Below are positions 1 to 54,800 of a stretch of DNA of 54,800 nt, one piece after another. Origin of the DNA: Pseudomonadales bacterium (GTDB lineage Bacteria; Pseudomonadota; Gammaproteobacteria; Pseudomonadales; Pseudohongiellaceae); assembly GCA_022827425.1 (NCBI GenBank), contig JAJDSZ010000033.1:1-54800 (forward strand), read 5' to 3'. The notes under the pieces were generated by a model. It made no database searches, was not told where the DNA came from, and saw only the letters and a program-made list of their open reading frames with translations. The translations under genes were made by a program, and so were the position numbers. How positions within the stretch are numbered: the first letter of the stretch is position 1; each line of letters starts with the position of its first letter.

Positions 1-938
1 ACGCCGATCTCCGCATAGGTGCGGCCGCTCAGTTCCCGCCCCATCATGAACGTTATGACACGGGTCAGGTCGGTCTGATAGGCGAGCACTTGCAGGTCGA
101 ACATCAACTTCGCGTGCTCTTCGTATGTGTCGGGCACGCCCGACGGCTGCGTCACTTCGGGCAGGTCGCGGCCGCTTTGCGCCTCGGCCATCTGGATCCG
201 CCGCTCGACGTCGCGAACGGCGTCGAGATACTGATCGAGCCTGGCGCGGTCGCCGGCCCCGACTTCCCGGTTCAGTTCGGCCACGCGTTCGGTCAGGGAG
301 TCGAGCAGGCTGCGGTCCTTGCGGATGCGCTGGAGCCGCACTTGCGGGTCGGTGGTGCCGATGTCGCCGAAGAGCCGCTCGAACACCAGCCGCGGATTGG
401 TTTCCATCGGCAGTGGCGTGTTCGCGTCGCGCCAGGCGATGGTGCTCGTGTACATGCAACTGAAGCCGATGTCGCAGGAACCGAAAACGTCGTTTTCGTC
501 GAGCGCGAGTTCGAGCGAACCGAGTTGGGTTTCCCGGCCGAACCGGCGCGCCACGAGCTGGTCGATCGAAACCGCGGCCTGGAGATCGTTCTCGGTGCGG
601 GCCGGGGTCGCTCCGGTGAGAAAGCGGGTCGAGGCGCTGGCGTGGACGCCGGCGTTGCTCGCCACGCCGTTGAGTCCGGTCAACACCAGCATGCGGTCGC
701 GGTAAGCGGCCATGGGCTGCAGGATCCGGGTGAGCTCGAAATCCGCCCCTTCGGCGGCGGGAGTCCAGGCTTTCATCGCCATGCCGTTGGGCACATAGAC
801 CACGCCTAGCCGGCTAACCGTTTGCGGCCCGGTGTTGCCGAGCGCCGGCGTCATGCTGTCGAGCAGCGGCAGCGCCAGGCTCGCGCCGAGACCCCGCAGC
901 ATCGTGCGCCGTGAGAGTTTCTTTTTCAGAATGATCAT
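1..938 (-). CDS. DUF1552 domain protein, 3' end beyond the window
   Basis: About 312 codons are visible; the gene runs leftward off the window edge. It starts MIILKKKLSRRTMLRG, a twin-arginine, Tat-like leader followed by a hydrophobic GASLALPLLDSM stretch, which is typical of DUF1552 proteins. The body contains VVYVPNGMAMKAWTP and a later LTGLNGVASNAGVHASA segment, also typical of the family. The ATG overlaps the stop of the upstream DUF1592 gene by 4 bp (ATGA), so the two are translationally coupled. DUF1552 and DUF1592 genes are regularly paired in Planctomycetes, Myxobacteria and some marine Gammaproteobacteria. Biochemical function is unknown; the leader suggests export. Family assignment is confident, function is not. 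Confidence 0.85.
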   Translation of the reverse strand, partial: MIILKKKLSRRTMLRGLGASLALPLLDSMTPALGNTGPQTVSRLGVVYVPNGMAMKAWTPAAEGADFELTRILQPMAAYRDRMLVLTGLNGVASNAGVHASASTRFLTGATPARTENDLQAAVSIDQLVARRFGRETQLGSLELALDENDVFGSCDIGFSCMYTSTIAWRDANTPLPMETNPRLVFERLFGDIGTTDPQVRLQRIRKDRSLLDSLTERVAELNREVGAGDRARLDQYLDAVRDVERRIQMAEAQSGRDLPEVTQPSGVPDTYEEHAKLMFDLQVLAYQTDLTRVITFMMGRELSGRTYAEIG

Positions 939-3400
939 GATCCTGTTCTCCGCATCTGGAACGGGGCGCTTTCGATCACGCCCATTATCACCGATGACCA
1001 GCGATAGTCGTCCGCTTCCGCATCGCGAACTATGGAACGCACCGTGGGCATGTCATGGTACTCCAGACCCCGCCCGAGGGCATAGGTCATCAGTTTCTCG
1101 GTAACAGCGCCGACGAAGTCGCCGGGCTTGTCGAGCAGCAGGTTCGCGAGCCCGTTGGGGCCGCTGAATTCGGCGCCGCCGGGAATCGCCCCGGAAGCGT
1201 CGATAATCTCGCCGGCGAAGCGCTCGCGCCATTTGCCCACGGCGTCGTAATTCTCCAATGAGAATCCAATGGGGTCCATGGCGGCGTGACACGAGCGGCA
1301 GGCGGGATTTTCCCGATGCTGGGCCATCGCTTCGCGCATGCTCAGTACTTTTCCTTCCGCGTTCGCTTCCTCGAGCGCCGGCACATTGGGCGGCGGCTCG
1401 GGCGGCGGCGCACCGAGGAGGTTTTCCAGCACGAACTTGCCGCGCAACACCACCGAAGTGCGATTCGGATAGGAAGTCACCGTCAGCAGGCTGCCGTGGC
1501 CGAGCAGTCCGCCGCGCTGGCCGCCGTCGAGCGTGACCTTGCGGAAGCGATTGCCGTAAATGCCGGGGATTCCATAGTGCCGGGCGAGCCTTTCGTTCAG
1601 GTAGGTGTAATCGGCGCTGAGCAATTCGAGCATGCTGCGGTCGGTGCGAATCTGTTCGTCGAGGAACAGTTGCGTCTCGCGTTTGAATGCCTCGCGCAGG
1701 TTTTCGTCGAATTCGGGAAAGCCCGCAGGCAAGGGGTAATGGCTGTCGAGATTGCGCAGATAGAGCCATTGTCCAACGAAGTTCTCGAGAAAGGCGTTTG
1801 CCTTCGGGTCGGCCATCATGCGCCGCACCTGGCTTTCGAGCATGCCGGGCTCGCGCAATTCCCCGCGTGCGGCCAGATCGAGCAATTCGTCGTCGGGAAT
1901 GCTGCTCCAGAGGAAAAAGGACAGCCGGGAAGCAAGTTCGAGATCGCTGATGGCATAGACGGCGCCGGGTTCGGCGTCGGCGGGATCCTGTTCGATGCGG
2001 AACAGGAAGTCGGGAGACACCAGCACTCTCTCCAGCGCGAACTGGATTCCGGTATCGAATCCGCCTTCGCGGCGGCCGGCTTCGTAGAATTCGTACAGTT
2101 CCGCCAGATCGCGCTCGCTCGCGGGGCGGCGGTAGGCGCGTTGCGCCAGCGTGCCGAGTATTTCCCGGGCGCAGGCCGGTTCTTCGTCGGCGCTCGCCGG
2201 GCGGCAGGTGAAGATGCGTTGGCGGCTCGGCGTCTCGCCCGGACCGGCTACCGACAAGGGTCCTTCGATCGAGATGCTGCCGAGGCTGGGATTGGCGTCC
2301 GGCAACTCGGTCACCGCCAGGTGATAGCCGAACAGCCGCGGCTGCAAAATACCCTCGGGTTCCCAGGTCTCGCGGGGAAAAGTCGCCGCGATGACGCGCG
2401 GGCCGGCTTCCACCGAAACCTCGATTTCGAAGCCTTCCTCCGCCAGCGCCATCATGAATTCTTCCCAGTCGTCGCTGCCGCGGATGTTGCCCGCGAAACT
2501 GTACGGCGCCGGCGTGCCGGGCGCGTCGCCGCCGAAGGCGAATGATTCGAGCTGCGCGCCGTCGAGACTGACTTCGATCTCATGGGGCGCGTCGTAACCG
2601 CGCACGAAATCGACGTAATTGGTCTGCAACTTGACCGTGATGCGATACTCGCCGTTGACCGGAAAGTTATGCTCGAACGCGGCCCCGCCGCGAGAGCCGA
2701 AAGGCAATTCCTCGCTGAGCCGAGCGTCCTGGATCAGGTTCAGCGGCACTTCATAGGTCTTGATGGCGGCCGCCCGCGGCGCCGCGCCCACGGCCAGTTC
2801 CGCCACTTTGTGCGCCGCGGAAACGTATCGTTCCATCAGGGCCGGCGACAGCGACAGCACTTCGGCGTTATTGTCGAAGCCGTGCTGATCGGGCGGGTCG
2901 GGCGGAATCAGTTCGGCGACTTCGATGTCGAGGTCGAGCAGGTCGCGCACGGCGTTGCGGTACTCGGTCTGATTCAGGCGATGGAAAGCTTCGGTGCGGC
3001 CGGGATCGATCCGCGCCGCCGCTACCCGGTCGAGTTCGGCTTCGAGCCAGTTGCGGAATCCGTCGTAACTCGCCTTGTCGGGGCGGGGATTCTCCGGGGG
3101 CGGCATCACTCCCACCCGCAACTTGCGCACGACTTCCTCCCACAGCGCGGGATTGGCCGACACGTCGGCTACATCCTCGGTGTCGAGGGTCAGGCCAAGG
3201 TCGCGAAGCTGCGCAAAGAGTTGCGATTCGCCCGGCGTGACAGGCAGGTTGACGATCGCCTGGTTGTGGCAGGTGACGCAATACCGGTCGAGCAGCGCCC
3301 GTTGCGCGCTCGCATCGCCGGGAGCTTCGCCAGCCAGCAGCGCTCCGGAAGCCCAGACGCCAATGCAGACTGCAAGCGGTTTGATCATGCTCATGCCCAA
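935..3400 (-). CDS. DUF1592/DUF1588/DUF1585 multidomain protein with cytochrome c-type haem motif
   Basis: 821 aa. A short hydrophobic leader (residues 7-24) is followed by a CVTCH haem-binding motif at 41-45. Then come the family domains in the usual order: DUF1587 (about 140-205, starting RLNQTEYRNAVRDLL), DUF1595 (about 410-475), DUF1592 (about 485-615), DUF1588 (about 630-735, with a second CRSCH motif) and DUF1585 (about 745-815). These proteins are often called planctomycete-type cytochrome c proteins. They are predicted to be exported and redox active, but no reaction is established. Three in-frame ATGs at 3400, 3394 and 3388 compete as starts; the first is used here. It is coupled to the DUF1552 gene, suggesting a joint role. 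Confidence 0.88.
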   Translation of the reverse strand: MGMSMIKPLAVCIGVWASGALLAGEAPGDASAQRALLDRYCVTCHNQAIVNLPVTPGESQLFAQLRDLGLTLDTEDVADVSANPALWEEVVRKLRVGVMPPPENPRPDKASYDGFRNWLEAELDRVAAARIDPGRTEAFHRLNQTEYRNAVRDLLDLDIEVAELIPPDPPDQHGFDNNAEVLSLSPALMERYVSAAHKVAELAVGAAPRAAAIKTYEVPLNLIQDARLSEELPFGSRGGAAFEHNFPVNGEYRITVKLQTNYVDFVRGYDAPHEIEVSLDGAQLESFAFGGDAPGTPAPYSFAGNIRGSDDWEEFMMALAEEGFEIEVSVEAGPRVIAATFPRETWEPEGILQPRLFGYHLAVTELPDANPSLGSISIEGPLSVAGPGETPSRQRIFTCRPASADEEPACAREILGTLAQRAYRRPASERDLAELYEFYEAGRREGGFDTGIQFALERVLVSPDFLFRIEQDPADAEPGAVYAISDLELASRLSFFLWSSIPDDELLDLAARGELREPGMLESQVRRMMADPKANAFLENFVGQWLYLRNLDSHYPLPAGFPEFDENLREAFKRETQLFLDEQIRTDRSMLELLSADYTYLNERLARHYGIPGIYGNRFRKVTLDGGQRGGLLGHGSLLTVTSYPNRTSVVLRGKFVLENLLGAPPPEPPPNVPALEEANAEGKVLSMREAMAQHRENPACRSCHAAMDPIGFSLENYDAVGKWRERFAGEIIDASGAIPGGAEFSGPNGLANLLLDKPGDFVGAVTEKLMTYALGRGLEYHDMPTVRSIVRDAEADDYRWSSVIMGVIESAPFQMRRTGS

Positions 3401-3504
3401 ACGATACCTGCCCGTTTTCCGGCAATGCCATTGCCAAGTCCCGTCAAGAATAGCATTGCTCTAAAAGATGAGGAACAAAAACCATGCCGGGCCAAACACC
3501 GCTA

Positions 3505-3663
3505 GGGAAGCTCTGATTAAGTCAGAGTTTCCCTGCGGCACATGGAAGTGCCGCCGAATTCGATGGCGCAAGCCATTGAATTCGTGAGCAAAACAAAACC
3601 ACGCTTTTGTTTTGCGACAATGAAAAATTCCATGGATGGAATTTTTCAGAGAGTACCTAGGTA
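3505..3663. repeat. Chain of five hairpins plus a palindrome
   Basis: Consecutive inverted repeats sit almost end to end: 3505-3533 (GGGAA and CTCTGA arms), 3535-3554 (7-bp GCGGCAC stem), 3555-3584 (CGAATTC and ATGGC arms), 3588-3615 (11-bp A/T-rich stem), 3621-3648 (perfect 12-bp stem, 4-nt loop) and the 10-bp palindrome TACCTAGGTA at 3654-3663. No gene is convincing here; ORFs crossing it are by-products of the symmetry. It could be a structured RNA, a REP/MITE-like mobile unit or a regulatory region. The symmetry is read directly; function is unknown. Confidence 0.8.
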
Positions 3664-3970
3664 TCTGCGATTCAGAATTGAAATTGTTCAGGTGCTGGTG
3701 CGGGGGCATGTACCTGGAACTGAATGAATTGGTTTATGCTTACGGCCCGACCCGACCATGGTGGAAAGACCGTATATCAGCAAACACCGGAAAAGTCTTC
3801 CCAGGCTCTCAAGGGCCTGAATGCGAAGATGGAGGCATCCAACAACATGGGCCAGCCCTGCATGGTGGGCAAGCTTTTCCGCCAGCGCACGGCGAATCGA
3901 GCCGCCGGGGAATGGGTGCCCGCCTTGGGCGATGGCCTGAATTCTGACTTTTCGCGGAAATGAGGGGCAA
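3664..3970. other. Gene-free stretch upstream of nhaA
   Basis: Together with the hairpin chain this makes a gap of about 570 bases between the DUF1592 gene and nhaA. Short ORFs exist (for example 3724-3963 on the plus strand) but none shows a recognisable family or a clear ribosome binding site. The gap presumably carries the nhaA promoter and leader; no sigma-70 elements could be picked with confidence. Confidence 0.4.
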
Positions 3971-5179
3971 ATGACGGAACAGCGAATCGACGCGAACGGG
4001 GTATTCGGAATGCTGAAGGAGTTCCTGCGGCTTGAAATTGCCGCGGGCTTTCTGCTGTTCGGCGCCGCCGTGCTGGGGCTGGTGCTGGCCAACAGTCCGC
4101 TATCGAGTTACTACGCGGCCCTGCTCGACACCACCATGGTGGTCCAGATCGGCGCCCTCGCCGTGAACAAGCCCTTCCTGCTCTGGATCAACGACGGGCT
4201 GATGGCGATTTTCTTCTTCCTCATCGGGCTTGAGGTCAAGCGGGAAGTGCTGGAGGGGGAACTGTCCTCGCCGGAACAGATTGTCCTGCCCGCGCTTGGC
4301 GCCCTTGGCGGCATATCGGCGCCGGCGCTGATCTACGGTTGGCTGAACTGGGGCGATTCCGTGGCGATGAGCGGCTGGGCCGTGGCGAGCGCCACCGACA
4401 TCGCCTTCGCCCTCGGAGTATTGAGCCTGTTCGGCAGCCGGGTACCGGCCTCCCTGAAAGTGTTTCTGCTGACGCTGGCGATTTTCGACGATCTCGCCGC
4501 AATCCTCGTCATCGCCATTTTCTACGCGGGAGACCTGTCCCTGGCGAACCTGGGGATTGCCGCGGCGATACTCGCCTGCGCCGTGCTGGCCAACCGGCTG
4601 GGCGTGATGCGGGTCTCGGCGTATGTGATTATCGGCGTGGCCCTGTGGGTCGCGGTGCTCAAATCCGGCGTGCACGCCACCCTGGCCGGGGTGCTCATCG
4701 CCTTCTGCATTCCCCTTGGCAAAGGGGAGCGATCACCGCTGAAAGACGTGGAGAAAGACCTGCACACGCCGGTGGCGTACTTCATCCTGCCGCTGTTCGC
4801 ATTCGCCAATGCGGGCCTTTCGCTGGTCGGCCTGGGCCTTGACGATCTGTCGCACCCGGTTACCCTGGGGGTCATCGGCGGTCTGCTGCTTGGTAATCCC
4901 ATCGGCATACTGCTGTTCACCGGCGTTGGCGTCGCGCTTGGCCTGACCCGGCTGCCGGCCGGGGTGAACTGGCTGCAAATGGCGGGGGCGGCTTTCATCT
5001 GCGGAATCGGCTTCACCATGAGCCTGTTCATTGCCGGGCTTGCCTTTGAACATGCCGGGGGCGCCTATTACGACCGGGTTCGGCTGGGTATTCTGGCCGG
5101 CTCCGCCCTGGCGGCGCTGGCGGGTTGCCTGGCCCTGGGATTGAGTGCGGGCCGATCCGGCGAAGTGCCATCGGCTTGA
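3971..5179 (+). CDS. nhaA: Na+/H+ antiporter NhaA
   Basis: 402 aa, close to the family length, with about 12 hydrophobic segments. NhaA exchanges cytoplasmic Na+ (or Li+) for external protons across the inner membrane and supports salt and alkaline pH tolerance. The ion-binding aspartate pair is visible as D173-D174 in LAIFDDLAA, matching D163/D164 of the E. coli protein. The upstream TDIAFALG motif holds D143, the counterpart of D133. GLEVKREVLEGEL follows the second membrane segment as in other NhaA proteins. It is monocistronic; the start is an ATG shortly after a GAGGGGCAA purine stretch. Confident assignment. Confidence 0.96.
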   Translation: MTEQRIDANGVFGMLKEFLRLEIAAGFLLFGAAVLGLVLANSPLSSYYAALLDTTMVVQIGALAVNKPFLLWINDGLMAIFFFLIGLEVKREVLEGELSSPEQIVLPALGALGGISAPALIYGWLNWGDSVAMSGWAVASATDIAFALGVLSLFGSRVPASLKVFLLTLAIFDDLAAILVIAIFYAGDLSLANLGIAAAILACAVLANRLGVMRVSAYVIIGVALWVAVLKSGVHATLAGVLIAFCIPLGKGERSPLKDVEKDLHTPVAYFILPLFAFANAGLSLVGLGLDDLSHPVTLGVIGGLLLGNPIGILLFTGVGVALGLTRLPAGVNWLQMAGAAFICGIGFTMSLFIAGLAFEHAGGAYYDRVRLGILAGSALAALAGCLALGLSAGRSGEVPSA

Positions 5180-5330
5180 GATTCTGCGACTGCGCTTCGC
5201 TCCGCGCAGAATGACGGAAGGGGGGCTTCGCTTCGTGCGGGATAACGGAGGGAGGGACTGTGCTTTGCGCGGGATGCGAGTGGGACGGGAGTGGCTTCGC
5301 CTGGAATGACGGAACAGTGTTTTGCGCCAT
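5177..5330. repeat. Interspersed degenerate repeat cluster downstream of nhaA
   Basis: It begins with an inverted repeat, ATTCTGCG at 5181-5188 and CGCAGAAT at 5205-5212. Several degenerate units follow, each built on a GCTTCGC core and ending near AATGACGGAA or GGGATAACGGA. A shorter copy begins with the same TGAGATTCTGCGACT text after the ROK kinase gene at 24921. This looks like a short non-autonomous interspersed repeat family located just after stop codons. It may also act as a weak terminator for nhaA. Confidence 0.6.
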
Positions 5331-5429
5331 ATGGAAATTATTGTGAGGATTCCGCGACACTTGCCGACATAAGTTGATGTTGGGCATTATTAGGGCAAAC
5401 CATAACGGCTTGTAACAAGGAACCGGATT

Positions 5430-6326
5430 TTGTTTGTTCCGCGACTTGCGATTCTGACGCTGATACTTGCGGCCGCATTCCACGCCGCGCAGGCGCAAAC
5501 CCTGCGCGGCTCAAGCGATTCGGTGCAACGCCAGCACAGCGTCGCCGTACAGGATGGATTCGAGTTTATCGAGACCGGCAGTCAGATTGCGAGCCTGGTT
5601 GACAGCGGCACATTGCTGCGGGTGCGCGAAAACCGCAATATCGTGTTGCACCAGGTGTCCTATCCCTATGCGCTGCCGGCAACAAAGCTCCTGCTGGAGA
5701 GATTGGGCGGCCAGTACCGCCGGGCCTGCGGCGAAAAGCTTACGGTGACCTCGCTGCTGCGGCCCATGGACCAGCAGCCGGCGAATGCGTCGAGCCGCTC
5801 GGTTCATCCGGCGGGAATGGCCTTTGATTTGCGGATTCCCTCCCGGGGCAGATGCCGCGCCTGGCTGCAGCAGACCTTGCTGTCCCTAGAGGGTTCCGGT
5901 GTGCTCGACGTCACCCGGGAACGCTATCCGCCGCATTACCACGTGGCGGTGTTTTCCGACCCATACATGGATTACGTGGCGAGGCTGACCAATTCCACCC
6001 GGGAATACTTCGTGCGCCGGGGCGACACCCTCAGCGGCATCGCCTCTTCCGCTGGCGTCACCGTGGCCCAGTTGCGCGAAGTGAACGGCATCACCGGTGA
6101 TTTCATCAATGCAGGCCAGCAGTTGCTGATCCCCACCACCACAGTGGCAAACGCCACCGCGACGATCGAAAAAGTATCCTACAAGGTCCGCCGCGGCGAT
6201 ACGCTTTGGCACATCGCCAGACGCTTCAATACCAGCGTGAACCGGATCAGGAGCCAGAACGGCCTCACCAGCGACTTGTTAGCCATCAATCAGGTGCTGC
6301 AGATCACGCCCGGCGGTTCGAGCTGA
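5430..6326 (+). CDS. Exported DUF5715-like protein with two LysM domains
   Basis: 298 aa, reading from a TTG start preceded by AAGGA at suitable spacing. Residues 1-23 form a signal peptide ending AAQAQ. The central part (about 30-185) contains VHPAGMAFDLR and PPHYHVAVF, with histidines arranged as in DUF5715 and M15-like peptidase domains. Two LysM repeats follow (about 190-236 and 247-294), each with the (V/F)RRGDTL signature that binds peptidoglycan. It is therefore likely a periplasmic cell-wall-associated protein, possibly a hydrolase or a structural binder. The catalytic role is inference; the LysM domains and export signal are clear. It lies alone between nhaA and an SDR gene. Confidence 0.85.
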   Translation: MFVPRLAILTLILAAAFHAAQAQTLRGSSDSVQRQHSVAVQDGFEFIETGSQIASLVDSGTLLRVRENRNIVLHQVSYPYALPATKLLLERLGGQYRRACGEKLTVTSLLRPMDQQPANASSRSVHPAGMAFDLRIPSRGRCRAWLQQTLLSLEGSGVLDVTRERYPPHYHVAVFSDPYMDYVARLTNSTREYFVRRGDTLSGIASSAGVTVAQLREVNGITGDFINAGQQLLIPTTTVANATATIEKVSYKVRRGDTLWHIARRFNTSVNRIRSQNGLTSDLLAINQVLQITPGGSS

Positions 6327-6373
6327 ACGGATCATAGTGCAGGATTTTTCAGGAAACTACCAGGGCGCAAGAA

Positions 6374-7261
6374 ATGAATCTGAACGGAAAATCCGCCGTG
6401 GTGACCGGCGGCGGCAATGGCATTGGCAGGGCGATTTGTCTGGCCCTGGCCGGTGAAGGCGTCAATGTCGCGGTTGCCGATATCGAGGCGGACGCGGCGC
6501 GCGGGGTGGCGGGCGAAGCCGCGGAGCTTGGCGTCCAGGCGATCGGCGTCGCGACGGATGTCACCGACGAGGCCAGCGTCGCCGCGTTGGCCGACGCGGC
6601 CTGGGAAGCTTTCGGCTCGGTGGAAATTCTGGTAAACAACGCCGGCGTCGCCCAGACTTCGATGCCGCTGGCGCAAACCAGCGCGCAAGACCTGGATTGG
6701 ATCTTCGCGGTCAACGTGGGCGGGGCGATGAATGGCGTCCGGGTGTTCACGCCGCGCTTCCTCGCCTCCGGCGGCCCCTGCCATATCGTCAATACCGCGT
6801 CGGAACATGCTCTCGGCGTGCCCCATCTCGGCGGCGGGTTGTACACCGCTTCCAAGCACGCCCTGCTTGGGCTGTCCGACGTGCTGCGCCGGGAGCTGCC
6901 GGACCGCGTCACGGTGAGCGTGCTTTGCCCCGGAATCGTGGAGTCCACGCTCTGGCGCGCCTCGGAACGGCGTCAGGAAACTTTCGGCGGCGCCAGCCCC
7001 GCCCCGGAAATGGCCGGCGCCTTCATGAGCCAGGTCGGCATGCCCGCGGAAGAAGTCGCCGGCGCGGCCGTCGAAGGCATCCGCCAGGGCCGATTCTTCA
7101 TCGTCACCCATCCCCACGCGGTGAAATTCGCGCAATCGCGCTGGGAGGAAATCGGCCGGGCCTTCGCCGAGCAGGCGCCGCGCCGGGAAGGCGACGAACG
7201 GTACGACCTCGAACCCATCATGCAGCGGATCCTCGCCGAAAGGAGCCCATCCGATGGGTAG
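6374..7261 (+). CDS. Short-chain dehydrogenase/reductase (SDR)
   Basis: 295 aa classical-type SDR. The NAD(P) Rossmann motif TGGGNGIG is at residues 11-18, NNAG at about 88-91, and the catalytic set is S143, Y157 and K161 (YTASK). D37 at the end of the second beta strand (VAVADIE) favours NAD(H) over NADP(H). The substrate cannot be told; the C-terminal extension past 250 is longer than in minimal SDRs. The gene is convergent with the P450 gene, 2 bp apart, so the two are not co-transcribed, but the pairing suggests work on the same type of alcohol or terpenoid/steroid substrate. That link is inference. Confidence 0.92.
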   Translation: MNLNGKSAVVTGGGNGIGRAICLALAGEGVNVAVADIEADAARGVAGEAAELGVQAIGVATDVTDEASVAALADAAWEAFGSVEILVNNAGVAQTSMPLAQTSAQDLDWIFAVNVGGAMNGVRVFTPRFLASGGPCHIVNTASEHALGVPHLGGGLYTASKHALLGLSDVLRRELPDRVTVSVLCPGIVESTLWRASERRQETFGGASPAPEMAGAFMSQVGMPAEEVAGAAVEGIRQGRFFIVTHPHAVKFAQSRWEEIGRAFAEQAPRREGDERYDLEPIMQRILAERSPSDG

Positions 7262-7263
7262 AC

Positions 7264-8511
7264 TCAGGCGGCGGCCTCCGGGGTGAACGCCACCGGCATG
7301 CGGATCACCGCGTTGAACCAGATGCTGCGGAGCATTTCCGTCTCGCCGTCCGGGCGGATATCGGGAATGCGGGTGTAAATCTCCTTCAGCAGCGCCTGGA
7401 GCTGGTAGCGCGCGAGCCGGGCGCCGAGACAGACATGGGGCCCGGTGCCGAACGCCAGGTGCTTGTTCGCGTTCTCGCGGGTAATGTCGAAGCGGTGCGG
7501 GTCGTCGAATACCGCGGGGTCGCGGTTGGCGGCGGGATAGGAGAGATAGATCTTGTCGCCCTTCGCGACCGCCTGTCCGTTGATCTCGGTGTCTTCCGTC
7601 ACCGTGCGGCGGAACTTGATTACCGGCGGCGAGTAGCGCAACACTTCTTCGACGGCGTTGGGAAGATACCGGTCCAGATCGCTCATGAGCAATTCGAACT
7701 GATCCGGATGCTCGCCCATCAGGCGCAGGAAGTGGACCGTGGTGTTGCGCGTGGTTTCGTGTCCGGCGATGGAGAGGGTCAGGAAGAACATGCCCAGCGA
7801 GTCTTCCGGCAGCTTCGCGCCGTCGACTTCGCCATGGGCCAGACGGCTCATCATGGAATTGTCGGGATTGGCGAGCTTTTCCTTCGCCACCTGCTTGCCG
7901 ATTTCGAGCAGCGCCAGGGGCGCGGAATTGTCGGCGTCGGCGCGGTCTGGATTTTCCGTGTCCGCCGCCTGGTTGCCCAGGGTGAACACGGTTTCGTACA
8001 TGTCTTCGGGTACGCCGAGCAACTTGCAGAAGGTGTAGACCGGCAGTTTCGAGGCCACGTCGAACACGAATTCGCATTCCCCCCGGCCGGCGACTGAATC
8101 GACGATGGCCTTCGCCACCTCGTCGATTTCCGGTCGGAACGCCGCGAGTTCAGCGGCGGAAAAAGGCGGCAGCACGAGTTTCTTCACCGCCAGGTGGTCT
8201 TTCGGCTTCATGCCCATGATATTCGCCCGCTGGTGGGCGAGCTGCTCGGGTTCCAGGTCCCAGATTGTCGGGCCGCCTTCCCAGGAGGAAAACAGCTCCT
8301 GGTTGCGCGACACTTCGGTGATGTCCCGATGGGTGGTAAGCACCCAGAATCCATGGGTCAGGGAAGCGCCGGGCTGGGGATTGCGGTAGCTGTCCACCGG
8401 CGGATTCCAGTGCACGGGATCGTTCTCGCGCCAGGCGTCGAAAAGATGATGCGGCGGGCCGGCGCGGGAGGGAATCAGGTCGGGGTCGATGAGGTTGTCT
8501 GCAACTGGCAT
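7264..8511 (-). CDS. Cytochrome P450 monooxygenase
   Basis: 415 aa soluble bacterial P450. The I-helix oxygen-activation motif AGHETT is present, the ExxR motif appears as EEVLR, and the haem-ligand loop AFGTGPHVCLG places the proximal cysteine at residue 361. Its length and the motif set fit bacterial class I enzymes that take electrons from a ferredoxin. No ferredoxin or reductase gene is adjacent. Wording such as IMGMKPKDHLAVKKLVLPPF resembles steroid- or terpene-hydroxylating CYPs, but the substrate is not readable. It is divergent from the small membrane protein genes that follow, with about 144 bp between. Confidence 0.95.
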   Translation of the reverse strand: MPVADNLIDPDLIPSRAGPPHHLFDAWRENDPVHWNPPVDSYRNPQPGASLTHGFWVLTTHRDITEVSRNQELFSSWEGGPTIWDLEPEQLAHQRANIMGMKPKDHLAVKKLVLPPFSAAELAAFRPEIDEVAKAIVDSVAGRGECEFVFDVASKLPVYTFCKLLGVPEDMYETVFTLGNQAADTENPDRADADNSAPLALLEIGKQVAKEKLANPDNSMMSRLAHGEVDGAKLPEDSLGMFFLTLSIAGHETTRNTTVHFLRLMGEHPDQFELLMSDLDRYLPNAVEEVLRYSPPVIKFRRTVTEDTEINGQAVAKGDKIYLSYPAANRDPAVFDDPHRFDITRENANKHLAFGTGPHVCLGARLARYQLQALLKEIYTRIPDIRPDGETEMLRSIWFNAVIRMPVAFTPEAAA

Positions 8512-8655
8512 GGCGGGTCTCCTTGCGCCTGATGGTTCAAGCCTTGGGAGTATACATGGGCATTCTCAATTTTGGGGAGAGCCCGGCAAATCTCCGCTTT
8601 CATCCCGGGCGAAAAATCCTTACTCTGGCGGCTTTGGCAACCGGACATGCCCTGA

Positions 8656-9132
8656 ATGTTTGGCTGGCTCGAAACCACCCCGCTGGCGAACTGGGTTGCG
8701 CTGTCGCTTTGGGCTTATCCGGCCCTGCTCAGCCTGCATATCCTGGGCCTTGCCATTGTGGTGGGCATCTACCTGCTGCGGGATTTGCGCCTGCTCGGCC
8801 TGACGACCGGCGTGAATCCGCGGATCTTTCTCAATCTGGCTCCCCTGGCCGGAATGGGCTTTGCCGTCAATCTCCTTTCCGGGCTGCTGCTGTTTTCTTC
8901 CCAGGCCACGACATTTGCCGCCAGCACGCCCTTTCTGATCAAGATCAGTTGCATCACCGCCGCCATGTTGCTCGCCAGATCCATCCATTCGCGGCTGCGG
9001 GGGCAGTCGGTTTCCACTGGGCAATACCAATCAGCCCTGTCCCGGGGAGACAGCCCGCAGCTGCTGGCGTTCGTATCGCTGATGCTGTGGCTGGGCGCCA
9101 TCAGCGCCGGTCGGCTGATTGCGTATTTCTGA
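8656..9132 (+). CDS. Small integral membrane protein, DUF6644-like
   Basis: 158 aa with about four transmembrane segments. It begins MFGWLETTPLANWVALSLW, then LHILGLAIVVGIYLLRDLRLLG, a motif shared with the next gene (LHFIGLSLLFGTLLLVDLRLLG). This conserved His and the DLRLLG turn mark a poorly studied family resembling DUF6644. No function is known. The stop lies 6 bp before the GTG start of its paralogue, so both are probably in one operon. The family name is from memory of similar proteins and is moderately sure. Confidence 0.75.
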   Translation: MFGWLETTPLANWVALSLWAYPALLSLHILGLAIVVGIYLLRDLRLLGLTTGVNPRIFLNLAPLAGMGFAVNLLSGLLLFSSQATTFAASTPFLIKISCITAAMLLARSIHSRLRGQSVSTGQYQSALSRGDSPQLLAFVSLMLWLGAISAGRLIAYF

Positions 9133-9138
9133 TTCGCC

Positions 9139-9627
9139 GTGTTCCGCAACCTCGCCAGCGCACTCGCCGACAGCAGCCTGAACCAGTGGATTTCAGAGAC
9201 GTACTGGCTGTGGCCGGTGCTGGAGATACTCCACTTCATCGGCCTGAGCCTGCTGTTCGGCACCCTGTTGCTTGTCGACCTGCGCCTGCTGGGGTTTCTG
9301 CGAATGCTGGAGGGGGAAATGCTGCGGCGCCTGACGCCGCTGGTCTGGTTCGGCTTTCTGATCAATCTGGCAACGGGTTCGCTGTTCTTCATCGGCGACC
9401 CCCTGCGCTACGCGGTCAATATCGGCTTCCAGTTGAAAATGCTGCTGATCCTGGCGGCGGGCCTCAATCTGCTCGCCTACCAGTTGCAGGTGCGCCCGCT
9501 GCTGTCCGACTGGGGCGCCGGGCCCTCAACCACCCCCATGACCCGAATGGTAGCCTTCGCCTCCCTGCTGATCTGGACCGCCATACTCCTGCTCGGCAGG
9601 CTGATTCCCTACGTGGGTTCGGGTTGA
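9139..9627 (+). CDS. Small integral membrane protein, paralogue of the preceding gene
   Basis: 162 aa from a GTG start directly after the preceding gene. Four hydrophobic segments are visible. Residues 27-50 (VLEILHFIGLSLLFGTLLLVDLR) align with the upstream protein, and both carry GF(L/A)INLATG or GFAVNLLSG in the third segment. The tandem arrangement suggests a heterodimer or a duplication within one operon. A strong hairpin at 9688-9715 follows and also ends the converging TonB receptor gene. Function unknown. Confidence 0.75.
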   Translation: MFRNLASALADSSLNQWISETYWLWPVLEILHFIGLSLLFGTLLLVDLRLLGFLRMLEGEMLRRLTPLVWFGFLINLATGSLFFIGDPLRYAVNIGFQLKMLLILAAGLNLLAYQLQVRPLLSDWGAGPSTTPMTRMVAFASLLIWTAILLLGRLIPYVGSG

Positions 9628-9687
9628 GTGCAATCCATCGTTATCAAGCCAGCGAAAAGGCTGGTGGCAAATGCGAATAATCAAAGC

Positions 9688-9715
9688 AGAAAGGGCTCCC
9701 GAAGGAGCCCTTTCT
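9688..9715. terminator. Bidirectional rho-independent-like terminator
   Basis: A 12-bp stem (AGAAAGGGCTCC with GGAGCCCTTTCT) with a CGAA loop lies between the converging membrane protein genes and TonB receptor 1. The T-tract is short on both sides. The same hairpin, with flanking text, follows TonB receptor 2 at 16831. Confidence 0.8.
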
Positions 9716-9734
9716 GGTTGAGGCGATTTCCGGA

Positions 9735-12698
9735 TCAGAAATCGTAAACTACTCGTGCGTAGAGGATACGGCCCATTACATCCTGCAAGCCGCCGACTAC
9801 GCCCATGAACTCCGGAGAGCGCTGGGGTTCGCGGTCGAAGACGTTGCGCGAGCCGATGGTCATGGCCATCTCGCCATCGAACATCTCCAAGCCGCGGTAG
9901 GTATAGGCCAGGTCCATATCGGTCCAGGCGTAGATGCCGGTCTCGAAGATGTTGCCCGGGCGATAGAATCCGCTGAAGAAGTCCATATGCGAGTAGGACG
10001 GTCCGTCGTAAGGCAGATCGTCGATGTAGTGGACTGTCGAAACCACCGAGTGATTGCCGTTGGTCCAGCTCATGCGCAGATTCGCCTTCCAGTGCGGTAA
10101 CTCGGGCGCCGCGCCGGTACGCCAATTGTAACCGCCGGCCACATCACGCGGGTCGGATTCCGGGTCGCTTTGCACCAGGAACTCCTGGACGTATGTGGCT
10201 TGCAGTCCAAGGCGGAAGTCGCCGATGTTGTCGAAGCCGAACGTATAGTTGGCGTCGAAGTCCATGGCGGTCACCTTCACGAATTCAGCATTGATCGATC
10301 CGCGACAACAGATCTGAAGAATCGTCCCGACGTCATTCCGGTCGCGAATGATTTGCGAGTTGGACCGGGGGTCCGCGACCCATTCAGTCAGTTCCTCAAG
10401 AGTTGGCTTGCCATCACCGGAAAATCCGGTCGCCTGCCTGAATACTTCGAACTCCTCGTCGAGCAAATCCTGGGCATTCTTGTCGACAATCCGGTTGCGG
10501 AAGTCTATCTGCACCCAGGTGACGCTGAAATCAAAGTCGTCCAGAGTAATATCGAAACCGAATTGTTTGGAGTCGGAAGTCTCGTTGTCCAGATTCGGAT
10601 TGCCGCCGCCACAGGTCGTGGTCCAGGCTTCGAAAGTGCTGAATGGGTCGCTCACCGTACCCAGTCCGCAAGTGACCGGATTCAGCAATTGCTCCAGCGT
10701 CGGCGCGATGAACGCCTCACCCGTGGTGGCGCGCAAGGTGAGCCAGTCGAGTGGCGCGAAAGTTACGCCAAACTCGGGAACCGTAGCACTCTGGCCGGTG
10801 CTGAACTCCTCGTGGCGCACCGCCAGTTCCAATTCCAGGTTGTCGAGCACCGGCAGGGCGAACTCGGCAAAAAATGCGTCGATGTTTCGCGACCCGCTGC
10901 TGGCCCGCTCCCGGTTCTCGCTGCCGATCCAGGTGACGCCGGCGAGTTCCTCTTCCGAAGGAATGTTGAGGTACTTGTCGTCGCGGAACTGGTAGCCGAC
11001 AGCGGCGCCGATCGGTCCACCCGGCAACTCGAAACCTCCCAGGGGAACCTCGCCGTTGAGAATGATGTCCACGGTAGTCAGCTTATCCTCGAGGATTTCG
11101 ATGCTGCGTCCGGCAACCGCATTCATCACATGAACCGAATTATTGTCTTCGGGATTCACGATCAGGAACGGGCTGTAGCAGGCGCTACGCTCGTTAACCA
11201 CGTCACAATTCAGGCCCTGAATCATCGCCGTAATGTCGTAATTCTGATTCGACATGAACTGGAATTCGCCATAACTGTGAGTATATGCCGCGCTACCTTG
11301 CCAGCCTTCCAGGAACGGAACCGTGAAATCCGCCTCGAACGAGTAGCGGCTGACATGGTTGATATTGTCCGACAGGTTGGCGGCGTCCGGCGAGTGGCCA
11401 TGAGATCTTGTATGAGTCTTGTTGATTGGGCGCAATCTTCGTGCAACCACGTCTTCATACAATTCCATCCCTTTCCATTCATCCAGCCCTCCATTGCCAG
11501 TCAGGATCACATCGGGAAGTCCATCGTTGTTCAGATCCTTGTTAGGGTCACGATCTGGAATTCCATCTCCGTTGTGGTCAACCGCGAAAAGTGGCTGACC
11601 CAAGGAATTTACCGCACGAAACGGATTGCCTGGTATTTCGCCCCTCACCGCCGGCAACTCGCCGATGCGAGAATTGCCCGGATTGGAGGTCGAAGTGTAT
11701 GTGCGCTCAGCCAAACGGGTGTGGTAGCCCTGGAAGGAAAGGGTCAGATCGTCGTTAACATCGTAGGTAAGGTTGGCGAACAACTGTGTTTTCTCAAGTG
11801 GTTCGCGTGCGCTGCGCTGGTCTCCAAAATCGAAGAAGCAGTTGCTGCCCAGCCTCATTCCATAGGGGTTGGCAGCCACGCCGGGTGTGTAATCAGTACG
11901 TTCCGACGCTGGTGCACAGTTTGGATCCGCCACGGATGTGCGCTCGCCGGTGTACTCGCCGTTCTCATCACGAGTCGGAAGGAACCAGTTACCTGGAGCA
12001 TTGGAGGAAATCGTCAGTCCGGAGTTGGCGATAAGATTGCGCTCGTTCCAGGCCAGCCGACTGTTCTGGTGAAACTGGCCGGCCAGCACAACGTCAACGC
12101 CGCCAACATCGCCGCCCCAGAGAAACTGCACCGAATGCTCGTCGTAATCGCCGCGGGTATCGCCTTCGGCGAAAGATTCGATCCTGAATCCGTCATAAGA
12201 CGTATAAGGCACGATGTTGACAACGCCCGACACCGCCTCGTTGCCATACAGGGCCGCGTTTCCGTCCGCCACGATATCCATTCGCTGGATGGCGATAGTG
12301 GGGATCGTGGCGAGAATGTTTTCGTCCACGATGCGCTTGCCATCGAGCAAGGTCAACGTCGAGCGGGCGCCCAGGCCGCGCAAGTCAACCGCGGTGGAAC
12401 GGGAATCCTGTCCCTGAATCGTGTTGGTGATCTGGGAGGCGTCACCATTCACGAATGTCAATTGCGAAACCACTTCGCCGAGGTTTAGCGTGCCTTCGGC
12501 TTCAAGGTCCTCGGCGGTAAGCTGAACAACTGAAGACGCCTGATTGAATCCTTCCGAGCGCCGGATGTAGGAACCGGTTACGATAACTTCCTCTACCGTG
12601 GCCTCATCCTGCGCAAAGCTGGCGCCGGCGACCGGCAGCAGCGACAGGGATATGGCCGCGCAGAGCAAGTTACGCTTGTGTGGAATCTTGAACCGCAT
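9735..12698 (-). CDS. TonB-dependent receptor 1
   Basis: 987 aa outer-membrane receptor. The signal peptide (1-29) ends SFA before QDEA, followed by a TonB-box-like EEVIVTGSYIRR at about 36-47. The plug domain contains DLRGLGARSTLTLLDGKR and AALYGNEAVSGVVNIVPY, and the protein ends in a barrel strand with terminal aromatic F (VVYDF). Such receptors import siderophores, cobalamin, sugars or other large substrates using TonB energy; the ligand here is unknown. A DxNxDGxPDxD insert lies near residues 370-400. The start has a GGAGAGAT ribosome binding site. It is a close paralogue of receptor 2 in the opposite orientation, sharing the terminator. No transport or regulatory gene is adjacent. Confidence 0.93.
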   Translation of the reverse strand: MRFKIPHKRNLLCAAISLSLLPVAGASFAQDEATVEEVIVTGSYIRRSEGFNQASSVVQLTAEDLEAEGTLNLGEVVSQLTFVNGDASQITNTIQGQDSRSTAVDLRGLGARSTLTLLDGKRIVDENILATIPTIAIQRMDIVADGNAALYGNEAVSGVVNIVPYTSYDGFRIESFAEGDTRGDYDEHSVQFLWGGDVGGVDVVLAGQFHQNSRLAWNERNLIANSGLTISSNAPGNWFLPTRDENGEYTGERTSVADPNCAPASERTDYTPGVAANPYGMRLGSNCFFDFGDQRSAREPLEKTQLFANLTYDVNDDLTLSFQGYHTRLAERTYTSTSNPGNSRIGELPAVRGEIPGNPFRAVNSLGQPLFAVDHNGDGIPDRDPNKDLNNDGLPDVILTGNGGLDEWKGMELYEDVVARRLRPINKTHTRSHGHSPDAANLSDNINHVSRYSFEADFTVPFLEGWQGSAAYTHSYGEFQFMSNQNYDITAMIQGLNCDVVNERSACYSPFLIVNPEDNNSVHVMNAVAGRSIEILEDKLTTVDIILNGEVPLGGFELPGGPIGAAVGYQFRDDKYLNIPSEEELAGVTWIGSENRERASSGSRNIDAFFAEFALPVLDNLELELAVRHEEFSTGQSATVPEFGVTFAPLDWLTLRATTGEAFIAPTLEQLLNPVTCGLGTVSDPFSTFEAWTTTCGGGNPNLDNETSDSKQFGFDITLDDFDFSVTWVQIDFRNRIVDKNAQDLLDEEFEVFRQATGFSGDGKPTLEELTEWVADPRSNSQIIRDRNDVGTILQICCRGSINAEFVKVTAMDFDANYTFGFDNIGDFRLGLQATYVQEFLVQSDPESDPRDVAGGYNWRTGAAPELPHWKANLRMSWTNGNHSVVSTVHYIDDLPYDGPSYSHMDFFSGFYRPGNIFETGIYAWTDMDLAYTYRGLEMFDGEMAMTIGSRNVFDREPQRSPEFMGVVGGLQDVMGRILYARVVYDF

Positions 12699-13137
12699 AG
12701 TATCTCTCCATCGAAATTTCGACTGTTGTAAGACCGGAACCGCGCAGCGCGCCGTTGCGATCAGTTTTTGCGGCTTTCCCTGGCAGGGCAGCGTATCCGC
12801 CGAAGCCCGATCAGCTTGAATGGCAAAGCCAGTACGTACTTGAAGATCAGGGATCTGTTTTCAGTGACTTCCCTGTCAGGCCGGACTGTTCCACGACCGA
12901 TTGGGCCTGACCAGACCTTACGGACATACAAACCGCCACGCCGGAGATTTCCGCGCCGACCGGATACTAAAAGGAGTGAATCGGAAGTGTCAAACCAATA
13001 TCGCGATTTCGGTGAAATTGGCTTGTTCGGTGGGCTTTGTCGAGAAGGAAACGTGTCAATTTCACCTCCGAGATACCGCAGATGCTACATTTGGTAACGA
13101 TATTGCGCCACTGCCGAAAGGCTCGCAACCCTCCTGA
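12699..13137. other. Intergenic region upstream of TonB receptor 1
   Basis: About 440 bp between the coiled-coil gene and receptor 1, both on the minus strand. It should hold the receptor promoter and leader. Short plus-strand ORFs cross it, but none looks real. I see no clear operator or riboswitch. Confidence 0.4.
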
Positions 13138-13461
13138 TTACCCGGGCCCGCTCCCGGTCGGCGGCTCGGCAACCGCATCGTAGACTGCGCCACGCGTGAG
13201 CAGGCCCTCGATCCTCGCAAGCCGTTCGCCCTGGGTCCCCATGTCCTTGCGCAGTTCGTCCTTCGTGTCAGAGATTTCCTTGCGCAGTTCGTTCTTCGTA
13301 TCGGAGATTTCCTTGCGCAGGTCGTCCTTCACATCGGAGATTTCCTTGCGCAGTGAAGTCATGTCCCTGTGCCAGCGGGTCTGGAACCAGATGAACCACA
13401 GCAACAACACTACCAGCACCGCCAGGTTCTCGGAAAACGACGTCAACAGTGTATTCAGCAT
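13138..13461 (-). CDS. Membrane-anchored coiled-coil protein with 11-residue repeats
   Basis: 107 aa from the ATG of MLNTLLTSF, chosen because GGGAGGAG sits just upstream; an ATG at 13482 would add seven residues. One transmembrane segment (about residues 9-24, LAVLVVLLLWFIWFQ) is followed by a helical tail made of near-identical 11-residue units of the form LRKEISDxKxE, repeated about four to five times. Eleven-residue periodicity suggests a right-handed or apolipoprotein-like coiled coil. The C-terminus is Gly/Pro rich. No known family is recognised. It is divergent from TonB receptor 2, and part of its 3' end is copied downstream of that receptor. Confidence 0.65.
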   Translation of the reverse strand: MLNTLLTSFSENLAVLVVLLLWFIWFQTRWHRDMTSLRKEISDVKDDLRKEISDTKNELRKEISDTKDELRKDMGTQGERLARIEGLLTRGAVYDAVAEPPTGSGPG

Positions 13462-13496
13462 GCCGGGCTCCTCCCGCCCCATCTATTTCATGGCAT

Positions 13497-13560
13497 AGCC
13501 TAGACAGGTTTACCGGCCCTTGGCAAGTTTTTGGCAAAAATAGTTTCGGGGTCGGAATCC
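13497..13560. repeat. Direct repeat copy A, upstream of TonB receptor 2
   Basis: Positions 13503-13555 match 16898-16950 with about four mismatches (shared cores include CGGCCCTTGGCAAG and TTTTTGGC). The copies bracket TonB receptor 2, pointing to an old duplication or recombination event. Confidence 0.8.
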
Positions 13561-13777
13561 GTTAGGGGAATACTCGCCAAAAATTCCGTGATTGGCGCAA
13601 CAGGCAAAAAAATCGGCAAAATTCGTTGACTCTCCCGGTGGAATGCTGTACTTGGTCCAGCTAGCAGGCTTCGCGGAAGCAGCCGTCCCCGGGCGATTGA
13701 ACGCCGCAACAACAACACAAAGGGGCTTTAGGCGGGTCTTGGCAAGCATCGGGCTCAACACTCAGAGGAGAGTAGTC

Positions 13778-16700
13778 ATGCAGTTCAAGAATCGACACAG
13801 GCGCAAGCTGCTTTGCGCCGCCATCTCACTTTCGCTGCTTCCCGTCGCCGGCATGAGCCAGGCGCAGGACGAGGCCGCGGTGGAGGAAGTTATCGTAACC
13901 GGTTCCTACATCCGGCGGAGCGAGGGCTTCACCCAGGCGTCGTCGGTTACCCAACTGACCGCCGAGGATCTCGAAGCCGAAGGCACCATGAATCTCGGCG
14001 AGGTCGTGCAGAACCTGTCCTTCGTGAATGGGGGCTCATCTGCCATCACCAATACCTTCCAGCGCTCCGGAGCGGATTCCCGCGCCACCTATATCGACCT
14101 GCGCGGCTTGGGTGCGCGGGCCACGCTGACCCTGCTGGACGGCAAGCGGCTGGTGAATCAGAACGTCAATTCGCTGATTCCGACCATCGCCATCCAGCGC
14201 ATGGATATCGTGGCGGATGGCTCCGCGGCGCTGTACGGCAACGAGGCGGTGGCCGGCGTGGTCAACTTCGTCCCCTACCGCAGCTACGAGGGCCTGCGGG
14301 TTGAGACCTTCGCCGAGCAGGATTCCCGCGGCGATTACGACGAACATGCGGTGCAGGTGTTGTGGGGCGAGCAGTTCGGCGACCTGGACCTGGTGCTGGC
14401 TGGCGAGTTTCGCCAGTCCGGCCGGCTCGGCTACGACGAGCGCCCGGTGCTGGCCAACTCCGGTCTCACCTGGTCATCCACCGCACCCGGCAACTATTGG
14501 TTGCCGACTCGCGACGAGAATGGTCAATATACCGGCGACAGGATCAGGGCCAAGGATCCGAATTGCGGCGCCGAACGCGACTACATCACGCCGCACCAGG
14601 TAGCCAGCCGATACGGCTTTGCCCACCCGGACGGCGTCAGTTGCATGTTCGAATACGGCGATAACCACAGCTATCGCAACCCCATCGGCGCCAACAAGTT
14701 CTTCGCCAATGCGACCTGGGACGTCAACGACGATCTGACGCTCTCTCTGCAGGCCTTTACCACACGCTATGGCGAAGTGAGCTACGGTTCGACTTCAAAC
14801 CCCGGCAACCAGCGCGTGCGGGAACTGCCCATCGTTCGCGGCGAAATACCGCACAATCCTTTCCGGGCCATGAATGCCGCGGGGCAGCCTCTGTATGGCG
14901 TAGACCACAATGGCGACGGAATTCCGGACCGGGATCCAAATATGGATCTGAATGGCGATGGCGTGCCCGACCCGATTCTGACCGGAAATGGCGGGCTCGA
15001 CCCCTGGATTCCCCTATACGAAGACGTGGGTATCCGCGGCATCCGGATTCTCAACAAGTCCATGACGCAGATCTCCGCGCACTCTCCCGACAAGGACAAC
15101 CTGTCGGACAATATGGATCGACTGCATCGAATTACCTTCCAGGGTGATTTCAACATCCCCTTCATGGAAGGCTGGCGCGGCATGGCAGCCTATACTTATA
15201 ACTACCGCGAAATCGATTTCATGTCGAACCAGAACTACGATTTCGATGCGATCGTTCAGGGTCTCAGTTGTGATGTGGTAAATGACCGGGACGGCTGCTA
15301 CGTGCCGTTCTATATCACCGATCCATCCCAGGGCACCTACGCCCATGTGCTTGACGCCATCGCGGCGCGGGAACGCGAACAGGAGGAAGACACCCTGGGT
15401 CTGCTGGATATCGTATTCACCGGCGAAGTGCCGCTGTTCGGCTTCGAGTTGCCGGGCGGGCCGGTAGCCGCGGCCGTCGGCTACCAGTACCGTGACGATT
15501 CCTTCAAGGATACGCCCGCCGCCGTGGAGATCAGAGGCGCTCCCTACATCGGATCTTCGACTCCCGAAAACATCAACCACGGCAACCGGGAAGTGGATTC
15601 CTTCTTCGGCGAACTGTCGATTCCCGTGCTGGACGAACTGGTGCTGGAGCTTGCCGTGCGTCGGGAGGAGTTCAGCACCGGCCAGACTTCCACCGACCCC
15701 AAGTACGGCATTACCTATGCGCCGCTGGAGTGGCTGACCCTGCGGGCGACCCAGAGCGAGGCTTTTATCGCGCCGACGCTGCAGCAACTGTATGCGCCGG
15801 AAGTCTGCGGCCTGAGTTCGGTGACCGACCGTTTCGGCCCCTGGGATGCTTTCACCAGCCGCTGCGCCGGAGGCAATCCGAATCTGAAGAACGAAAGTTC
15901 GGAATCGCAACAATTCGGGGTTGACCTGGCCTTCGAAGATTGGGACCTGAGCGTCACCTGGAACAATACCGAGTTCGTCAACCGCATCGTCTCCGCTCCC
16001 GGCCAGTTGATCATGGATATTGATTTCCTCAATTTCCAGGGCTGGTCCGGGTTCAGCGGCACCGGCGAAGGCGCGGGCCAGCAGCCCAGCCTCGACCAGC
16101 TTCGTTCCTGGCTTTCCAGTGGCCTGTCGGACCCGCGCATCGTGCGCGACCCGGAAGACATCCACCAGATCCTGCTGGTGCAAACGGGTAGCTCGAATGC
16201 ATCCCAGGTTGCGGTAACCGCCTATGACATTCAGGGCAATTACAACTTCTCCCTGAACGAGTGGGGGAATTTGCGATTCAACCTGCTGGCCACCTACATC
16301 GACGAGTTCACCTACCAGAACAACCCGACCCAGAACGTGCGCCACGCCGAAGGTCTGTACAACGTGGCCACGGATGCGGCGCCGGCGCTGCCTGAGTTGA
16401 AGGCGAATCTGCGAGCGGTCTGGTCGATGGGCAATCACACGGTGAACGCCACCGTCCATTACATCGATTCGGTGGAGTACAAGACCGAAAGCGAGGATGG
16501 CGACGGCAATCGCACCTACGTCGGCGGACCGGTCTACGGCAGTTCCTTCGGCAATCCCGCCGTAGCCAACAGCACCCACAACGTGGGCCCCTGGATCACC
16601 GAAGCCGGCATTTTCGCCTGGACCGACATGGATATCGCCTACACCTACCGGGGCTTTGAGTTCTGGGATGGTGAAATGGCGTTCACGATCGGCTCGCGCA

Positions 16701-16810
16701 ATGTGTTCGACCGCGAAGCGCAGCGTTCCCCGCTGTTCTCCGGCGTCATCGGCCAGTTGCAGGACCCGCTGGGCCGCATGATCTACGGGCGCGTGGTCTA
16801 CGATTTCTGA
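13778..16810 (+). CDS. TonB-dependent receptor 2
   Basis: 1010 aa. The start is set at the ATG of MQFKNRHRRKLLCAA, preceded by CAGAGGAGAG; an upstream in-frame extension lacks a signal peptide. The architecture is the same as receptor 1: signal peptide ending SQAQ, TonB-box-like EEVIVTGSYIRR, plug with DLRGLGARATLTLLDGKR, a 22-strand-type barrel and terminal VVYDF. A DHNGDGIPDRD type insert at about 376-400 resembles calcium-binding loops. The ligand is unknown. It shares long identical stretches and a terminator with receptor 1 and is flanked by direct repeats at 13503 and 16898, so it is probably one product of a gene duplication followed by inversion. Confidence 0.93.
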   Translation: MQFKNRHRRKLLCAAISLSLLPVAGMSQAQDEAAVEEVIVTGSYIRRSEGFTQASSVTQLTAEDLEAEGTMNLGEVVQNLSFVNGGSSAITNTFQRSGADSRATYIDLRGLGARATLTLLDGKRLVNQNVNSLIPTIAIQRMDIVADGSAALYGNEAVAGVVNFVPYRSYEGLRVETFAEQDSRGDYDEHAVQVLWGEQFGDLDLVLAGEFRQSGRLGYDERPVLANSGLTWSSTAPGNYWLPTRDENGQYTGDRIRAKDPNCGAERDYITPHQVASRYGFAHPDGVSCMFEYGDNHSYRNPIGANKFFANATWDVNDDLTLSLQAFTTRYGEVSYGSTSNPGNQRVRELPIVRGEIPHNPFRAMNAAGQPLYGVDHNGDGIPDRDPNMDLNGDGVPDPILTGNGGLDPWIPLYEDVGIRGIRILNKSMTQISAHSPDKDNLSDNMDRLHRITFQGDFNIPFMEGWRGMAAYTYNYREIDFMSNQNYDFDAIVQGLSCDVVNDRDGCYVPFYITDPSQGTYAHVLDAIAAREREQEEDTLGLLDIVFTGEVPLFGFELPGGPVAAAVGYQYRDDSFKDTPAAVEIRGAPYIGSSTPENINHGNREVDSFFGELSIPVLDELVLELAVRREEFSTGQTSTDPKYGITYAPLEWLTLRATQSEAFIAPTLQQLYAPEVCGLSSVTDRFGPWDAFTSRCAGGNPNLKNESSESQQFGVDLAFEDWDLSVTWNNTEFVNRIVSAPGQLIMDIDFLNFQGWSGFSGTGEGAGQQPSLDQLRSWLSSGLSDPRIVRDPEDIHQILLVQTGSSNASQVAVTAYDIQGNYNFSLNEWGNLRFNLLATYIDEFTYQNNPTQNVRHAEGLYNVATDAAPALPELKANLRAVWSMGNHTVNATVHYIDSVEYKTESEDGDGNRTYVGGPVYGSSFGNPAVANSTHNVGPWITEAGIFAWTDMDIAYTYRGFEFWDGEMAFTIGSRNVFDREAQRSPLFSGVIGQLQDPLGRMIYGRVVYDF

Positions 16811-16830
16811 CCTGGAAATCGCCTCAACCC

Positions 16831-16857
16831 AAAAGGGCTCCCTCGGGAGCCCTTTTT
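16831..16857 (+). terminator. Rho-independent terminator of TonB receptor 2
   Basis: An AAAAGGGCTCCC arm pairs with GGGAGCCCTTTT, followed by a T run. It lies 20 bp after the stop codon. The text from the stop to the hairpin matches that after receptor 1 in reverse orientation. Confidence 0.9.
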
Positions 16858-16874
16858 GTTTGCTGCGCGGGTTT

Positions 16875-16955
16875 CGCCACGCGTGAGCAGGCTCCTGGAC
16901 AGGTTTCCCGGCCCTTGGCAAGTTTTTGGCGAAAACAGTTTCAGGGTCGGCATTT
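16875..16955. repeat. Direct repeat copy B with internal deletion
   Basis: 16875-16892 is identical to 13188-13205, inside the 3' part of the coiled-coil gene. It is joined almost directly to 16898-16950, which matches 13503-13555. The roughly 300 bp that hold the rest of the coiled-coil gene in copy A are missing here. Confidence 0.75.
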
Positions 16956-17126
16956 CGCATTTGCCGCAGTGCTGGTCGCTTGTGGGAAGGGGTTTTGGGG
17001 AGAATTGTTTGTCATATCCTCGTTGGACGTAATATCCTCGCAGAAGTTCTTCCGCCTGAAACCGCCGTCAGGCCTTGGGCTTCGCCTGTCGGTAAACGGC
17101 AATCCGGTTGCCGGGGGAGTGCGCCC

Positions 17127-17564
17127 GTGGAGAATGACAGCGCCATTCGTGAACTCGTCAGCGCCTGTGTTGGACAGACGGGCGCGCCGGTCACCGCATT
17201 GCGGAAAATCATGGCGACCCATGGGCATATCACCGACGAGCACGTTGGCATCGTTGCCGATGTCTTCAATCTGAGCCGGGCGGACGTTCGCGGGATTGTC
17301 TCCTTCTATTCCGATTTCAGCACCACGCCCAGGGGGCGCAAGCACATCCGCATCTGCCAGGCGGAAGCCTGCCAGGCGGTGGGCTGCCGCGGGCTTACCC
17401 GGGAAGTTTCCGCAGCGCTTGGCCTCGGGCTTGGCGAGACCAGCGAGGATCTTGCGGTAAGCCTCGAAGGCGTCTACTGCCTGGGGCTGTGCGCCTCGGG
17501 GCCGAGTGCCATGGTCAATGAACGCATCATTGCCCACGCCACCCGTGAGGATTTGCTGCAATGA
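17127..17564 (+). CDS. fdsG: NAD-dependent formate dehydrogenase gamma subunit (NuoE-like)
   Basis: 145 aa from a GTG start (17127) with GGGGGAG upstream; an upstream open extension does not resemble the family. It is a thioredoxin-like [2Fe-2S] subunit: cluster ligands are C77 and C82 (CQAEAC) and C118 and C122 (CLGLC), the family spacing. FdsG passes electrons between the FdsB flavin/iron-sulfur subunit and the rest of the soluble molybdenum formate dehydrogenase, which oxidises formate to CO2 with NAD+. The stop overlaps the fdsB ATG by 4 bp. First gene of the fdsGBA-fdhD-mobA operon. Confidence 0.93.
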   Translation: MENDSAIRELVSACVGQTGAPVTALRKIMATHGHITDEHVGIVADVFNLSRADVRGIVSFYSDFSTTPRGRKHIRICQAEACQAVGCRGLTREVSAALGLGLGETSEDLAVSLEGVYCLGLCASGPSAMVNERIIAHATREDLLQ

Positions 17565-18976
17565 GCCGCGCCCTGGTTCCCAACGAAACCCTTGCCAACG
17601 CCCTGGGCGCCAATGAACTTGCCCGGGAGCTTGGGGCACGAGGTTACCAGGTGGTTCGCAGCGGCGGCTTCGGGCTCGCCTGGCTGGAGCCCATGCTGGT
17701 GATTGACGGGCAGGCCTATGGGCCGGTGCGGGACCTGGACGCGCTGGAAGAAGTCGCCCTTGGCCCGGTGAATGAAATCCCGGCGATCGCCCGCCAGCGG
17801 CGGATCATTTTCGACCGCTGCGGCCGGGGCAACCCCATGGACTACGACCCGGCCTGGCTGCTCGACCAACTGCGGCGCTCCCCACGGGAAATCATTGCCG
17901 AAATCCGCGCCAGCGGCCTGCGCGGGCGCGGCGGAGCGGGCTTCCCGGCCCATATCAAGTGGCAAACCGTTCACGACACCCCGGCGCCGCAGAAATACAT
18001 CGTCGTCAATGCCGACGAGGGCGACTCGGGCACTTTCGCCGACCGGCTCATCATGGAAGGCGACCCGTTCCGCCTGATCGAAGGCATGCTGCTTGCGGGC
18101 CATGCCGTCGGGGCGGACAAGGGCATCGTTTATCTGCGTTCGGAATATCCGCTGGCGGCGCGGATTTTCGACCAGGCCATCGCCAGAGCCAGGGAACTCG
18201 GCCTGCTGGAAAACTTTGCGCTTGAGCTCTTCATCGGCGCCGGGGCCTATATCTGCGGCGAAGAGACCTCGCTGCTGGAGAGCCTGGAAGGCAGGCGCGG
18301 CGAAGTCCGCAGCAAGCCCCCGGTGCCTGCCGTCGCCGGCCTGTTCGGGCAGCCGACCCTGGTGCATAATGTCATTTCGCTCTGTTCGGTGCCGGGCATA
18401 CTCAGGATGGGGGGCGCCGCCTATGCCGAAATCGGCGTGGGCCCATCCACCGGCAGCATGACATTCCAGCTAGCGGGCAATATCCAGCGCGGCGGGCTGT
18501 ATGAGTTGCCCTTCGGTCTCAGCATGCGCGAGTTGGTGGAAGACTGGGGCGGCGGCACCCGCAGCGGGCGGCCTTTCGGCGCGGTGCAGCTGGGCGGCCC
18601 GCTTGGCGCCTATCTGTTCGAGGACGCCCTCGATACGCCACTCACATACGAAGCCACGGCAAAACTCGGCGCCGGCATCGGCCACGGCGGGCTGGTGGTG
18701 TTTGACGACACCATGGACCGGGTGCGGCAGGCCCATTTCGCATTCGCTTTTTGCGCCCACGAATCCTGCGGCAAATGCACACCCTGCCGCATCGGCGCGG
18801 TGCGCGGCAAGGAAACTATGGAAGCGCTGGCCGCAGGGGAGTACACTGAAGACAAGATCGCAGTCATTGCGGAACTTTGCGATGTGATGGAAGAGGCCAG
18901 CCTGTGCCAGATGGGAGGCATGACTCCCATTCCGGTGCGCAGCGCCCTCGGTATCGCGCCAGGTATCAGCGAATGA
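17561..18976 (+). CDS. fdsB: NAD-dependent formate dehydrogenase beta subunit (NuoF-like)
   Basis: 471 aa. An N-terminal degenerate thioredoxin-like part (about 1-85) is followed by the NuoF-like core. The Gly-rich NADH/FMN site RGRGGAGFP is at 121-129, NADEGDSGTF follows at about 150, and a [4Fe-4S] cluster is bound by C403, C406, C409 (ESCGKCTPC) and C449. FdsB accepts electrons from the formate-oxidising subunit and reduces NAD+ at FMN. It is somewhat shorter than many FdsB proteins, mainly at the N-terminus. The last bases overlap the fdsA start as ATGA. Assignment is confident because of the fdsG/fdsA context. Confidence 0.94.
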   Translation: MSRALVPNETLANALGANELARELGARGYQVVRSGGFGLAWLEPMLVIDGQAYGPVRDLDALEEVALGPVNEIPAIARQRRIIFDRCGRGNPMDYDPAWLLDQLRRSPREIIAEIRASGLRGRGGAGFPAHIKWQTVHDTPAPQKYIVVNADEGDSGTFADRLIMEGDPFRLIEGMLLAGHAVGADKGIVYLRSEYPLAARIFDQAIARARELGLLENFALELFIGAGAYICGEETSLLESLEGRRGEVRSKPPVPAVAGLFGQPTLVHNVISLCSVPGILRMGGAAYAEIGVGPSTGSMTFQLAGNIQRGGLYELPFGLSMRELVEDWGGGTRSGRPFGAVQLGGPLGAYLFEDALDTPLTYEATAKLGAGIGHGGLVVFDDTMDRVRQAHFAFAFCAHESCGKCTPCRIGAVRGKETMEALAAGEYTEDKIAVIAELCDVMEEASLCQMGGMTPIPVRSALGIAPGISE

Positions 18977-21810
18977 GACTCGACGACCTCGATTACGGCA
19001 CCCCGGCCTCGAACAGCGAAGAGCGGGTAAGTCTCAGCATTGACGGCGCCTCCATCGAAGTGCCGGCGGGCACCTCGATCATGCGCGCCGCCATCGAGGC
19101 CGGCATTCCCGTGCCGAAACTTTGCGCCTCGGACAATCTGGACGCCTACGGCTCCTGCCGGCTGTGCCTCGTGGAAATCGAGGGTCGGCGCGGCGTCCAC
19201 GCCTCCTGCACAGAGCCCGTGCGCGACGGCATGCGGGTGCGGACCCAGAATGAGAAGATCGCCCGGCTGCGCCGCGGCGTCATGGAACTGTATATCTCCG
19301 ACCATCCCCTGGATTGCCTCACCTGCAGCGCGAATGGCGATTGTGAACTGCAGGACATGGCGGGCGCCGTGGGCCTGCGGGAAGTCCGCTACGGGGAAGG
19401 CGAAAACCACCTCAGCGCCGCCATCGACGACTCCAACCCCTATTTCAGCTTCGACCCGGGCAAGTGCATCGTCTGCTCGCGCTGCGTGCGCGCCTGCGGC
19501 GAAGTCCAGGGCACCCACGCCCTCACCATCGACGGGCGCGGCTTCGATTCCAGCGTGAAGACCGGCGCGGCGGACTTCTTCGGCTCAGAATGCGTTTCCT
19601 GCGGCGCCTGCGTGCAGGCCTGCCCCACGGCCACGCTGATGGAGAAGTCGGTGATCGAAGAAGGCGTGCCCGACCGCAGCGTCCGCACCACCTGCGCCTA
19701 TTGCGGCGTGGGCTGCTCCTTCCGCGCCGAACTCAAGGGCGATCAGGTGGTGCGGATGGTGCCCGACAAGCTGGGCAAGGCCAATCACGGCCATTCCTGC
19801 GTCAAGGGCAGATTCGCCTGGGGCTACGCCAACCACCCGGAGCGGGTGGCAAAACCCCTGCTGCGCGACCGGATCAGCGACCCCTGGCGCGAAGTTTCCT
19901 GGGAGGAAGCCATTGCCGAGGCCGCCGCGCGCCTCAAGTCGGTCCAGGCGGAACACGGCCTGCACTCCATCGGCGCCGTCACCTCGGCGCGCTGCACCAA
20001 TGAAGAGATTTTCACCGTGCAGAAGATGGTGCGCACCGCCTTCGGCAGCAACAATGTGGACACCTGCGCCCGGGTCTGCCATTCACCCACCGGCTACGGT
20101 CTCAAGCAGACTTATGGCACTTCGGCGGGCACCCAGCATTTCGATTCGGTGATGCAGGCCGACGCCATCATGGTGATCGGCGCCAATCCCACCGACGGCC
20201 ATCCGGTTTTCGCCTCCCAACTCAAGCGCAGGCTGCGCCAGGGCGCCCGGCTGATCGTCATGGACCCGCGGCGCATCGACCTGGTGCGCTCGCCCCACAT
20301 CGAGGCGGAATCCCACCTGCCGCTGCTGCCGGGCACCAATGTGCCCATGATGAACGCTTTTGCCCATGTGGTGGTCACCGAGGGATTTGTTGACGAGGCA
20401 TTCGTCGCAGAGCGCTGCGACGGGGAATCTTTCGCGGCCTGGCGTGAATTCGCGGCGCAGCCGGAGAATTCGCCGGAAGCCGTGGCCGAGGTCGCCGGTG
20501 TGCCCGCCGCGGACATCCGCGGCGCCGCCCGGCTTTACGCTTCGGTGAAGAACGCCGCCATCTACTACGGCCTCGGGGTTACCGAACACAGTCAGGGCTC
20601 CACCATGGTCATGGCCATGGCCAATCTCGCCATGGCCACGGGCAATATCGGTCGGGAAGGCGTGGGGGTCAGTCCCCTGCGCGGCCAGAACAACGTCCAG
20701 GGCTCCTGCGACATGGGCTCGTTCCCGCACGAACTTTCGGGCTATCAGCAAATCGTTGAGGCCGGGGTGCGGGAAAAGTACGAGCAGGCCTGGCGGGTGA
20801 AGCTGCTGCCCGAACCCGGCATGCGCATTCCCAACATGCTCGACGCCGCCCGGGGCGGCAGCTTCAAGGGCATCTTCATTCAGGGAGAAGATCTGGCCCA
20901 GTCCGACCCCAACACCCAGGGGGTGGAAGCTGCCCTTGGCAATATGGACTGCGTCATCGTGCAGGATCTGTTCCTCAATGAGACCGCCAAGTTCGCCCAT
21001 ATCTTCCTGCCCGGCACCTCCTTCCTGGAAAAGGACGGCACCTTCACCAATGCCGAGCGGCGCATCAACCGGGTGCGCCAGGTGATGCAACCGAAATCCG
21101 GCAAGTCCGAATGGGAGGCGGTGCAGGAGCTTTCCGCGGCCCTGGGCTATCCCATGAACTATCAGTGCGCCGCCGACATCATGGCGGAAGTCGCAAGCCT
21201 GACGCCCGACTTCGCCGGCGTCAGCTTCGACAAGCTCGACCGGCTCGGCAGCGTGCAATGGCCCTGCAATGATGGCGCCCCGGAAGGCACCCCCATCATG
21301 CACGAGGCGCAATTCGTGCGCGGCAAGGGCCGTTTCATGCTCACCGACTACCAGCCCACCGATGAGCGCACGAGCCGCAAGTTTCCCCTGCTGCTGACCA
21401 CCGGGCGCATTCTGCATCAGTACAACGTGGGCACCCAGACCCGGCGTACCCGGAATCTCGAATGGCTGGCGGAAGACCAGCTTGAAATCCATCCCAGCGA
21501 CGCGGAACTGCGCGGGGTGCGCACGGGAGACCGGGTTTCCATCACCAGCCGCATGGGGGAGATCATGCTCAAGGCCACGGTGACCACCCGGGTGGCTCCC
21601 GGAGTGGTTTACACCACCTTCCACCACCCGGCCACCGGCACCAATGTGGTCACCACCGACCTGAGCGACTGGGCCACCAATTGCCCCGAATACAAGGTGA
21701 CCGCGGTGGAGATTCGCCCCGCCAATCACCTTTCGGACTGGCAGCGGGAATTCCGGCAGCGGGACGCCCGCCAGCGCGAATTGCAACCGGCGGAACCCGC
21801 CGCCACATGA
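18973..21810 (+). CDS. fdsA: NAD-dependent formate dehydrogenase alpha subunit, molybdenum-containing
   Basis: 945 aa from the ATG that overlaps the fdsB stop. It carries an N-terminal [2Fe-2S] ferredoxin domain (C51, C62, C65, C79) and a His-Cys [4Fe-4S] site (H111, C115, C118, C124). Two ferredoxin clusters follow (C165/168/171/175 and C207/210/213/217), then the molybdopterin-domain cluster (C241, C244, C248, C276). The bis-MGD catalytic domain has the Mo-ligand cysteine C369 next to H370 in DTCARVCHSP, as in Rhodobacter FdsA (Cys386-His387). It oxidises formate to CO2 in the cytoplasm. A C-terminal molydopterin dinucleotide-binding domain includes LLLTTGRILHQYN. All expected ligands are intact. 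Confidence 0.96.
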   Translation: MRLDDLDYGTPASNSEERVSLSIDGASIEVPAGTSIMRAAIEAGIPVPKLCASDNLDAYGSCRLCLVEIEGRRGVHASCTEPVRDGMRVRTQNEKIARLRRGVMELYISDHPLDCLTCSANGDCELQDMAGAVGLREVRYGEGENHLSAAIDDSNPYFSFDPGKCIVCSRCVRACGEVQGTHALTIDGRGFDSSVKTGAADFFGSECVSCGACVQACPTATLMEKSVIEEGVPDRSVRTTCAYCGVGCSFRAELKGDQVVRMVPDKLGKANHGHSCVKGRFAWGYANHPERVAKPLLRDRISDPWREVSWEEAIAEAAARLKSVQAEHGLHSIGAVTSARCTNEEIFTVQKMVRTAFGSNNVDTCARVCHSPTGYGLKQTYGTSAGTQHFDSVMQADAIMVIGANPTDGHPVFASQLKRRLRQGARLIVMDPRRIDLVRSPHIEAESHLPLLPGTNVPMMNAFAHVVVTEGFVDEAFVAERCDGESFAAWREFAAQPENSPEAVAEVAGVPAADIRGAARLYASVKNAAIYYGLGVTEHSQGSTMVMAMANLAMATGNIGREGVGVSPLRGQNNVQGSCDMGSFPHELSGYQQIVEAGVREKYEQAWRVKLLPEPGMRIPNMLDAARGGSFKGIFIQGEDLAQSDPNTQGVEAALGNMDCVIVQDLFLNETAKFAHIFLPGTSFLEKDGTFTNAERRINRVRQVMQPKSGKSEWEAVQELSAALGYPMNYQCAADIMAEVASLTPDFAGVSFDKLDRLGSVQWPCNDGAPEGTPIMHEAQFVRGKGRFMLTDYQPTDERTSRKFPLLLTTGRILHQYNVGTQTRRTRNLEWLAEDQLEIHPSDAELRGVRTGDRVSITSRMGEIMLKATVTTRVAPGVVYTTFHHPATGTNVVTTDLSDWATNCPEYKVTAVEIRPANHLSDWQREFRQRDARQRELQPAEPAAT

Positions 21811-22676
21811 ACGAAGCCATCGTAGTCCGGTCGCCGGCGGCGGCGGGTAGCCTGCGGCGCCGGATCACGCGGCTCGCCGCGGGCGGCGCGGAGCAAGCCG
21901 AAGACTCGATCAGTATAGAAGAACCGCTGGAAATCCGTCTGTCCCACCGGGACGGGGAGGCGCGCAGGGAACAAAGCATTGCCATCACCATGCGTACCCC
22001 GGGGAATGACCCAGAGCTGGCCGCGGGATTTCTGGCGGGAGAGGCGATCATCCGTCGCCCGGAGGATATCCGGCGTATCAGCCACTGCGGGCCGCCAAGC
22101 CCGGACAAGGGCCTGCGCAACGTGCTGCGGGTCGAACTGGCGGATTCGGTTCGGGTGGACCTGGAAGCGCTGAAACGGCACTTCTATACCAGCTCAAGCT
22201 GCGGCGTCTGCGGCAAGGCTTCGCTCCAGGCCATTGCGCTGGAAATGCCCGAGCGCGAGCGGAGCGAATTTGCCATTCCGTCAAAAGCCCTGCGGCAATT
22301 GCCTGAAGCCTTGCGCGGGCATCAGAATGAGTTCGCCCGCACCGGCGGCCTGCATGCCGCGGCGTGTTTTGCCGCCGATGGGCAGATTCAGCGCAGCCGC
22401 GAAGACGTCGGGCGGCACAACGCCCTCGACAAGCTGATCGGCTCGTATTTTCGGGAAGGCGGGCTGGCCCATTCGGGCTTGCTGCTGAGCGGTCGCGCGA
22501 GCTTTGAACTCATCCAGAAGGCGGCCATGGCCGGGATGGGTCTGGTGGCCGCCATCGGCGCGCCTTCGAGCCTGGCGGTGGAGTTGGCCGAGCAGGAGAA
22601 CATCACCCTGATCGGCTTTCTCAAATCCAGAGGATTCAACCTCTATTGCCGCGGTCAGGGCCTTGTCACCCCCTGA
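21807..22676 (+). CDS. fdhD: Formate dehydrogenase sulfurtransferase FdhD (FdsC)
   Basis: 289 aa from the ATG overlapping the fdsA stop. FdhD carries sulfur from the cysteine desulfurase IscS to the Mo cofactor, giving the terminal sulfido ligand that formate dehydrogenases need. The mobile-loop cysteine motif CGVCG is at C132 and C135, and other conserved blocks are visible: TPGNDPELAAGFL, HQNEFARTGGLHAA and EDVGRHNALDKLIG. Its position directly after fdsA matches fdsC in known operons. The stop overlaps the TTG start of mobA. Confidence 0.95.
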   Translation: MNEAIVVRSPAAAGSLRRRITRLAAGGAEQAEDSISIEEPLEIRLSHRDGEARREQSIAITMRTPGNDPELAAGFLAGEAIIRRPEDIRRISHCGPPSPDKGLRNVLRVELADSVRVDLEALKRHFYTSSSCGVCGKASLQAIALEMPERERSEFAIPSKALRQLPEALRGHQNEFARTGGLHAAACFAADGQIQRSREDVGRHNALDKLIGSYFREGGLAHSGLLLSGRASFELIQKAAMAGMGLVAAIGAPSSLAVELAEQENITLIGFLKSRGFNLYCRGQGLVTP

Positions 22677-23253
22677 AGACATCACCGCCATTGTGCTTTG
22701 CGGCGGCGGCGGGCGGCGCCTCGGCGGCGTGGACAAGCCGTTGCTTCGCGTCGGCGGAAAGACGCTGGTGGAATACGTGATCGCCAGGCTGCGGCCCCAG
22801 GCGTCCCGCATCGTGCTAAGCATCGGGCGCGAGCCAGAGCCGTATCAGGGCTTTGGCTGTGAACTCGTTCGCGACCGGGAGCCGGACCAGGGGCCGCTCG
22901 GCGGCCTGGTTTCCTGCTTTGCCGAACTTGCCGGCCCCTGGCTGCTGACCTGCCCCGGCGATACGCCCTGGACCGCGCCGAATCTGGCGGCATCGCTGTT
23001 CAGGGACGCCCTGGACCGCGGCGTCGCAGTGGCCCATGACGGCAACAGGCGACAGAATCTCACCATGCTGCTGCATCGCGAGAGAGCGGATTCACTGATG
23101 GACTTCTATGCCGACGGCGGTCGCGCGGTGCATCGCTGGCTCGACGCCGAGGAAATTCCTTCGACGCGGCTTCCAGAGTTGGCGGACAGCTTTGTGAACA
23201 TCAACACGCCGGCGGATCTGGAGAATTTCCGGCGGTCGCCCGGCAGCCGTTAG
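22663..23253 (+). CDS. mobA: Molybdenum cofactor guanylyltransferase MobA
   Basis: 196 aa from a TTG start that overlaps the end of fdhD; no better start keeps the N-terminal domain. MobA attaches GMP to molybdopterin to form the MGD cofactor used by FdsA. The nucleotide-binding loop is LCGGGGRRLGGVDK (residues 12-25), where most homologues have LAGGxSxRMGxDK. DREPDQGPLGGL and CPGDTPW are the other typical blocks. The first Ala of LAGG is replaced by Cys. Inclusion in the operon means cofactor maturation is co-expressed with the enzyme. Confidence 0.9.
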   Translation: MSPPEDITAIVLCGGGGRRLGGVDKPLLRVGGKTLVEYVIARLRPQASRIVLSIGREPEPYQGFGCELVRDREPDQGPLGGLVSCFAELAGPWLLTCPGDTPWTAPNLAASLFRDALDRGVAVAHDGNRRQNLTMLLHRERADSLMDFYADGGRAVHRWLDAEEIPSTRLPELADSFVNINTPADLENFRRSPGSR

Positions 23254-23628
23254 TTATGGGTCTTCCCGGGCCAGCTCCACCGAGAAATTCACCACGCCGG
23301 AGTATTCGTCCGGGTCGTCGGCGACTACCGTGGTCCAGTGGATCGCATAGTCGCCATTGGCGAGCGGCTCCATGATTTCAATCATGAGATCGTCGGCGGC
23401 CATGGTGTGCAGGCCCCGCAGTGGAATATCGCCTTGCGGACCCGCGAGGCGCAGGTTGCTGCGTTCCACGTCAGGCAAGGCGCTGTAGTATAGCCGCAGG
23501 GTGCGCGGAATATGGGTCTGGACCGAATCGGCGGCGGGTTCGGAATTCAGAATGGGACTGTATTTCCCTTCACCATTGCAGGCGGCGAGCAGCAGGGGGA
23601 ACAGGGCGGCAATCAGCAGGCGGCACAT
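23254..23628 (-). CDS. CopC-domain lipoprotein
   Basis: 124 aa. The N-terminal signal peptide ends in a lipobox, LLAAC (Cys17), so it is probably a lipoprotein. The remaining 100 residues fit a small CopC/YobA-like beta-sandwich: the NSEPAADS start resembles the SxPAAGA beginning of CopC, and the C-terminal ANGDYAIHWTTVVADD matches the family GxYxVxWxxxSADxH pattern. The usual final His of that motif is replaced, and the N-terminal copper-binding His is missing, so metal binding is doubtful. It follows the small charged protein on the same strand. Confidence 0.75.
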   Translation of the reverse strand: MCRLLIAALFPLLLAACNGEGKYSPILNSEPAADSVQTHIPRTLRLYYSALPDVERSNLRLAGPQGDIPLRGLHTMAADDLMIEIMEPLANGDYAIHWTTVVADDPDEYSGVVNFSVELAREDP

Positions 23629-23634
23629 GCCGAA

Positions 23635-23823
23635 TTACCGCATTTTCCCGCGCCGTTCCCGGGCCTGTTCCATTTCCGCGGCGAAGGCCGCAAGCCGCTC
23701 GCGAATTTCCTCTTCGCGCCTGCGTTTTTCAAGCAACAGGCGAAGCTGGTCCCGGGCCTTCATTTTCGCCCTGGGGGGCTCTTCCTCCGCCGCCACATCG
23801 CGCTGCTTTGCTGCTTCGGCCAT
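23635..23823 (-). CDS. Small charged helical protein, unknown
   Basis: 62 aa from the ATG at 23823 (MAEAAKQRD); a longer reading frame to 23877 would overlap the ROK promoter region. It is rich in Arg, Glu and Lys and predicted to form one long helix or coiled coil (QLRLLLEKRRREEEIRERL). No family recognised and no Cys or membrane segment. It is 6 bp upstream of the CopC-like gene and so probably co-transcribed. It does not resemble FdsD. Confidence 0.5.
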   Translation of the reverse strand: MAEAAKQRDVAAEEEPPRAKMKARDQLRLLLEKRRREEEIRERLAAFAAEMEQARERRGKMR

Positions 23824-23970
23824 TCCTGCTAACCTCGCCGGCCATTCGGCACTGTTACAATGTGTTCCGGTGGACATTCAAGCTGTGTCCCGGAGCTAAT
23901 GGAATCAACATATAGTGTTGAAATCGCGAAGTCAAACAATATATTGAGTTTTTCGCAAATGGAAGAACCC

Positions 23971-24924
23971 ATGAAAACCGCCGGGAACGGGAATGCCGGC
24001 GGGCCGCTGCGAATCGGCGTCGATGTGGGCGGCAGCAAGATGGAAGGCATCGTTCTCACGCCGGCGGGCGATGTGGCCGAGGTGATCCGGCGCCCCACTC
24101 CGCCGGATTCCTATGCGGAAGTGCTTGAGGCGCTTGCCGGACTGATAGAAGACCTGCAACAGGGGCGCCGGCTCAAGGTGGGAATCGGTACGCCGGGGGC
24201 GCTGACGCCCGGACGGGAAACAATCAAGAACTCCAATTCCACCTGCTTCAATGGCAAGCCCCTGAAGCGCGATATCGAGCAGGGGCTCGGCTATTCGGTA
24301 AAGCTGGAGAACGACGCCAACTGCTTCGCCCTTTCGGAAGCGCATTACGGTGCGGGCAAGGGCTATCGTTCGGTATTCGGCGTCATCATCGGCACGGGAA
24401 CCGGCGGCGGCATCGTCATCGACGGCAAGCTGCACACCGGCCCCAATCGCATCGCCGGGGAGTGGGGTCACAATTGCGTTCCGGCGAATGTGCGCAATTC
24501 GATCAGGGAAGACCGCATATGCTATTGCGGGCGACTGAATTGCATTGAAACCGTGCTTTGCGGCGCCGGGCTGAAGCGCAGTTTTGTCGAGGCGGGGGGC
24601 GCGGCGGTGGAGGCCGCGGAAATCGCCCGGCTGGCGCGGGCGGGTGACAGGCAGGCGCTGGTCTGTATTGAAAACTATTGCCGGCAGATCGCTCAATGCC
24701 TCGCCACCATCATCAATGTGCTCGACCCGGAAGTCATCGTGTTCGGCGGCGGGCTGTCGAATATCGAGCAGATTTACCAGCTCGTGCCCCGGATGCTCGG
24801 GGACCATGTATTCACCGACGAGGTGCGGACGCGGATTTCCCCGCCGCGCTTCGGCGACGCCAGCGGCGCGAGGGGAGCGGCCTGTTTGTGGAGTATGACG
24901 GAGGCCGCGGAGGCCACTGCATGA
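23971..24924 (+). CDS. ROK family sugar kinase
   Basis: 317 aa from the ATG of MKTAGNG, preceded by GGAAG; an in-frame ATG at 23959 is possible. The actin-fold phosphate loop RIGVDVGGSKMEG starts the protein. The catalytic LENDANCFALSEA follows, then GTGTGGGIV and the ROK zinc motif CYCGRLNCIE. Kinases of this type phosphorylate fructose, glucose or N-acetylhexosamines. The sequence around EWGH and the zinc motif fits a fructokinase/glucokinase-type enzyme, but the sugar cannot be fixed. No regulator-type helix-turn-helix domain is present, so it is a kinase rather than a ROK repressor. Confidence 0.92.
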   Translation: MKTAGNGNAGGPLRIGVDVGGSKMEGIVLTPAGDVAEVIRRPTPPDSYAEVLEALAGLIEDLQQGRRLKVGIGTPGALTPGRETIKNSNSTCFNGKPLKRDIEQGLGYSVKLENDANCFALSEAHYGAGKGYRSVFGVIIGTGTGGGIVIDGKLHTGPNRIAGEWGHNCVPANVRNSIREDRICYCGRLNCIETVLCGAGLKRSFVEAGGAAVEAAEIARLARAGDRQALVCIENYCRQIAQCLATIINVLDPEVIVFGGGLSNIEQIYQLVPRMLGDHVFTDEVRTRISPPRFGDASGARGAACLWSMTEAAEATA

Positions 24925-24962
24925 GATTCTGCGACTTCGCTACGTTCCGCGCGCCCCCCTCC
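24921..24962. repeat. Short copy of the nhaA-downstream repeat
   Basis: TGAGATTCTGCGACT here is identical to 5177-5191 and includes the ROK stop codon. The remainder (CGCTACGTTCCGCGCG) is degenerate. It lies between the converging ROK and purA genes. Confidence 0.55.
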
Positions 24963-24964
24963 GG

Positions 24965-26266
<1,302 letters not shown>

Positions 26267-27454
26267 TCAGATTGCCTGTACGACCCACGCGCCGGACCGC
26301 CGCAGCAGGCGCCGGTCGCAGTGGAGTTCCCGCGCAGTGGCTTCATCGGCGCTGCCGCCGACATCCGTAATGACGATTTCGCCACTGGCCCGCAACGCCG
26401 CGACCTTGTCTCCCAGCGCTTCGCAATCGCTGTCCGGGGCGAGAATGCCGCCGGCGCGGCGGAAATCCCGGGTGGTGAAGCGGGCCAGGGTTTTCAGGTC
26501 GCTGTCGAATCCCGTGGCGGGGCGCGCCCGGCCGAACACCGCGCCGATGTTGTCATAACGTCCCCCCTTGGCCACGGCGCGGCCGTAGCTCGGGATATAG
26601 GCGGCGAAGACTATGCCGGTGTGGTACTGGTAGCCCCGCAATTCGCACAGGTCAAAACTCAGCGGCGCTTCGGGGATTCGTTGCCGGACGCCGCTTTCAA
26701 TCGCCGCGAGTTCATCGAGCGCCGCATGGACCGCGGGCGGCGCCTCGGCGAAGGCGTCCCGTGCCTGTCCGGGGACTTCTTTCCCGCCGCTGAGCCGTAC
26801 GAGCCGGGCAAGCATGGCGCGCAGGCGGTCGTCGTCGACGCCGGCTGCAAGCAGCTGGTCCACCTCGCCGTAGTCCTTGCGCTGCACCGCGTCGAACAGG
26901 GTTTCTTCGGCTCCAGAGTCCATTTCCGCCGCCGCCACGAGTGCGCGGTAGATTCCCACATGACCAAGCACCAGGTGAACATTTTCCAGCGCCGCCTGGC
27001 GCAGCATGGCCCACATCAGGCAGATCACTTCGATATCGCAGGCCGCGCCTGCATGGCCGTAGAACTCGGCGCCGACCCGGATGGGCGCCCGGGAAGTCTG
27101 CATGCCCCGGGGCAGGGTGTGCAGCACGCTGTCGGCATAGCACAGCCGCACGGGGCCGGTGCGGTTGAGCCGGTGTGCGTCGATGCGGGCGGCCTGGGGC
27201 GTCATGTCGGCGCGAACGCCCATGAGCTTGCCGCTCAACTGGTCGATCAGCTTGAAAGTATGCAGGTCCAGCTCGCGCGATGAACCCACGAGCAGAGAAT
27301 CGAGGAATTCGATCAGCGGCGTAATTACCAGTTCATAACCCCAGCCGCGGTAGAGATCGAGAATCTCCCGGCGCAGGGTTTCCAGCTTGCGGGCTTCTTC
27401 CGGCAGTATCTCCTCGACACCGTCGGGCAACAGCCATCGGTTGGCGGTACTCAT
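26267..27454 (-). CDS. hisZ: ATP phosphoribosyltransferase regulatory subunit HisZ
   Basis: 395 aa. HisZ is a catalytically inactive histidyl-tRNA synthetase paralogue that activates short-form HisG in the first step of histidine synthesis. The protein opens with RWLLPDGVEEILPEEARKLE, typical of HisZ, and contains DMTPQAARIDAHRL and YHTGIVFAAYIPSYGRAVAKGGRYD, the class II synthetase motifs 2 and 3 in modified form. It lies between the DUF2065 gene and purA, as in many Gammaproteobacteria. Its presence implies a short HisG elsewhere. Confidence 0.95.
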   Translation of the reverse strand: MSTANRWLLPDGVEEILPEEARKLETLRREILDLYRGWGYELVITPLIEFLDSLLVGSSRELDLHTFKLIDQLSGKLMGVRADMTPQAARIDAHRLNRTGPVRLCYADSVLHTLPRGMQTSRAPIRVGAEFYGHAGAACDIEVICLMWAMLRQAALENVHLVLGHVGIYRALVAAAEMDSGAEETLFDAVQRKDYGEVDQLLAAGVDDDRLRAMLARLVRLSGGKEVPGQARDAFAEAPPAVHAALDELAAIESGVRQRIPEAPLSFDLCELRGYQYHTGIVFAAYIPSYGRAVAKGGRYDNIGAVFGRARPATGFDSDLKTLARFTTRDFRRAGGILAPDSDCEALGDKVAALRASGEIVITDVGGSADEATARELHCDRRLLRRSGAWVVQAI

Positions 27455-27485
27455 GCCAGTGTTCTCTATGGCCTGGATGTACTCT

Positions 27486-27671
27486 TCAGTTGATCAGGAA
27501 CAACAACAGGGCACCGGCGCACATGAAGCCGAGGCCCGCTTGGCGGATGTGGCGCTCGGGAACCTCCCCGAGGCTCGCCAGTAGGCGCTTCCAGCCACCC
27601 GGGCTGATCGCCGGCAGCAGGCCCTCGATCACGAGCAACAGGCAAAACGCCACGGCGAGATCATGCCACAT
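27486..27671 (-). CDS. DUF2065 small membrane protein (YjeT-like)
   Basis: 61 aa with two membrane segments (about 5-22 and 45-59) separated by a basic loop. WHDLAVAFCLLLVIEGLLPAISP and GWKRLLASL match the DUF2065/YjeT family, which regularly follows hflC. Function is unknown, though the position suggests a link to the HflKC complex. Small size and context, rather than catalytic motifs, support the call. Confidence 0.9.
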   Translation of the reverse strand: MWHDLAVAFCLLLVIEGLLPAISPGGWKRLLASLGEVPERHIRQAGLGFMCAGALLLFLIN

Positions 27672-27735
27672 GAAAGTTCAAGGCTCGGAATCCGGCCGCC
27701 ATGCGGGCGACGGCCGGATGGGCTGCGATTCGAAG

Positions 27736-28611
27736 TTATTCTGGTTCGCCGTTGTCCAGATCCTTGAGGTATCGGAAATATTCGCTCTCGGGATCGAGCA
27801 GGAGCACATCGCCCTTGTTGGCGAAGGTTTCCCGATAGGCGTTCAGGCTGCGGGTGAAGGCGTAGAACTCCGGATCCTTGTTATAGGCGTCGGCGTACAC
27901 CGCTGTAGCCTGGGCGTCGCCGTCGCCGCGAATGCGCTCGGCGTCGCGATAGGCCTCGGCTTCGAAGATGATTGCCTGCCGGTCGGCGTCGGCGCGGATG
28001 CCGATGGCGAGTTCGTCGCCGCGGGAACGCAGTTCCTGGGCTTCCCGGTTGCGCTCGGTAATCATGCGTTCGTACACGGAATCGCGCACATCTTCGGGCA
28101 GGTCGATGCGTTTTACGCGCACATCGATGACTTCGATACCGATATCGACCGCGGAATCCATGTTCAGGTTCGCGGTCAGATCGAGCATGAGCTGGTCGCG
28201 TTCGCCGGCGACGACTTCCTGCAAGGTGCGCTCGCCGATCTGGTCGCGCAAGCCGTCGTTGACGCGTTGCGCGAGCAGCGAGCCTGCCCTGGACACTTCG
28301 CCCTGGGTGGAAACGTAAAACTGGCCCACGTCGACGATCCGCCACTTGGCGTAGGAATCGACTACCAGGGCTTTCTGCTCCAGCGTAAAAAAGTCCGCGG
28401 GCACCGAGTCTTCAATCTGGATGCGGGCGTCGAACTTGCGCACCTGATTCACCCAGGGAATCTTCACGTGCAGTCCCGGGGGAATGTCGGCGTTCACCAA
28501 TTCGCCGAAGCGCAACATGACGGCGCGCTCGGTTTCGCGCACCACGAACAGGCTGTTGGCGGCCAACAATAGCAGCAGTGCAACCAGCCCTAAACCGTAA
28601 TACTTTTTCAT
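27736..28611 (-). CDS. hflC: HflC, membrane protease modulator
   Basis: 291 aa SPFH/prohibitin protein. One N-terminal membrane anchor (about 5-22) is followed by the SPFH domain (VRETERAVMLRFGELV) and a long helical region ending in FYAFTRSLNAYRETF, the usual HflC tail. With HflK it forms a large periplasmic cage around the FtsH protease and modulates its activity. The ATG overlaps the hflK stop by 4 bp. Confidence 0.96.
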   Translation of the reverse strand: MKKYYGLGLVALLLLLAANSLFVVRETERAVMLRFGELVNADIPPGLHVKIPWVNQVRKFDARIQIEDSVPADFFTLEQKALVVDSYAKWRIVDVGQFYVSTQGEVSRAGSLLAQRVNDGLRDQIGERTLQEVVAGERDQLMLDLTANLNMDSAVDIGIEVIDVRVKRIDLPEDVRDSVYERMITERNREAQELRSRGDELAIGIRADADRQAIIFEAEAYRDAERIRGDGDAQATAVYADAYNKDPEFYAFTRSLNAYRETFANKGDVLLLDPESEYFRYLKDLDNGEPE

Positions 28612-29837
28612 GGTCTCACTACTCCACTTCTGCCATTGGGAAGGCGAGTCGCGTCAACCGCCCCGCCGCTGGAAACGTTCGGCAGATACGGCGCCAACTC
28701 GTCGGCGAAATCGCGCCACTCGGATGCCGAACGCGGGCGGGCGGCGCCGGTAAGGGAAGTATTCTGTTCCAGAATCTTGTCCAGCGGCACATACAGCATG
28801 TTGTTGCCGCCTTCCACATCGATCATGATCTTGCTCGACGCGGTCATCACATCCTGGATCGAATCGATATACATGCGCTGCCGCGTCACTTCGGGCGCCT
28901 TCTGATATTCGAGCAGCAACTGGTCGAAACGCGAGGCGTCGCCTTCCGCCCGGGCGATCACTTCCTCCTTGTAGGCGTTGGCCTGTTCGATCTGCCGCTG
29001 GGCCTCGCCGCGGGCCTCGGGAATGACGCGGTTGGCGTATTGCTGGGCCTGGTTCTGGGCTCTTTGCTCATCCTCCCGCGCCTCGATCACGTCCTCGAAG
29101 GCCGGTCGCACGGCTTCCGGTGGAATGACCTCGGCGACGTTGACCTGATTGACGAAAATGCCGGTGTTGTACAGATCCATGTAATTCTGCAGGCGTTCAT
29201 GCACATCGGCCGCCACGATAGGACGACCCTCGGTCAGGATCTGGTCCATGAAATTGCCGCCGACCACGTGCCGGATCGCGGATTCCGCGGCACTGTCGAG
29301 ACTGCGTTCGGGATCCTGCACCGCAATAACGTACTTGACCGGATCGTCGATACGGTATTGCACCGTCACGACGATGTCGATGATGTTCTCATCAGTGGTC
29401 AACATCGCCCGGTTCTGATACTCCTTGGAGTTGAGTTCCGAGACGTTGACCTTGTTGACCTCGTCGACGAGCGGCGGGTTCCAGTGCAACCCGGGGGTAA
29501 CGGTATTGTCGAGCACGCGGCCGAAGCGCAGCACCACGGCGCGCTCGGCTTCGTCGACGATGTAGAAGCCCAGGAATCCCCAGACCACCAGGGCGACAAC
29601 GAGGAAACCGGCGAGCAGGCCGCCGGACATGCCCTTGCCGGGCGCCGACTTGCCGCCGCCGGAGCTTCCGCCGGAACTGCCCCGGGAGCCGCCGCCGAGC
29701 ACGCCGAAGCGACCCAGCAGGTTGCGGATTACCTCATCGATATCGGGCGGGCCCTGATTGCCGCCGCCGCGGCGACCGCCTCCACTTCCCCAGGGGTCGG
29801 GATCATTGCCATTTTTGCCGGGTTCATTCCAGGCCAT
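28608..29837 (-). CDS. hflK: HflK, membrane protease modulator
   Basis: 409 aa from the ATG of MAWNEPGKNGNDPDPWG with GGAG upstream; this start overlaps the hflX end by 14 bp. Family hallmarks are the Gly-rich acidic N-terminus, the PPDIDEVIRNLL segment, one membrane helix (about 75-95) and the SPFH domain beginning VDEAERAVVLRFGR. It pairs with HflC to form the FtsH-associated complex. A Gly/Ser-rich linker sits just before the membrane segment. Confidence 0.96.
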   Translation of the reverse strand: MAWNEPGKNGNDPDPWGSGGGRRGGGNQGPPDIDEVIRNLLGRFGVLGGGSRGSSGGSSGGGKSAPGKGMSGGLLAGFLVVALVVWGFLGFYIVDEAERAVVLRFGRVLDNTVTPGLHWNPPLVDEVNKVNVSELNSKEYQNRAMLTTDENIIDIVVTVQYRIDDPVKYVIAVQDPERSLDSAAESAIRHVVGGNFMDQILTEGRPIVAADVHERLQNYMDLYNTGIFVNQVNVAEVIPPEAVRPAFEDVIEAREDEQRAQNQAQQYANRVIPEARGEAQRQIEQANAYKEEVIARAEGDASRFDQLLLEYQKAPEVTRQRMYIDSIQDVMTASSKIMIDVEGGNNMLYVPLDKILEQNTSLTGAARPRSASEWRDFADELAPYLPNVSSGGAVDATRLPNGRSGVVRP

Positions 29838-31206
29838 GGGAGTCTCCGTTGCAAGGCTTGCGCTCAAGAGCGGAATTGTACCGAATTTTGGGCCACGCGG
29901 ACACAGTAGTATCCGCCGCCATGGTTTTCCGCGGCCTGACCCGGCAACCTTCCAGCGAGGCGATGCGGCGGGACTCCGCGGGACTCAGGCGGGCGGTAAT
30001 GTGGAAATTGCCCCGCTCGTCCACAGCTTCGCTTTCGATGCAGCCCCTGGCGAGCAGGCGCGAGCGCAATCCCGCCTGCCGCGGCGGCAGCACGAGCGAT
30101 TCGCGCCGCAGATCGTAGCCAAGCCATTCGCCGAGCGCTGTGCGCAGTTCCTCCTCGCCGGCGCCGGTCAGAGCCGACATCCAGACTCGCAGCGGGCGGC
30201 CGTTTGCGTCCCGGTCGATCCGCGGCCCAAGCTCCGGGCACAGGTCGATCTTGTTGCAGACCACAAGCTGGGGAATGTCCTCGGCGCCGATTTCGGCAAG
30301 CACTTCCCGCACCTGTTCGATATGTTCGACGCGTCTGGCGCCCGCCGCATCCACCACGTGGATCAGCAACTGCGCCGCCACGGTTTCCTCCAGCGTGGCC
30401 TTGAAGGCTTCCACCAACTGGTGTGGCAGATGGCTGATGAAGCCCACGGTATCCGCCAGGATCGCCGCGCCCACAGCCGGCAGGCTGATGCGCCGCAGCC
30501 GCGGGTCCAGGGTGGCGAACAACTGGTCGGCGGCGTAGTCGCTGGCGCCGGTGAGTCGATTGAATAGCGAAGTCTTGCCGGAATTGGTGTAGCCCGCCAG
30601 CGAAATCGTCGGCAGCTCCGCCCGCTGGCGCGCATTGCGGCCGAGTTCGCGGCGACCGTGGACCCGGTTCAGGCTTTTGCGAATCGACTTGATGCGCTGT
30701 CCGATCATGCGCTGGTCCAGCTCAAGCTGCTTTTCTCCGGCGCCGCGCAGGCCGATACCGCCTTTCTGCCGGTCGAGATGCGACCAACCCCGCTTGAGGC
30801 GGGTGCTCAAATGGCGCAATTGGGCAAGTTCCACCTGCAACTTGCCTTCGTGCGACCGTGCCCGCTGGGCGAAGATGTCGAGAATCAATCCGGTGCGATC
30901 AAGCACCCGGCAGCGCAATTCGCGTTCGAGATTGCGCTCCTGGCCCGGCGTCAGGGCATGGTTGAACAACACCAGGCCGGCGCCGTGGCTTTCCCTCACC
31001 CGGGCGAGTTCCTCGAGTTTTCCCGAGCCGAGAAAGGTGGCCGACTCCGGCCTCTCCCGGGAACCGGACACGAGCGCCACCGGCTCCGCGCCTGCGGAGA
31101 TAGCCAGTTCCTCGAATTCGGTCAGATCTTCCTGATTCTTCTCCGCAGTGATGTTGATATGCACGAGCACACAACTTTCGCCGGAGTCGGGCCGCTCAAA
31201 AAACAA
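29824..31206 (-). CDS. hflX: Ribosome-associated GTPase HflX
   Basis: 460 aa. An N-terminal HflX domain with SGSRERPESATFLGSGKLEEL and FNHALTPGQERNLE precedes a helical linker with GGIGLRGAGEKQLE. The G domain shows G1 GYTNSGKTSLFN, G3 DTVGF and G4 NKID. HflX splits stalled ribosomes after heat or antibiotic stress. Here the C-terminal extension runs about 100 residues beyond the G domain. It lies in the canonical hfq-hflX-hflK order, 45 bp after hfq, so co-transcription is likely. Confidence 0.96.
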   Translation of the reverse strand: MFFERPDSGESCVLVHINITAEKNQEDLTEFEELAISAGAEPVALVSGSRERPESATFLGSGKLEELARVRESHGAGLVLFNHALTPGQERNLERELRCRVLDRTGLILDIFAQRARSHEGKLQVELAQLRHLSTRLKRGWSHLDRQKGGIGLRGAGEKQLELDQRMIGQRIKSIRKSLNRVHGRRELGRNARQRAELPTISLAGYTNSGKTSLFNRLTGASDYAADQLFATLDPRLRRISLPAVGAAILADTVGFISHLPHQLVEAFKATLEETVAAQLLIHVVDAAGARRVEHIEQVREVLAEIGAEDIPQLVVCNKIDLCPELGPRIDRDANGRPLRVWMSALTGAGEEELRTALGEWLGYDLRRESLVLPPRQAGLRSRLLARGCIESEAVDERGNFHITARLSPAESRRIASLEGCRVRPRKTMAADTTVSAWPKIRYNSALERKPCNGDSHGLE

Positions 31207-31250
31207 GCCAGACCTCAGACCCGAAGCTGCGGAGATTTGCCGGCGCCGAC

Positions 31251-31508
31251 CTAGAACTCGGCATCTTCTTCCTGGTCAGCAGCCGAATGGTTGACCTGAA
31301 TCTTGACCATTCGCCCAGGCACCACGGTGGAAATCGCATGCTTGTACACCATCTGGCTCACGGCATTCTTCAGCAGGATCACGAACTGATCGAAGGACTC
31401 GATCTGCCCCTGCAGCTTGATGCCGCTGACCAGATAAATTGAAACAGGTACGCGGTTTTTCCGCAATGCGTTCAGGAACGGATCCTGTAAGCTGTGTCCT
31501 TTGGACAT
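31251..31508 (-). CDS. hfq: RNA chaperone Hfq
   Basis: 85 aa from the ATG of [17 protein letters not shown] with GGAG eight bases upstream; an in-frame ATG at 31523 is less likely. The Sm1 motif ([19 protein letters not shown]) and the Sm2 motif [12 protein letters not shown] are canonical, and Q8, F42 and H57-type positions are conserved. Hfq forms a hexameric ring that pairs small RNAs with mRNAs. The acidic C-terminal tail is short. Placed between miaA and hflX as usual. Confidence 0.97.
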
Positions 31509-31577
31509 TTCTTGTTCTCCCAAAATTCTGCCGCGGTGCGCGGCTCGCCGGTTTTCAGGGAAGTCCTGTTCATCTGA

Positions 31578-32558
31578 TTACCAGATTGTGAATGAATCTA
31601 CAAATTGCAATGCTTGATCCCGGTTCCTTCCAGGATCTCCGGTAAAGCGACGCAACCCGGGCCAGGAACGAAGCCAGGTCAACTGCCGTTTGGCGAGTTG
31701 CCGGGTTGCCGCGATGCTTTTTTCCACCATTTCCGGGTAAGCCAGTTTGCCGTCCAGATACTGCCATACTTGTCGATAACCCACCGACTTCATCGACGGC
31801 AGCCCCGGATGAAGGTCTTCGCGCCGATGCAGGCGCTCCACTTCCGCCACGAGTCCGTTATCGAGCATTTGCCTGAAACGGGCATCGATGCGCTGATGCA
31901 GTTCCGCCCGCTCAGACGGGTGGGTTGCGAAAAAATGAAGTCTGAAAGATATAGACCCGTCGGGGCGACTATTCCTTTCAGCGTGAACGCTGCTGATCGA
32001 TTTCCCTGTCACTTGCCAGACTTCCAGCGCTCGTTGCAGGCGTTGCGGATCATTGGGATGAATCCGCGCCGCGGCCTCCGGGTCCACTTCGGCAAGCCGG
32101 CGGTGCATCGCTTCCCAGCCTTCCCGCTCGGCCTGCTGTTCGATTTCCCTTCGTATGCCGGGATTGGCGGGGGGCATGGATGCGATGCCGTCTCGCAGCA
32201 CCTGGAAGTAAAGCATGGTGCCGCCGACCAGCAACGGCATCTTGCCCGAGGCGAGAATACCGCCGATTTCATCCAGCGCGTCAGCGCGGAAATCCGCCGC
32301 CGAATAGGGCTCCGCCGGGTCGCGGATATCGATCAGCCGATGGGGCGCCAAAGCGCGGGTGCGCGCATCCGGCTTTCCGGTGCCGATGTCCATGCCGCGA
32401 TAAACCTGGGCTGAATCGACGCTGACGATTTCCAGCGGCCGATTCTGCGCCAGCTCAACCGCGAGTGCGGTTTTGCCTGCCGCCGTGGGACCAGCCAGAC
32501 AGAATACATCCGCCCCCCCTGGGCCTGAACTGCCGAACTGACGCCTAGACCTGACCAA
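31578..32558 (-). CDS. miaA: tRNA dimethylallyltransferase MiaA
   Basis: 326 aa from a TTG start that follows the mutL stop by one base; the frame stays open upstream inside mutL, so the start is uncertain. MiaA adds a dimethylallyl group to A37 of tRNAs reading U-starting codons. The P-loop AGPTAAGKTALA, substrate motif SVDSAQVYRGMDIGTGKP, and VGGTMLYFQVL and RQLAKRQLTWLR blocks are all present. The length agrees with the family when the TTG is used. Confidence 0.94.
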   Translation of the reverse strand: MVRSRRQFGSSGPGGADVFCLAGPTAAGKTALAVELAQNRPLEIVSVDSAQVYRGMDIGTGKPDARTRALAPHRLIDIRDPAEPYSAADFRADALDEIGGILASGKMPLLVGGTMLYFQVLRDGIASMPPANPGIRREIEQQAEREGWEAMHRRLAEVDPEAAARIHPNDPQRLQRALEVWQVTGKSISSVHAERNSRPDGSISFRLHFFATHPSERAELHQRIDARFRQMLDNGLVAEVERLHRREDLHPGLPSMKSVGYRQVWQYLDGKLAYPEMVEKSIAATRQLAKRQLTWLRSWPGLRRFTGDPGRNRDQALQFVDSFTIW

Positions 32559-32559
32559 G

Positions 32560-34341
32560 CTAGCGACCGCGCAGGAATAGCTTATCCAAGTCCGCCATGG
32601 ATTGCCATACCCAGGTTGGCCGGCCGTGATTGCATTGCCCACTGCGTTCAGTGGCCTCCATATCCCGCAGCAGGGCGTTCATTTCGTGGATGCCGAGCCG
32701 GTGGTTGGCGCGCACGGAGCCGTGGCAGGCCATGGTGGAAAGCAATTCGTTCTGGCGGCTCTGGAGCCGGTCGCTGGCGCCGAACTCGATCAGGTCCGAC
32801 AGCACGTCGCGCACGAGTTGCTCGATATCGGCATCTTTCAACAAGGCGGGAACCTGCCGCACCACGATGGCTTCGCCGGCGACCCGTTCGAGTTCGAGGC
32901 CCAGGGCAAGCAGGCTTTCGCGATGGGTTTCGGCGCAGTCCGCCTCGGCCGCGCTCACCGCCAGGGGCAGGGGCACAAGCAGGGACTGCCGCCGCAGCCG
33001 CTCCTGCTCCAGCGCCTGTTTCATGCGCTCATAGGTAATGCGCTCGTGGGCGGCGTGCATGTCGACGATAATCAGGCCATCCTTGTTCTGGGCCAGGATG
33101 TAGACGCCGTGCAACTGGGCTATGGCGTAGCCCAGCGGCGGCGTTTCCTCGCCGCCGCCGAACAGCCTGGCGTACTGCTCCGCGAACTCGTCTGGCGACC
33201 GGGGCGAATCCGCCGGGTCGCTGCGGTATGCGCCGGGCGCTTCCCGCACTTGCCAGGCGTCGCGCAGGGGCAGGGCGGGTTGTTCCGGAAGGCTTGCCGG
33301 CGCTTCCTGGGGAGCCTCTTCCCGGCGGGCCTCGGGCTTGATGTCGCCGAGTTCCCGGTGCAGCGAGCGAAACAGGAAATCATGCACCAGACGGCTGTCG
33401 CGAAAGCGTACTTCGTGTTTGGTGGGATGCACATTGACGTCCACCGTCTTCGGGTCAAGTTCCAGGAACAGCACATAGGCCGGATGGCGACCGTGGTAGA
33501 GCACGTCGTGGTATGCCTGCCGAATGGCATGGCTGACGATCTTGTCGCGCACCACGCGACCGTTGACGTAAAAATACTGCAAATCCGCCTGGCTGCGGGA
33601 GAATGCCGGCAGGCTGATCCAGCCCCGCAAGAGCAGCCCCGCAGCGCGCTGCTCGATGGGCACCGAGTTTTCCAGAAAACCGGGCCCGCACACCAGGCCG
33701 ATGCGGCGGCGCTGATCGGTCTCGGTGGCAGCCGGTCGCAGGTCATGCACAGTGCGCTGGTTGTGGCGCAGACCGAACTGCACGTCAAAGCGGCTCAAGG
33801 CCACCCGCTTGAAGACTTCGTCGAGGCGGGTGAATTCGGTTCTTTCGGTCTTGAGGAATTTTTTGCGCGCCGGCGTGTTGAAGAACAGGTCGCGCATTTC
33901 CACCGTGGCGCCGACGCCATGCTGGCAGGGCTTGAGCGAGGCTTCCATCTGCTGGCCTTCGGCGCGCACGGTCCAACCTGTCTCGCCGCCGTCGGCGGTG
34001 CGGGAAGACAGTTCCAGCCGCGATACCGAACCGATGCTGGCCAGGGCCTCGCCGCGAAAACCGAGGCTGCCGATGGCTTCCAGGTCTTCCAGCCTGGCAA
34101 TCTTGCTGGTGGCGTGGCGGCTGAGGGCAAGGGCGAGATCGTCCTTGTGAATGCCGCCGCCGTCATCGCGCACCCGCAGCAGCTTCTTGCCGCCCTGTTC
34201 CACCTCGATATCGATCCGCCGGGCGCCGGCGTCGAGGCTGTTTTCGAGCATTTCCTTGAGCACCGAAGCCGGGCGCTCAACCACCTCACCGGCGGCAATC
34301 TGGTTGGCCAGGCGCGGGCTCAGTCGGTTGATGCGATTCAT
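32560..34341 (-). CDS. mutL: DNA mismatch repair protein MutL
   Basis: 593 aa. The N-terminal GHKL ATPase has [20 protein letters not shown] with the catalytic Glu, [14 protein letters not shown], and [10 protein letters not shown]. The C-terminal dimerisation domain contains [12 protein letters not shown], which fits the DQHA(x)2E(x)4E metal site of endonuclease-type MutL. A nickase activity, as reported for Pseudomonas MutL, is therefore likely. The start overlaps the amidase stop (ATGA) and miaA follows. Confidence 0.97.
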
Positions 34342-35885
34342 TGCCGGGGAATTTTCAGCTCCCTGCCCACTTCAATACGGTCGCCGACAAGCTGATTCAG
34401 TTCACGCAGCCGGGGCAGGCTCACCGAATAGCGCTCAGCGATGGCGGACAGTGTATCACCGCGCCTCACCGCATGGGTAATGAATCCTGACTCTTCGCCG
34501 CCCGGTTCAGTGCTTCCGCCCAGGGCATTGACCAGGGTGTCGGCCATGCGGCCCACTTCTCCCGGCATTGCGGCGGCGCTCAGGTCCGGATTGGCCTTGC
34601 GCCCGGCGACCAGGGTGCCTTCCGGGGCCCGTTCTTCAAAATAGCTCATCACGCCCCGGGCCATGGCGTCGGCCAGCCGCCGCTGGAATCCGGGCGATGT
34701 AAGGCGGGAGAGCTCGGCGGGATTGGTCATGTAGCCGGTTTCGATGAGGATCGACGGGATATCGGGAGAGATCAGCACCGCCAGGGACGCCTGCTGGACC
34801 CGGTCCTTGCGCAGCCGTGTCACCTCTCCAGCGGCCCGCAGGACATGCTCGCCGGCCAGCAGGCTCTGCTCCATGCTCCAGCCCATATGCACGGACACCA
34901 GGGCCAGGGCCACGTCGTCCTCGAATTCTCCGAGACGCAGGTCGCTTTCCACCCCGGCAATCAGGTCCGCGGCGTTTTCCTTGCGGGCCACCCGGGCTGC
35001 GTTTTCCCGGTCGGCCCGGTCGCCCGACAGGGCGTAGATGGTCATGCCGCTGACGCTGCTTGAGCGATAGGCGTCGGCGTGGATTGCGAGCAGCAGGTCC
35101 GCCCGGTGCTCCCGGGCCAGATCGGCCCGGCGCCGCAGGGCAACGGCGTAGTCGCCTTCCCGGATCATGACCGGACGGTAGCCGCTGGCGGTCGCAAGGC
35201 GCTCGTACAGATAGCGCGAGACCGCCAGATTGATGTCTTTCTCGTAGTCCTTCCCCACCACCGCGCCGGGGTCTTCGCCACCGTGTCCGGCGGCGATCGC
35301 CACCACGATGTCGCGCATCGGGCCAAGGTCGGGCAGGGAGGGAACAGCCGGTGGCGGGGAAACCATCGGCGGAACGGCCGATGCTGGCGCGGTTGGGCTT
35401 TCCGGCGGCGATTGGCTGTCGATATCGTAGAGATCAATGACCAGCCGGTCGCCATACTGGGCAATCGGCGGCAGCACGAATCCCCGTGGCGTTACGCTTT
35501 TCGCCAACTCAACCACAAAGCGCAGGCTGTCCCCGGACGCCTCTTCCAGCCCCAGGCCGGTGACGGGACCTTCGGCCGGCGCCAGCCCGGCTAGGCCGGC
35601 AAAGGACTGGGCCAAGCTGGAGTCTTCCAGATCGATGAGCAGTTGACCGACTTCATCGAGCCTGATGAGGTGATGCACCACAGCGCTGTCGAGATCGAAC
35701 ACGATCCGGGTGCGCTCCGGGGCGCGCCAGACGCGAACGCCCCGCACCTCGGCGCCGACCGCTTCATGGGCGGGATACAGCAACAGCCCCGGCAGCCAGA
35801 CCGCGGCGGCAACGCTGGCAATCAGCCGATTTCGCTCGGGCCGCATGGCAGGATTCCGCAAATCATTTCCCCGTGTCCTGAACAT
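34338..35885 (-). CDS. amiB: N-acetylmuramoyl-L-alanine amidase with AMIN and LysM domains
   Basis: 515 aa, or 502 if the ATG at 35846 is used. A signal peptide is followed by an AMIN domain (about 45-150; [21 protein letters not shown]), a Pro-rich linker, the Amidase_3 zinc hydrolase domain (about 190-415) with [10 protein letters not shown], the Glu after [17 protein letters not shown] and [13 protein letters not shown], and a C-terminal LysM (about 468-512). It cleaves the peptide from MurNAc during cell separation and needs septal activators. The AMIN domain targets it to peptidoglycan. Placed between tsaE and mutL as amiB usually is. Confidence 0.94.
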
Positions 35886-36375
35886 CGACGCCTTGCCGCA
35901 TTTTCTTGACTATCTCGCTACCTGCCGCCGTGCGCGCCAGGCACTCGAAATGCCGCCCGGCGCCGGCGCCGCGCAACTCGATGCTGATGTCCGCCGCGGG
36001 AATCTGCCCGCCGCCGCGCTCGGCCCATTCAAAAATACACAGGCTGCCACCGGCAAAATAGTCCTCCGCGCCCAGAAACTCCACCTCTCCCGGGTTCGCC
36101 AGCCGGTACAGGTCAAAATGATAGATCGACTGTTGCGCAAGTTCGTAGGGTTCCACCAGGGTGTAGGTGGGGCTTTTCACCGGACCTTCGAAGCCGTAAC
36201 CCCGCAGCAGGCCCCGGGTCAGCGTGGTCTTGCCGGCGCCGAGTTCGCCGTGCAGATGAATGACCGTGGCCTTTCCGCTGCCGGCGTTCGCGCCCGCGAG
36301 AGTGGCCGCCGCCAGCCGCCGGCCGAAGTTCAGCGTTGCGGATTCGTTTTCCAGCCTACCTTTGATCCGGTTCAT
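35863..36375 (-). CDS. tsaE: tRNA threonylcarbamoyladenosine biosynthesis ATPase TsaE
   Basis: 170 aa. TsaE is the small ATPase that helps TsaB/TsaD make t6A37 on tRNAs. The Walker A motif GELGAGKTTLTRG, the SPTYTLVEPY block and HFDLYRL are all diagnostic. CIFEWAERGGGQIP completes the family set. It overlaps nnr by 20 bp and the amidase by 23 bp, indicating tight coupling. Confidence 0.96.
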   Translation of the reverse strand: MNRIKGRLENESATLNFGRRLAAATLAGANAGSGKATVIHLHGELGAGKTTLTRGLLRGYGFEGPVKSPTYTLVEPYELAQQSIYHFDLYRLANPGEVEFLGAEDYFAGGSLCIFEWAERGGGQIPAADISIELRGAGAGRHFECLARTAAGSEIVKKMRQGVDVQDTGK

Positions 36376-37963
36376 GATTGCCTTTTGCCCGCCCGCCCTG
36401 ATCAGGATTGACGAGGTGGCGAATGAACGGCAGCAGATCGGTGGCGATCAGGCCCCGCTCGCCGTCTTCCGCCGCCAGGTCCGCCGCTTCACCATGCACG
36501 CAAACCGCGCAGCGCAGGCTCTCCCCAAGGGGCAATCCCTGGGCGTGAAGTCCGGCAATGATACCGCTGAGCACATCTCCCATGCCCGCGCTGCCCATGC
36601 CCGGGTTGCCTTCGGAACAAAGCTGGAAGCGCAGCGGCCGCTCGGGGCCGCAAATCAGGCTGCCGGCGCCCTTGAGCAGGCAGTGTCCGCCGAAGCGGCG
36701 CTGCAACCCGGCCACCGCTTCGAAGCGGTCGCCCTGGACTTCCGCCACGCTGCTGCCGAGCAGGGCGGCGGCTTCGCCGGGATGCGGCGTCAATACCTGA
36801 TCGTCCCAGGGCTCCCAGGCGCCCTCGCCGGCTTCGCTGGCAAGCAAGCCGAGGGCGTCTGCGTCCAGCACCAGGGGAATGTCCCGGCTCGACCGGGCCG
36901 TCAGCGCCGCCCGCAGCAGATTGCGCGACCAATCGCCGCGACCGAGGCCGGGGCCGATGACGATATTGCTGGCCCGGTCAAGCAGCGCGGGCAAATCCAC
37001 CTGATCGTCCTCGGTGCCGGTAACCATGATTTCAGGCCGCCGGGCCAGCGCAGCGGGCCGATGGCAGGACCGTGTCACCACGCTCACAAGGCCCGCGCCG
37101 CTGCGCAGGGCGGCCTCGGCGGCGAGCAGGATGGCGCCGCCCATATCCCGGTCGCCGCCAAGCAGCAGCACATGGCCATTACTGCCCTTGTGGCTTGCGC
37201 GGTTGCGCCGGGGCAGGAATCCGGCTGTGGAATGAACATCGATGCGTTCGACTTCCGCCCGGGGCGAATCGCTGTGCCGGAAAATCTCCTTCGGCGCGTC
37301 GAGATCGGCGAATACGAGTTCGCCGGCGTACTCGGGACCCTGCTGCGTCAGCAGGCCGCGCTTCATGCCGATGAAGGTGATGGTCAGATCGGCCCGCACC
37401 ACTGCGCCTAGAGGGGCGCCAGTGTCGGCCGCAAGTCCGCTTGGCAGGTCTATTGCGAATACCGGCAGGCCGCTGGCATTGATCCACTCGATGGCAGCCC
37501 GCTGTTCGCCTTCGGCTGCGCGGCGCAGGCCAATGCCGAAAATGGCGTCCACAATGAGGTCGCAGTCCGGCTCGGGGCCGTCCCTGAATTCGCGGAAGGA
37601 TTCCATGGCAAGCTGCTGCTCGCCAGCCATCTCCCTGGCCCTGGCGGCCGCGCCGCTGAGTTTGTCGGGCGATGCCAGACCGACGATTCTTGTCTTGAGG
37701 CCGAGCTTTGCCGCCAGCGCGGCGATCACCAGACCATCGCCCCCGTTATTGCCCGATCCGGTGAGAATCAGCAATCGACGCGCCCGGGGCCAGCGCTCCC
37801 GCAAACAGGCAAATGCCGCCGCGCCGGCCCTTTGCATGAGCGCAAACTCGCTGACGCCAGGTTGCCGCTGCACTAGCCGGTCAAGTGCGCGTACCTGCTC
37901 CGCCCGATAGAGGGCGCGAGGAATATTCTTGTTCAACTGGGCTCCAGATGGTCCCGCTGTCAC
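36356..37963 (-). CDS. nnr: Bifunctional NAD(P)H-hydrate epimerase/dehydratase
   Basis: 535 aa fusion. The N-terminal epimerase domain (about 1-220) has GSGNNGGDGLVIA and DAIFGIGL. The C-terminal ADP/ATP-dependent dehydratase domain (about 240-520) has LGGDRDMGGAILLAAEAAL, LTPHPGEAAALLG and NPGMGSAGMGDVLSGIIAGL. Together they repair hydrated NAD(P)H. The GTG start lacks a good ribosome binding site; a TTG at 37936 has GGAG at better spacing and may be the true start. First gene of the conserved block. Confidence 0.95.
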   Translation of the reverse strand: MTAGPSGAQLNKNIPRALYRAEQVRALDRLVQRQPGVSEFALMQRAGAAAFACLRERWPRARRLLILTGSGNNGGDGLVIAALAAKLGLKTRIVGLASPDKLSGAAARAREMAGEQQLAMESFREFRDGPEPDCDLIVDAIFGIGLRRAAEGEQRAAIEWINASGLPVFAIDLPSGLAADTGAPLGAVVRADLTITFIGMKRGLLTQQGPEYAGELVFADLDAPKEIFRHSDSPRAEVERIDVHSTAGFLPRRNRASHKGSNGHVLLLGGDRDMGGAILLAAEAALRSGAGLVSVVTRSCHRPAALARRPEIMVTGTEDDQVDLPALLDRASNIVIGPGLGRGDWSRNLLRAALTARSSRDIPLVLDADALGLLASEAGEGAWEPWDDQVLTPHPGEAAALLGSSVAEVQGDRFEAVAGLQRRFGGHCLLKGAGSLICGPERPLRFQLCSEGNPGMGSAGMGDVLSGIIAGLHAQGLPLGESLRCAVCVHGEAADLAAEDGERGLIATDLLPFIRHLVNPDQGGRAKGNHEPDQR

Positions 37964-38162
37964 GGCAGCCGGCCGGGCCGGCGCCGTCAGGGGTTCGATT
38001 TTACTGTATACCGCCGCCTGCGGCGCAGTCTCCCGGGAGCCCGTGGCGGAAGCTCCTGAAAAGACGGCCTGCCCATATTGACCCTATGTTTCCCGAATTT
38101 CAATTTTATTGAATATTTTTTCTTTTTGCCCCGTTTTGCGCAGAGCCTACATTCATGAAGCT

Positions 38163-38191
38163 ATGCAAATCCCAGACGCTGGGCCTATAAT
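38163..38191 (+). promoter_or_regulatory. Candidate sigma-70 promoter of tRNA-Pro
   Basis: A perfect TATAAT at 38186-38191 sits 17 bp after a weak -35, ATGCAA (38163-38168). The following bases (GGGCGCGC) form a GC-rich discriminator, as in growth-rate-controlled tRNA promoters. The tRNA starts 36 bp downstream. Confidence 0.6.
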
Positions 38192-38227
38192 TCCAGGGCG
38201 CGCAAGCTCGTTGCCCGATATTGAATG

Positions 38228-38304
38228 CGGAGTGTAGCTCAGCCTGGTAGAGCACTGCCTTCGGGAGGCAGGGGTCGCAGGTTCAAATCCTGCCATTCCG
38301 ACCA
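38228..38304 (+). tRNA. tRNA-Pro(CGG)
   Basis: 77 nt including an encoded CCA end. The acceptor stem pairs CGGAGTG with CATTCCG, with one G-T wobble. The D arm contains AGCCTGGTAGAGC, the anticodon stem is CTGCC/GGCAG around loop TTCGGGA (anticodon CGG), and the T arm has GTTCAAATC. The C1-G72 pair is the unusual first pair expected for bacterial proline tRNA. Confidence 0.97.
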
Positions 38305-38346
38305 CTTGCAGACGGACTGGAGCCTGGGGCTCCCTGGAAACCCATC

Positions 38347-38880
38347 ATGCCGCGATTGTCCCGGGGTTCGGCGGTCTTGTTTCTCTGGGGCTTGCTGGCC
38401 TGGCTACCCGCCGATGCCGCCGATGAGAATTCCGGGTCCATCGAGGAGGCGAGCCGCCTGCTGCGGGTGACGAGCACCGGCGCCATGTTCGAATCCGCCA
38501 CCCGGGAGCAGGCCCGGGAAATCATCCGCACCTATTCACTCATTGTTGTGGGTTCCGCGGACCGTTCCCTGCCCCGGGGCGTGCGGGATGCCATCGCCGA
38601 ATGTTATCGCCGCAATTACGCTTGGGAGAACTTTGCCGAAGGCATTGCCCGCATTCTCACCGAACACCTCAGCGACAAGGAAATCCGCCTGCTGATCGGC
38701 ATCTACCAGAACGACGGGCTGCCGCCCATGGAAATCGACACCTTTCGCCAGACCGTGCGCAAGGGCGATGCCATCGCCGCCGCCAGCGCCGAGTACATCT
38801 ATCACAACAGCACCGGCTGCGTGAACAGCGACGCCCGCCTGATCAAGCGCTTTCTCAACAGCGCATCCGGCGAATCCTGA
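38347..38880 (+). CDS. Secreted DUF2059-like protein
   Basis: 177 aa with a signal peptide ending PADAAD (about residue 25). The body is helical, with SRLLRVTSTGAMFESATREQAREIIR, ECYRRNYAWENFAEGIARILTEHLSDKEIRLLIGIYQNDG and a C-terminal AEYIYHN. This resembles the DUF2059 layout, where an helical bundle contains a short F-x6-I pattern and a conserved L..FY segment. A single conserved function is unknown. It starts 42 bp after the tRNA and could be read through from the tRNA promoter. Two Cys (one in IAECYRR, one in STGCVN) may form a disulfide. Confidence 0.65.
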   Translation: MPRLSRGSAVLFLWGLLAWLPADAADENSGSIEEASRLLRVTSTGAMFESATREQAREIIRTYSLIVVGSADRSLPRGVRDAIAECYRRNYAWENFAEGIARILTEHLSDKEIRLLIGIYQNDGLPPMEIDTFRQTVRKGDAIAAASAEYIYHNSTGCVNSDARLIKRFLNSASGES

Positions 38881-38965
38881 TTCGGGGCGCATTGAGTTGG
38901 CGGCGGGATTGCCGCACAATAGCGTTCCACTCGATAAAGAAGATTGTGAGCCGGAGGATTCCATC

Positions 38966-39490
38966 ATGAATGTTCGCACGCCAGTATTCGCTGTATTGAT
39001 TTCGGTTTTCGCGCTGGTGCCGGCCGCTTGCGGGCCACAGTACCAGGTGGACAGGGATGCGCTCGAAGCCGCGGGGATCGCCAATTTCAACGCGCCGGAA
39101 GAAATGGTTTTCGCCTCCGGACAACCTACCCCGGAGCAGATTGAAACCCTGTCCGAGGCGGGCATCCGACATGTCATCAGCTTGCGCACCGATGGCGAAA
39201 TCGACTGGGATGAATCCGGCCTCGTCAATTCCGCCGGCATGGAATTTCACTCGATCCCTGTCGCCGTCGCTGGCGGCGTGACCAGTGAAAACGCCAAGAG
39301 CCTGGACCAGTTGCTCGCCCGGCTCGAGGGGCAGCCCGTTCTGCTGCATTGCGGCAGCAGCAACCGGGTCGGCGCCCTGCGCGCCTTCAGCGCCCGGGAA
39401 GGCGGCGCCAGCCTCGACGACGCGCTCGCCCAAGGCCGCCGCTGGGGAATGACGAGCATGGAGGAGGCCGTCCGCGAAATCCTGCAATAG
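38966..39490 (+). CDS. Phosphatase-like DUF442/Blh-type exported protein
   Basis: 174 aa from an ATG with GGAGGA upstream. An N-terminal signal peptide ends near PAACG; Cys may be a weak lipobox. The core has FASGQPTPEQIETLSEAGIRHVISLR and the P-loop HCGSSNRVGAL, a Cys-x5-Arg signature of protein tyrosine phosphatase and DUF442 (beta-lactamase hydrolase-like) domains. Such proteins often sit beside YeeE/YedE or persulfide dioxygenase genes in sulfide-detoxification operons. Here a YeeE/YedE gene follows 35 bp downstream, which supports a role in sulfur metabolism. The exact reaction is inference. Confidence 0.8.
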   Translation: MNVRTPVFAVLISVFALVPAACGPQYQVDRDALEAAGIANFNAPEEMVFASGQPTPEQIETLSEAGIRHVISLRTDGEIDWDESGLVNSAGMEFHSIPVAVAGGVTSENAKSLDQLLARLEGQPVLLHCGSSNRVGALRAFSAREGGASLDDALAQGRRWGMTSMEEAVREILQ

Positions 39491-39525
39491 GCAAATAGGC
39501 AAATCCCTGAACTGAGCCGCCTGTC

Positions 39526-40710
39526 ATGAGTCAATCCGAAGCCGCCAGCGGTCGGTCGGGAGATTTCAACCGGCCCGCCATGCTCACCGCCGCGTCCGGC
39601 GCCGCGGGAATCTGCCTGTATCTGCTTGCCTTCCACGGCTGGCGCCACGCGGCCCTGTTCGGCATCGGCATCGGCGCCGGCGTGGCCCTGTATCATGCCG
39701 CTTTCGGCTTCACCGCGGCCTGGCGCGAAGTCGCCAGCAGCGGGCGCAGCGCCGGCCTGCGGGCGCAAATGATCATGCTGGCGCTGACGGTGCTCGTTTT
39801 CACACCATTGATCGCCCAGGGCGAAATCGGCGGCACGGCCCTGCGCGGCAATGTCTCGCCGCTCAATCTCGCAGTCATCTGCGGCGCGTTCCTGTTTGGC
39901 TTCGGCATGCAGCTTGGCGGCGGCTGCGCATCGGGCACCCTGTTCACCGCCGGCGGCGGAAATGCGCGCATGCTCATAACCCTGGCGGCCTTTGTTGTTG
40001 GCTCGGTGATCGGCACCTGGCACTGGTCGGTATGGCAGTATGCGCCGGGGTTCGCCCCGGTTGCGCTGTCGGCGAATTTCGGCGTTGTTGGCGGCATTGC
40101 GCTCAGTCTGCTGCTGTTCTGCGCGGTATGGTTGCTGGCGGCGCGCCATGAAAAGGCCCGCCACGGCTCCATCGAGCACGGGTGGGGCCCGCTTTCTTCC
40201 CGAGCCTGGCTTACCGGGCCCTGGCCGCTGCTGGCGGGTGCCCTGGCCCTGGCCCTGGTCAATATCGCCACCCTGCTGCTGGCGGGCCGCCCCTGGGGCG
40301 TGACTTCCGCCTTCGCCCTGTGGGGAGCGAAGCTGGCGGCGCCTTTGGGTATCGACGTCAGCCAATGGGCCTATTGGCAGCGGCCCAATCTGCAAGCGGC
40401 TTTGGAGGCCAATGTATTCAACGACATTACCTCGGTGATGAATTTCGGCATCATGCTCGGGGCGCTTGTGGCGGCAAGCATGGCCCGGAAATTCGCCCCG
40501 AGTTTCCGCATTCCCGCCCGCTCGGTGCTTGCGGCGGTTATTGGCGGATTGCTGCTCGGCTACGGCGCCCGCATCGCTTTCGGCTGCAATATAGGCGCCT
40601 ACTTCAGCGGCATCAGCTCCACCAGCCTCCATGGCTGGCTCTGGTTCGCCGCGGCCTTTGCCGGCAGCATCCTCGGTACCCGGCTGCGCCCGGTTTTCGC
40701 ACTGCGATAG
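39526..40710 (+). CDS. YeeE/YedE family sulfur-compound transporter
   Basis: 394 aa with about ten membrane segments in two related halves. Each half carries a conserved Cys motif, GFGMQLGGGCASGTLFTAGGG in the first and GYGARIAFGCNIGAYFSGIS in the second, as in thiosulfate transporters of this family. The protein therefore probably imports thiosulfate or a related sulfur species. It lies directly after the phosphatase-like gene and 21 bp before the aceE-like gene, so some read-through into the latter is possible. Confidence 0.9.
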   Translation: MSQSEAASGRSGDFNRPAMLTAASGAAGICLYLLAFHGWRHAALFGIGIGAGVALYHAAFGFTAAWREVASSGRSAGLRAQMIMLALTVLVFTPLIAQGEIGGTALRGNVSPLNLAVICGAFLFGFGMQLGGGCASGTLFTAGGGNARMLITLAAFVVGSVIGTWHWSVWQYAPGFAPVALSANFGVVGGIALSLLLFCAVWLLAARHEKARHGSIEHGWGPLSSRAWLTGPWPLLAGALALALVNIATLLLAGRPWGVTSAFALWGAKLAAPLGIDVSQWAYWQRPNLQAALEANVFNDITSVMNFGIMLGALVAASMARKFAPSFRIPARSVLAAVIGGLLLGYGARIAFGCNIGAYFSGISSTSLHGWLWFAAAFAGSILGTRLRPVFALR

Positions 40711-40731
40711 GAAACGCGATCCGGAAGCGAA

Positions 40732-43404
40732 ATGAGCGCCAGGACACCCGCCGACCCAGCCATCGAACAGGACCGAAAGGAATGGCTGCAGGCGATCGAG
40801 AACATCCGTGAGCAATACGGCCCGGAAGGCGTTGGCAGCATACTGGACAGCCTGCGGGACTGGCGCGCCCGGGAGATGCCGGCTGCGGCGAACCCGCCGG
40901 CATTCAATACGCCCTATCTGAATACCATCCCCCTGGAACAACAGCCGCCGTACCCCGGCGACCAGGAAATCGAAAAGCGGCTGGAAAACATCCTGCGCTG
41001 GAACGCCATGGCCATGGTCCTTCAGGGCGGCGACGCCGGGCTCGGTCTCGGTGGCCATATCGCCACCTACGCCTCCGCCGCCACCCAGATGGAAGTGGGC
41101 TTCAACCATTTCTTCCGCCAGCGCGGCGAGGACTACGGCGGCGACCTGGTGATTCTGCAGCCGCACGCCGCCACCGGGGTATACGCCCGCTCCTGGCTCG
41201 AAGGCGTGCTTAGCGACGATCAGATGCGCGGCTACCGCCGGGAACTCCACCCCGGCGGCGGGCTCAGCTCCTATCCGCATCCGCGCTCCATGCCGGACTA
41301 CTGGCAAGTGGCCAACGCCTCCATGGGGCTGTCGACTCCCATGGCGATCTACCAGGCGCGCTTTGCCAGATATCTGGAGAACCGCGGGCTCAAGCCGCGC
41401 CAGGGCGGCAAGGTCTGGTGCTTTATCGGCGACGGCGAAACCGATGAGCCGGAAGTGCTGGGCACAATCAATATCGCCGCCCGGGAATGCCTCGACAATC
41501 TGATCCTGGTGGTCAACTGCAATCTGCAAAGACTCGACGGCCCGGTTCGCGGCAATGGCAAGATCATCCAGGAGTTGGAGGCCTCCTTTCTCGGCTCGGG
41601 CTGGGAAGTCATCAAGGTCATCTGGGGCGGAGGCTGGGACCACCTGCTGGCCCGGGACATCAACGGCGCCCTGCGGCGGCGCATGGAAGAATGTCTTGAC
41701 GGAGATTACCAGCGCTACTCGGTATTGCCAGGCGACCGCCAGCGCGAGCACTGGGTCGCCGGCAATCCGGAACTCGAGGCGATGATGGACGCCCTGAGCG
41801 ACGAGCAAGTGCGCGAAATCAAGCGCGGCGGCCAGGACGTGGTCAAGCTGCATGCCGCCTACCGCCGGGCGGTTGGCGCCGACAAGCCCGTTGTGGTGTT
41901 GGTCAAGACCGTCAAGGGCGAAGGCGTTGCCGGGGCCGCGGGCAGCAATGCCGCCCACCAGAAAAAGAACATCAGCGCGGAGCAGCGGGTGGAGACTGCC
42001 CGCTCGCTGGGTATTCCGCTCAGCGAAGAAGATGCGCGGCGGGCGGCTTACTACAAACCGCCCGAGGCAAGCCCGGAGCTGCGCTATCTCAAGTCCCGGC
42101 GGCGGGCTCTCGGCGGAGTGCTGCCGGCGCGCAACAGCACTTGCCCGCCCTTGCCCGCGCCTGACCTGGAAATTTTCAAGACACTGCTGGAAAAGCACGA
42201 CCGGCCGCAGTCCACCACCATGTGCCTGGTGCGGATCCTGTCGACCCTGCTGCGGGAGCCCGCCCTCAAGCAGTACATCGTGCCTATTGTTCCCGACGAG
42301 GCGCGCACTTTCGGCCTGGAAGGGCTATTCCGCATCGCCGGCATTTTCTCCTTGCAGGGGCAGCGCTACACGCCGGTGGACGCCGACAGCGCCATCGCCT
42401 ACCGCGAGGCCGAAGACGGCCAGATCCTGCAGGAAGGCATCTGTGAAACCGGCGCCATGGCTTCGTTTCTCGCCGCGGGAACCGCCTGGTCGATCCATGG
42501 CCTGCCCATGATTCCGTTCTACTTTTTCTATTCGATTTTCGGCTTCCAGCGCGTGGGCGACATGATCTGGGCCTGCGGCGACATGCTTTGCCGGGGCTTT
42601 CTCATTGGCGGAACCGCCGGGCGCACCACCCTCAACGGGGAGGGCCTGCAGCACCAGGACGGCCATTCCCATATCCTCGCCAGCACTTTCCCCAACCTGA
42701 AGAGTTATGACCCGGCCTTCGCCTTTGAAATGGCGGTCATCGTGCGGGAAGGCATTCGCCGCATGTATGAGGAGCAGGAGAACATCTTCTACTACCTCAC
42801 CGCCTACAATGAAAACTATTCCATGCCGGCCCCGCCCGGGGACGATGCCCCGCAGCAGTCGATCCTGGCCGGCGCCTATCTGTTCCAGAGCGATGCCGAC
42901 GCCGCCCGCTGCGACATCCACCTGCTTGGCTCAGGCGCCATCATGCAGCAGGTGCTTGCGGCCAGGGAGCGGCTGCGGGAATGGGGCCATGTCTGCGCCG
43001 TATGGAGCGTGACGAGTTACAATGAACTCTATCGCGAGGCGGAATCCTGCGAGCGCTTCAATCGCCTGCATCCCACCGCCGAATGGCGGATGCCCCGGGT
43101 TCAGCAGCTATTCGCCGATTGCGAAGACTGCGTGGTAGTTGCCGCCAGCGACTACATGAAGTCACTGCCGAATTCCATCGCCCGCTGGATGCCGGAAAAC
43201 TATCTCGTGCTCGGCGCCGATGGCTACGGCCTGAGCGAAACCCGGGCCGCGCTGCGAGACTGGTTCGAGGTCAGCGCCAACCACGTCTGCCACGCCGCTC
43301 TCGTCGGACTGTTCCGGGCCGGCAAAATCGACGCCGCCGAACTTGCCGAAAAATCCGCCGCCCTGGACATCGACCCGGAGAAAACCGACCCGGCTTCTCG
43401 CTGA
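40732..43404 (+). CDS. aceE: Pyruvate dehydrogenase E1 component, homodimeric type
   Basis: 890 aa, typical AceE length. The thiamine-diphosphate motif GDGETDEPE followed by NCN is at about residue 235-265, and FNHFFRQRGEDYGGDLV and HPGGGLSSYPHPRSMPDYW precede it. The central domain has ETGAMASFLAAGTAWSIHG and LNGEGLQHQDGHSHI. It decarboxylates pyruvate and transfers the acetyl group to E2. No aceF or lpd gene is near, so this is a stand-alone copy whose E2 partner is elsewhere, or a paralogue. RBS GGAAG lies just before the ATG. Confidence 0.95.
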   Translation: MSARTPADPAIEQDRKEWLQAIENIREQYGPEGVGSILDSLRDWRAREMPAAANPPAFNTPYLNTIPLEQQPPYPGDQEIEKRLENILRWNAMAMVLQGGDAGLGLGGHIATYASAATQMEVGFNHFFRQRGEDYGGDLVILQPHAATGVYARSWLEGVLSDDQMRGYRRELHPGGGLSSYPHPRSMPDYWQVANASMGLSTPMAIYQARFARYLENRGLKPRQGGKVWCFIGDGETDEPEVLGTINIAARECLDNLILVVNCNLQRLDGPVRGNGKIIQELEASFLGSGWEVIKVIWGGGWDHLLARDINGALRRRMEECLDGDYQRYSVLPGDRQREHWVAGNPELEAMMDALSDEQVREIKRGGQDVVKLHAAYRRAVGADKPVVVLVKTVKGEGVAGAAGSNAAHQKKNISAEQRVETARSLGIPLSEEDARRAAYYKPPEASPELRYLKSRRRALGGVLPARNSTCPPLPAPDLEIFKTLLEKHDRPQSTTMCLVRILSTLLREPALKQYIVPIVPDEARTFGLEGLFRIAGIFSLQGQRYTPVDADSAIAYREAEDGQILQEGICETGAMASFLAAGTAWSIHGLPMIPFYFFYSIFGFQRVGDMIWACGDMLCRGFLIGGTAGRTTLNGEGLQHQDGHSHILASTFPNLKSYDPAFAFEMAVIVREGIRRMYEEQENIFYYLTAYNENYSMPAPPGDDAPQQSILAGAYLFQSDADAARCDIHLLGSGAIMQQVLAARERLREWGHVCAVWSVTSYNELYREAESCERFNRLHPTAEWRMPRVQQLFADCEDCVVVAASDYMKSLPNSIARWMPENYLVLGADGYGLSETRAALRDWFEVSANHVCHAALVGLFRAGKIDAAELAEKSAALDIDPEKTDPASR

Positions 43405-43472
43405 ACACGCGCTTTGCGGGAGCCTGGTTCGTCTAGCGCCGCGCTGCAGATGAGCGGCGACAGCGCAGGCTC

Positions 43473-44720
43473 CTAGTGCGGCGCCTTGCTGGCGAGGAGT
43501 TGCACGGCGCTGATGCGGCGTTCGCGGAAGCCACCCTCGCAGAAGGCGAAGTAATAGTCCCACAACCGCAGGAACTCCGCCGGATGGCCGCTTCGACGCA
43601 GTTCTTCGAGATTGGCAAGAAAGGCTTCGCGCCAGCAGGCCAGGGTTTCCGCGTAGTCGAGGCCGATATCGAACAAGTCGCGCATGACCAGGTCGGTCTT
43701 GCGTGCCATCAGGCTGGAAATCACTCCCAGGGAAGGCAGGAATCCACCCGGAAAGACATGCTTGCGGATAAAGTCCTCACTGCGACGGTAGTCGCCATAG
43801 CGCTGGTCGGCAATGGTGATCGCCTGCAGCAGCAGCCGCCCGCCTGGCCGCAGCAACTGATTGAGCCTGGCGAAGTATCCGCCCAGGTAATGCCGCCCCA
43901 CGGCCTCGATCATCTCCACAGAAACCAGTTTGTCATAGCGGCCGTCGAGCTGCCGGTAGTCGCAATTGACGAGTTCGATACGGTCGGCAAGCCCTTCCCG
44001 GCTCACGTGCGCCCGGGCAAACTCGTACTGGACTCGGGAGTTGGTCACTGCGGTCACCCGGCAGCCGCTTTGCTGTGCAACGTGAACGGCAAGCCCGCCC
44101 CAGCCGCAGCCGACTTCGAGCAGATGGTCCTCGGGGCCGAGTTCGAGCAATTCGCAGATGCGGTTCATCTTGTGCAGTTGCGCCTCCGCCAGATTGCCGC
44201 CGGGGCGGGGGAAGATCGCGCTGGAGTATTGCAGCCTCTGATCGAGAAAGTTGCCGTAGAAATCCGGTTTCAGGTCGTAATGACGGCTGATGTTGCGCCG
44301 GGCCTGCCTGCGGCTGTTGCGGCGGGCTTGCAGGCGCAGCAGCCGCGCCGGCAGAAACAGCCAGCTGAAATAGCGTCCTAGCCCATCGGTCATGGCAAGA
44401 TTGCGGGCGAAGAAACGAGTTACCGCAGTCAGCTCCGGGCTGGTCCACCAACCGTCCATATAGGCTTCCGCCGCCGCCACATCGCCTCCAAGCAGCACTC
44501 TGGTATAGAGCCTGGTGTCCAGCACATCCACTTCCGCCGCCGGTTCCCCGCTTGGCGAGCCGATGCGGGCAACGATCAGGCCATGCTCCCGCAGGATCAG
44601 TTGACCTTCTTTCGCCCGGCCCAGCATTCGCAAGAGCAAACGCAGGGGCCAGCGCTGGCGGGTTTCTCCCGCTGTAGCCGCGGCGCCGCCGATAATGGGC
44701 AAACCCGAATCCCGACTCAT
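43473..44720 (-). CDS. cfa: Cyclopropane-fatty-acid synthase-like methyltransferase
   Basis: 415 aa from the ATG that overlaps the DUF1365 stop (ATGA). The SAM-binding motif LEVGCGWGGLAVHVA and CFA-type blocks YSCAIF-like YSSAIFPRP, SVEMIEAVG and FIRKHVFPGGFLPS are present. These enzymes add a methylene or methyl group to unsaturated fatty acyl chains in membrane lipids. It is the last gene of an operon with a FAD oxidoreductase and a DUF1365 protein, divergent from an ECF sigma/ChrR pair. In Rhodobacter a similar set belongs to the singlet-oxygen response, and one of the related methyltransferases (UfaM) starts furan fatty acid synthesis. Which product is formed here is unknown. Confidence 0.9.
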   Translation of the reverse strand: MSRDSGLPIIGGAAATAGETRQRWPLRLLLRMLGRAKEGQLILREHGLIVARIGSPSGEPAAEVDVLDTRLYTRVLLGGDVAAAEAYMDGWWTSPELTAVTRFFARNLAMTDGLGRYFSWLFLPARLLRLQARRNSRRQARRNISRHYDLKPDFYGNFLDQRLQYSSAIFPRPGGNLAEAQLHKMNRICELLELGPEDHLLEVGCGWGGLAVHVAQQSGCRVTAVTNSRVQYEFARAHVSREGLADRIELVNCDYRQLDGRYDKLVSVEMIEAVGRHYLGGYFARLNQLLRPGGRLLLQAITIADQRYGDYRRSEDFIRKHVFPGGFLPSLGVISSLMARKTDLVMRDLFDIGLDYAETLACWREAFLANLEELRRSGHPAEFLRLWDYYFAFCEGGFRERRISAVQLLASKAPH

Positions 44721-45514
44721 GACTTGCGGTTCCCATGGCCACCGGCGGTCGCAGGCCCGCCCGGGTGAGGATGAAAGGGGCTGCCCTTGAGGTACAGCCG
44801 CAGCGCCTGCCAATAAATGCCCGCGAGCAAACTTGCGGTTTGGGAAGGATTGCGCCGCAGCACGCGGTTGAGGCTGCCCTGGTCAAGCTCCAGGCGGCGC
44901 AGGTTCAGGCTGGCGTCCATGGTTGCCTGCCCGCTGGATTGATCCCGTACTTGCAGATGGACAAAGAGCTTGTCGGACTCCGGCGGGCGAATGCGCCAGT
45001 GGTACTCCTGCCCCATGGGATTGAATGGCGATACGTGGAATTCCTTGGGCCTGGGGTCGGGCTTGTGGAGATCAATGGCATAACAATGGGTCTGGTTCCA
45101 GGGCGTATTGCTGACCTCGGCAAGGGCATGGCGAAATTCCCCGTCGCGCCTGATGAAGTATAGATTGAGCGGGCTGAAGTAGCAGCCGAGATAGCGCAAC
45201 TGTCCGAGCAGCCAGACTTCGCCCTCCACTTGCTCCCGCCCAAGGCCAAGACCTTCCGCCACCCGCTCGATGGCCACATCGGGCAGGGGCCGTTCGCCCG
45301 GCTCCAGATAATCCTCCCGCCGGAATCGCGCCCAGTGCCAGCGCCTGTCGCCGAACTGCCAATAGCTGTCGATCAGCGAGGGAAGCTCGTCGAGCCTGAG
45401 CAGCCACATGAACAGGGGAAAGCGGAACTCGTGCGCGACGGGATGAAACCGGCGATGGCGCACGCTGCCGCGAAACAGCGCCGATTCATGGCTCGGCGAC
45501 AGCCGCCTGTTCAC
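44717..45514 (-). CDS. DUF1365 family protein
   Basis: 265 aa. Family markers are SALFRGSVRHRRFHPVAHEFRFPLFMWLLRLDELP, the YLGCYFSPLNLYFI block and HVSPFNPMGQEYHWRI. DUF1365 proteins nearly always sit between a FAD-dependent oxidoreductase and a CFA-synthase-like gene, as here, and have no known reaction. Both ends overlap neighbours as ATGA, showing one tightly coupled operon. A role in lipid modification is inferred from context only. Confidence 0.92.
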   Translation of the reverse strand: MNRRLSPSHESALFRGSVRHRRFHPVAHEFRFPLFMWLLRLDELPSLIDSYWQFGDRRWHWARFRREDYLEPGERPLPDVAIERVAEGLGLGREQVEGEVWLLGQLRYLGCYFSPLNLYFIRRDGEFRHALAEVSNTPWNQTHCYAIDLHKPDPRPKEFHVSPFNPMGQEYHWRIRPPESDKLFVHLQVRDQSSGQATMDASLNLRRLELDQGSLNRVLRRNPSQTASLLAGIYWQALRLYLKGSPFHPHPGGPATAGGHGNRKS

Positions 45515-46785
45515 GGCGCGACTCCAAGCTGCCGGCAGACATCCACCGCGCTGCGCACGGCATCTTCGTGGAAGCCGTTATAACACCAGGCGCCGCAATA
45601 GTGAATCCGCTCGACACCGCTGATTTCCCCGCGTCTGGCCTGGGCGGCAAGCGCCCGCTGGGAGAACTGTGGATGGCTGTAGCGGTATTCGCCGAGCACG
45701 GTCTCGGCGGCAATGCGGTCGGCGGCATTCAGCGATACGAGCAGCGGCTGCGGCGCCTTGAGCCTTTGCAGAATGTTCATGCAATACGTTACTGCCGGCC
45801 CCTGATTCCTGGATTCATCGCCGGCGCGGAAATTCCAGCTTGCCCACGCCCGGTGCCTGCCAGGCATCAGGCTGGCGTCGCCGTGCAGGGTTACTATGTT
45901 GGTCTGGTAGGGAATGGCGCCCAGGATTTCGGTTTCCGCCGCAGCGGCCGATTCGAGCAGCGCCAGGGCCTGATCACTGTGACAGGCAAGCACTGCCTGG
46001 TCAAAATCGGCGCTGTCCTGATCAAATCGCAGCCGTACCCCTGAAGAAAGCCGGCTGATGCCGCGCACCGGCCTGTCGAGTTCGATGCGGTCACCAAGGC
46101 CCCTGCATAGCGCCGTCACATAGCTGCGGGAACCGCCGGCAATCGAATACCACCGGGGCCGGTTGAACAGGTCAAGCAGGCCATGATTGGCGAAAAAACC
46201 GGCCAGCAGCTTCATGGGGAATTCACTGGCCTGACGCGGCTCGCAGGACCAGATGGCGGCGGTCATGGGCAACAGGTAGTTTTCGGCGAACCACTCGCCA
46301 AAACCATGGCGCGCGATGAATTCGCCCACTGTGCCGGCCTCGTTGTGGTGGCGGGCAATGCGGTTGAAGCGCAGGATATCGTAAAGCATCACGCCAAAGG
46401 CACCGCGCCAGAGATTGCGCCGCTGGGCGAAAAGCGTGTTGAGGTTGTGGCCGTTGTATTCGAGCCCGATGGCGGGATTCGAGACGCTGAAGCTCATTTC
46501 GGCGGGAATCAGGCCCACATTGAGTTCTTCCAGCAAGTTCAGGAACAGCGGGTAATTGCGGTTGTTGCAAACGATGAATCCGGTATCGACCCGGTATTGG
46601 CCGCCTGCCACATTCACTGTGACGGTATGGGAATGGCCGCCTGCGCGATTATTGGCTTCGAACAGGCGAACATCGTACTTTCGCCCAAGGAGGCGCGCCG
46701 CCACGAGCCCGGCAATGCCGGCGCCGACAATGGCGATTCGGCTGCGGCGGGCGGCGCCCGCCGCCGGTTTTCCCGTGGCAGTCAT
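45511..46785 (-). CDS. FAD-dependent amine oxidase-like oxidoreductase
   Basis: 424 aa from the ATG of MTATGKPAAG (46785); the frame is open to 46929, but the upstream part lacks homology. The Rossmann FAD motif IVGAGIAGLVAARLLG is followed by LFEANNRAGGHSHT. The protein resembles flavin-containing amine oxidase and desaturase-like enzymes, but the substrate is unlikely to be an amine given the operon. It is the first gene of the oxidoreductase-DUF1365-CFA operon, divergent from the ECF sigma gene, and a candidate ECF promoter lies at 46889-46919. Confidence 0.9.
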   Translation of the reverse strand: MTATGKPAAGAARRSRIAIVGAGIAGLVAARLLGRKYDVRLFEANNRAGGHSHTVTVNVAGGQYRVDTGFIVCNNRNYPLFLNLLEELNVGLIPAEMSFSVSNPAIGLEYNGHNLNTLFAQRRNLWRGAFGVMLYDILRFNRIARHHNEAGTVGEFIARHGFGEWFAENYLLPMTAAIWSCEPRQASEFPMKLLAGFFANHGLLDLFNRPRWYSIAGGSRSYVTALCRGLGDRIELDRPVRGISRLSSGVRLRFDQDSADFDQAVLACHSDQALALLESAAAAETEILGAIPYQTNIVTLHGDASLMPGRHRAWASWNFRAGDESRNQGPAVTYCMNILQRLKAPQPLLVSLNAADRIAAETVLGEYRYSHPQFSQRALAAQARRGEISGVERIHYCGAWCYNGFHEDAVRSAVDVCRQLGVAP

Positions 46786-46888
46786 TCGATCCGACCCTGT
46801 TGTATCCTTGCTTCCAGCCGGCATTGATTGCGCATCTTGTATTGCGCATCTTGCCCGTTGGCAACCGTCGGGTTTGCGCATTCTGAAA

Positions 46889-46919
46889 AAACTACGCCCA
46901 AAACCGCCCCTGCGGATCA
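46889..46919 (-). promoter_or_regulatory. Candidate ECF promoter for the oxidoreductase operon
   Basis: On the minus strand TGATCC (46919-46914) is followed after 18-19 bp by GTAGTTT. TGATCC is the -35 element known for Rhodobacter RpoE, the relative of this sigma factor. The -10 is a weak match. Confidence 0.45.
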
Positions 46920-46933
46920 TTTGCCGCATCGTG

Positions 46934-46963
46934 TGAACCGTCTGCCCGGCCCCGGCGTAATTC
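46934..46963 (+). promoter_or_regulatory. Candidate ECF autoregulatory promoter of the sigma gene
   Basis: TGAACC (46934-46939), an 18-bp spacer and TAATTC (46958-46963). The -35 is one base from TGATCC on the opposite strand nearby. This would give the sigma gene a leader of about 125 bases and positive autoregulation. Confidence 0.5.
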
Positions 46964-47096
46964 CGTTATCATGGAACTGTCATTGCCATTACGGGGATTT
47001 TCGCCAGGCGCCGCGCCGCTCCTGCGGCAGTTCCTGTTGCGGGGCCGGAACAAGGTCAAGGCTCCAGTTATCCATGAGGAGGCCGTCAGCCGGAAA

Positions 47097-47663
47097 ATGG
47101 GCGAGAATTCGCTCAGCAATGAGGATTTGCTCGGGGCGATCAGCCATTCGGATGATGCCTCGGCATTTACCCTGTTGTTTGACCGTTACGCCAGCAGGAT
47201 CTATCAGGCCGGAATGCAACTGACCCGCAACAATGAGCAGTTGTCCCGGGACCTGGTGCAGGAAACCATGCTCACCGTCTGGCGCAAGGCGGAGCAGTTC
47301 GATCTCGACCGGGGCAGCGCCGACAACTGGATCTTCACCATCACCCGCAACCGCTGTTTTGATCTGCTGCGGAAAGTGAAGCGCGAACCCATCCCCATCG
47401 GCGCCGACGATATCTGGCCCATGGGAGAGGATTCCCAGGCGCAGTCACACAATCCTGCGGAGCAGGGGGCCTTGCTTTCACGCATCGGAAGTTTGCTGGT
47501 CAATCTGCCCGAGCGACAACAGGCGGTGATCCGGCAGGTCTATGTGCTGGATTGCACCCACGAGGAGGCGGCCCGGGAGCTGGGCATTCCCCTCGGCACG
47601 CTCAAGTCCCGGCTGCGGTTGGGCCTGGAAAAACTGAAACACCTTGCGGGAGTTCGCGAATGA
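47097..47663 (+). CDS. ECF RNA polymerase sigma factor, RpoE/ChrR-linked type
   Basis: 188 aa from the ATG of MGENSLSNEDLL; GAGGAGG lies 14 bases upstream, and the longer frame from 46971 would begin at the promoter itself. Region 2 includes FDRYASRIYQAGMQLTRNNEQLSRDLVQETMLTVWR (about 22-60) and region 4 includes LPERQQAVIRQVYVLDCTHEEAARELGIPLGTLKSRL. The sequence and its ChrR partner place it near Rhodobacter RpoE (group ECF11), which answers singlet oxygen. The stop overlaps the anti-sigma ATG. Confidence 0.9.
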   Translation: MGENSLSNEDLLGAISHSDDASAFTLLFDRYASRIYQAGMQLTRNNEQLSRDLVQETMLTVWRKAEQFDLDRGSADNWIFTITRNRCFDLLRKVKREPIPIGADDIWPMGEDSQAQSHNPAEQGALLSRIGSLLVNLPERQQAVIRQVYVLDCTHEEAARELGIPLGTLKSRLRLGLEKLKHLAGVRE

Positions 47664-48406
47664 AGCCCGACTCTGCCAATCATCCCGAAACCGAGTTGCT
47701 GGAGTCATTCGTCCGGCGCGAGTTGTCACCCGGCGTCAGTGTCATCGTCTCTGCGCATCTGGAGGTCTGCCCCCTGTGCCGGCAAAAGGTGGCGGACATC
47801 GAAGCCTGGGAACTGGACCGATGGCTGGCGGGGGAACCTGCGCCGCAGCAGGTTCCGAACCTGCAAGAAATCGCTGCCGGCATTGTCAGCGAATCCCGCA
47901 CTGGAGCGGTTAGCCATCCTGATTCCGTTCCGGACGCTACGGTTCGGGATTGGGAAGCTGGTCAGCAGCGCGCTTCCCTGGGGTTGCCGAAAGACATCTT
48001 CCCCGGACTCCGTTTGCCCCGGGCCCTTCGCCGGGCTGGGGACGGATTGCGATGGCGAAAGCTCACCGAAACCATCCGCCAGGCCAGCTTCGCTATCGAT
48101 CATCAGACCCGCTGCGAATTCATCCACCTGGCCCCGGGCGCCATTTCACCGGTGCATTCCCACTACGGCAGGGAGTACACTTTGGTGCTGCAGGGAGAAT
48201 TTCACGATGGACTCGGCACATACCGGGACGGCGATTTCCTGCTCAGGGACGCCAGCCACGAACACCAGCCGGAAAGCGAAAAAGGCTGCCTGGTATTCGC
48301 CGTACTCGATCAGCCCCTGCGCTTCACCGAAGGCCTGCCACGCCTGCTAAACCCCGTAAACCGCCTGCGGTTCCGGGCTGAACTTTGGCGAAGCGGCAGG
48401 GTCTGA
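47660..48406 (+). CDS. chrR: ChrR-like zinc anti-sigma factor with cupin domain
   Basis: 248 aa. The N-terminal zinc anti-sigma domain has H8, H33, C37 and C40, the same spacing as H6, H31, C35 and C38 of Rhodobacter ChrR. The C-terminal cupin domain has H166, H168, E172 and a later His (H200 or H202), matching the second metal site of ChrR. ChrR holds its sigma factor inactive and releases it on singlet oxygen or some peroxides. Coupled to the sigma gene by ATGA. All metal ligands are present, so the switch should work. Confidence 0.93.
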   Translation: MKPDSANHPETELLESFVRRELSPGVSVIVSAHLEVCPLCRQKVADIEAWELDRWLAGEPAPQQVPNLQEIAAGIVSESRTGAVSHPDSVPDATVRDWEAGQQRASLGLPKDIFPGLRLPRALRRAGDGLRWRKLTETIRQASFAIDHQTRCEFIHLAPGAISPVHSHYGREYTLVLQGEFHDGLGTYRDGDFLLRDASHEHQPESEKGCLVFAVLDQPLRFTEGLPRLLNPVNRLRFRAELWRSGRV

Positions 48407-48900
48407 GCTTTTCTGCGCAGATTATGACCGAGTTCTGGTTATATTGGATGCAGATATTTTGTTACCCGCCAAAGTGGGACAGATTGCGAGGTCCATGAGA
48501 ATCAGGTTAATACAGTCATCTCCTAGTATCGAGGGCCTTTTGCTGGAGATTCTTGGAGAACCTGTACCCGATAGAAGCAGTAGCTGCAAGGAAAAGCTGG
48601 ATTGAAAAATAGCTGGAAAACCAAAATTTCGGGGAAGTTACCAGGCCAATTTCTCGCTGGAAGTCTTCAATAGACGGAGAAAAGAAAATCCGACACTTGA
48701 GAAACTACTGTCCAATCTGTTGTTCGAAGACTGAATTCAAATCCAATTCGTGACGATGCGCGGATTGCCCTCAGATATGTTCCAGACTGGAAAGTGGTTC
48801 GGTTTCGTTACCGGTTTTGGCCTGAACTGGTAAGAAATACTTCCAGTTTTTCGGTCAAATCGCAAGTTTTCCCGCTTCACTCGCAGCCTGCGCCCTGTTC
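48407..48900. other. Gene-free, relatively AT-rich stretch
   Basis: About 490 bp without a convincing ORF on either strand. Base composition looks richer in A and T than the flanking genes. Short runs resemble a decayed coding region but no family is readable. No repeat or RNA was recognised. Confidence 0.4.
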
Positions 48901-49119
48901 TCAAGGCCGGGGTTGGCTTTCTTGCCGCAACTCCTCAAAGTCGCGGTTGTATTCTTCCCAGGTGGTTCGGTACTGGCCGCGGCAGTATTCCTGCTGGGAA
49001 ATGGGGAGGTTTTCGCAATTCTGGATGCGATTGTCGCGGATGGCGTTATAGACCTGATGGTAGCTGCAGTTCGCAACGGCGAAAGGCAGGACCAAGTCAA
49101 GTGGAATGGCGCGGTTCAT
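48901..49119 (-). CDS. Small putative lipoprotein
   Basis: 72 aa from the ATG of [13 protein letters not shown]; a longer frame exists to 49188. A short hydrophobic leader ends in VANCS, a possible but atypical lipobox. The rest ([23 protein letters not shown], then [15 protein letters not shown]) resembles small Gammaproteobacterial lipoproteins with a YExLRxRQ..C...P..E...C pattern. No function known. Divergent from nthA. Confidence 0.6.
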
Positions 49120-49160
49120 GCTGGCATGATAACGGAAAAGAGCAGCGGACGGAGCGGAAC

Positions 49161-49772
49161 ATGTCCCGGAACCACATCCATTTGCCATCGGAAACCGAAT
49201 TGCGCGCCAAGGCGCTGGAAAGTCTGCTGGTGGAGAAGGGGTTGGTCAAACCGGCAACGCTCGATGCGATTATCGAGACTTATCAGAACCAGGTTGGCCC
49301 CCGCAATGGCGCGCATCTGGTTGCGCTGGCCTGGGCCGACGCGGACTTTCGCCAGCGGCTGCTTGCTGATGCTTCCGCAGCCGCTGCCGAAATTGGCTGC
49401 TTCGGGCGGCAGGGCGAACATCTGCAAGCCCTGGAGAACACGCCGGTAGCGCACAATCTCGTGGTTTGCACACTTTGTTCCTGCTATCCCTGGACCGTGC
49501 TCGGCCTGCCGCCGGCATGGTACAAGTCCGCTCCGTATCGCTCCCGCGCCGTCAGCGAGCCCCGCGCCGTGCTGGCGGAATTCGGCACCGAGGTATCCGA
49601 AGAGGTGGAAATCCGCGTATGGGACTCGACCTCTGAAATGCGCTACCTCGTGCTGCCCATGCGACCGCCGGGAACCGATGGCTGGAGCGCGGAACAATTG
49701 TCCCGGCTCGTGACCCGCAATGCCATGATCGGCGTGGAACAGGCCTTGTTGCCCGGGCAATTGACATCATGA
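49161..49772 (+). CDS. nthA: Nitrile hydratase alpha subunit, cobalt type
   Basis: 203 aa. Nitrile hydratase converts nitriles to amides. The metal-binding motif VCTLCSC is at C103, C106 and C108 with S107; Thr in the second position marks the cobalt (rather than iron) type. The typical downstream motif [23 protein letters not shown] is intact, and the N-terminal [15 protein letters not shown] is canonical. The ATG follows GGAG. It overlaps the beta subunit start as ATGA. No amidase or cobalt transporter is adjacent. Confidence 0.95.
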
Positions 49773-50494
49773 GGGGAGGCCACGATCTCGGCGGGCGGCA
49801 GGGCTTTGGTCCGATCCGCCCCGAGCCGGAATCCGCCGAGCCGGTGTTCCACAGCGAGTGGGAGCGGCGGGTATTCGCCATGACCCTGGCCACCGGCATG
49901 CTGGGCCAGTGGAATATCGACCAGTCGCGCCATGCCCGGGAGCGCCAGCACCCGGCGGACTATCTGGCCCAGACCTACTACGAAAACTGGCTTGCGGGAA
50001 CCGAAAAGCTGCTGCTCGAAGCGGGCCTGCTGAGCGCGGAAGAACTCGAACAGGCCATGGCGCGGGCCGGGGAACATCAGGCAAGCCGGGATGGACAGGG
50101 AGCCAGGGCAGTATCGAAGCGGGAGATGCGCATACCCGGCCCGGACGATGCCCGCAAGATTCTCCGCAGCGGCGGCCCCGCATCGCGGGAGTCAAGCAGC
50201 CCACCGCGCTTCGCTCCCGGAGAGCAAGTGCTGCTGCGCCGCAAGCTGACTTCCGGCCATACCCGCGCGCCGGCCTACGCCCAGGGCTGTTCTGGCTGGA
50301 TTCGCGCCTGCCTCGGCGGCCATGTCTTTCCCGACGCCAACAGCGCAGGCGAGGCAATCGCCCATCATCTGTACAGCGTGTGCTTTGATTCTCATGCGCT
50401 GTGGGGAGCCGATGCCGAGTCCTTCACGGTGCTGATCGATCTGTGGGAGCCCTATCTGGAGGCTTTCGATGCGGAATCCGACCGCTGTGGGTAA
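49769..50494 (+). CDS. nthB: Nitrile hydratase beta subunit
   Basis: 241 aa. The N-terminal domain begins [12 protein letters not shown], followed by [13 protein letters not shown] and [13 protein letters not shown]. The C-terminal SH3-like barrel has [24 protein letters not shown] and a final FDSHALWG motif. Both halves are in one chain, which separates it from thiocyanate hydrolase, where they are split. It forms the active alpha-beta unit with NthA. Confidence 0.94.
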
Positions 50495-50810
50495 GGGAGA
50501 AGAACCGCCTTTCCGGGCGCCCTGGGAGGCCCAGGTTTTCGCGCTGATCTGCGCCTTGCGGGATTCCGGCGAACTGCAGCCCGGGGAATGGTCCGCCAGG
50601 CTCGGCGAGGAGATTCGGCTTGCCGGATTGCGGGGCGACCCGGACCTTGGCGATACCTACTACGCCCACTGCCTTGCCGCGCTGGAAAAGTGGCTGATTG
50701 CGTCGAACCGGGCCAACCGAGCGGAGGTCAGCGAATACCTTGCCGGCTGGCGCGATGCCTATCGGAATACACCGCACGGCCTTGACAGCCCTCAGGGCAG
50801 CGGCGGATAA
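50469..50810 (+). CDS. Nitrile hydratase accessory protein (P14K/NhlE-like)
   Basis: 113 aa, overlapping nthB by 26 bp. Its sequence (PFRAPWEAQVFALICALRDSGELQPGEWSARLGEEI, then YYAHCLAALEKWLI) resembles the N-terminal helical domain of the beta subunit. This is the known form of the small activators that swap with alpha subunit and deliver cobalt. The stop overlaps the converging MBL gene by 19 bp. It should be needed for metal loading of NthA. Confidence 0.88.
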   Translation: MRNPTAVGKGEEPPFRAPWEAQVFALICALRDSGELQPGEWSARLGEEIRLAGLRGDPDLGDTYYAHCLAALEKWLIASNRANRAEVSEYLAGWRDAYRNTPHGLDSPQGSGG

Positions 50811-51580
50811 AACTCGCCGCGGCGCACTTCAATCCCGCTGTCCGCAAGTTCCCCTTCGAAAGCATCCAGGGTTTCCGCTATCGTCATGCCGTTGATCTGG
50901 CCGCTATCCTCGAATTCGGGGTTGGCCGCCCGCCGGGCGTAACCCTGATTGTAGTGATATGGATAGACCACATCCGGGTCGAGCAGGCGGGCGCATTCCG
51001 CCGCGGCGGATGGAGTCATCCGACCCACGGGTATATTCATGGGCATGAAGGCCACATCGATGTCGCCCAGCGCCCTGACTTCATCCACGCACTCGGTAAC
51101 GCCGGCAAAGAAAAAGCGCAGGCCGCCCAGGGACACCACGTAACCATTGGCGTCCCCCTTGGGATGCTCCGGTGCGCCAGGGATGATGTCGTAGGCGGCG
51201 ATGGCTTCGATTTTGACGCCGGCCAGCGTAGCCTCCTCGCCATTGTTCAGCACCATGCCATGGGGCAACCGTTGCCGGCTGTTGGCGGGCATGATGATTT
51301 GGGTCCCGGCATCGCTGAGGGAAGCGATTGCCTCCGGGTCCAGATGGTGGCCCGGATTGTCGGTGATCAGAATCAGATCGGCTGTGCGCAGCCCGGCGAG
51401 TCCCGCGACTCCCCATGGGTCCACGGTAACGACCGTATCGCCGTGCACAAGCTGGGCACCGTTATGGGTGATTGCCGTGATTTCGATTTCGCCTTCCGGC
51501 CCCGTCACGCTGTCAGCCAGCGCGGGCGCCTGCCAGAGGGCGAGGCATAGCGCCAGGGCAGATGGGAGATGCCTGTTCAT
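50792..51580 (-). CDS. Exported MBL-fold metal-dependent hydrolase-like protein
   Basis: 262 aa with a signal peptide ending ALADS. The fold matches UlaG-like MBL proteins (NGAQLVHGDTVVTVDPWG and YPYHYNQGY). The usual HxHxDH zinc motif is altered to TDNPGHHLD, with Asn and Pro where the first conserved residues are expected. It may be inactive or bind metal differently. Coupled to the NHL gene by ATGA, so the two exported proteins probably act together. Substrate unknown. Confidence 0.8.
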   Translation of the reverse strand: MNRHLPSALALCLALWQAPALADSVTGPEGEIEITAITHNGAQLVHGDTVVTVDPWGVAGLAGLRTADLILITDNPGHHLDPEAIASLSDAGTQIIMPANSRQRLPHGMVLNNGEEATLAGVKIEAIAAYDIIPGAPEHPKGDANGYVVSLGGLRFFFAGVTECVDEVRALGDIDVAFMPMNIPVGRMTPSAAAECARLLDPDVVYPYHYNQGYARRAANPEFEDSGQINGMTIAETLDAFEGELADSGIEVRRGEFYPPLP

Positions 51581-52626
51581 GGCCGCACCCGCACATATTT
51601 CTCAAAGCGTTGCCGACCGACCTGGCCAGCATAGATATTGCCCTCGGCATCGCTGGCGAGGAACTCGATGCCGCTGCCGTTGGGGATCTCGTAGTCGGGA
51701 ATGAACTCGGTCACATAACCGGTTCTCGCATCCCCGATGCGGATGCCGCGCTCCCAGCCGCGGTTCCACTGCTCGCCGGACATGCCGTCGGCAACAAGAA
51801 TCCTGTCGTTTTCATCGATCCACATGCCGCTGGGGCGGCCGAACTGGGTCCAGATGTCGAGCACTTCGCCTTCCTGGGACAGAATCTGGATGCGGTTGTT
51901 GCCCCGGTCGGCGACGAAGATCCTGCCCCGGGAGTCCATCTTGAGGTCGTGCGGGTCGTTGAATCGACCGGTTTCGCGGCTGGTGTCCTCGACGCCGCCG
52001 CCGAGTTGCAACAGCAGTTCTCCCTCGGCGGAGAATTTCATTACGCGATTGTTGCCGCCGCGATGGCCATCGGCGATCCAGAGCTCGCCATTGGGCGCCG
52101 CCAGCACCGCGGCTGGCCCGTTGAAATGTGTTGCGTCTTCCCCCGGCGTTCCCGCCTCGCCCAGCCGCATCAGCACTTCGCCGTCCTGATTGAGCTGGAT
52201 GACCTGGTGCCCCATGCCGCGCTCCATGCCCGCCTCGCCCCGGGCGTCGCCGTCCGGCGCGCCTTCGGTAATCCAGAAATTGCCGTTGGCGTCCATATCG
52301 AAGCCGTGGGGCCAGGCAAATAGCCCCGCGCCGATGCTTTTGACGGTATTGCCTTCCCTGTCGAGCTTGTGCAGGGGATGCAGGTCGGACCCGGCGCACT
52401 GGTTGGCGCCGCAGCGCTCGAGAATCCACAAGTGTTCGCCGTCCGGGTCGGGGTGAACTCCGGTCACCACGCCCATGGTGCGGCCACCGGGCAATTCGCC
52501 CCAGTGGTAGACGGCCTGATAGGGGTTGTCAGCCGCTACGGCGAAACCGACCAGGGAAAGCGCCGGCGGCAAGGCGAGAATTGCGGCGAGCAGAAAACGA
52601 ATCGGGCCTGAACCGGAATTTGACAT
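51577..52626 (-). CDS. NHL-repeat beta-propeller protein, amidating-lyase-like
   Basis: 349 aa from the ATG of MSNSGSGPIRF with GAGGG upstream; a longer frame exists to 52776. A signal peptide ends GFAVAAD. NHL-type blades follow: HLWILERCGANQCAGSD, PHGFDMDANGNFWITEGA, FNGPAAVLAAPNGELWIADGH, FNDPHDLKMDSRGRIFVADRGNNRIQILS. This resembles the peptidyl-alpha-hydroxyglycine alpha-amidating lyase propeller family. The enzyme activity is not proved. Operon with the MBL gene. Confidence 0.82.
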   Translation of the reverse strand: MSNSGSGPIRFLLAAILALPPALSLVGFAVAADNPYQAVYHWGELPGGRTMGVVTGVHPDPDGEHLWILERCGANQCAGSDLHPLHKLDREGNTVKSIGAGLFAWPHGFDMDANGNFWITEGAPDGDARGEAGMERGMGHQVIQLNQDGEVLMRLGEAGTPGEDATHFNGPAAVLAAPNGELWIADGHRGGNNRVMKFSAEGELLLQLGGGVEDTSRETGRFNDPHDLKMDSRGRIFVADRGNNRIQILSQEGEVLDIWTQFGRPSGMWIDENDRILVADGMSGEQWNRGWERGIRIGDARTGYVTEFIPDYEIPNGSGIEFLASDAEGNIYAGQVGRQRFEKYVRVRP

Positions 52627-52756
52627 GGCTGCCCTCGGCATGGATATGGTTCGGAGACATCGAGGATACACCGAAGTCCCGCCCCAGTGGAATCCCGCGG
52701 AAATTCCGGCGGAGCGACGCTGCTGGTACTGAATCGGATACGTAAGGTGCGGCGAT

Positions 52757-53053
52757 GTGGCGATGTCGACCGTCAATGTGGCGGAAGTGTCGGCCTGCCT
52801 GTTTCAGGAAGGTTGGGACGAGGAAGAAGTCGAGTCGGTGTTCGCTCAACTGGGTGTTTCAGTCATCCCGTTCGATGAGGCCGCGGCAATATCCAGCGGC
52901 AGTCTCCGTATGGCAAGCCGGCAGTTTGGTCTCGGCCTTGGAGACCCGGCTTTCCTTGCCGTTGCAATCGACCGGAAATGCCCGGCCCTCACAGCCGACC
53001 GAGCTTGGGCGCAACTGGGTCTGCCCGGCCTGGAAATCAGATGCATCCGCTGA
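52757..53053 (+). pseudogene. N-terminally truncated VapC-like PIN toxin
   Basis: About 98 codons from a GTG. The sequence AMSTVNVAEV, LFQEGWDEEEVE, VIPFDEAAA, GLSLGD-like GLGLGDPAFLA and ALTADRAWAQL match VapC from its first third onward. The first ~40 residues, including the initial catalytic Asp, are missing; the upstream text in frame has a stop and no homology. No VapB antitoxin is visible. It is probably a decayed toxin. Confidence 0.65.
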
Positions 53054-53200
53054 GCGGCTGACGTTATCCATGCCCCACTCAATTCAATGCTCATCCAGTT
53101 TTCAAAGAGGCCTCCGTGCTCCTCATTCCCGCCATGTTCGGCATGGTGTATTATCGACGCGCTGCGGCGCACTTCCCTCCACTGAGACATTCGACCCGAA

Positions 53201-53617
53201 ATGAGTAAGGTGGATTCCATAGTAAAAACCGTTCTTTCCACCTTCCCGGCAACTGTGGCGGTATACCGCTTCGGCAGTTGGGGGACCGTCTGGCAAAACT
53301 CCGAGAGCGATCTTGACCTTGCCATTTTGCTGCCCCATGAGTTTGCGGTTCGCGCACATCAGACAGTCTGGATCAATCTCAACGCGGAAATCGCTCAAGC
53401 CTCGCGAACAGATCGGGTTGACTTGATCGATCTGCGAAAAGCCAAGACCGACTTTCAAGCCGAAGTGTTGCGCACGGGGAAGGTGCTGTATTGCCAGGAC
53501 GACGATGCGCGGCTCGAATTCGAAGCCCTCGTCCTCAACATGCACCAGGACTTGAACCGCCGCCGAGCCGGTCTCCGTACGGACATTATGAAGCGAGGCA
53601 GGATATTGCCAGCATGA
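53201..53617 (+). CDS. mntA: MntA-type nucleotidyltransferase antitoxin
   Basis: 138 aa with the minimal nucleotidyltransferase motif GSx10DxD: G25-S26, then D37 and D39 (FGSWGTVWQNSESDLDLAIL). MntA antitoxins add AMP to the HEPN toxin HepT and so block its RNase activity. The hepT gene normally overlaps mntA as ATGA. Here an ATG does overlap the stop (53614), but only about 11 codons follow before the CRISPR array. The module is therefore solitary or broken. Confidence 0.85.
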   Translation: MSKVDSIVKTVLSTFPATVAVYRFGSWGTVWQNSESDLDLAILLPHEFAVRAHQTVWINLNAEIAQASRTDRVDLIDLRKAKTDFQAEVLRTGKVLYCQDDDARLEFEALVLNMHQDLNRRRAGLRTDIMKRGRILPA

Positions 53618-53646
53618 GCGAGGAATTAATCATATCGTTCGTACAG

Positions 53647-54800
53647 GCTTCAATGAGGCCGCCGCCCGAGGGCGGCGGATACCGGTGGCCAGAAACACGC
53701 GGGTCCCGGCGATCCTTCGCTTCAATGAGGCCGCCGCCCGAGGGCGGCGGATATGAAACATCCCGGTTTTCGCCACGGGGTGGATTTCGCTGCTTCAATG
53801 AGGCCGCCGCCCGAGGGCGGCGGATATCTAAGCACAATGTGGCAACTGAGCGAAGACGAAAGGCTTCAATGAGGCCGCCGCCCGAGGGCGGCGGATATTC
53901 GTACAGTCGCATCGTCACGATCAGCGTTCCCGACGCTTCAATGAGGCCGCCGCCCGAGGGCGGCGGATATACGCAGGAGCCGTGGCAGACGGCAATGAGG
54001 GAGGCATGGCTTCAATGAGGCCGCCGCCCGAGGGCGGCGGATATCAGCACGGCGGCGACATTGTCGGCGGCGGGAGTGGAGGCTTCATTGAGGCCGCCGC
54101 CCGAGGGCGGCGGATATTGCCGCCGGCCGAGGGCTTGCCGCCCGTGTGGGAGACGCTTCAATGAGGCCGCCGCCCGAGGGCGGCGGATATAAGGCACAAA
54201 TAGCAATACCGGAGACAATACTGCATGCTTCAATGAGGCCGCCGCCCGAGGGCGGCGGATATCTGCAATGTCTGGAGAAGCTACCAACCAAAAGCCTGGG
54301 CTTCAATGAGGCCGCCGCCCGAGGGCGGCGGATATCCCGGCCCGGACGCTGAAATACTTGCGGCAGTCGGCGGCTTCAATGAGGCCGCCGCCCGAGGGCG
54401 GCGGATATGCGTTCGCCAGCGGGCGCTCCATTTATTCGATGACGTCGCTTCAATGAGGCCGCCGCCCGAGGGCGGCGGATATACGAGACGCTTATCGAGA
54501 CCTGGCGCGCATCGCCGGGGCTTCAATGAGGCCGCCGCCCGAGGGCGGCGGATATTTTGCCTCGAATCTGTCGCCGACCCGCGGCCGGGGGCTTCAATGA
54601 GGCCGCCGCCCGAGGGCGGCGGATATCTGGCCGGCGAGCGCGGTGTCCTTGAGCGCGACCAGCTTCAATGAGGCCGCCGCCCGAGGGCGGCGGATATTTT
54701 CACGGATCTGTCACTATTTTTGGGGCATGCTGGCCAGCTTCAATGAGGCCGCCGCCCGAGGGCGGCGGATATGCCACGGCGTCCAGGTCACGCCGGGCTC
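53647..54800 (-). CRISPR. CRISPR array, at least 16 repeats, continues past the window
   Basis: Sixteen 36-nt repeats (starts 53647, 53719, 53792, 53863, 53935, 54009, 54082, 54155, 54227, 54300, 54373, 54447, 54520, 54591, 54662 and 54737) separated by unique spacers of 35-39 nt; a further spacer is cut at 54800. On the plus strand the repeat starts GCTTCAATGAGG, holds an 8-bp CCGCCGCC/GGCGGCGG stem with loop CGAG, and ends GGATAT. Fourteen copies are identical; the first ends in C and the seventh has one A-to-T change. In reverse complement it ends CATTGAAGC, like the 8-nt ATTGAAAC/ATTGAAGC handle of type I and III crRNAs, so leftward transcription is likely. No cas gene is in view. Confidence 0.98.

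Follow-up and report, generated by a model that had tools for sequence, protein, structure and literature searches.

Type I-G has been described as the least well understood of the type I CRISPR subtypes (PMC9638904), and among the systems closest to the locus analysed here are those of Thioalkalivibrio sulfidiphilus and of the myxobacteria. According to the accessible part of PMC9638904, the T. sulfidiphilus system has Cas4/1, Cas2, Csb2, Cas7, and Cas3, as does the locus studied here, and toxin-antitoxin genes lie between its effector and adaptation genes, a position taken here by AbiE genes; the same source states a TTN PAM for I-G and reports that Csb2 cuts 4 nt past the stem of the repeat, leaving an 8-nt handle. 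The repeat of L053 (Thioalkalivibrio sulfidiphilus ALJ17) has the same final 12 nt, CCTCATTGAAGC, as the array described below. The two systems differ in the large subunit, which is Csx17 in T. sulfidiphilus (PMC9638904; genome of L053) and is taken here as a short protein of the Cas8u1 type, and in the order of the effector genes, which is csb1-csb2-cas3-cas8 here. In the myxobacterial I-G system, as far as the accessible part of PMC11237760 goes, the effector order (csb1-csb2-cas3-cas8u1) is the same as here and the 36-bp repeats end in the same tail (-TTGAAGC); the host is different and the adaptation module is not conserved there. Finally, the replacement of effector genes beside an intact adaptation module, including replacement within subtypes, has already been described (PMC5704561, likewise accessible in part): as here, cas4/1-cas2 and the flanks are conserved while close relatives have differing large subunits, the hosts being others and the phenomenon otherwise the same. 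A search of the main text of PMC12669027 for six I-G terms gave no match.

The window (i.e., the whole stretch of 54,800 nucleotides that was analysed, which is also the whole of contig C29) ends in a CRISPR array. With a probability of roughly 0.95, judged from sequence comparison, we regard this stretch as the older, trailer-side portion of a type I-G array, whose cas operon would be the one found on another contig of the same assembly, C45.

The Array and Its Flank

The initial annotation had described at least 16 near-perfect 36-nt repeats separated by unique spacers of 35–39 nt, and this description holds. The final 1.15 kb of the window contains 16 copies of the repeat (starting at 53647, 53719, 53792, 53863, 53935, 54009, 54082, 54155, 54227, 54300, 54373, 54447, 54520, 54591, 54662, and 54737), of which 14 are identical and two carry a single-base change; the 15 full spacers (36, 37, 35, 36, 38, 37, 37, 36, 37, 37, 38, 37, 35, 35, and 39 nt, in order) include no duplicate, and the maximal identity between any two, in an ungapped comparison starting at base 1, is 42%. 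Regular direct repeats and unique spacers of similar length are thus those of a CRISPR array; a further, truncated spacer ends at 54800, where contig C29 itself ends. In the genome to which the window belongs (130 contigs totalling 2.86 Mb; at a completeness of 94.5%, absences from the assembly are not absolute), a pattern search finds the repeat only on C29, 16 times and on one strand, and no further copy with up to 3 mismatches occurs elsewhere in the assembly; the reversed pattern, as a control, has no match in this genome, which argues that the array is not a product of chance. The RNA fold of the repeat, in crRNA sense, contains the 8-bp stem that had been predicted, at nt 5–24, followed by 12 nt.

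Of the two variant repeats, the seventh (54082–54117) has a single internal change, CTTCATTG instead of CTTCAATG, while the leftmost reads ...GATAC instead of ...GATAT at its last plus-strand base. In crRNA sense this leftmost variant begins GTATCC, as do the repeats of relatives L015, L017, L018, and L019, so that it may preserve an earlier state of the repeat and not be the outcome of decay. Three open reading frames crossing the array (53491–54018, 53586–53918, and 54306–54671) were set aside as the repeat read in frame, and an Rfam search of the window returned one tRNA and nothing else. The coordinates of the features are collected in Table 1.

Table 1. Features of the array, of its flank (C29, the window), and of the cas operon on C45.
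Feature	Contig	Position	Strand	Remarks
Left flank, in synteny with the flank on the trailer side of the L016 array	C29	49041–52743	.	91–95% identical; basis for orienting the array
MntA-type antitoxin gene (type VII toxin-antitoxin)	C29	53201–53617	+	flanks the trailer end; outside the CRISPR system
CRISPR array, 16 repeats and 15 full spacers	C29	53647–54772	-	crRNA-sense repeat ATATCCGCCGCCCTCGGGCGGCGGCCTCATTGAAGC; read leftward
Trailer-end repeat	C29	53647–53682	-	first crRNA-sense base G, not A (GTATCC...)
Spacer resembling a coding stretch for the zinc ribbon of an IS1595-family transposase	C29	54336–54372	-	
16th spacer	C29	54773–54800	-	28 nt left, cut by the contig end
csb1	C45	2694–3902		
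csb2	C45	3902–6247		
cas3g	C45	6189–9263		
Cas3-extension gene	C45	9263–10201		
AbiEi	C45	10715–11296		146.2 bits, just below the NCBIfam cut-off of 150
AbiEii fragment	C45	11320–11781		153 aa, corresponds to the C-terminal region of the family (148–279 of 282)
cas4g/cas1g	C45	11906–13687		
cas2	C45	13691–14029		

As to the flank, a partner gene of the MntA-type antitoxin could start at 53614 (ATGA overlap), but the frame from there enters the first repeat after 11 codons; the array edge may thus be where the presumed toxin gene was lost. Genes for the alpha and beta subunits of a nitrile hydratase lie at 49101–50494, within the conserved part of the flank.

The cas Operon on C45

The initial annotation expected leader and cas genes beyond the right edge of the window and suggested a search for cas1/cas2 and effector genes; the search did recover an I-G set, on the separate contig C45 (14,122 bp) rather than contiguous with the array. 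No cas1 gene lies to the left of the array: Cas1 matches in this genome are found on two contigs only, C45 and C104, and the only cas1 that is not of type I-E is the Cas4-Cas1 fusion on C45 (Cas4g/Cas1g, NF049935, 802.6 bits against a cut-off of 560). On C45, Csb1/Cas7g (TIGR02570), Csb2 (a Cas5-Cas6 fusion, TIGR02165), Cas3g (TIGR02621), the Cas3-extension protein (NF049934, cut-off 65), Cas4/1, and Cas2 each score above the NCBIfam cut-off, and the operon, cas7g-csb2-cas3g-cas8g followed farther on by cas4/1-cas2, has what defines type I-G: the Cas4-Cas1 fusion, Csb1, Csb2, Cas3g and, by profile, Cas8g. The AbiEii gene, a fragment here, is represented in L016 by a copy of 317 aa. The Csb2 of C45, 781 aa against a model of 492 positions, is matched in two stretches, which suggests that it carries a long insertion.

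The type had been left open between I-G, there associated with csx17, and III-B. A type III-B or type I-B affiliation of the array is extremely improbable: its sole argument is the resemblance of the repeat tail, pointed out in the initial annotation, while cmr2 (TIGR02577) and csm1 (TIGR02578) have no match in this genome (positive in 4/14 and 7/14 controls, respectively), and the only other Cas1 found is of type I-E and goes with different repeats. Indeed, C104 has the type I-E genes for Cas3 (cut by the contig start), Cse1, Cse2, Cas7, Cas5, Cas6e, Cas1e, and Cas2e and repeats of its own, GTGTTCCCC...; these repeats occur at 9434–9950 and 12673–12762 of C104 (locus L013), about 2.8 kb apart, downstream of the I-E cas genes.

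Orientation of the Array and Its Probable Junction with C45

C45 stops 93 nt past cas2, without any repeat, and these last 93 nt can be aligned to the leader sequences of five relatives. The most informative of the relatives is L016 (JAJDVS010000103.1, Pseudomonadales MAG jk18x22bins.60), where the identical repeat occurs 31 times and everything is found on one contig, in the order cas4/1-cas2, leader (about 200 nt), the 31 repeats (array at 12326–14548) and then the counterpart of the flank of the window. Positions 7399–12211 of L016 match C45 10276–14116 in three pieces (85–95%), the cas4/1-cas2 DNA being 94% identical, and positions 15131–19134, beyond the array, match positions 49041–52743 of the window in two pieces (91–95%); the stretch 52744–53646 of the window, MntA gene included, has no counterpart in this alignment. 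Exact spacers common to the array described here (16) and that of L016 (30) are not found, and L016 differs in its effector cassette, which is of the csb3 kind and lies on the opposite strand. The first 90 nt of the L016 leader are found in the present genome at the end of C45, whereas its remainder has nothing convincing there (best match 19 nt, E 0.011).

Since C45 ends inside a leader and L016 is contiguous over flank, array, leader, and cas genes, it is very probable that C29 and C45 are neighbours, their right ends turned towards one another across a gap; the assembly lacks this join, with some 108 nt of leader plus some number of further repeats. The same contiguous order puts the leader and cas genes beyond the right edge of the window, with the array running leftward from there, in agreement with the initial annotation. 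The repeat has the TTGAAGC end expected of I-G, and array and cas2, adjacent in L016, would probably be so here too.

Given the unassembled junction, an alternative is an orphan or second array with I-G repeats, not joined to C45, whose leader would then open another array, now lost; in myxobacteria, scattered I-G arrays away from cas genes have in fact been described (accessible part of PMC11237760). This is nevertheless very improbable, because the same left flank bounds a cas-linked array in L016 and the assembly has no other copy of the repeat with up to 3 mismatches, and the I-G array continuous with C45 remains the reading adopted here.

A survey of 81 Cas4/1 loci (C45 and the best 80 of 158 in the genome collection) places this arrangement in a wider frame. 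An array is present within 1500 nt past cas2 in 70 of the 81, at a distance of 201–385 nt from the last cas2 codon in the alignment (201–241 nt in 68 loci; the outliers are L047, 294 nt, and L039, 385 nt). In cas2 sense, TTGAAGC or ATTGAAG is found in the repeats of 67/70 loci, the other three being strings cut short by the search within the same tail; the whole CCTCATTGAAGC is found in 57/70, and the reversed tail in none of the 70. Of the 11 loci without array, 9 have less than 400 nt of sequence past cas2, and the other two (L024 and L026) have no array in the 1500 nt past cas2. Two loci stand out by origin, L019 (VYFM01000437.1; Cas4/1 90% identical, in a MAG titled Poribacteria) and L023 (JAAXGO010000134.1; 71% identical, in a MAG titled Rhodothermales), which reflect either inter-phylum transfer or mis-binned contigs.

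The Probable Large Subunit and a Proposed Exchange of Effector Cassettes

The csx17 gene with which the initial annotation had associated type I-G was not recovered: the Csx17 profile (TIGR04113) has no match in this genome, in a comparison in which no control genome was positive, while it is positive in 6 of the 10 genomes behind the loci of relatives. The place of the large subunit would be taken by the Cas3-extension protein, which PADLOC labels as Cas8g effector_LS (PDLC01514, 314.9 bits). A structure model was built for its homologue from L067 (11 sequences; pLDDT 79, pTM 0.85), and in a Foldseek search the sole PDB match below E 0.001 is the type I-G effector 8b2x (E 2.4e-5; TM 0.51 by query length, 14% identity, rmsd 10.4), the matched chain of 649 residues being taken to be Csx17; the next match is a type I-B Cascade chain (E 0.012). 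A sequence profile also ranks the Csx17 of 8b2x first, but with E 0.087 over 45 residues, and the N-termini of the three kinds of large subunit look alike by eye. The Cas3-extension protein is taken as the I-G large subunit, of the short Cas8u1 type and not Csx17; from gene order and the PADLOC label, it is probably the cas8u1 product named in the accessible part of PMC11237760, which would thus correspond to NF049934/PDLC01514.

The distribution of the large subunits among the 81 loci was surveyed by tblastn with checked queries: a Csx17 relative is found in 33 loci, a relative of the Cas3-extension protein in 13 and both in none; 18 loci have csb1, csb2 or cas3, yet neither large subunit, and 17 have none of Csx17, Cas3-extension, csb1, csb2, and cas3 within the available stretch. 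The L015 genome counts against strict exclusion at the genome level, as it has csx17 and, elsewhere, a sub-cut-off match to the Cas3-extension model (36 bits, cut-off 65). Beside the same cas4/1-cas2, L015 has cas3-csx17-csb1-csb2, a cassette matched by L018 at 81–82%, and the cassette of L016 consists of Cas3g, a csb3-type (GSU0052-type) Cas8g, and Cas7g. L015 matches C45 on either side of the cassette (1352–2574, 96%; 11867–14117, 94%), and between these flanks the similarity is limited to short stretches within C45 5190–5346.

We lean, with some reserve, towards a reading in which one genus keeps one module of leader, repeat, and Cas4/1-Cas2, behind which three I-G effector cassettes (Cas8u1, Csx17, and Csb3) have been exchanged; the crRNAs read by the three Cascades would then differ little in handle and hairpin, and Cas8u1 would be a half-size homologue of Csx17, making for an I-G effector smaller than the solved one.

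Spacer Targets

Searches of phage, plasmid, viral-contig, and genus-genome sequences gave no confident protospacer and no PAM. The whole array has no match at E 1 among 50,697 phage records and, among 72,556 plasmid records, 6 matches at E 0.3 only, taken as chance; none of 7 of the 15 full spacers, sought as exact stretches of 23–32 nt, occurs in viral contigs, nor does the repeat itself. With the array as query, matches are found in 5/61 (own genome included) and 7/84 genomes of the genus, arrays or repeat-bearing matches being those of G000, G030, G087, G018, G021, and G114 (in the last, 33 repeat bases and 4 spacer bases); a 26-nt match spanning spacer and repeat in G030 (contig C83) was dismissed as chance. 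In the own genome the array itself is the sole match among the candidates scored (7/31 and 5/31), a partial scoring of first-look candidates by which weaker targets, self-targets included, may be missed. The only plausible target is that of the spacer with a resemblance to IS1595, which is identical in 31/37 and 30/37 nt to sites in two genomes of the same genus, G104 and G018 (the G018 copy was assigned to the family by Pfam, the G104 copy by its similar translation); both sites are flanked by CTG, not TTN, and they are probably not the true protospacers.

Proposed Function and Significance

As suggested by the I-G literature, a leader just past 54800 would drive transcription leftward, and the Cas6-like domain of Csb2 would cleave the repeats 4 nt downstream of their hairpins to produce the 8-nt handle AUUGAAGC, since the stem is followed by 12 nt. 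The backbone onto which the crRNAs are loaded would consist of Cas7g, joined by Csb2 and the short Cas8g (Cas8u1), and the loaded complex would recruit Cas3g for the degradation of matching DNA; Cas4/1 and Cas2 would insert new spacers next to the leader, beyond the right edge of the window. We infer the activity of the array, since the C29–C45 join is unassembled, the target searches gave no protospacer with its PAM and 2 of the 81 loci are arrayless.

The array is an ordinary one of type I-G, the older end of the CRISPR immune memory of this bacterium. The use of the finding lies mostly in annotation, in that an I-G locus whose parts lie on two contigs is completed; moreover, close relatives that combine one adaptation module with three large subunits are matched material on the contribution of the large subunit in type I-G.
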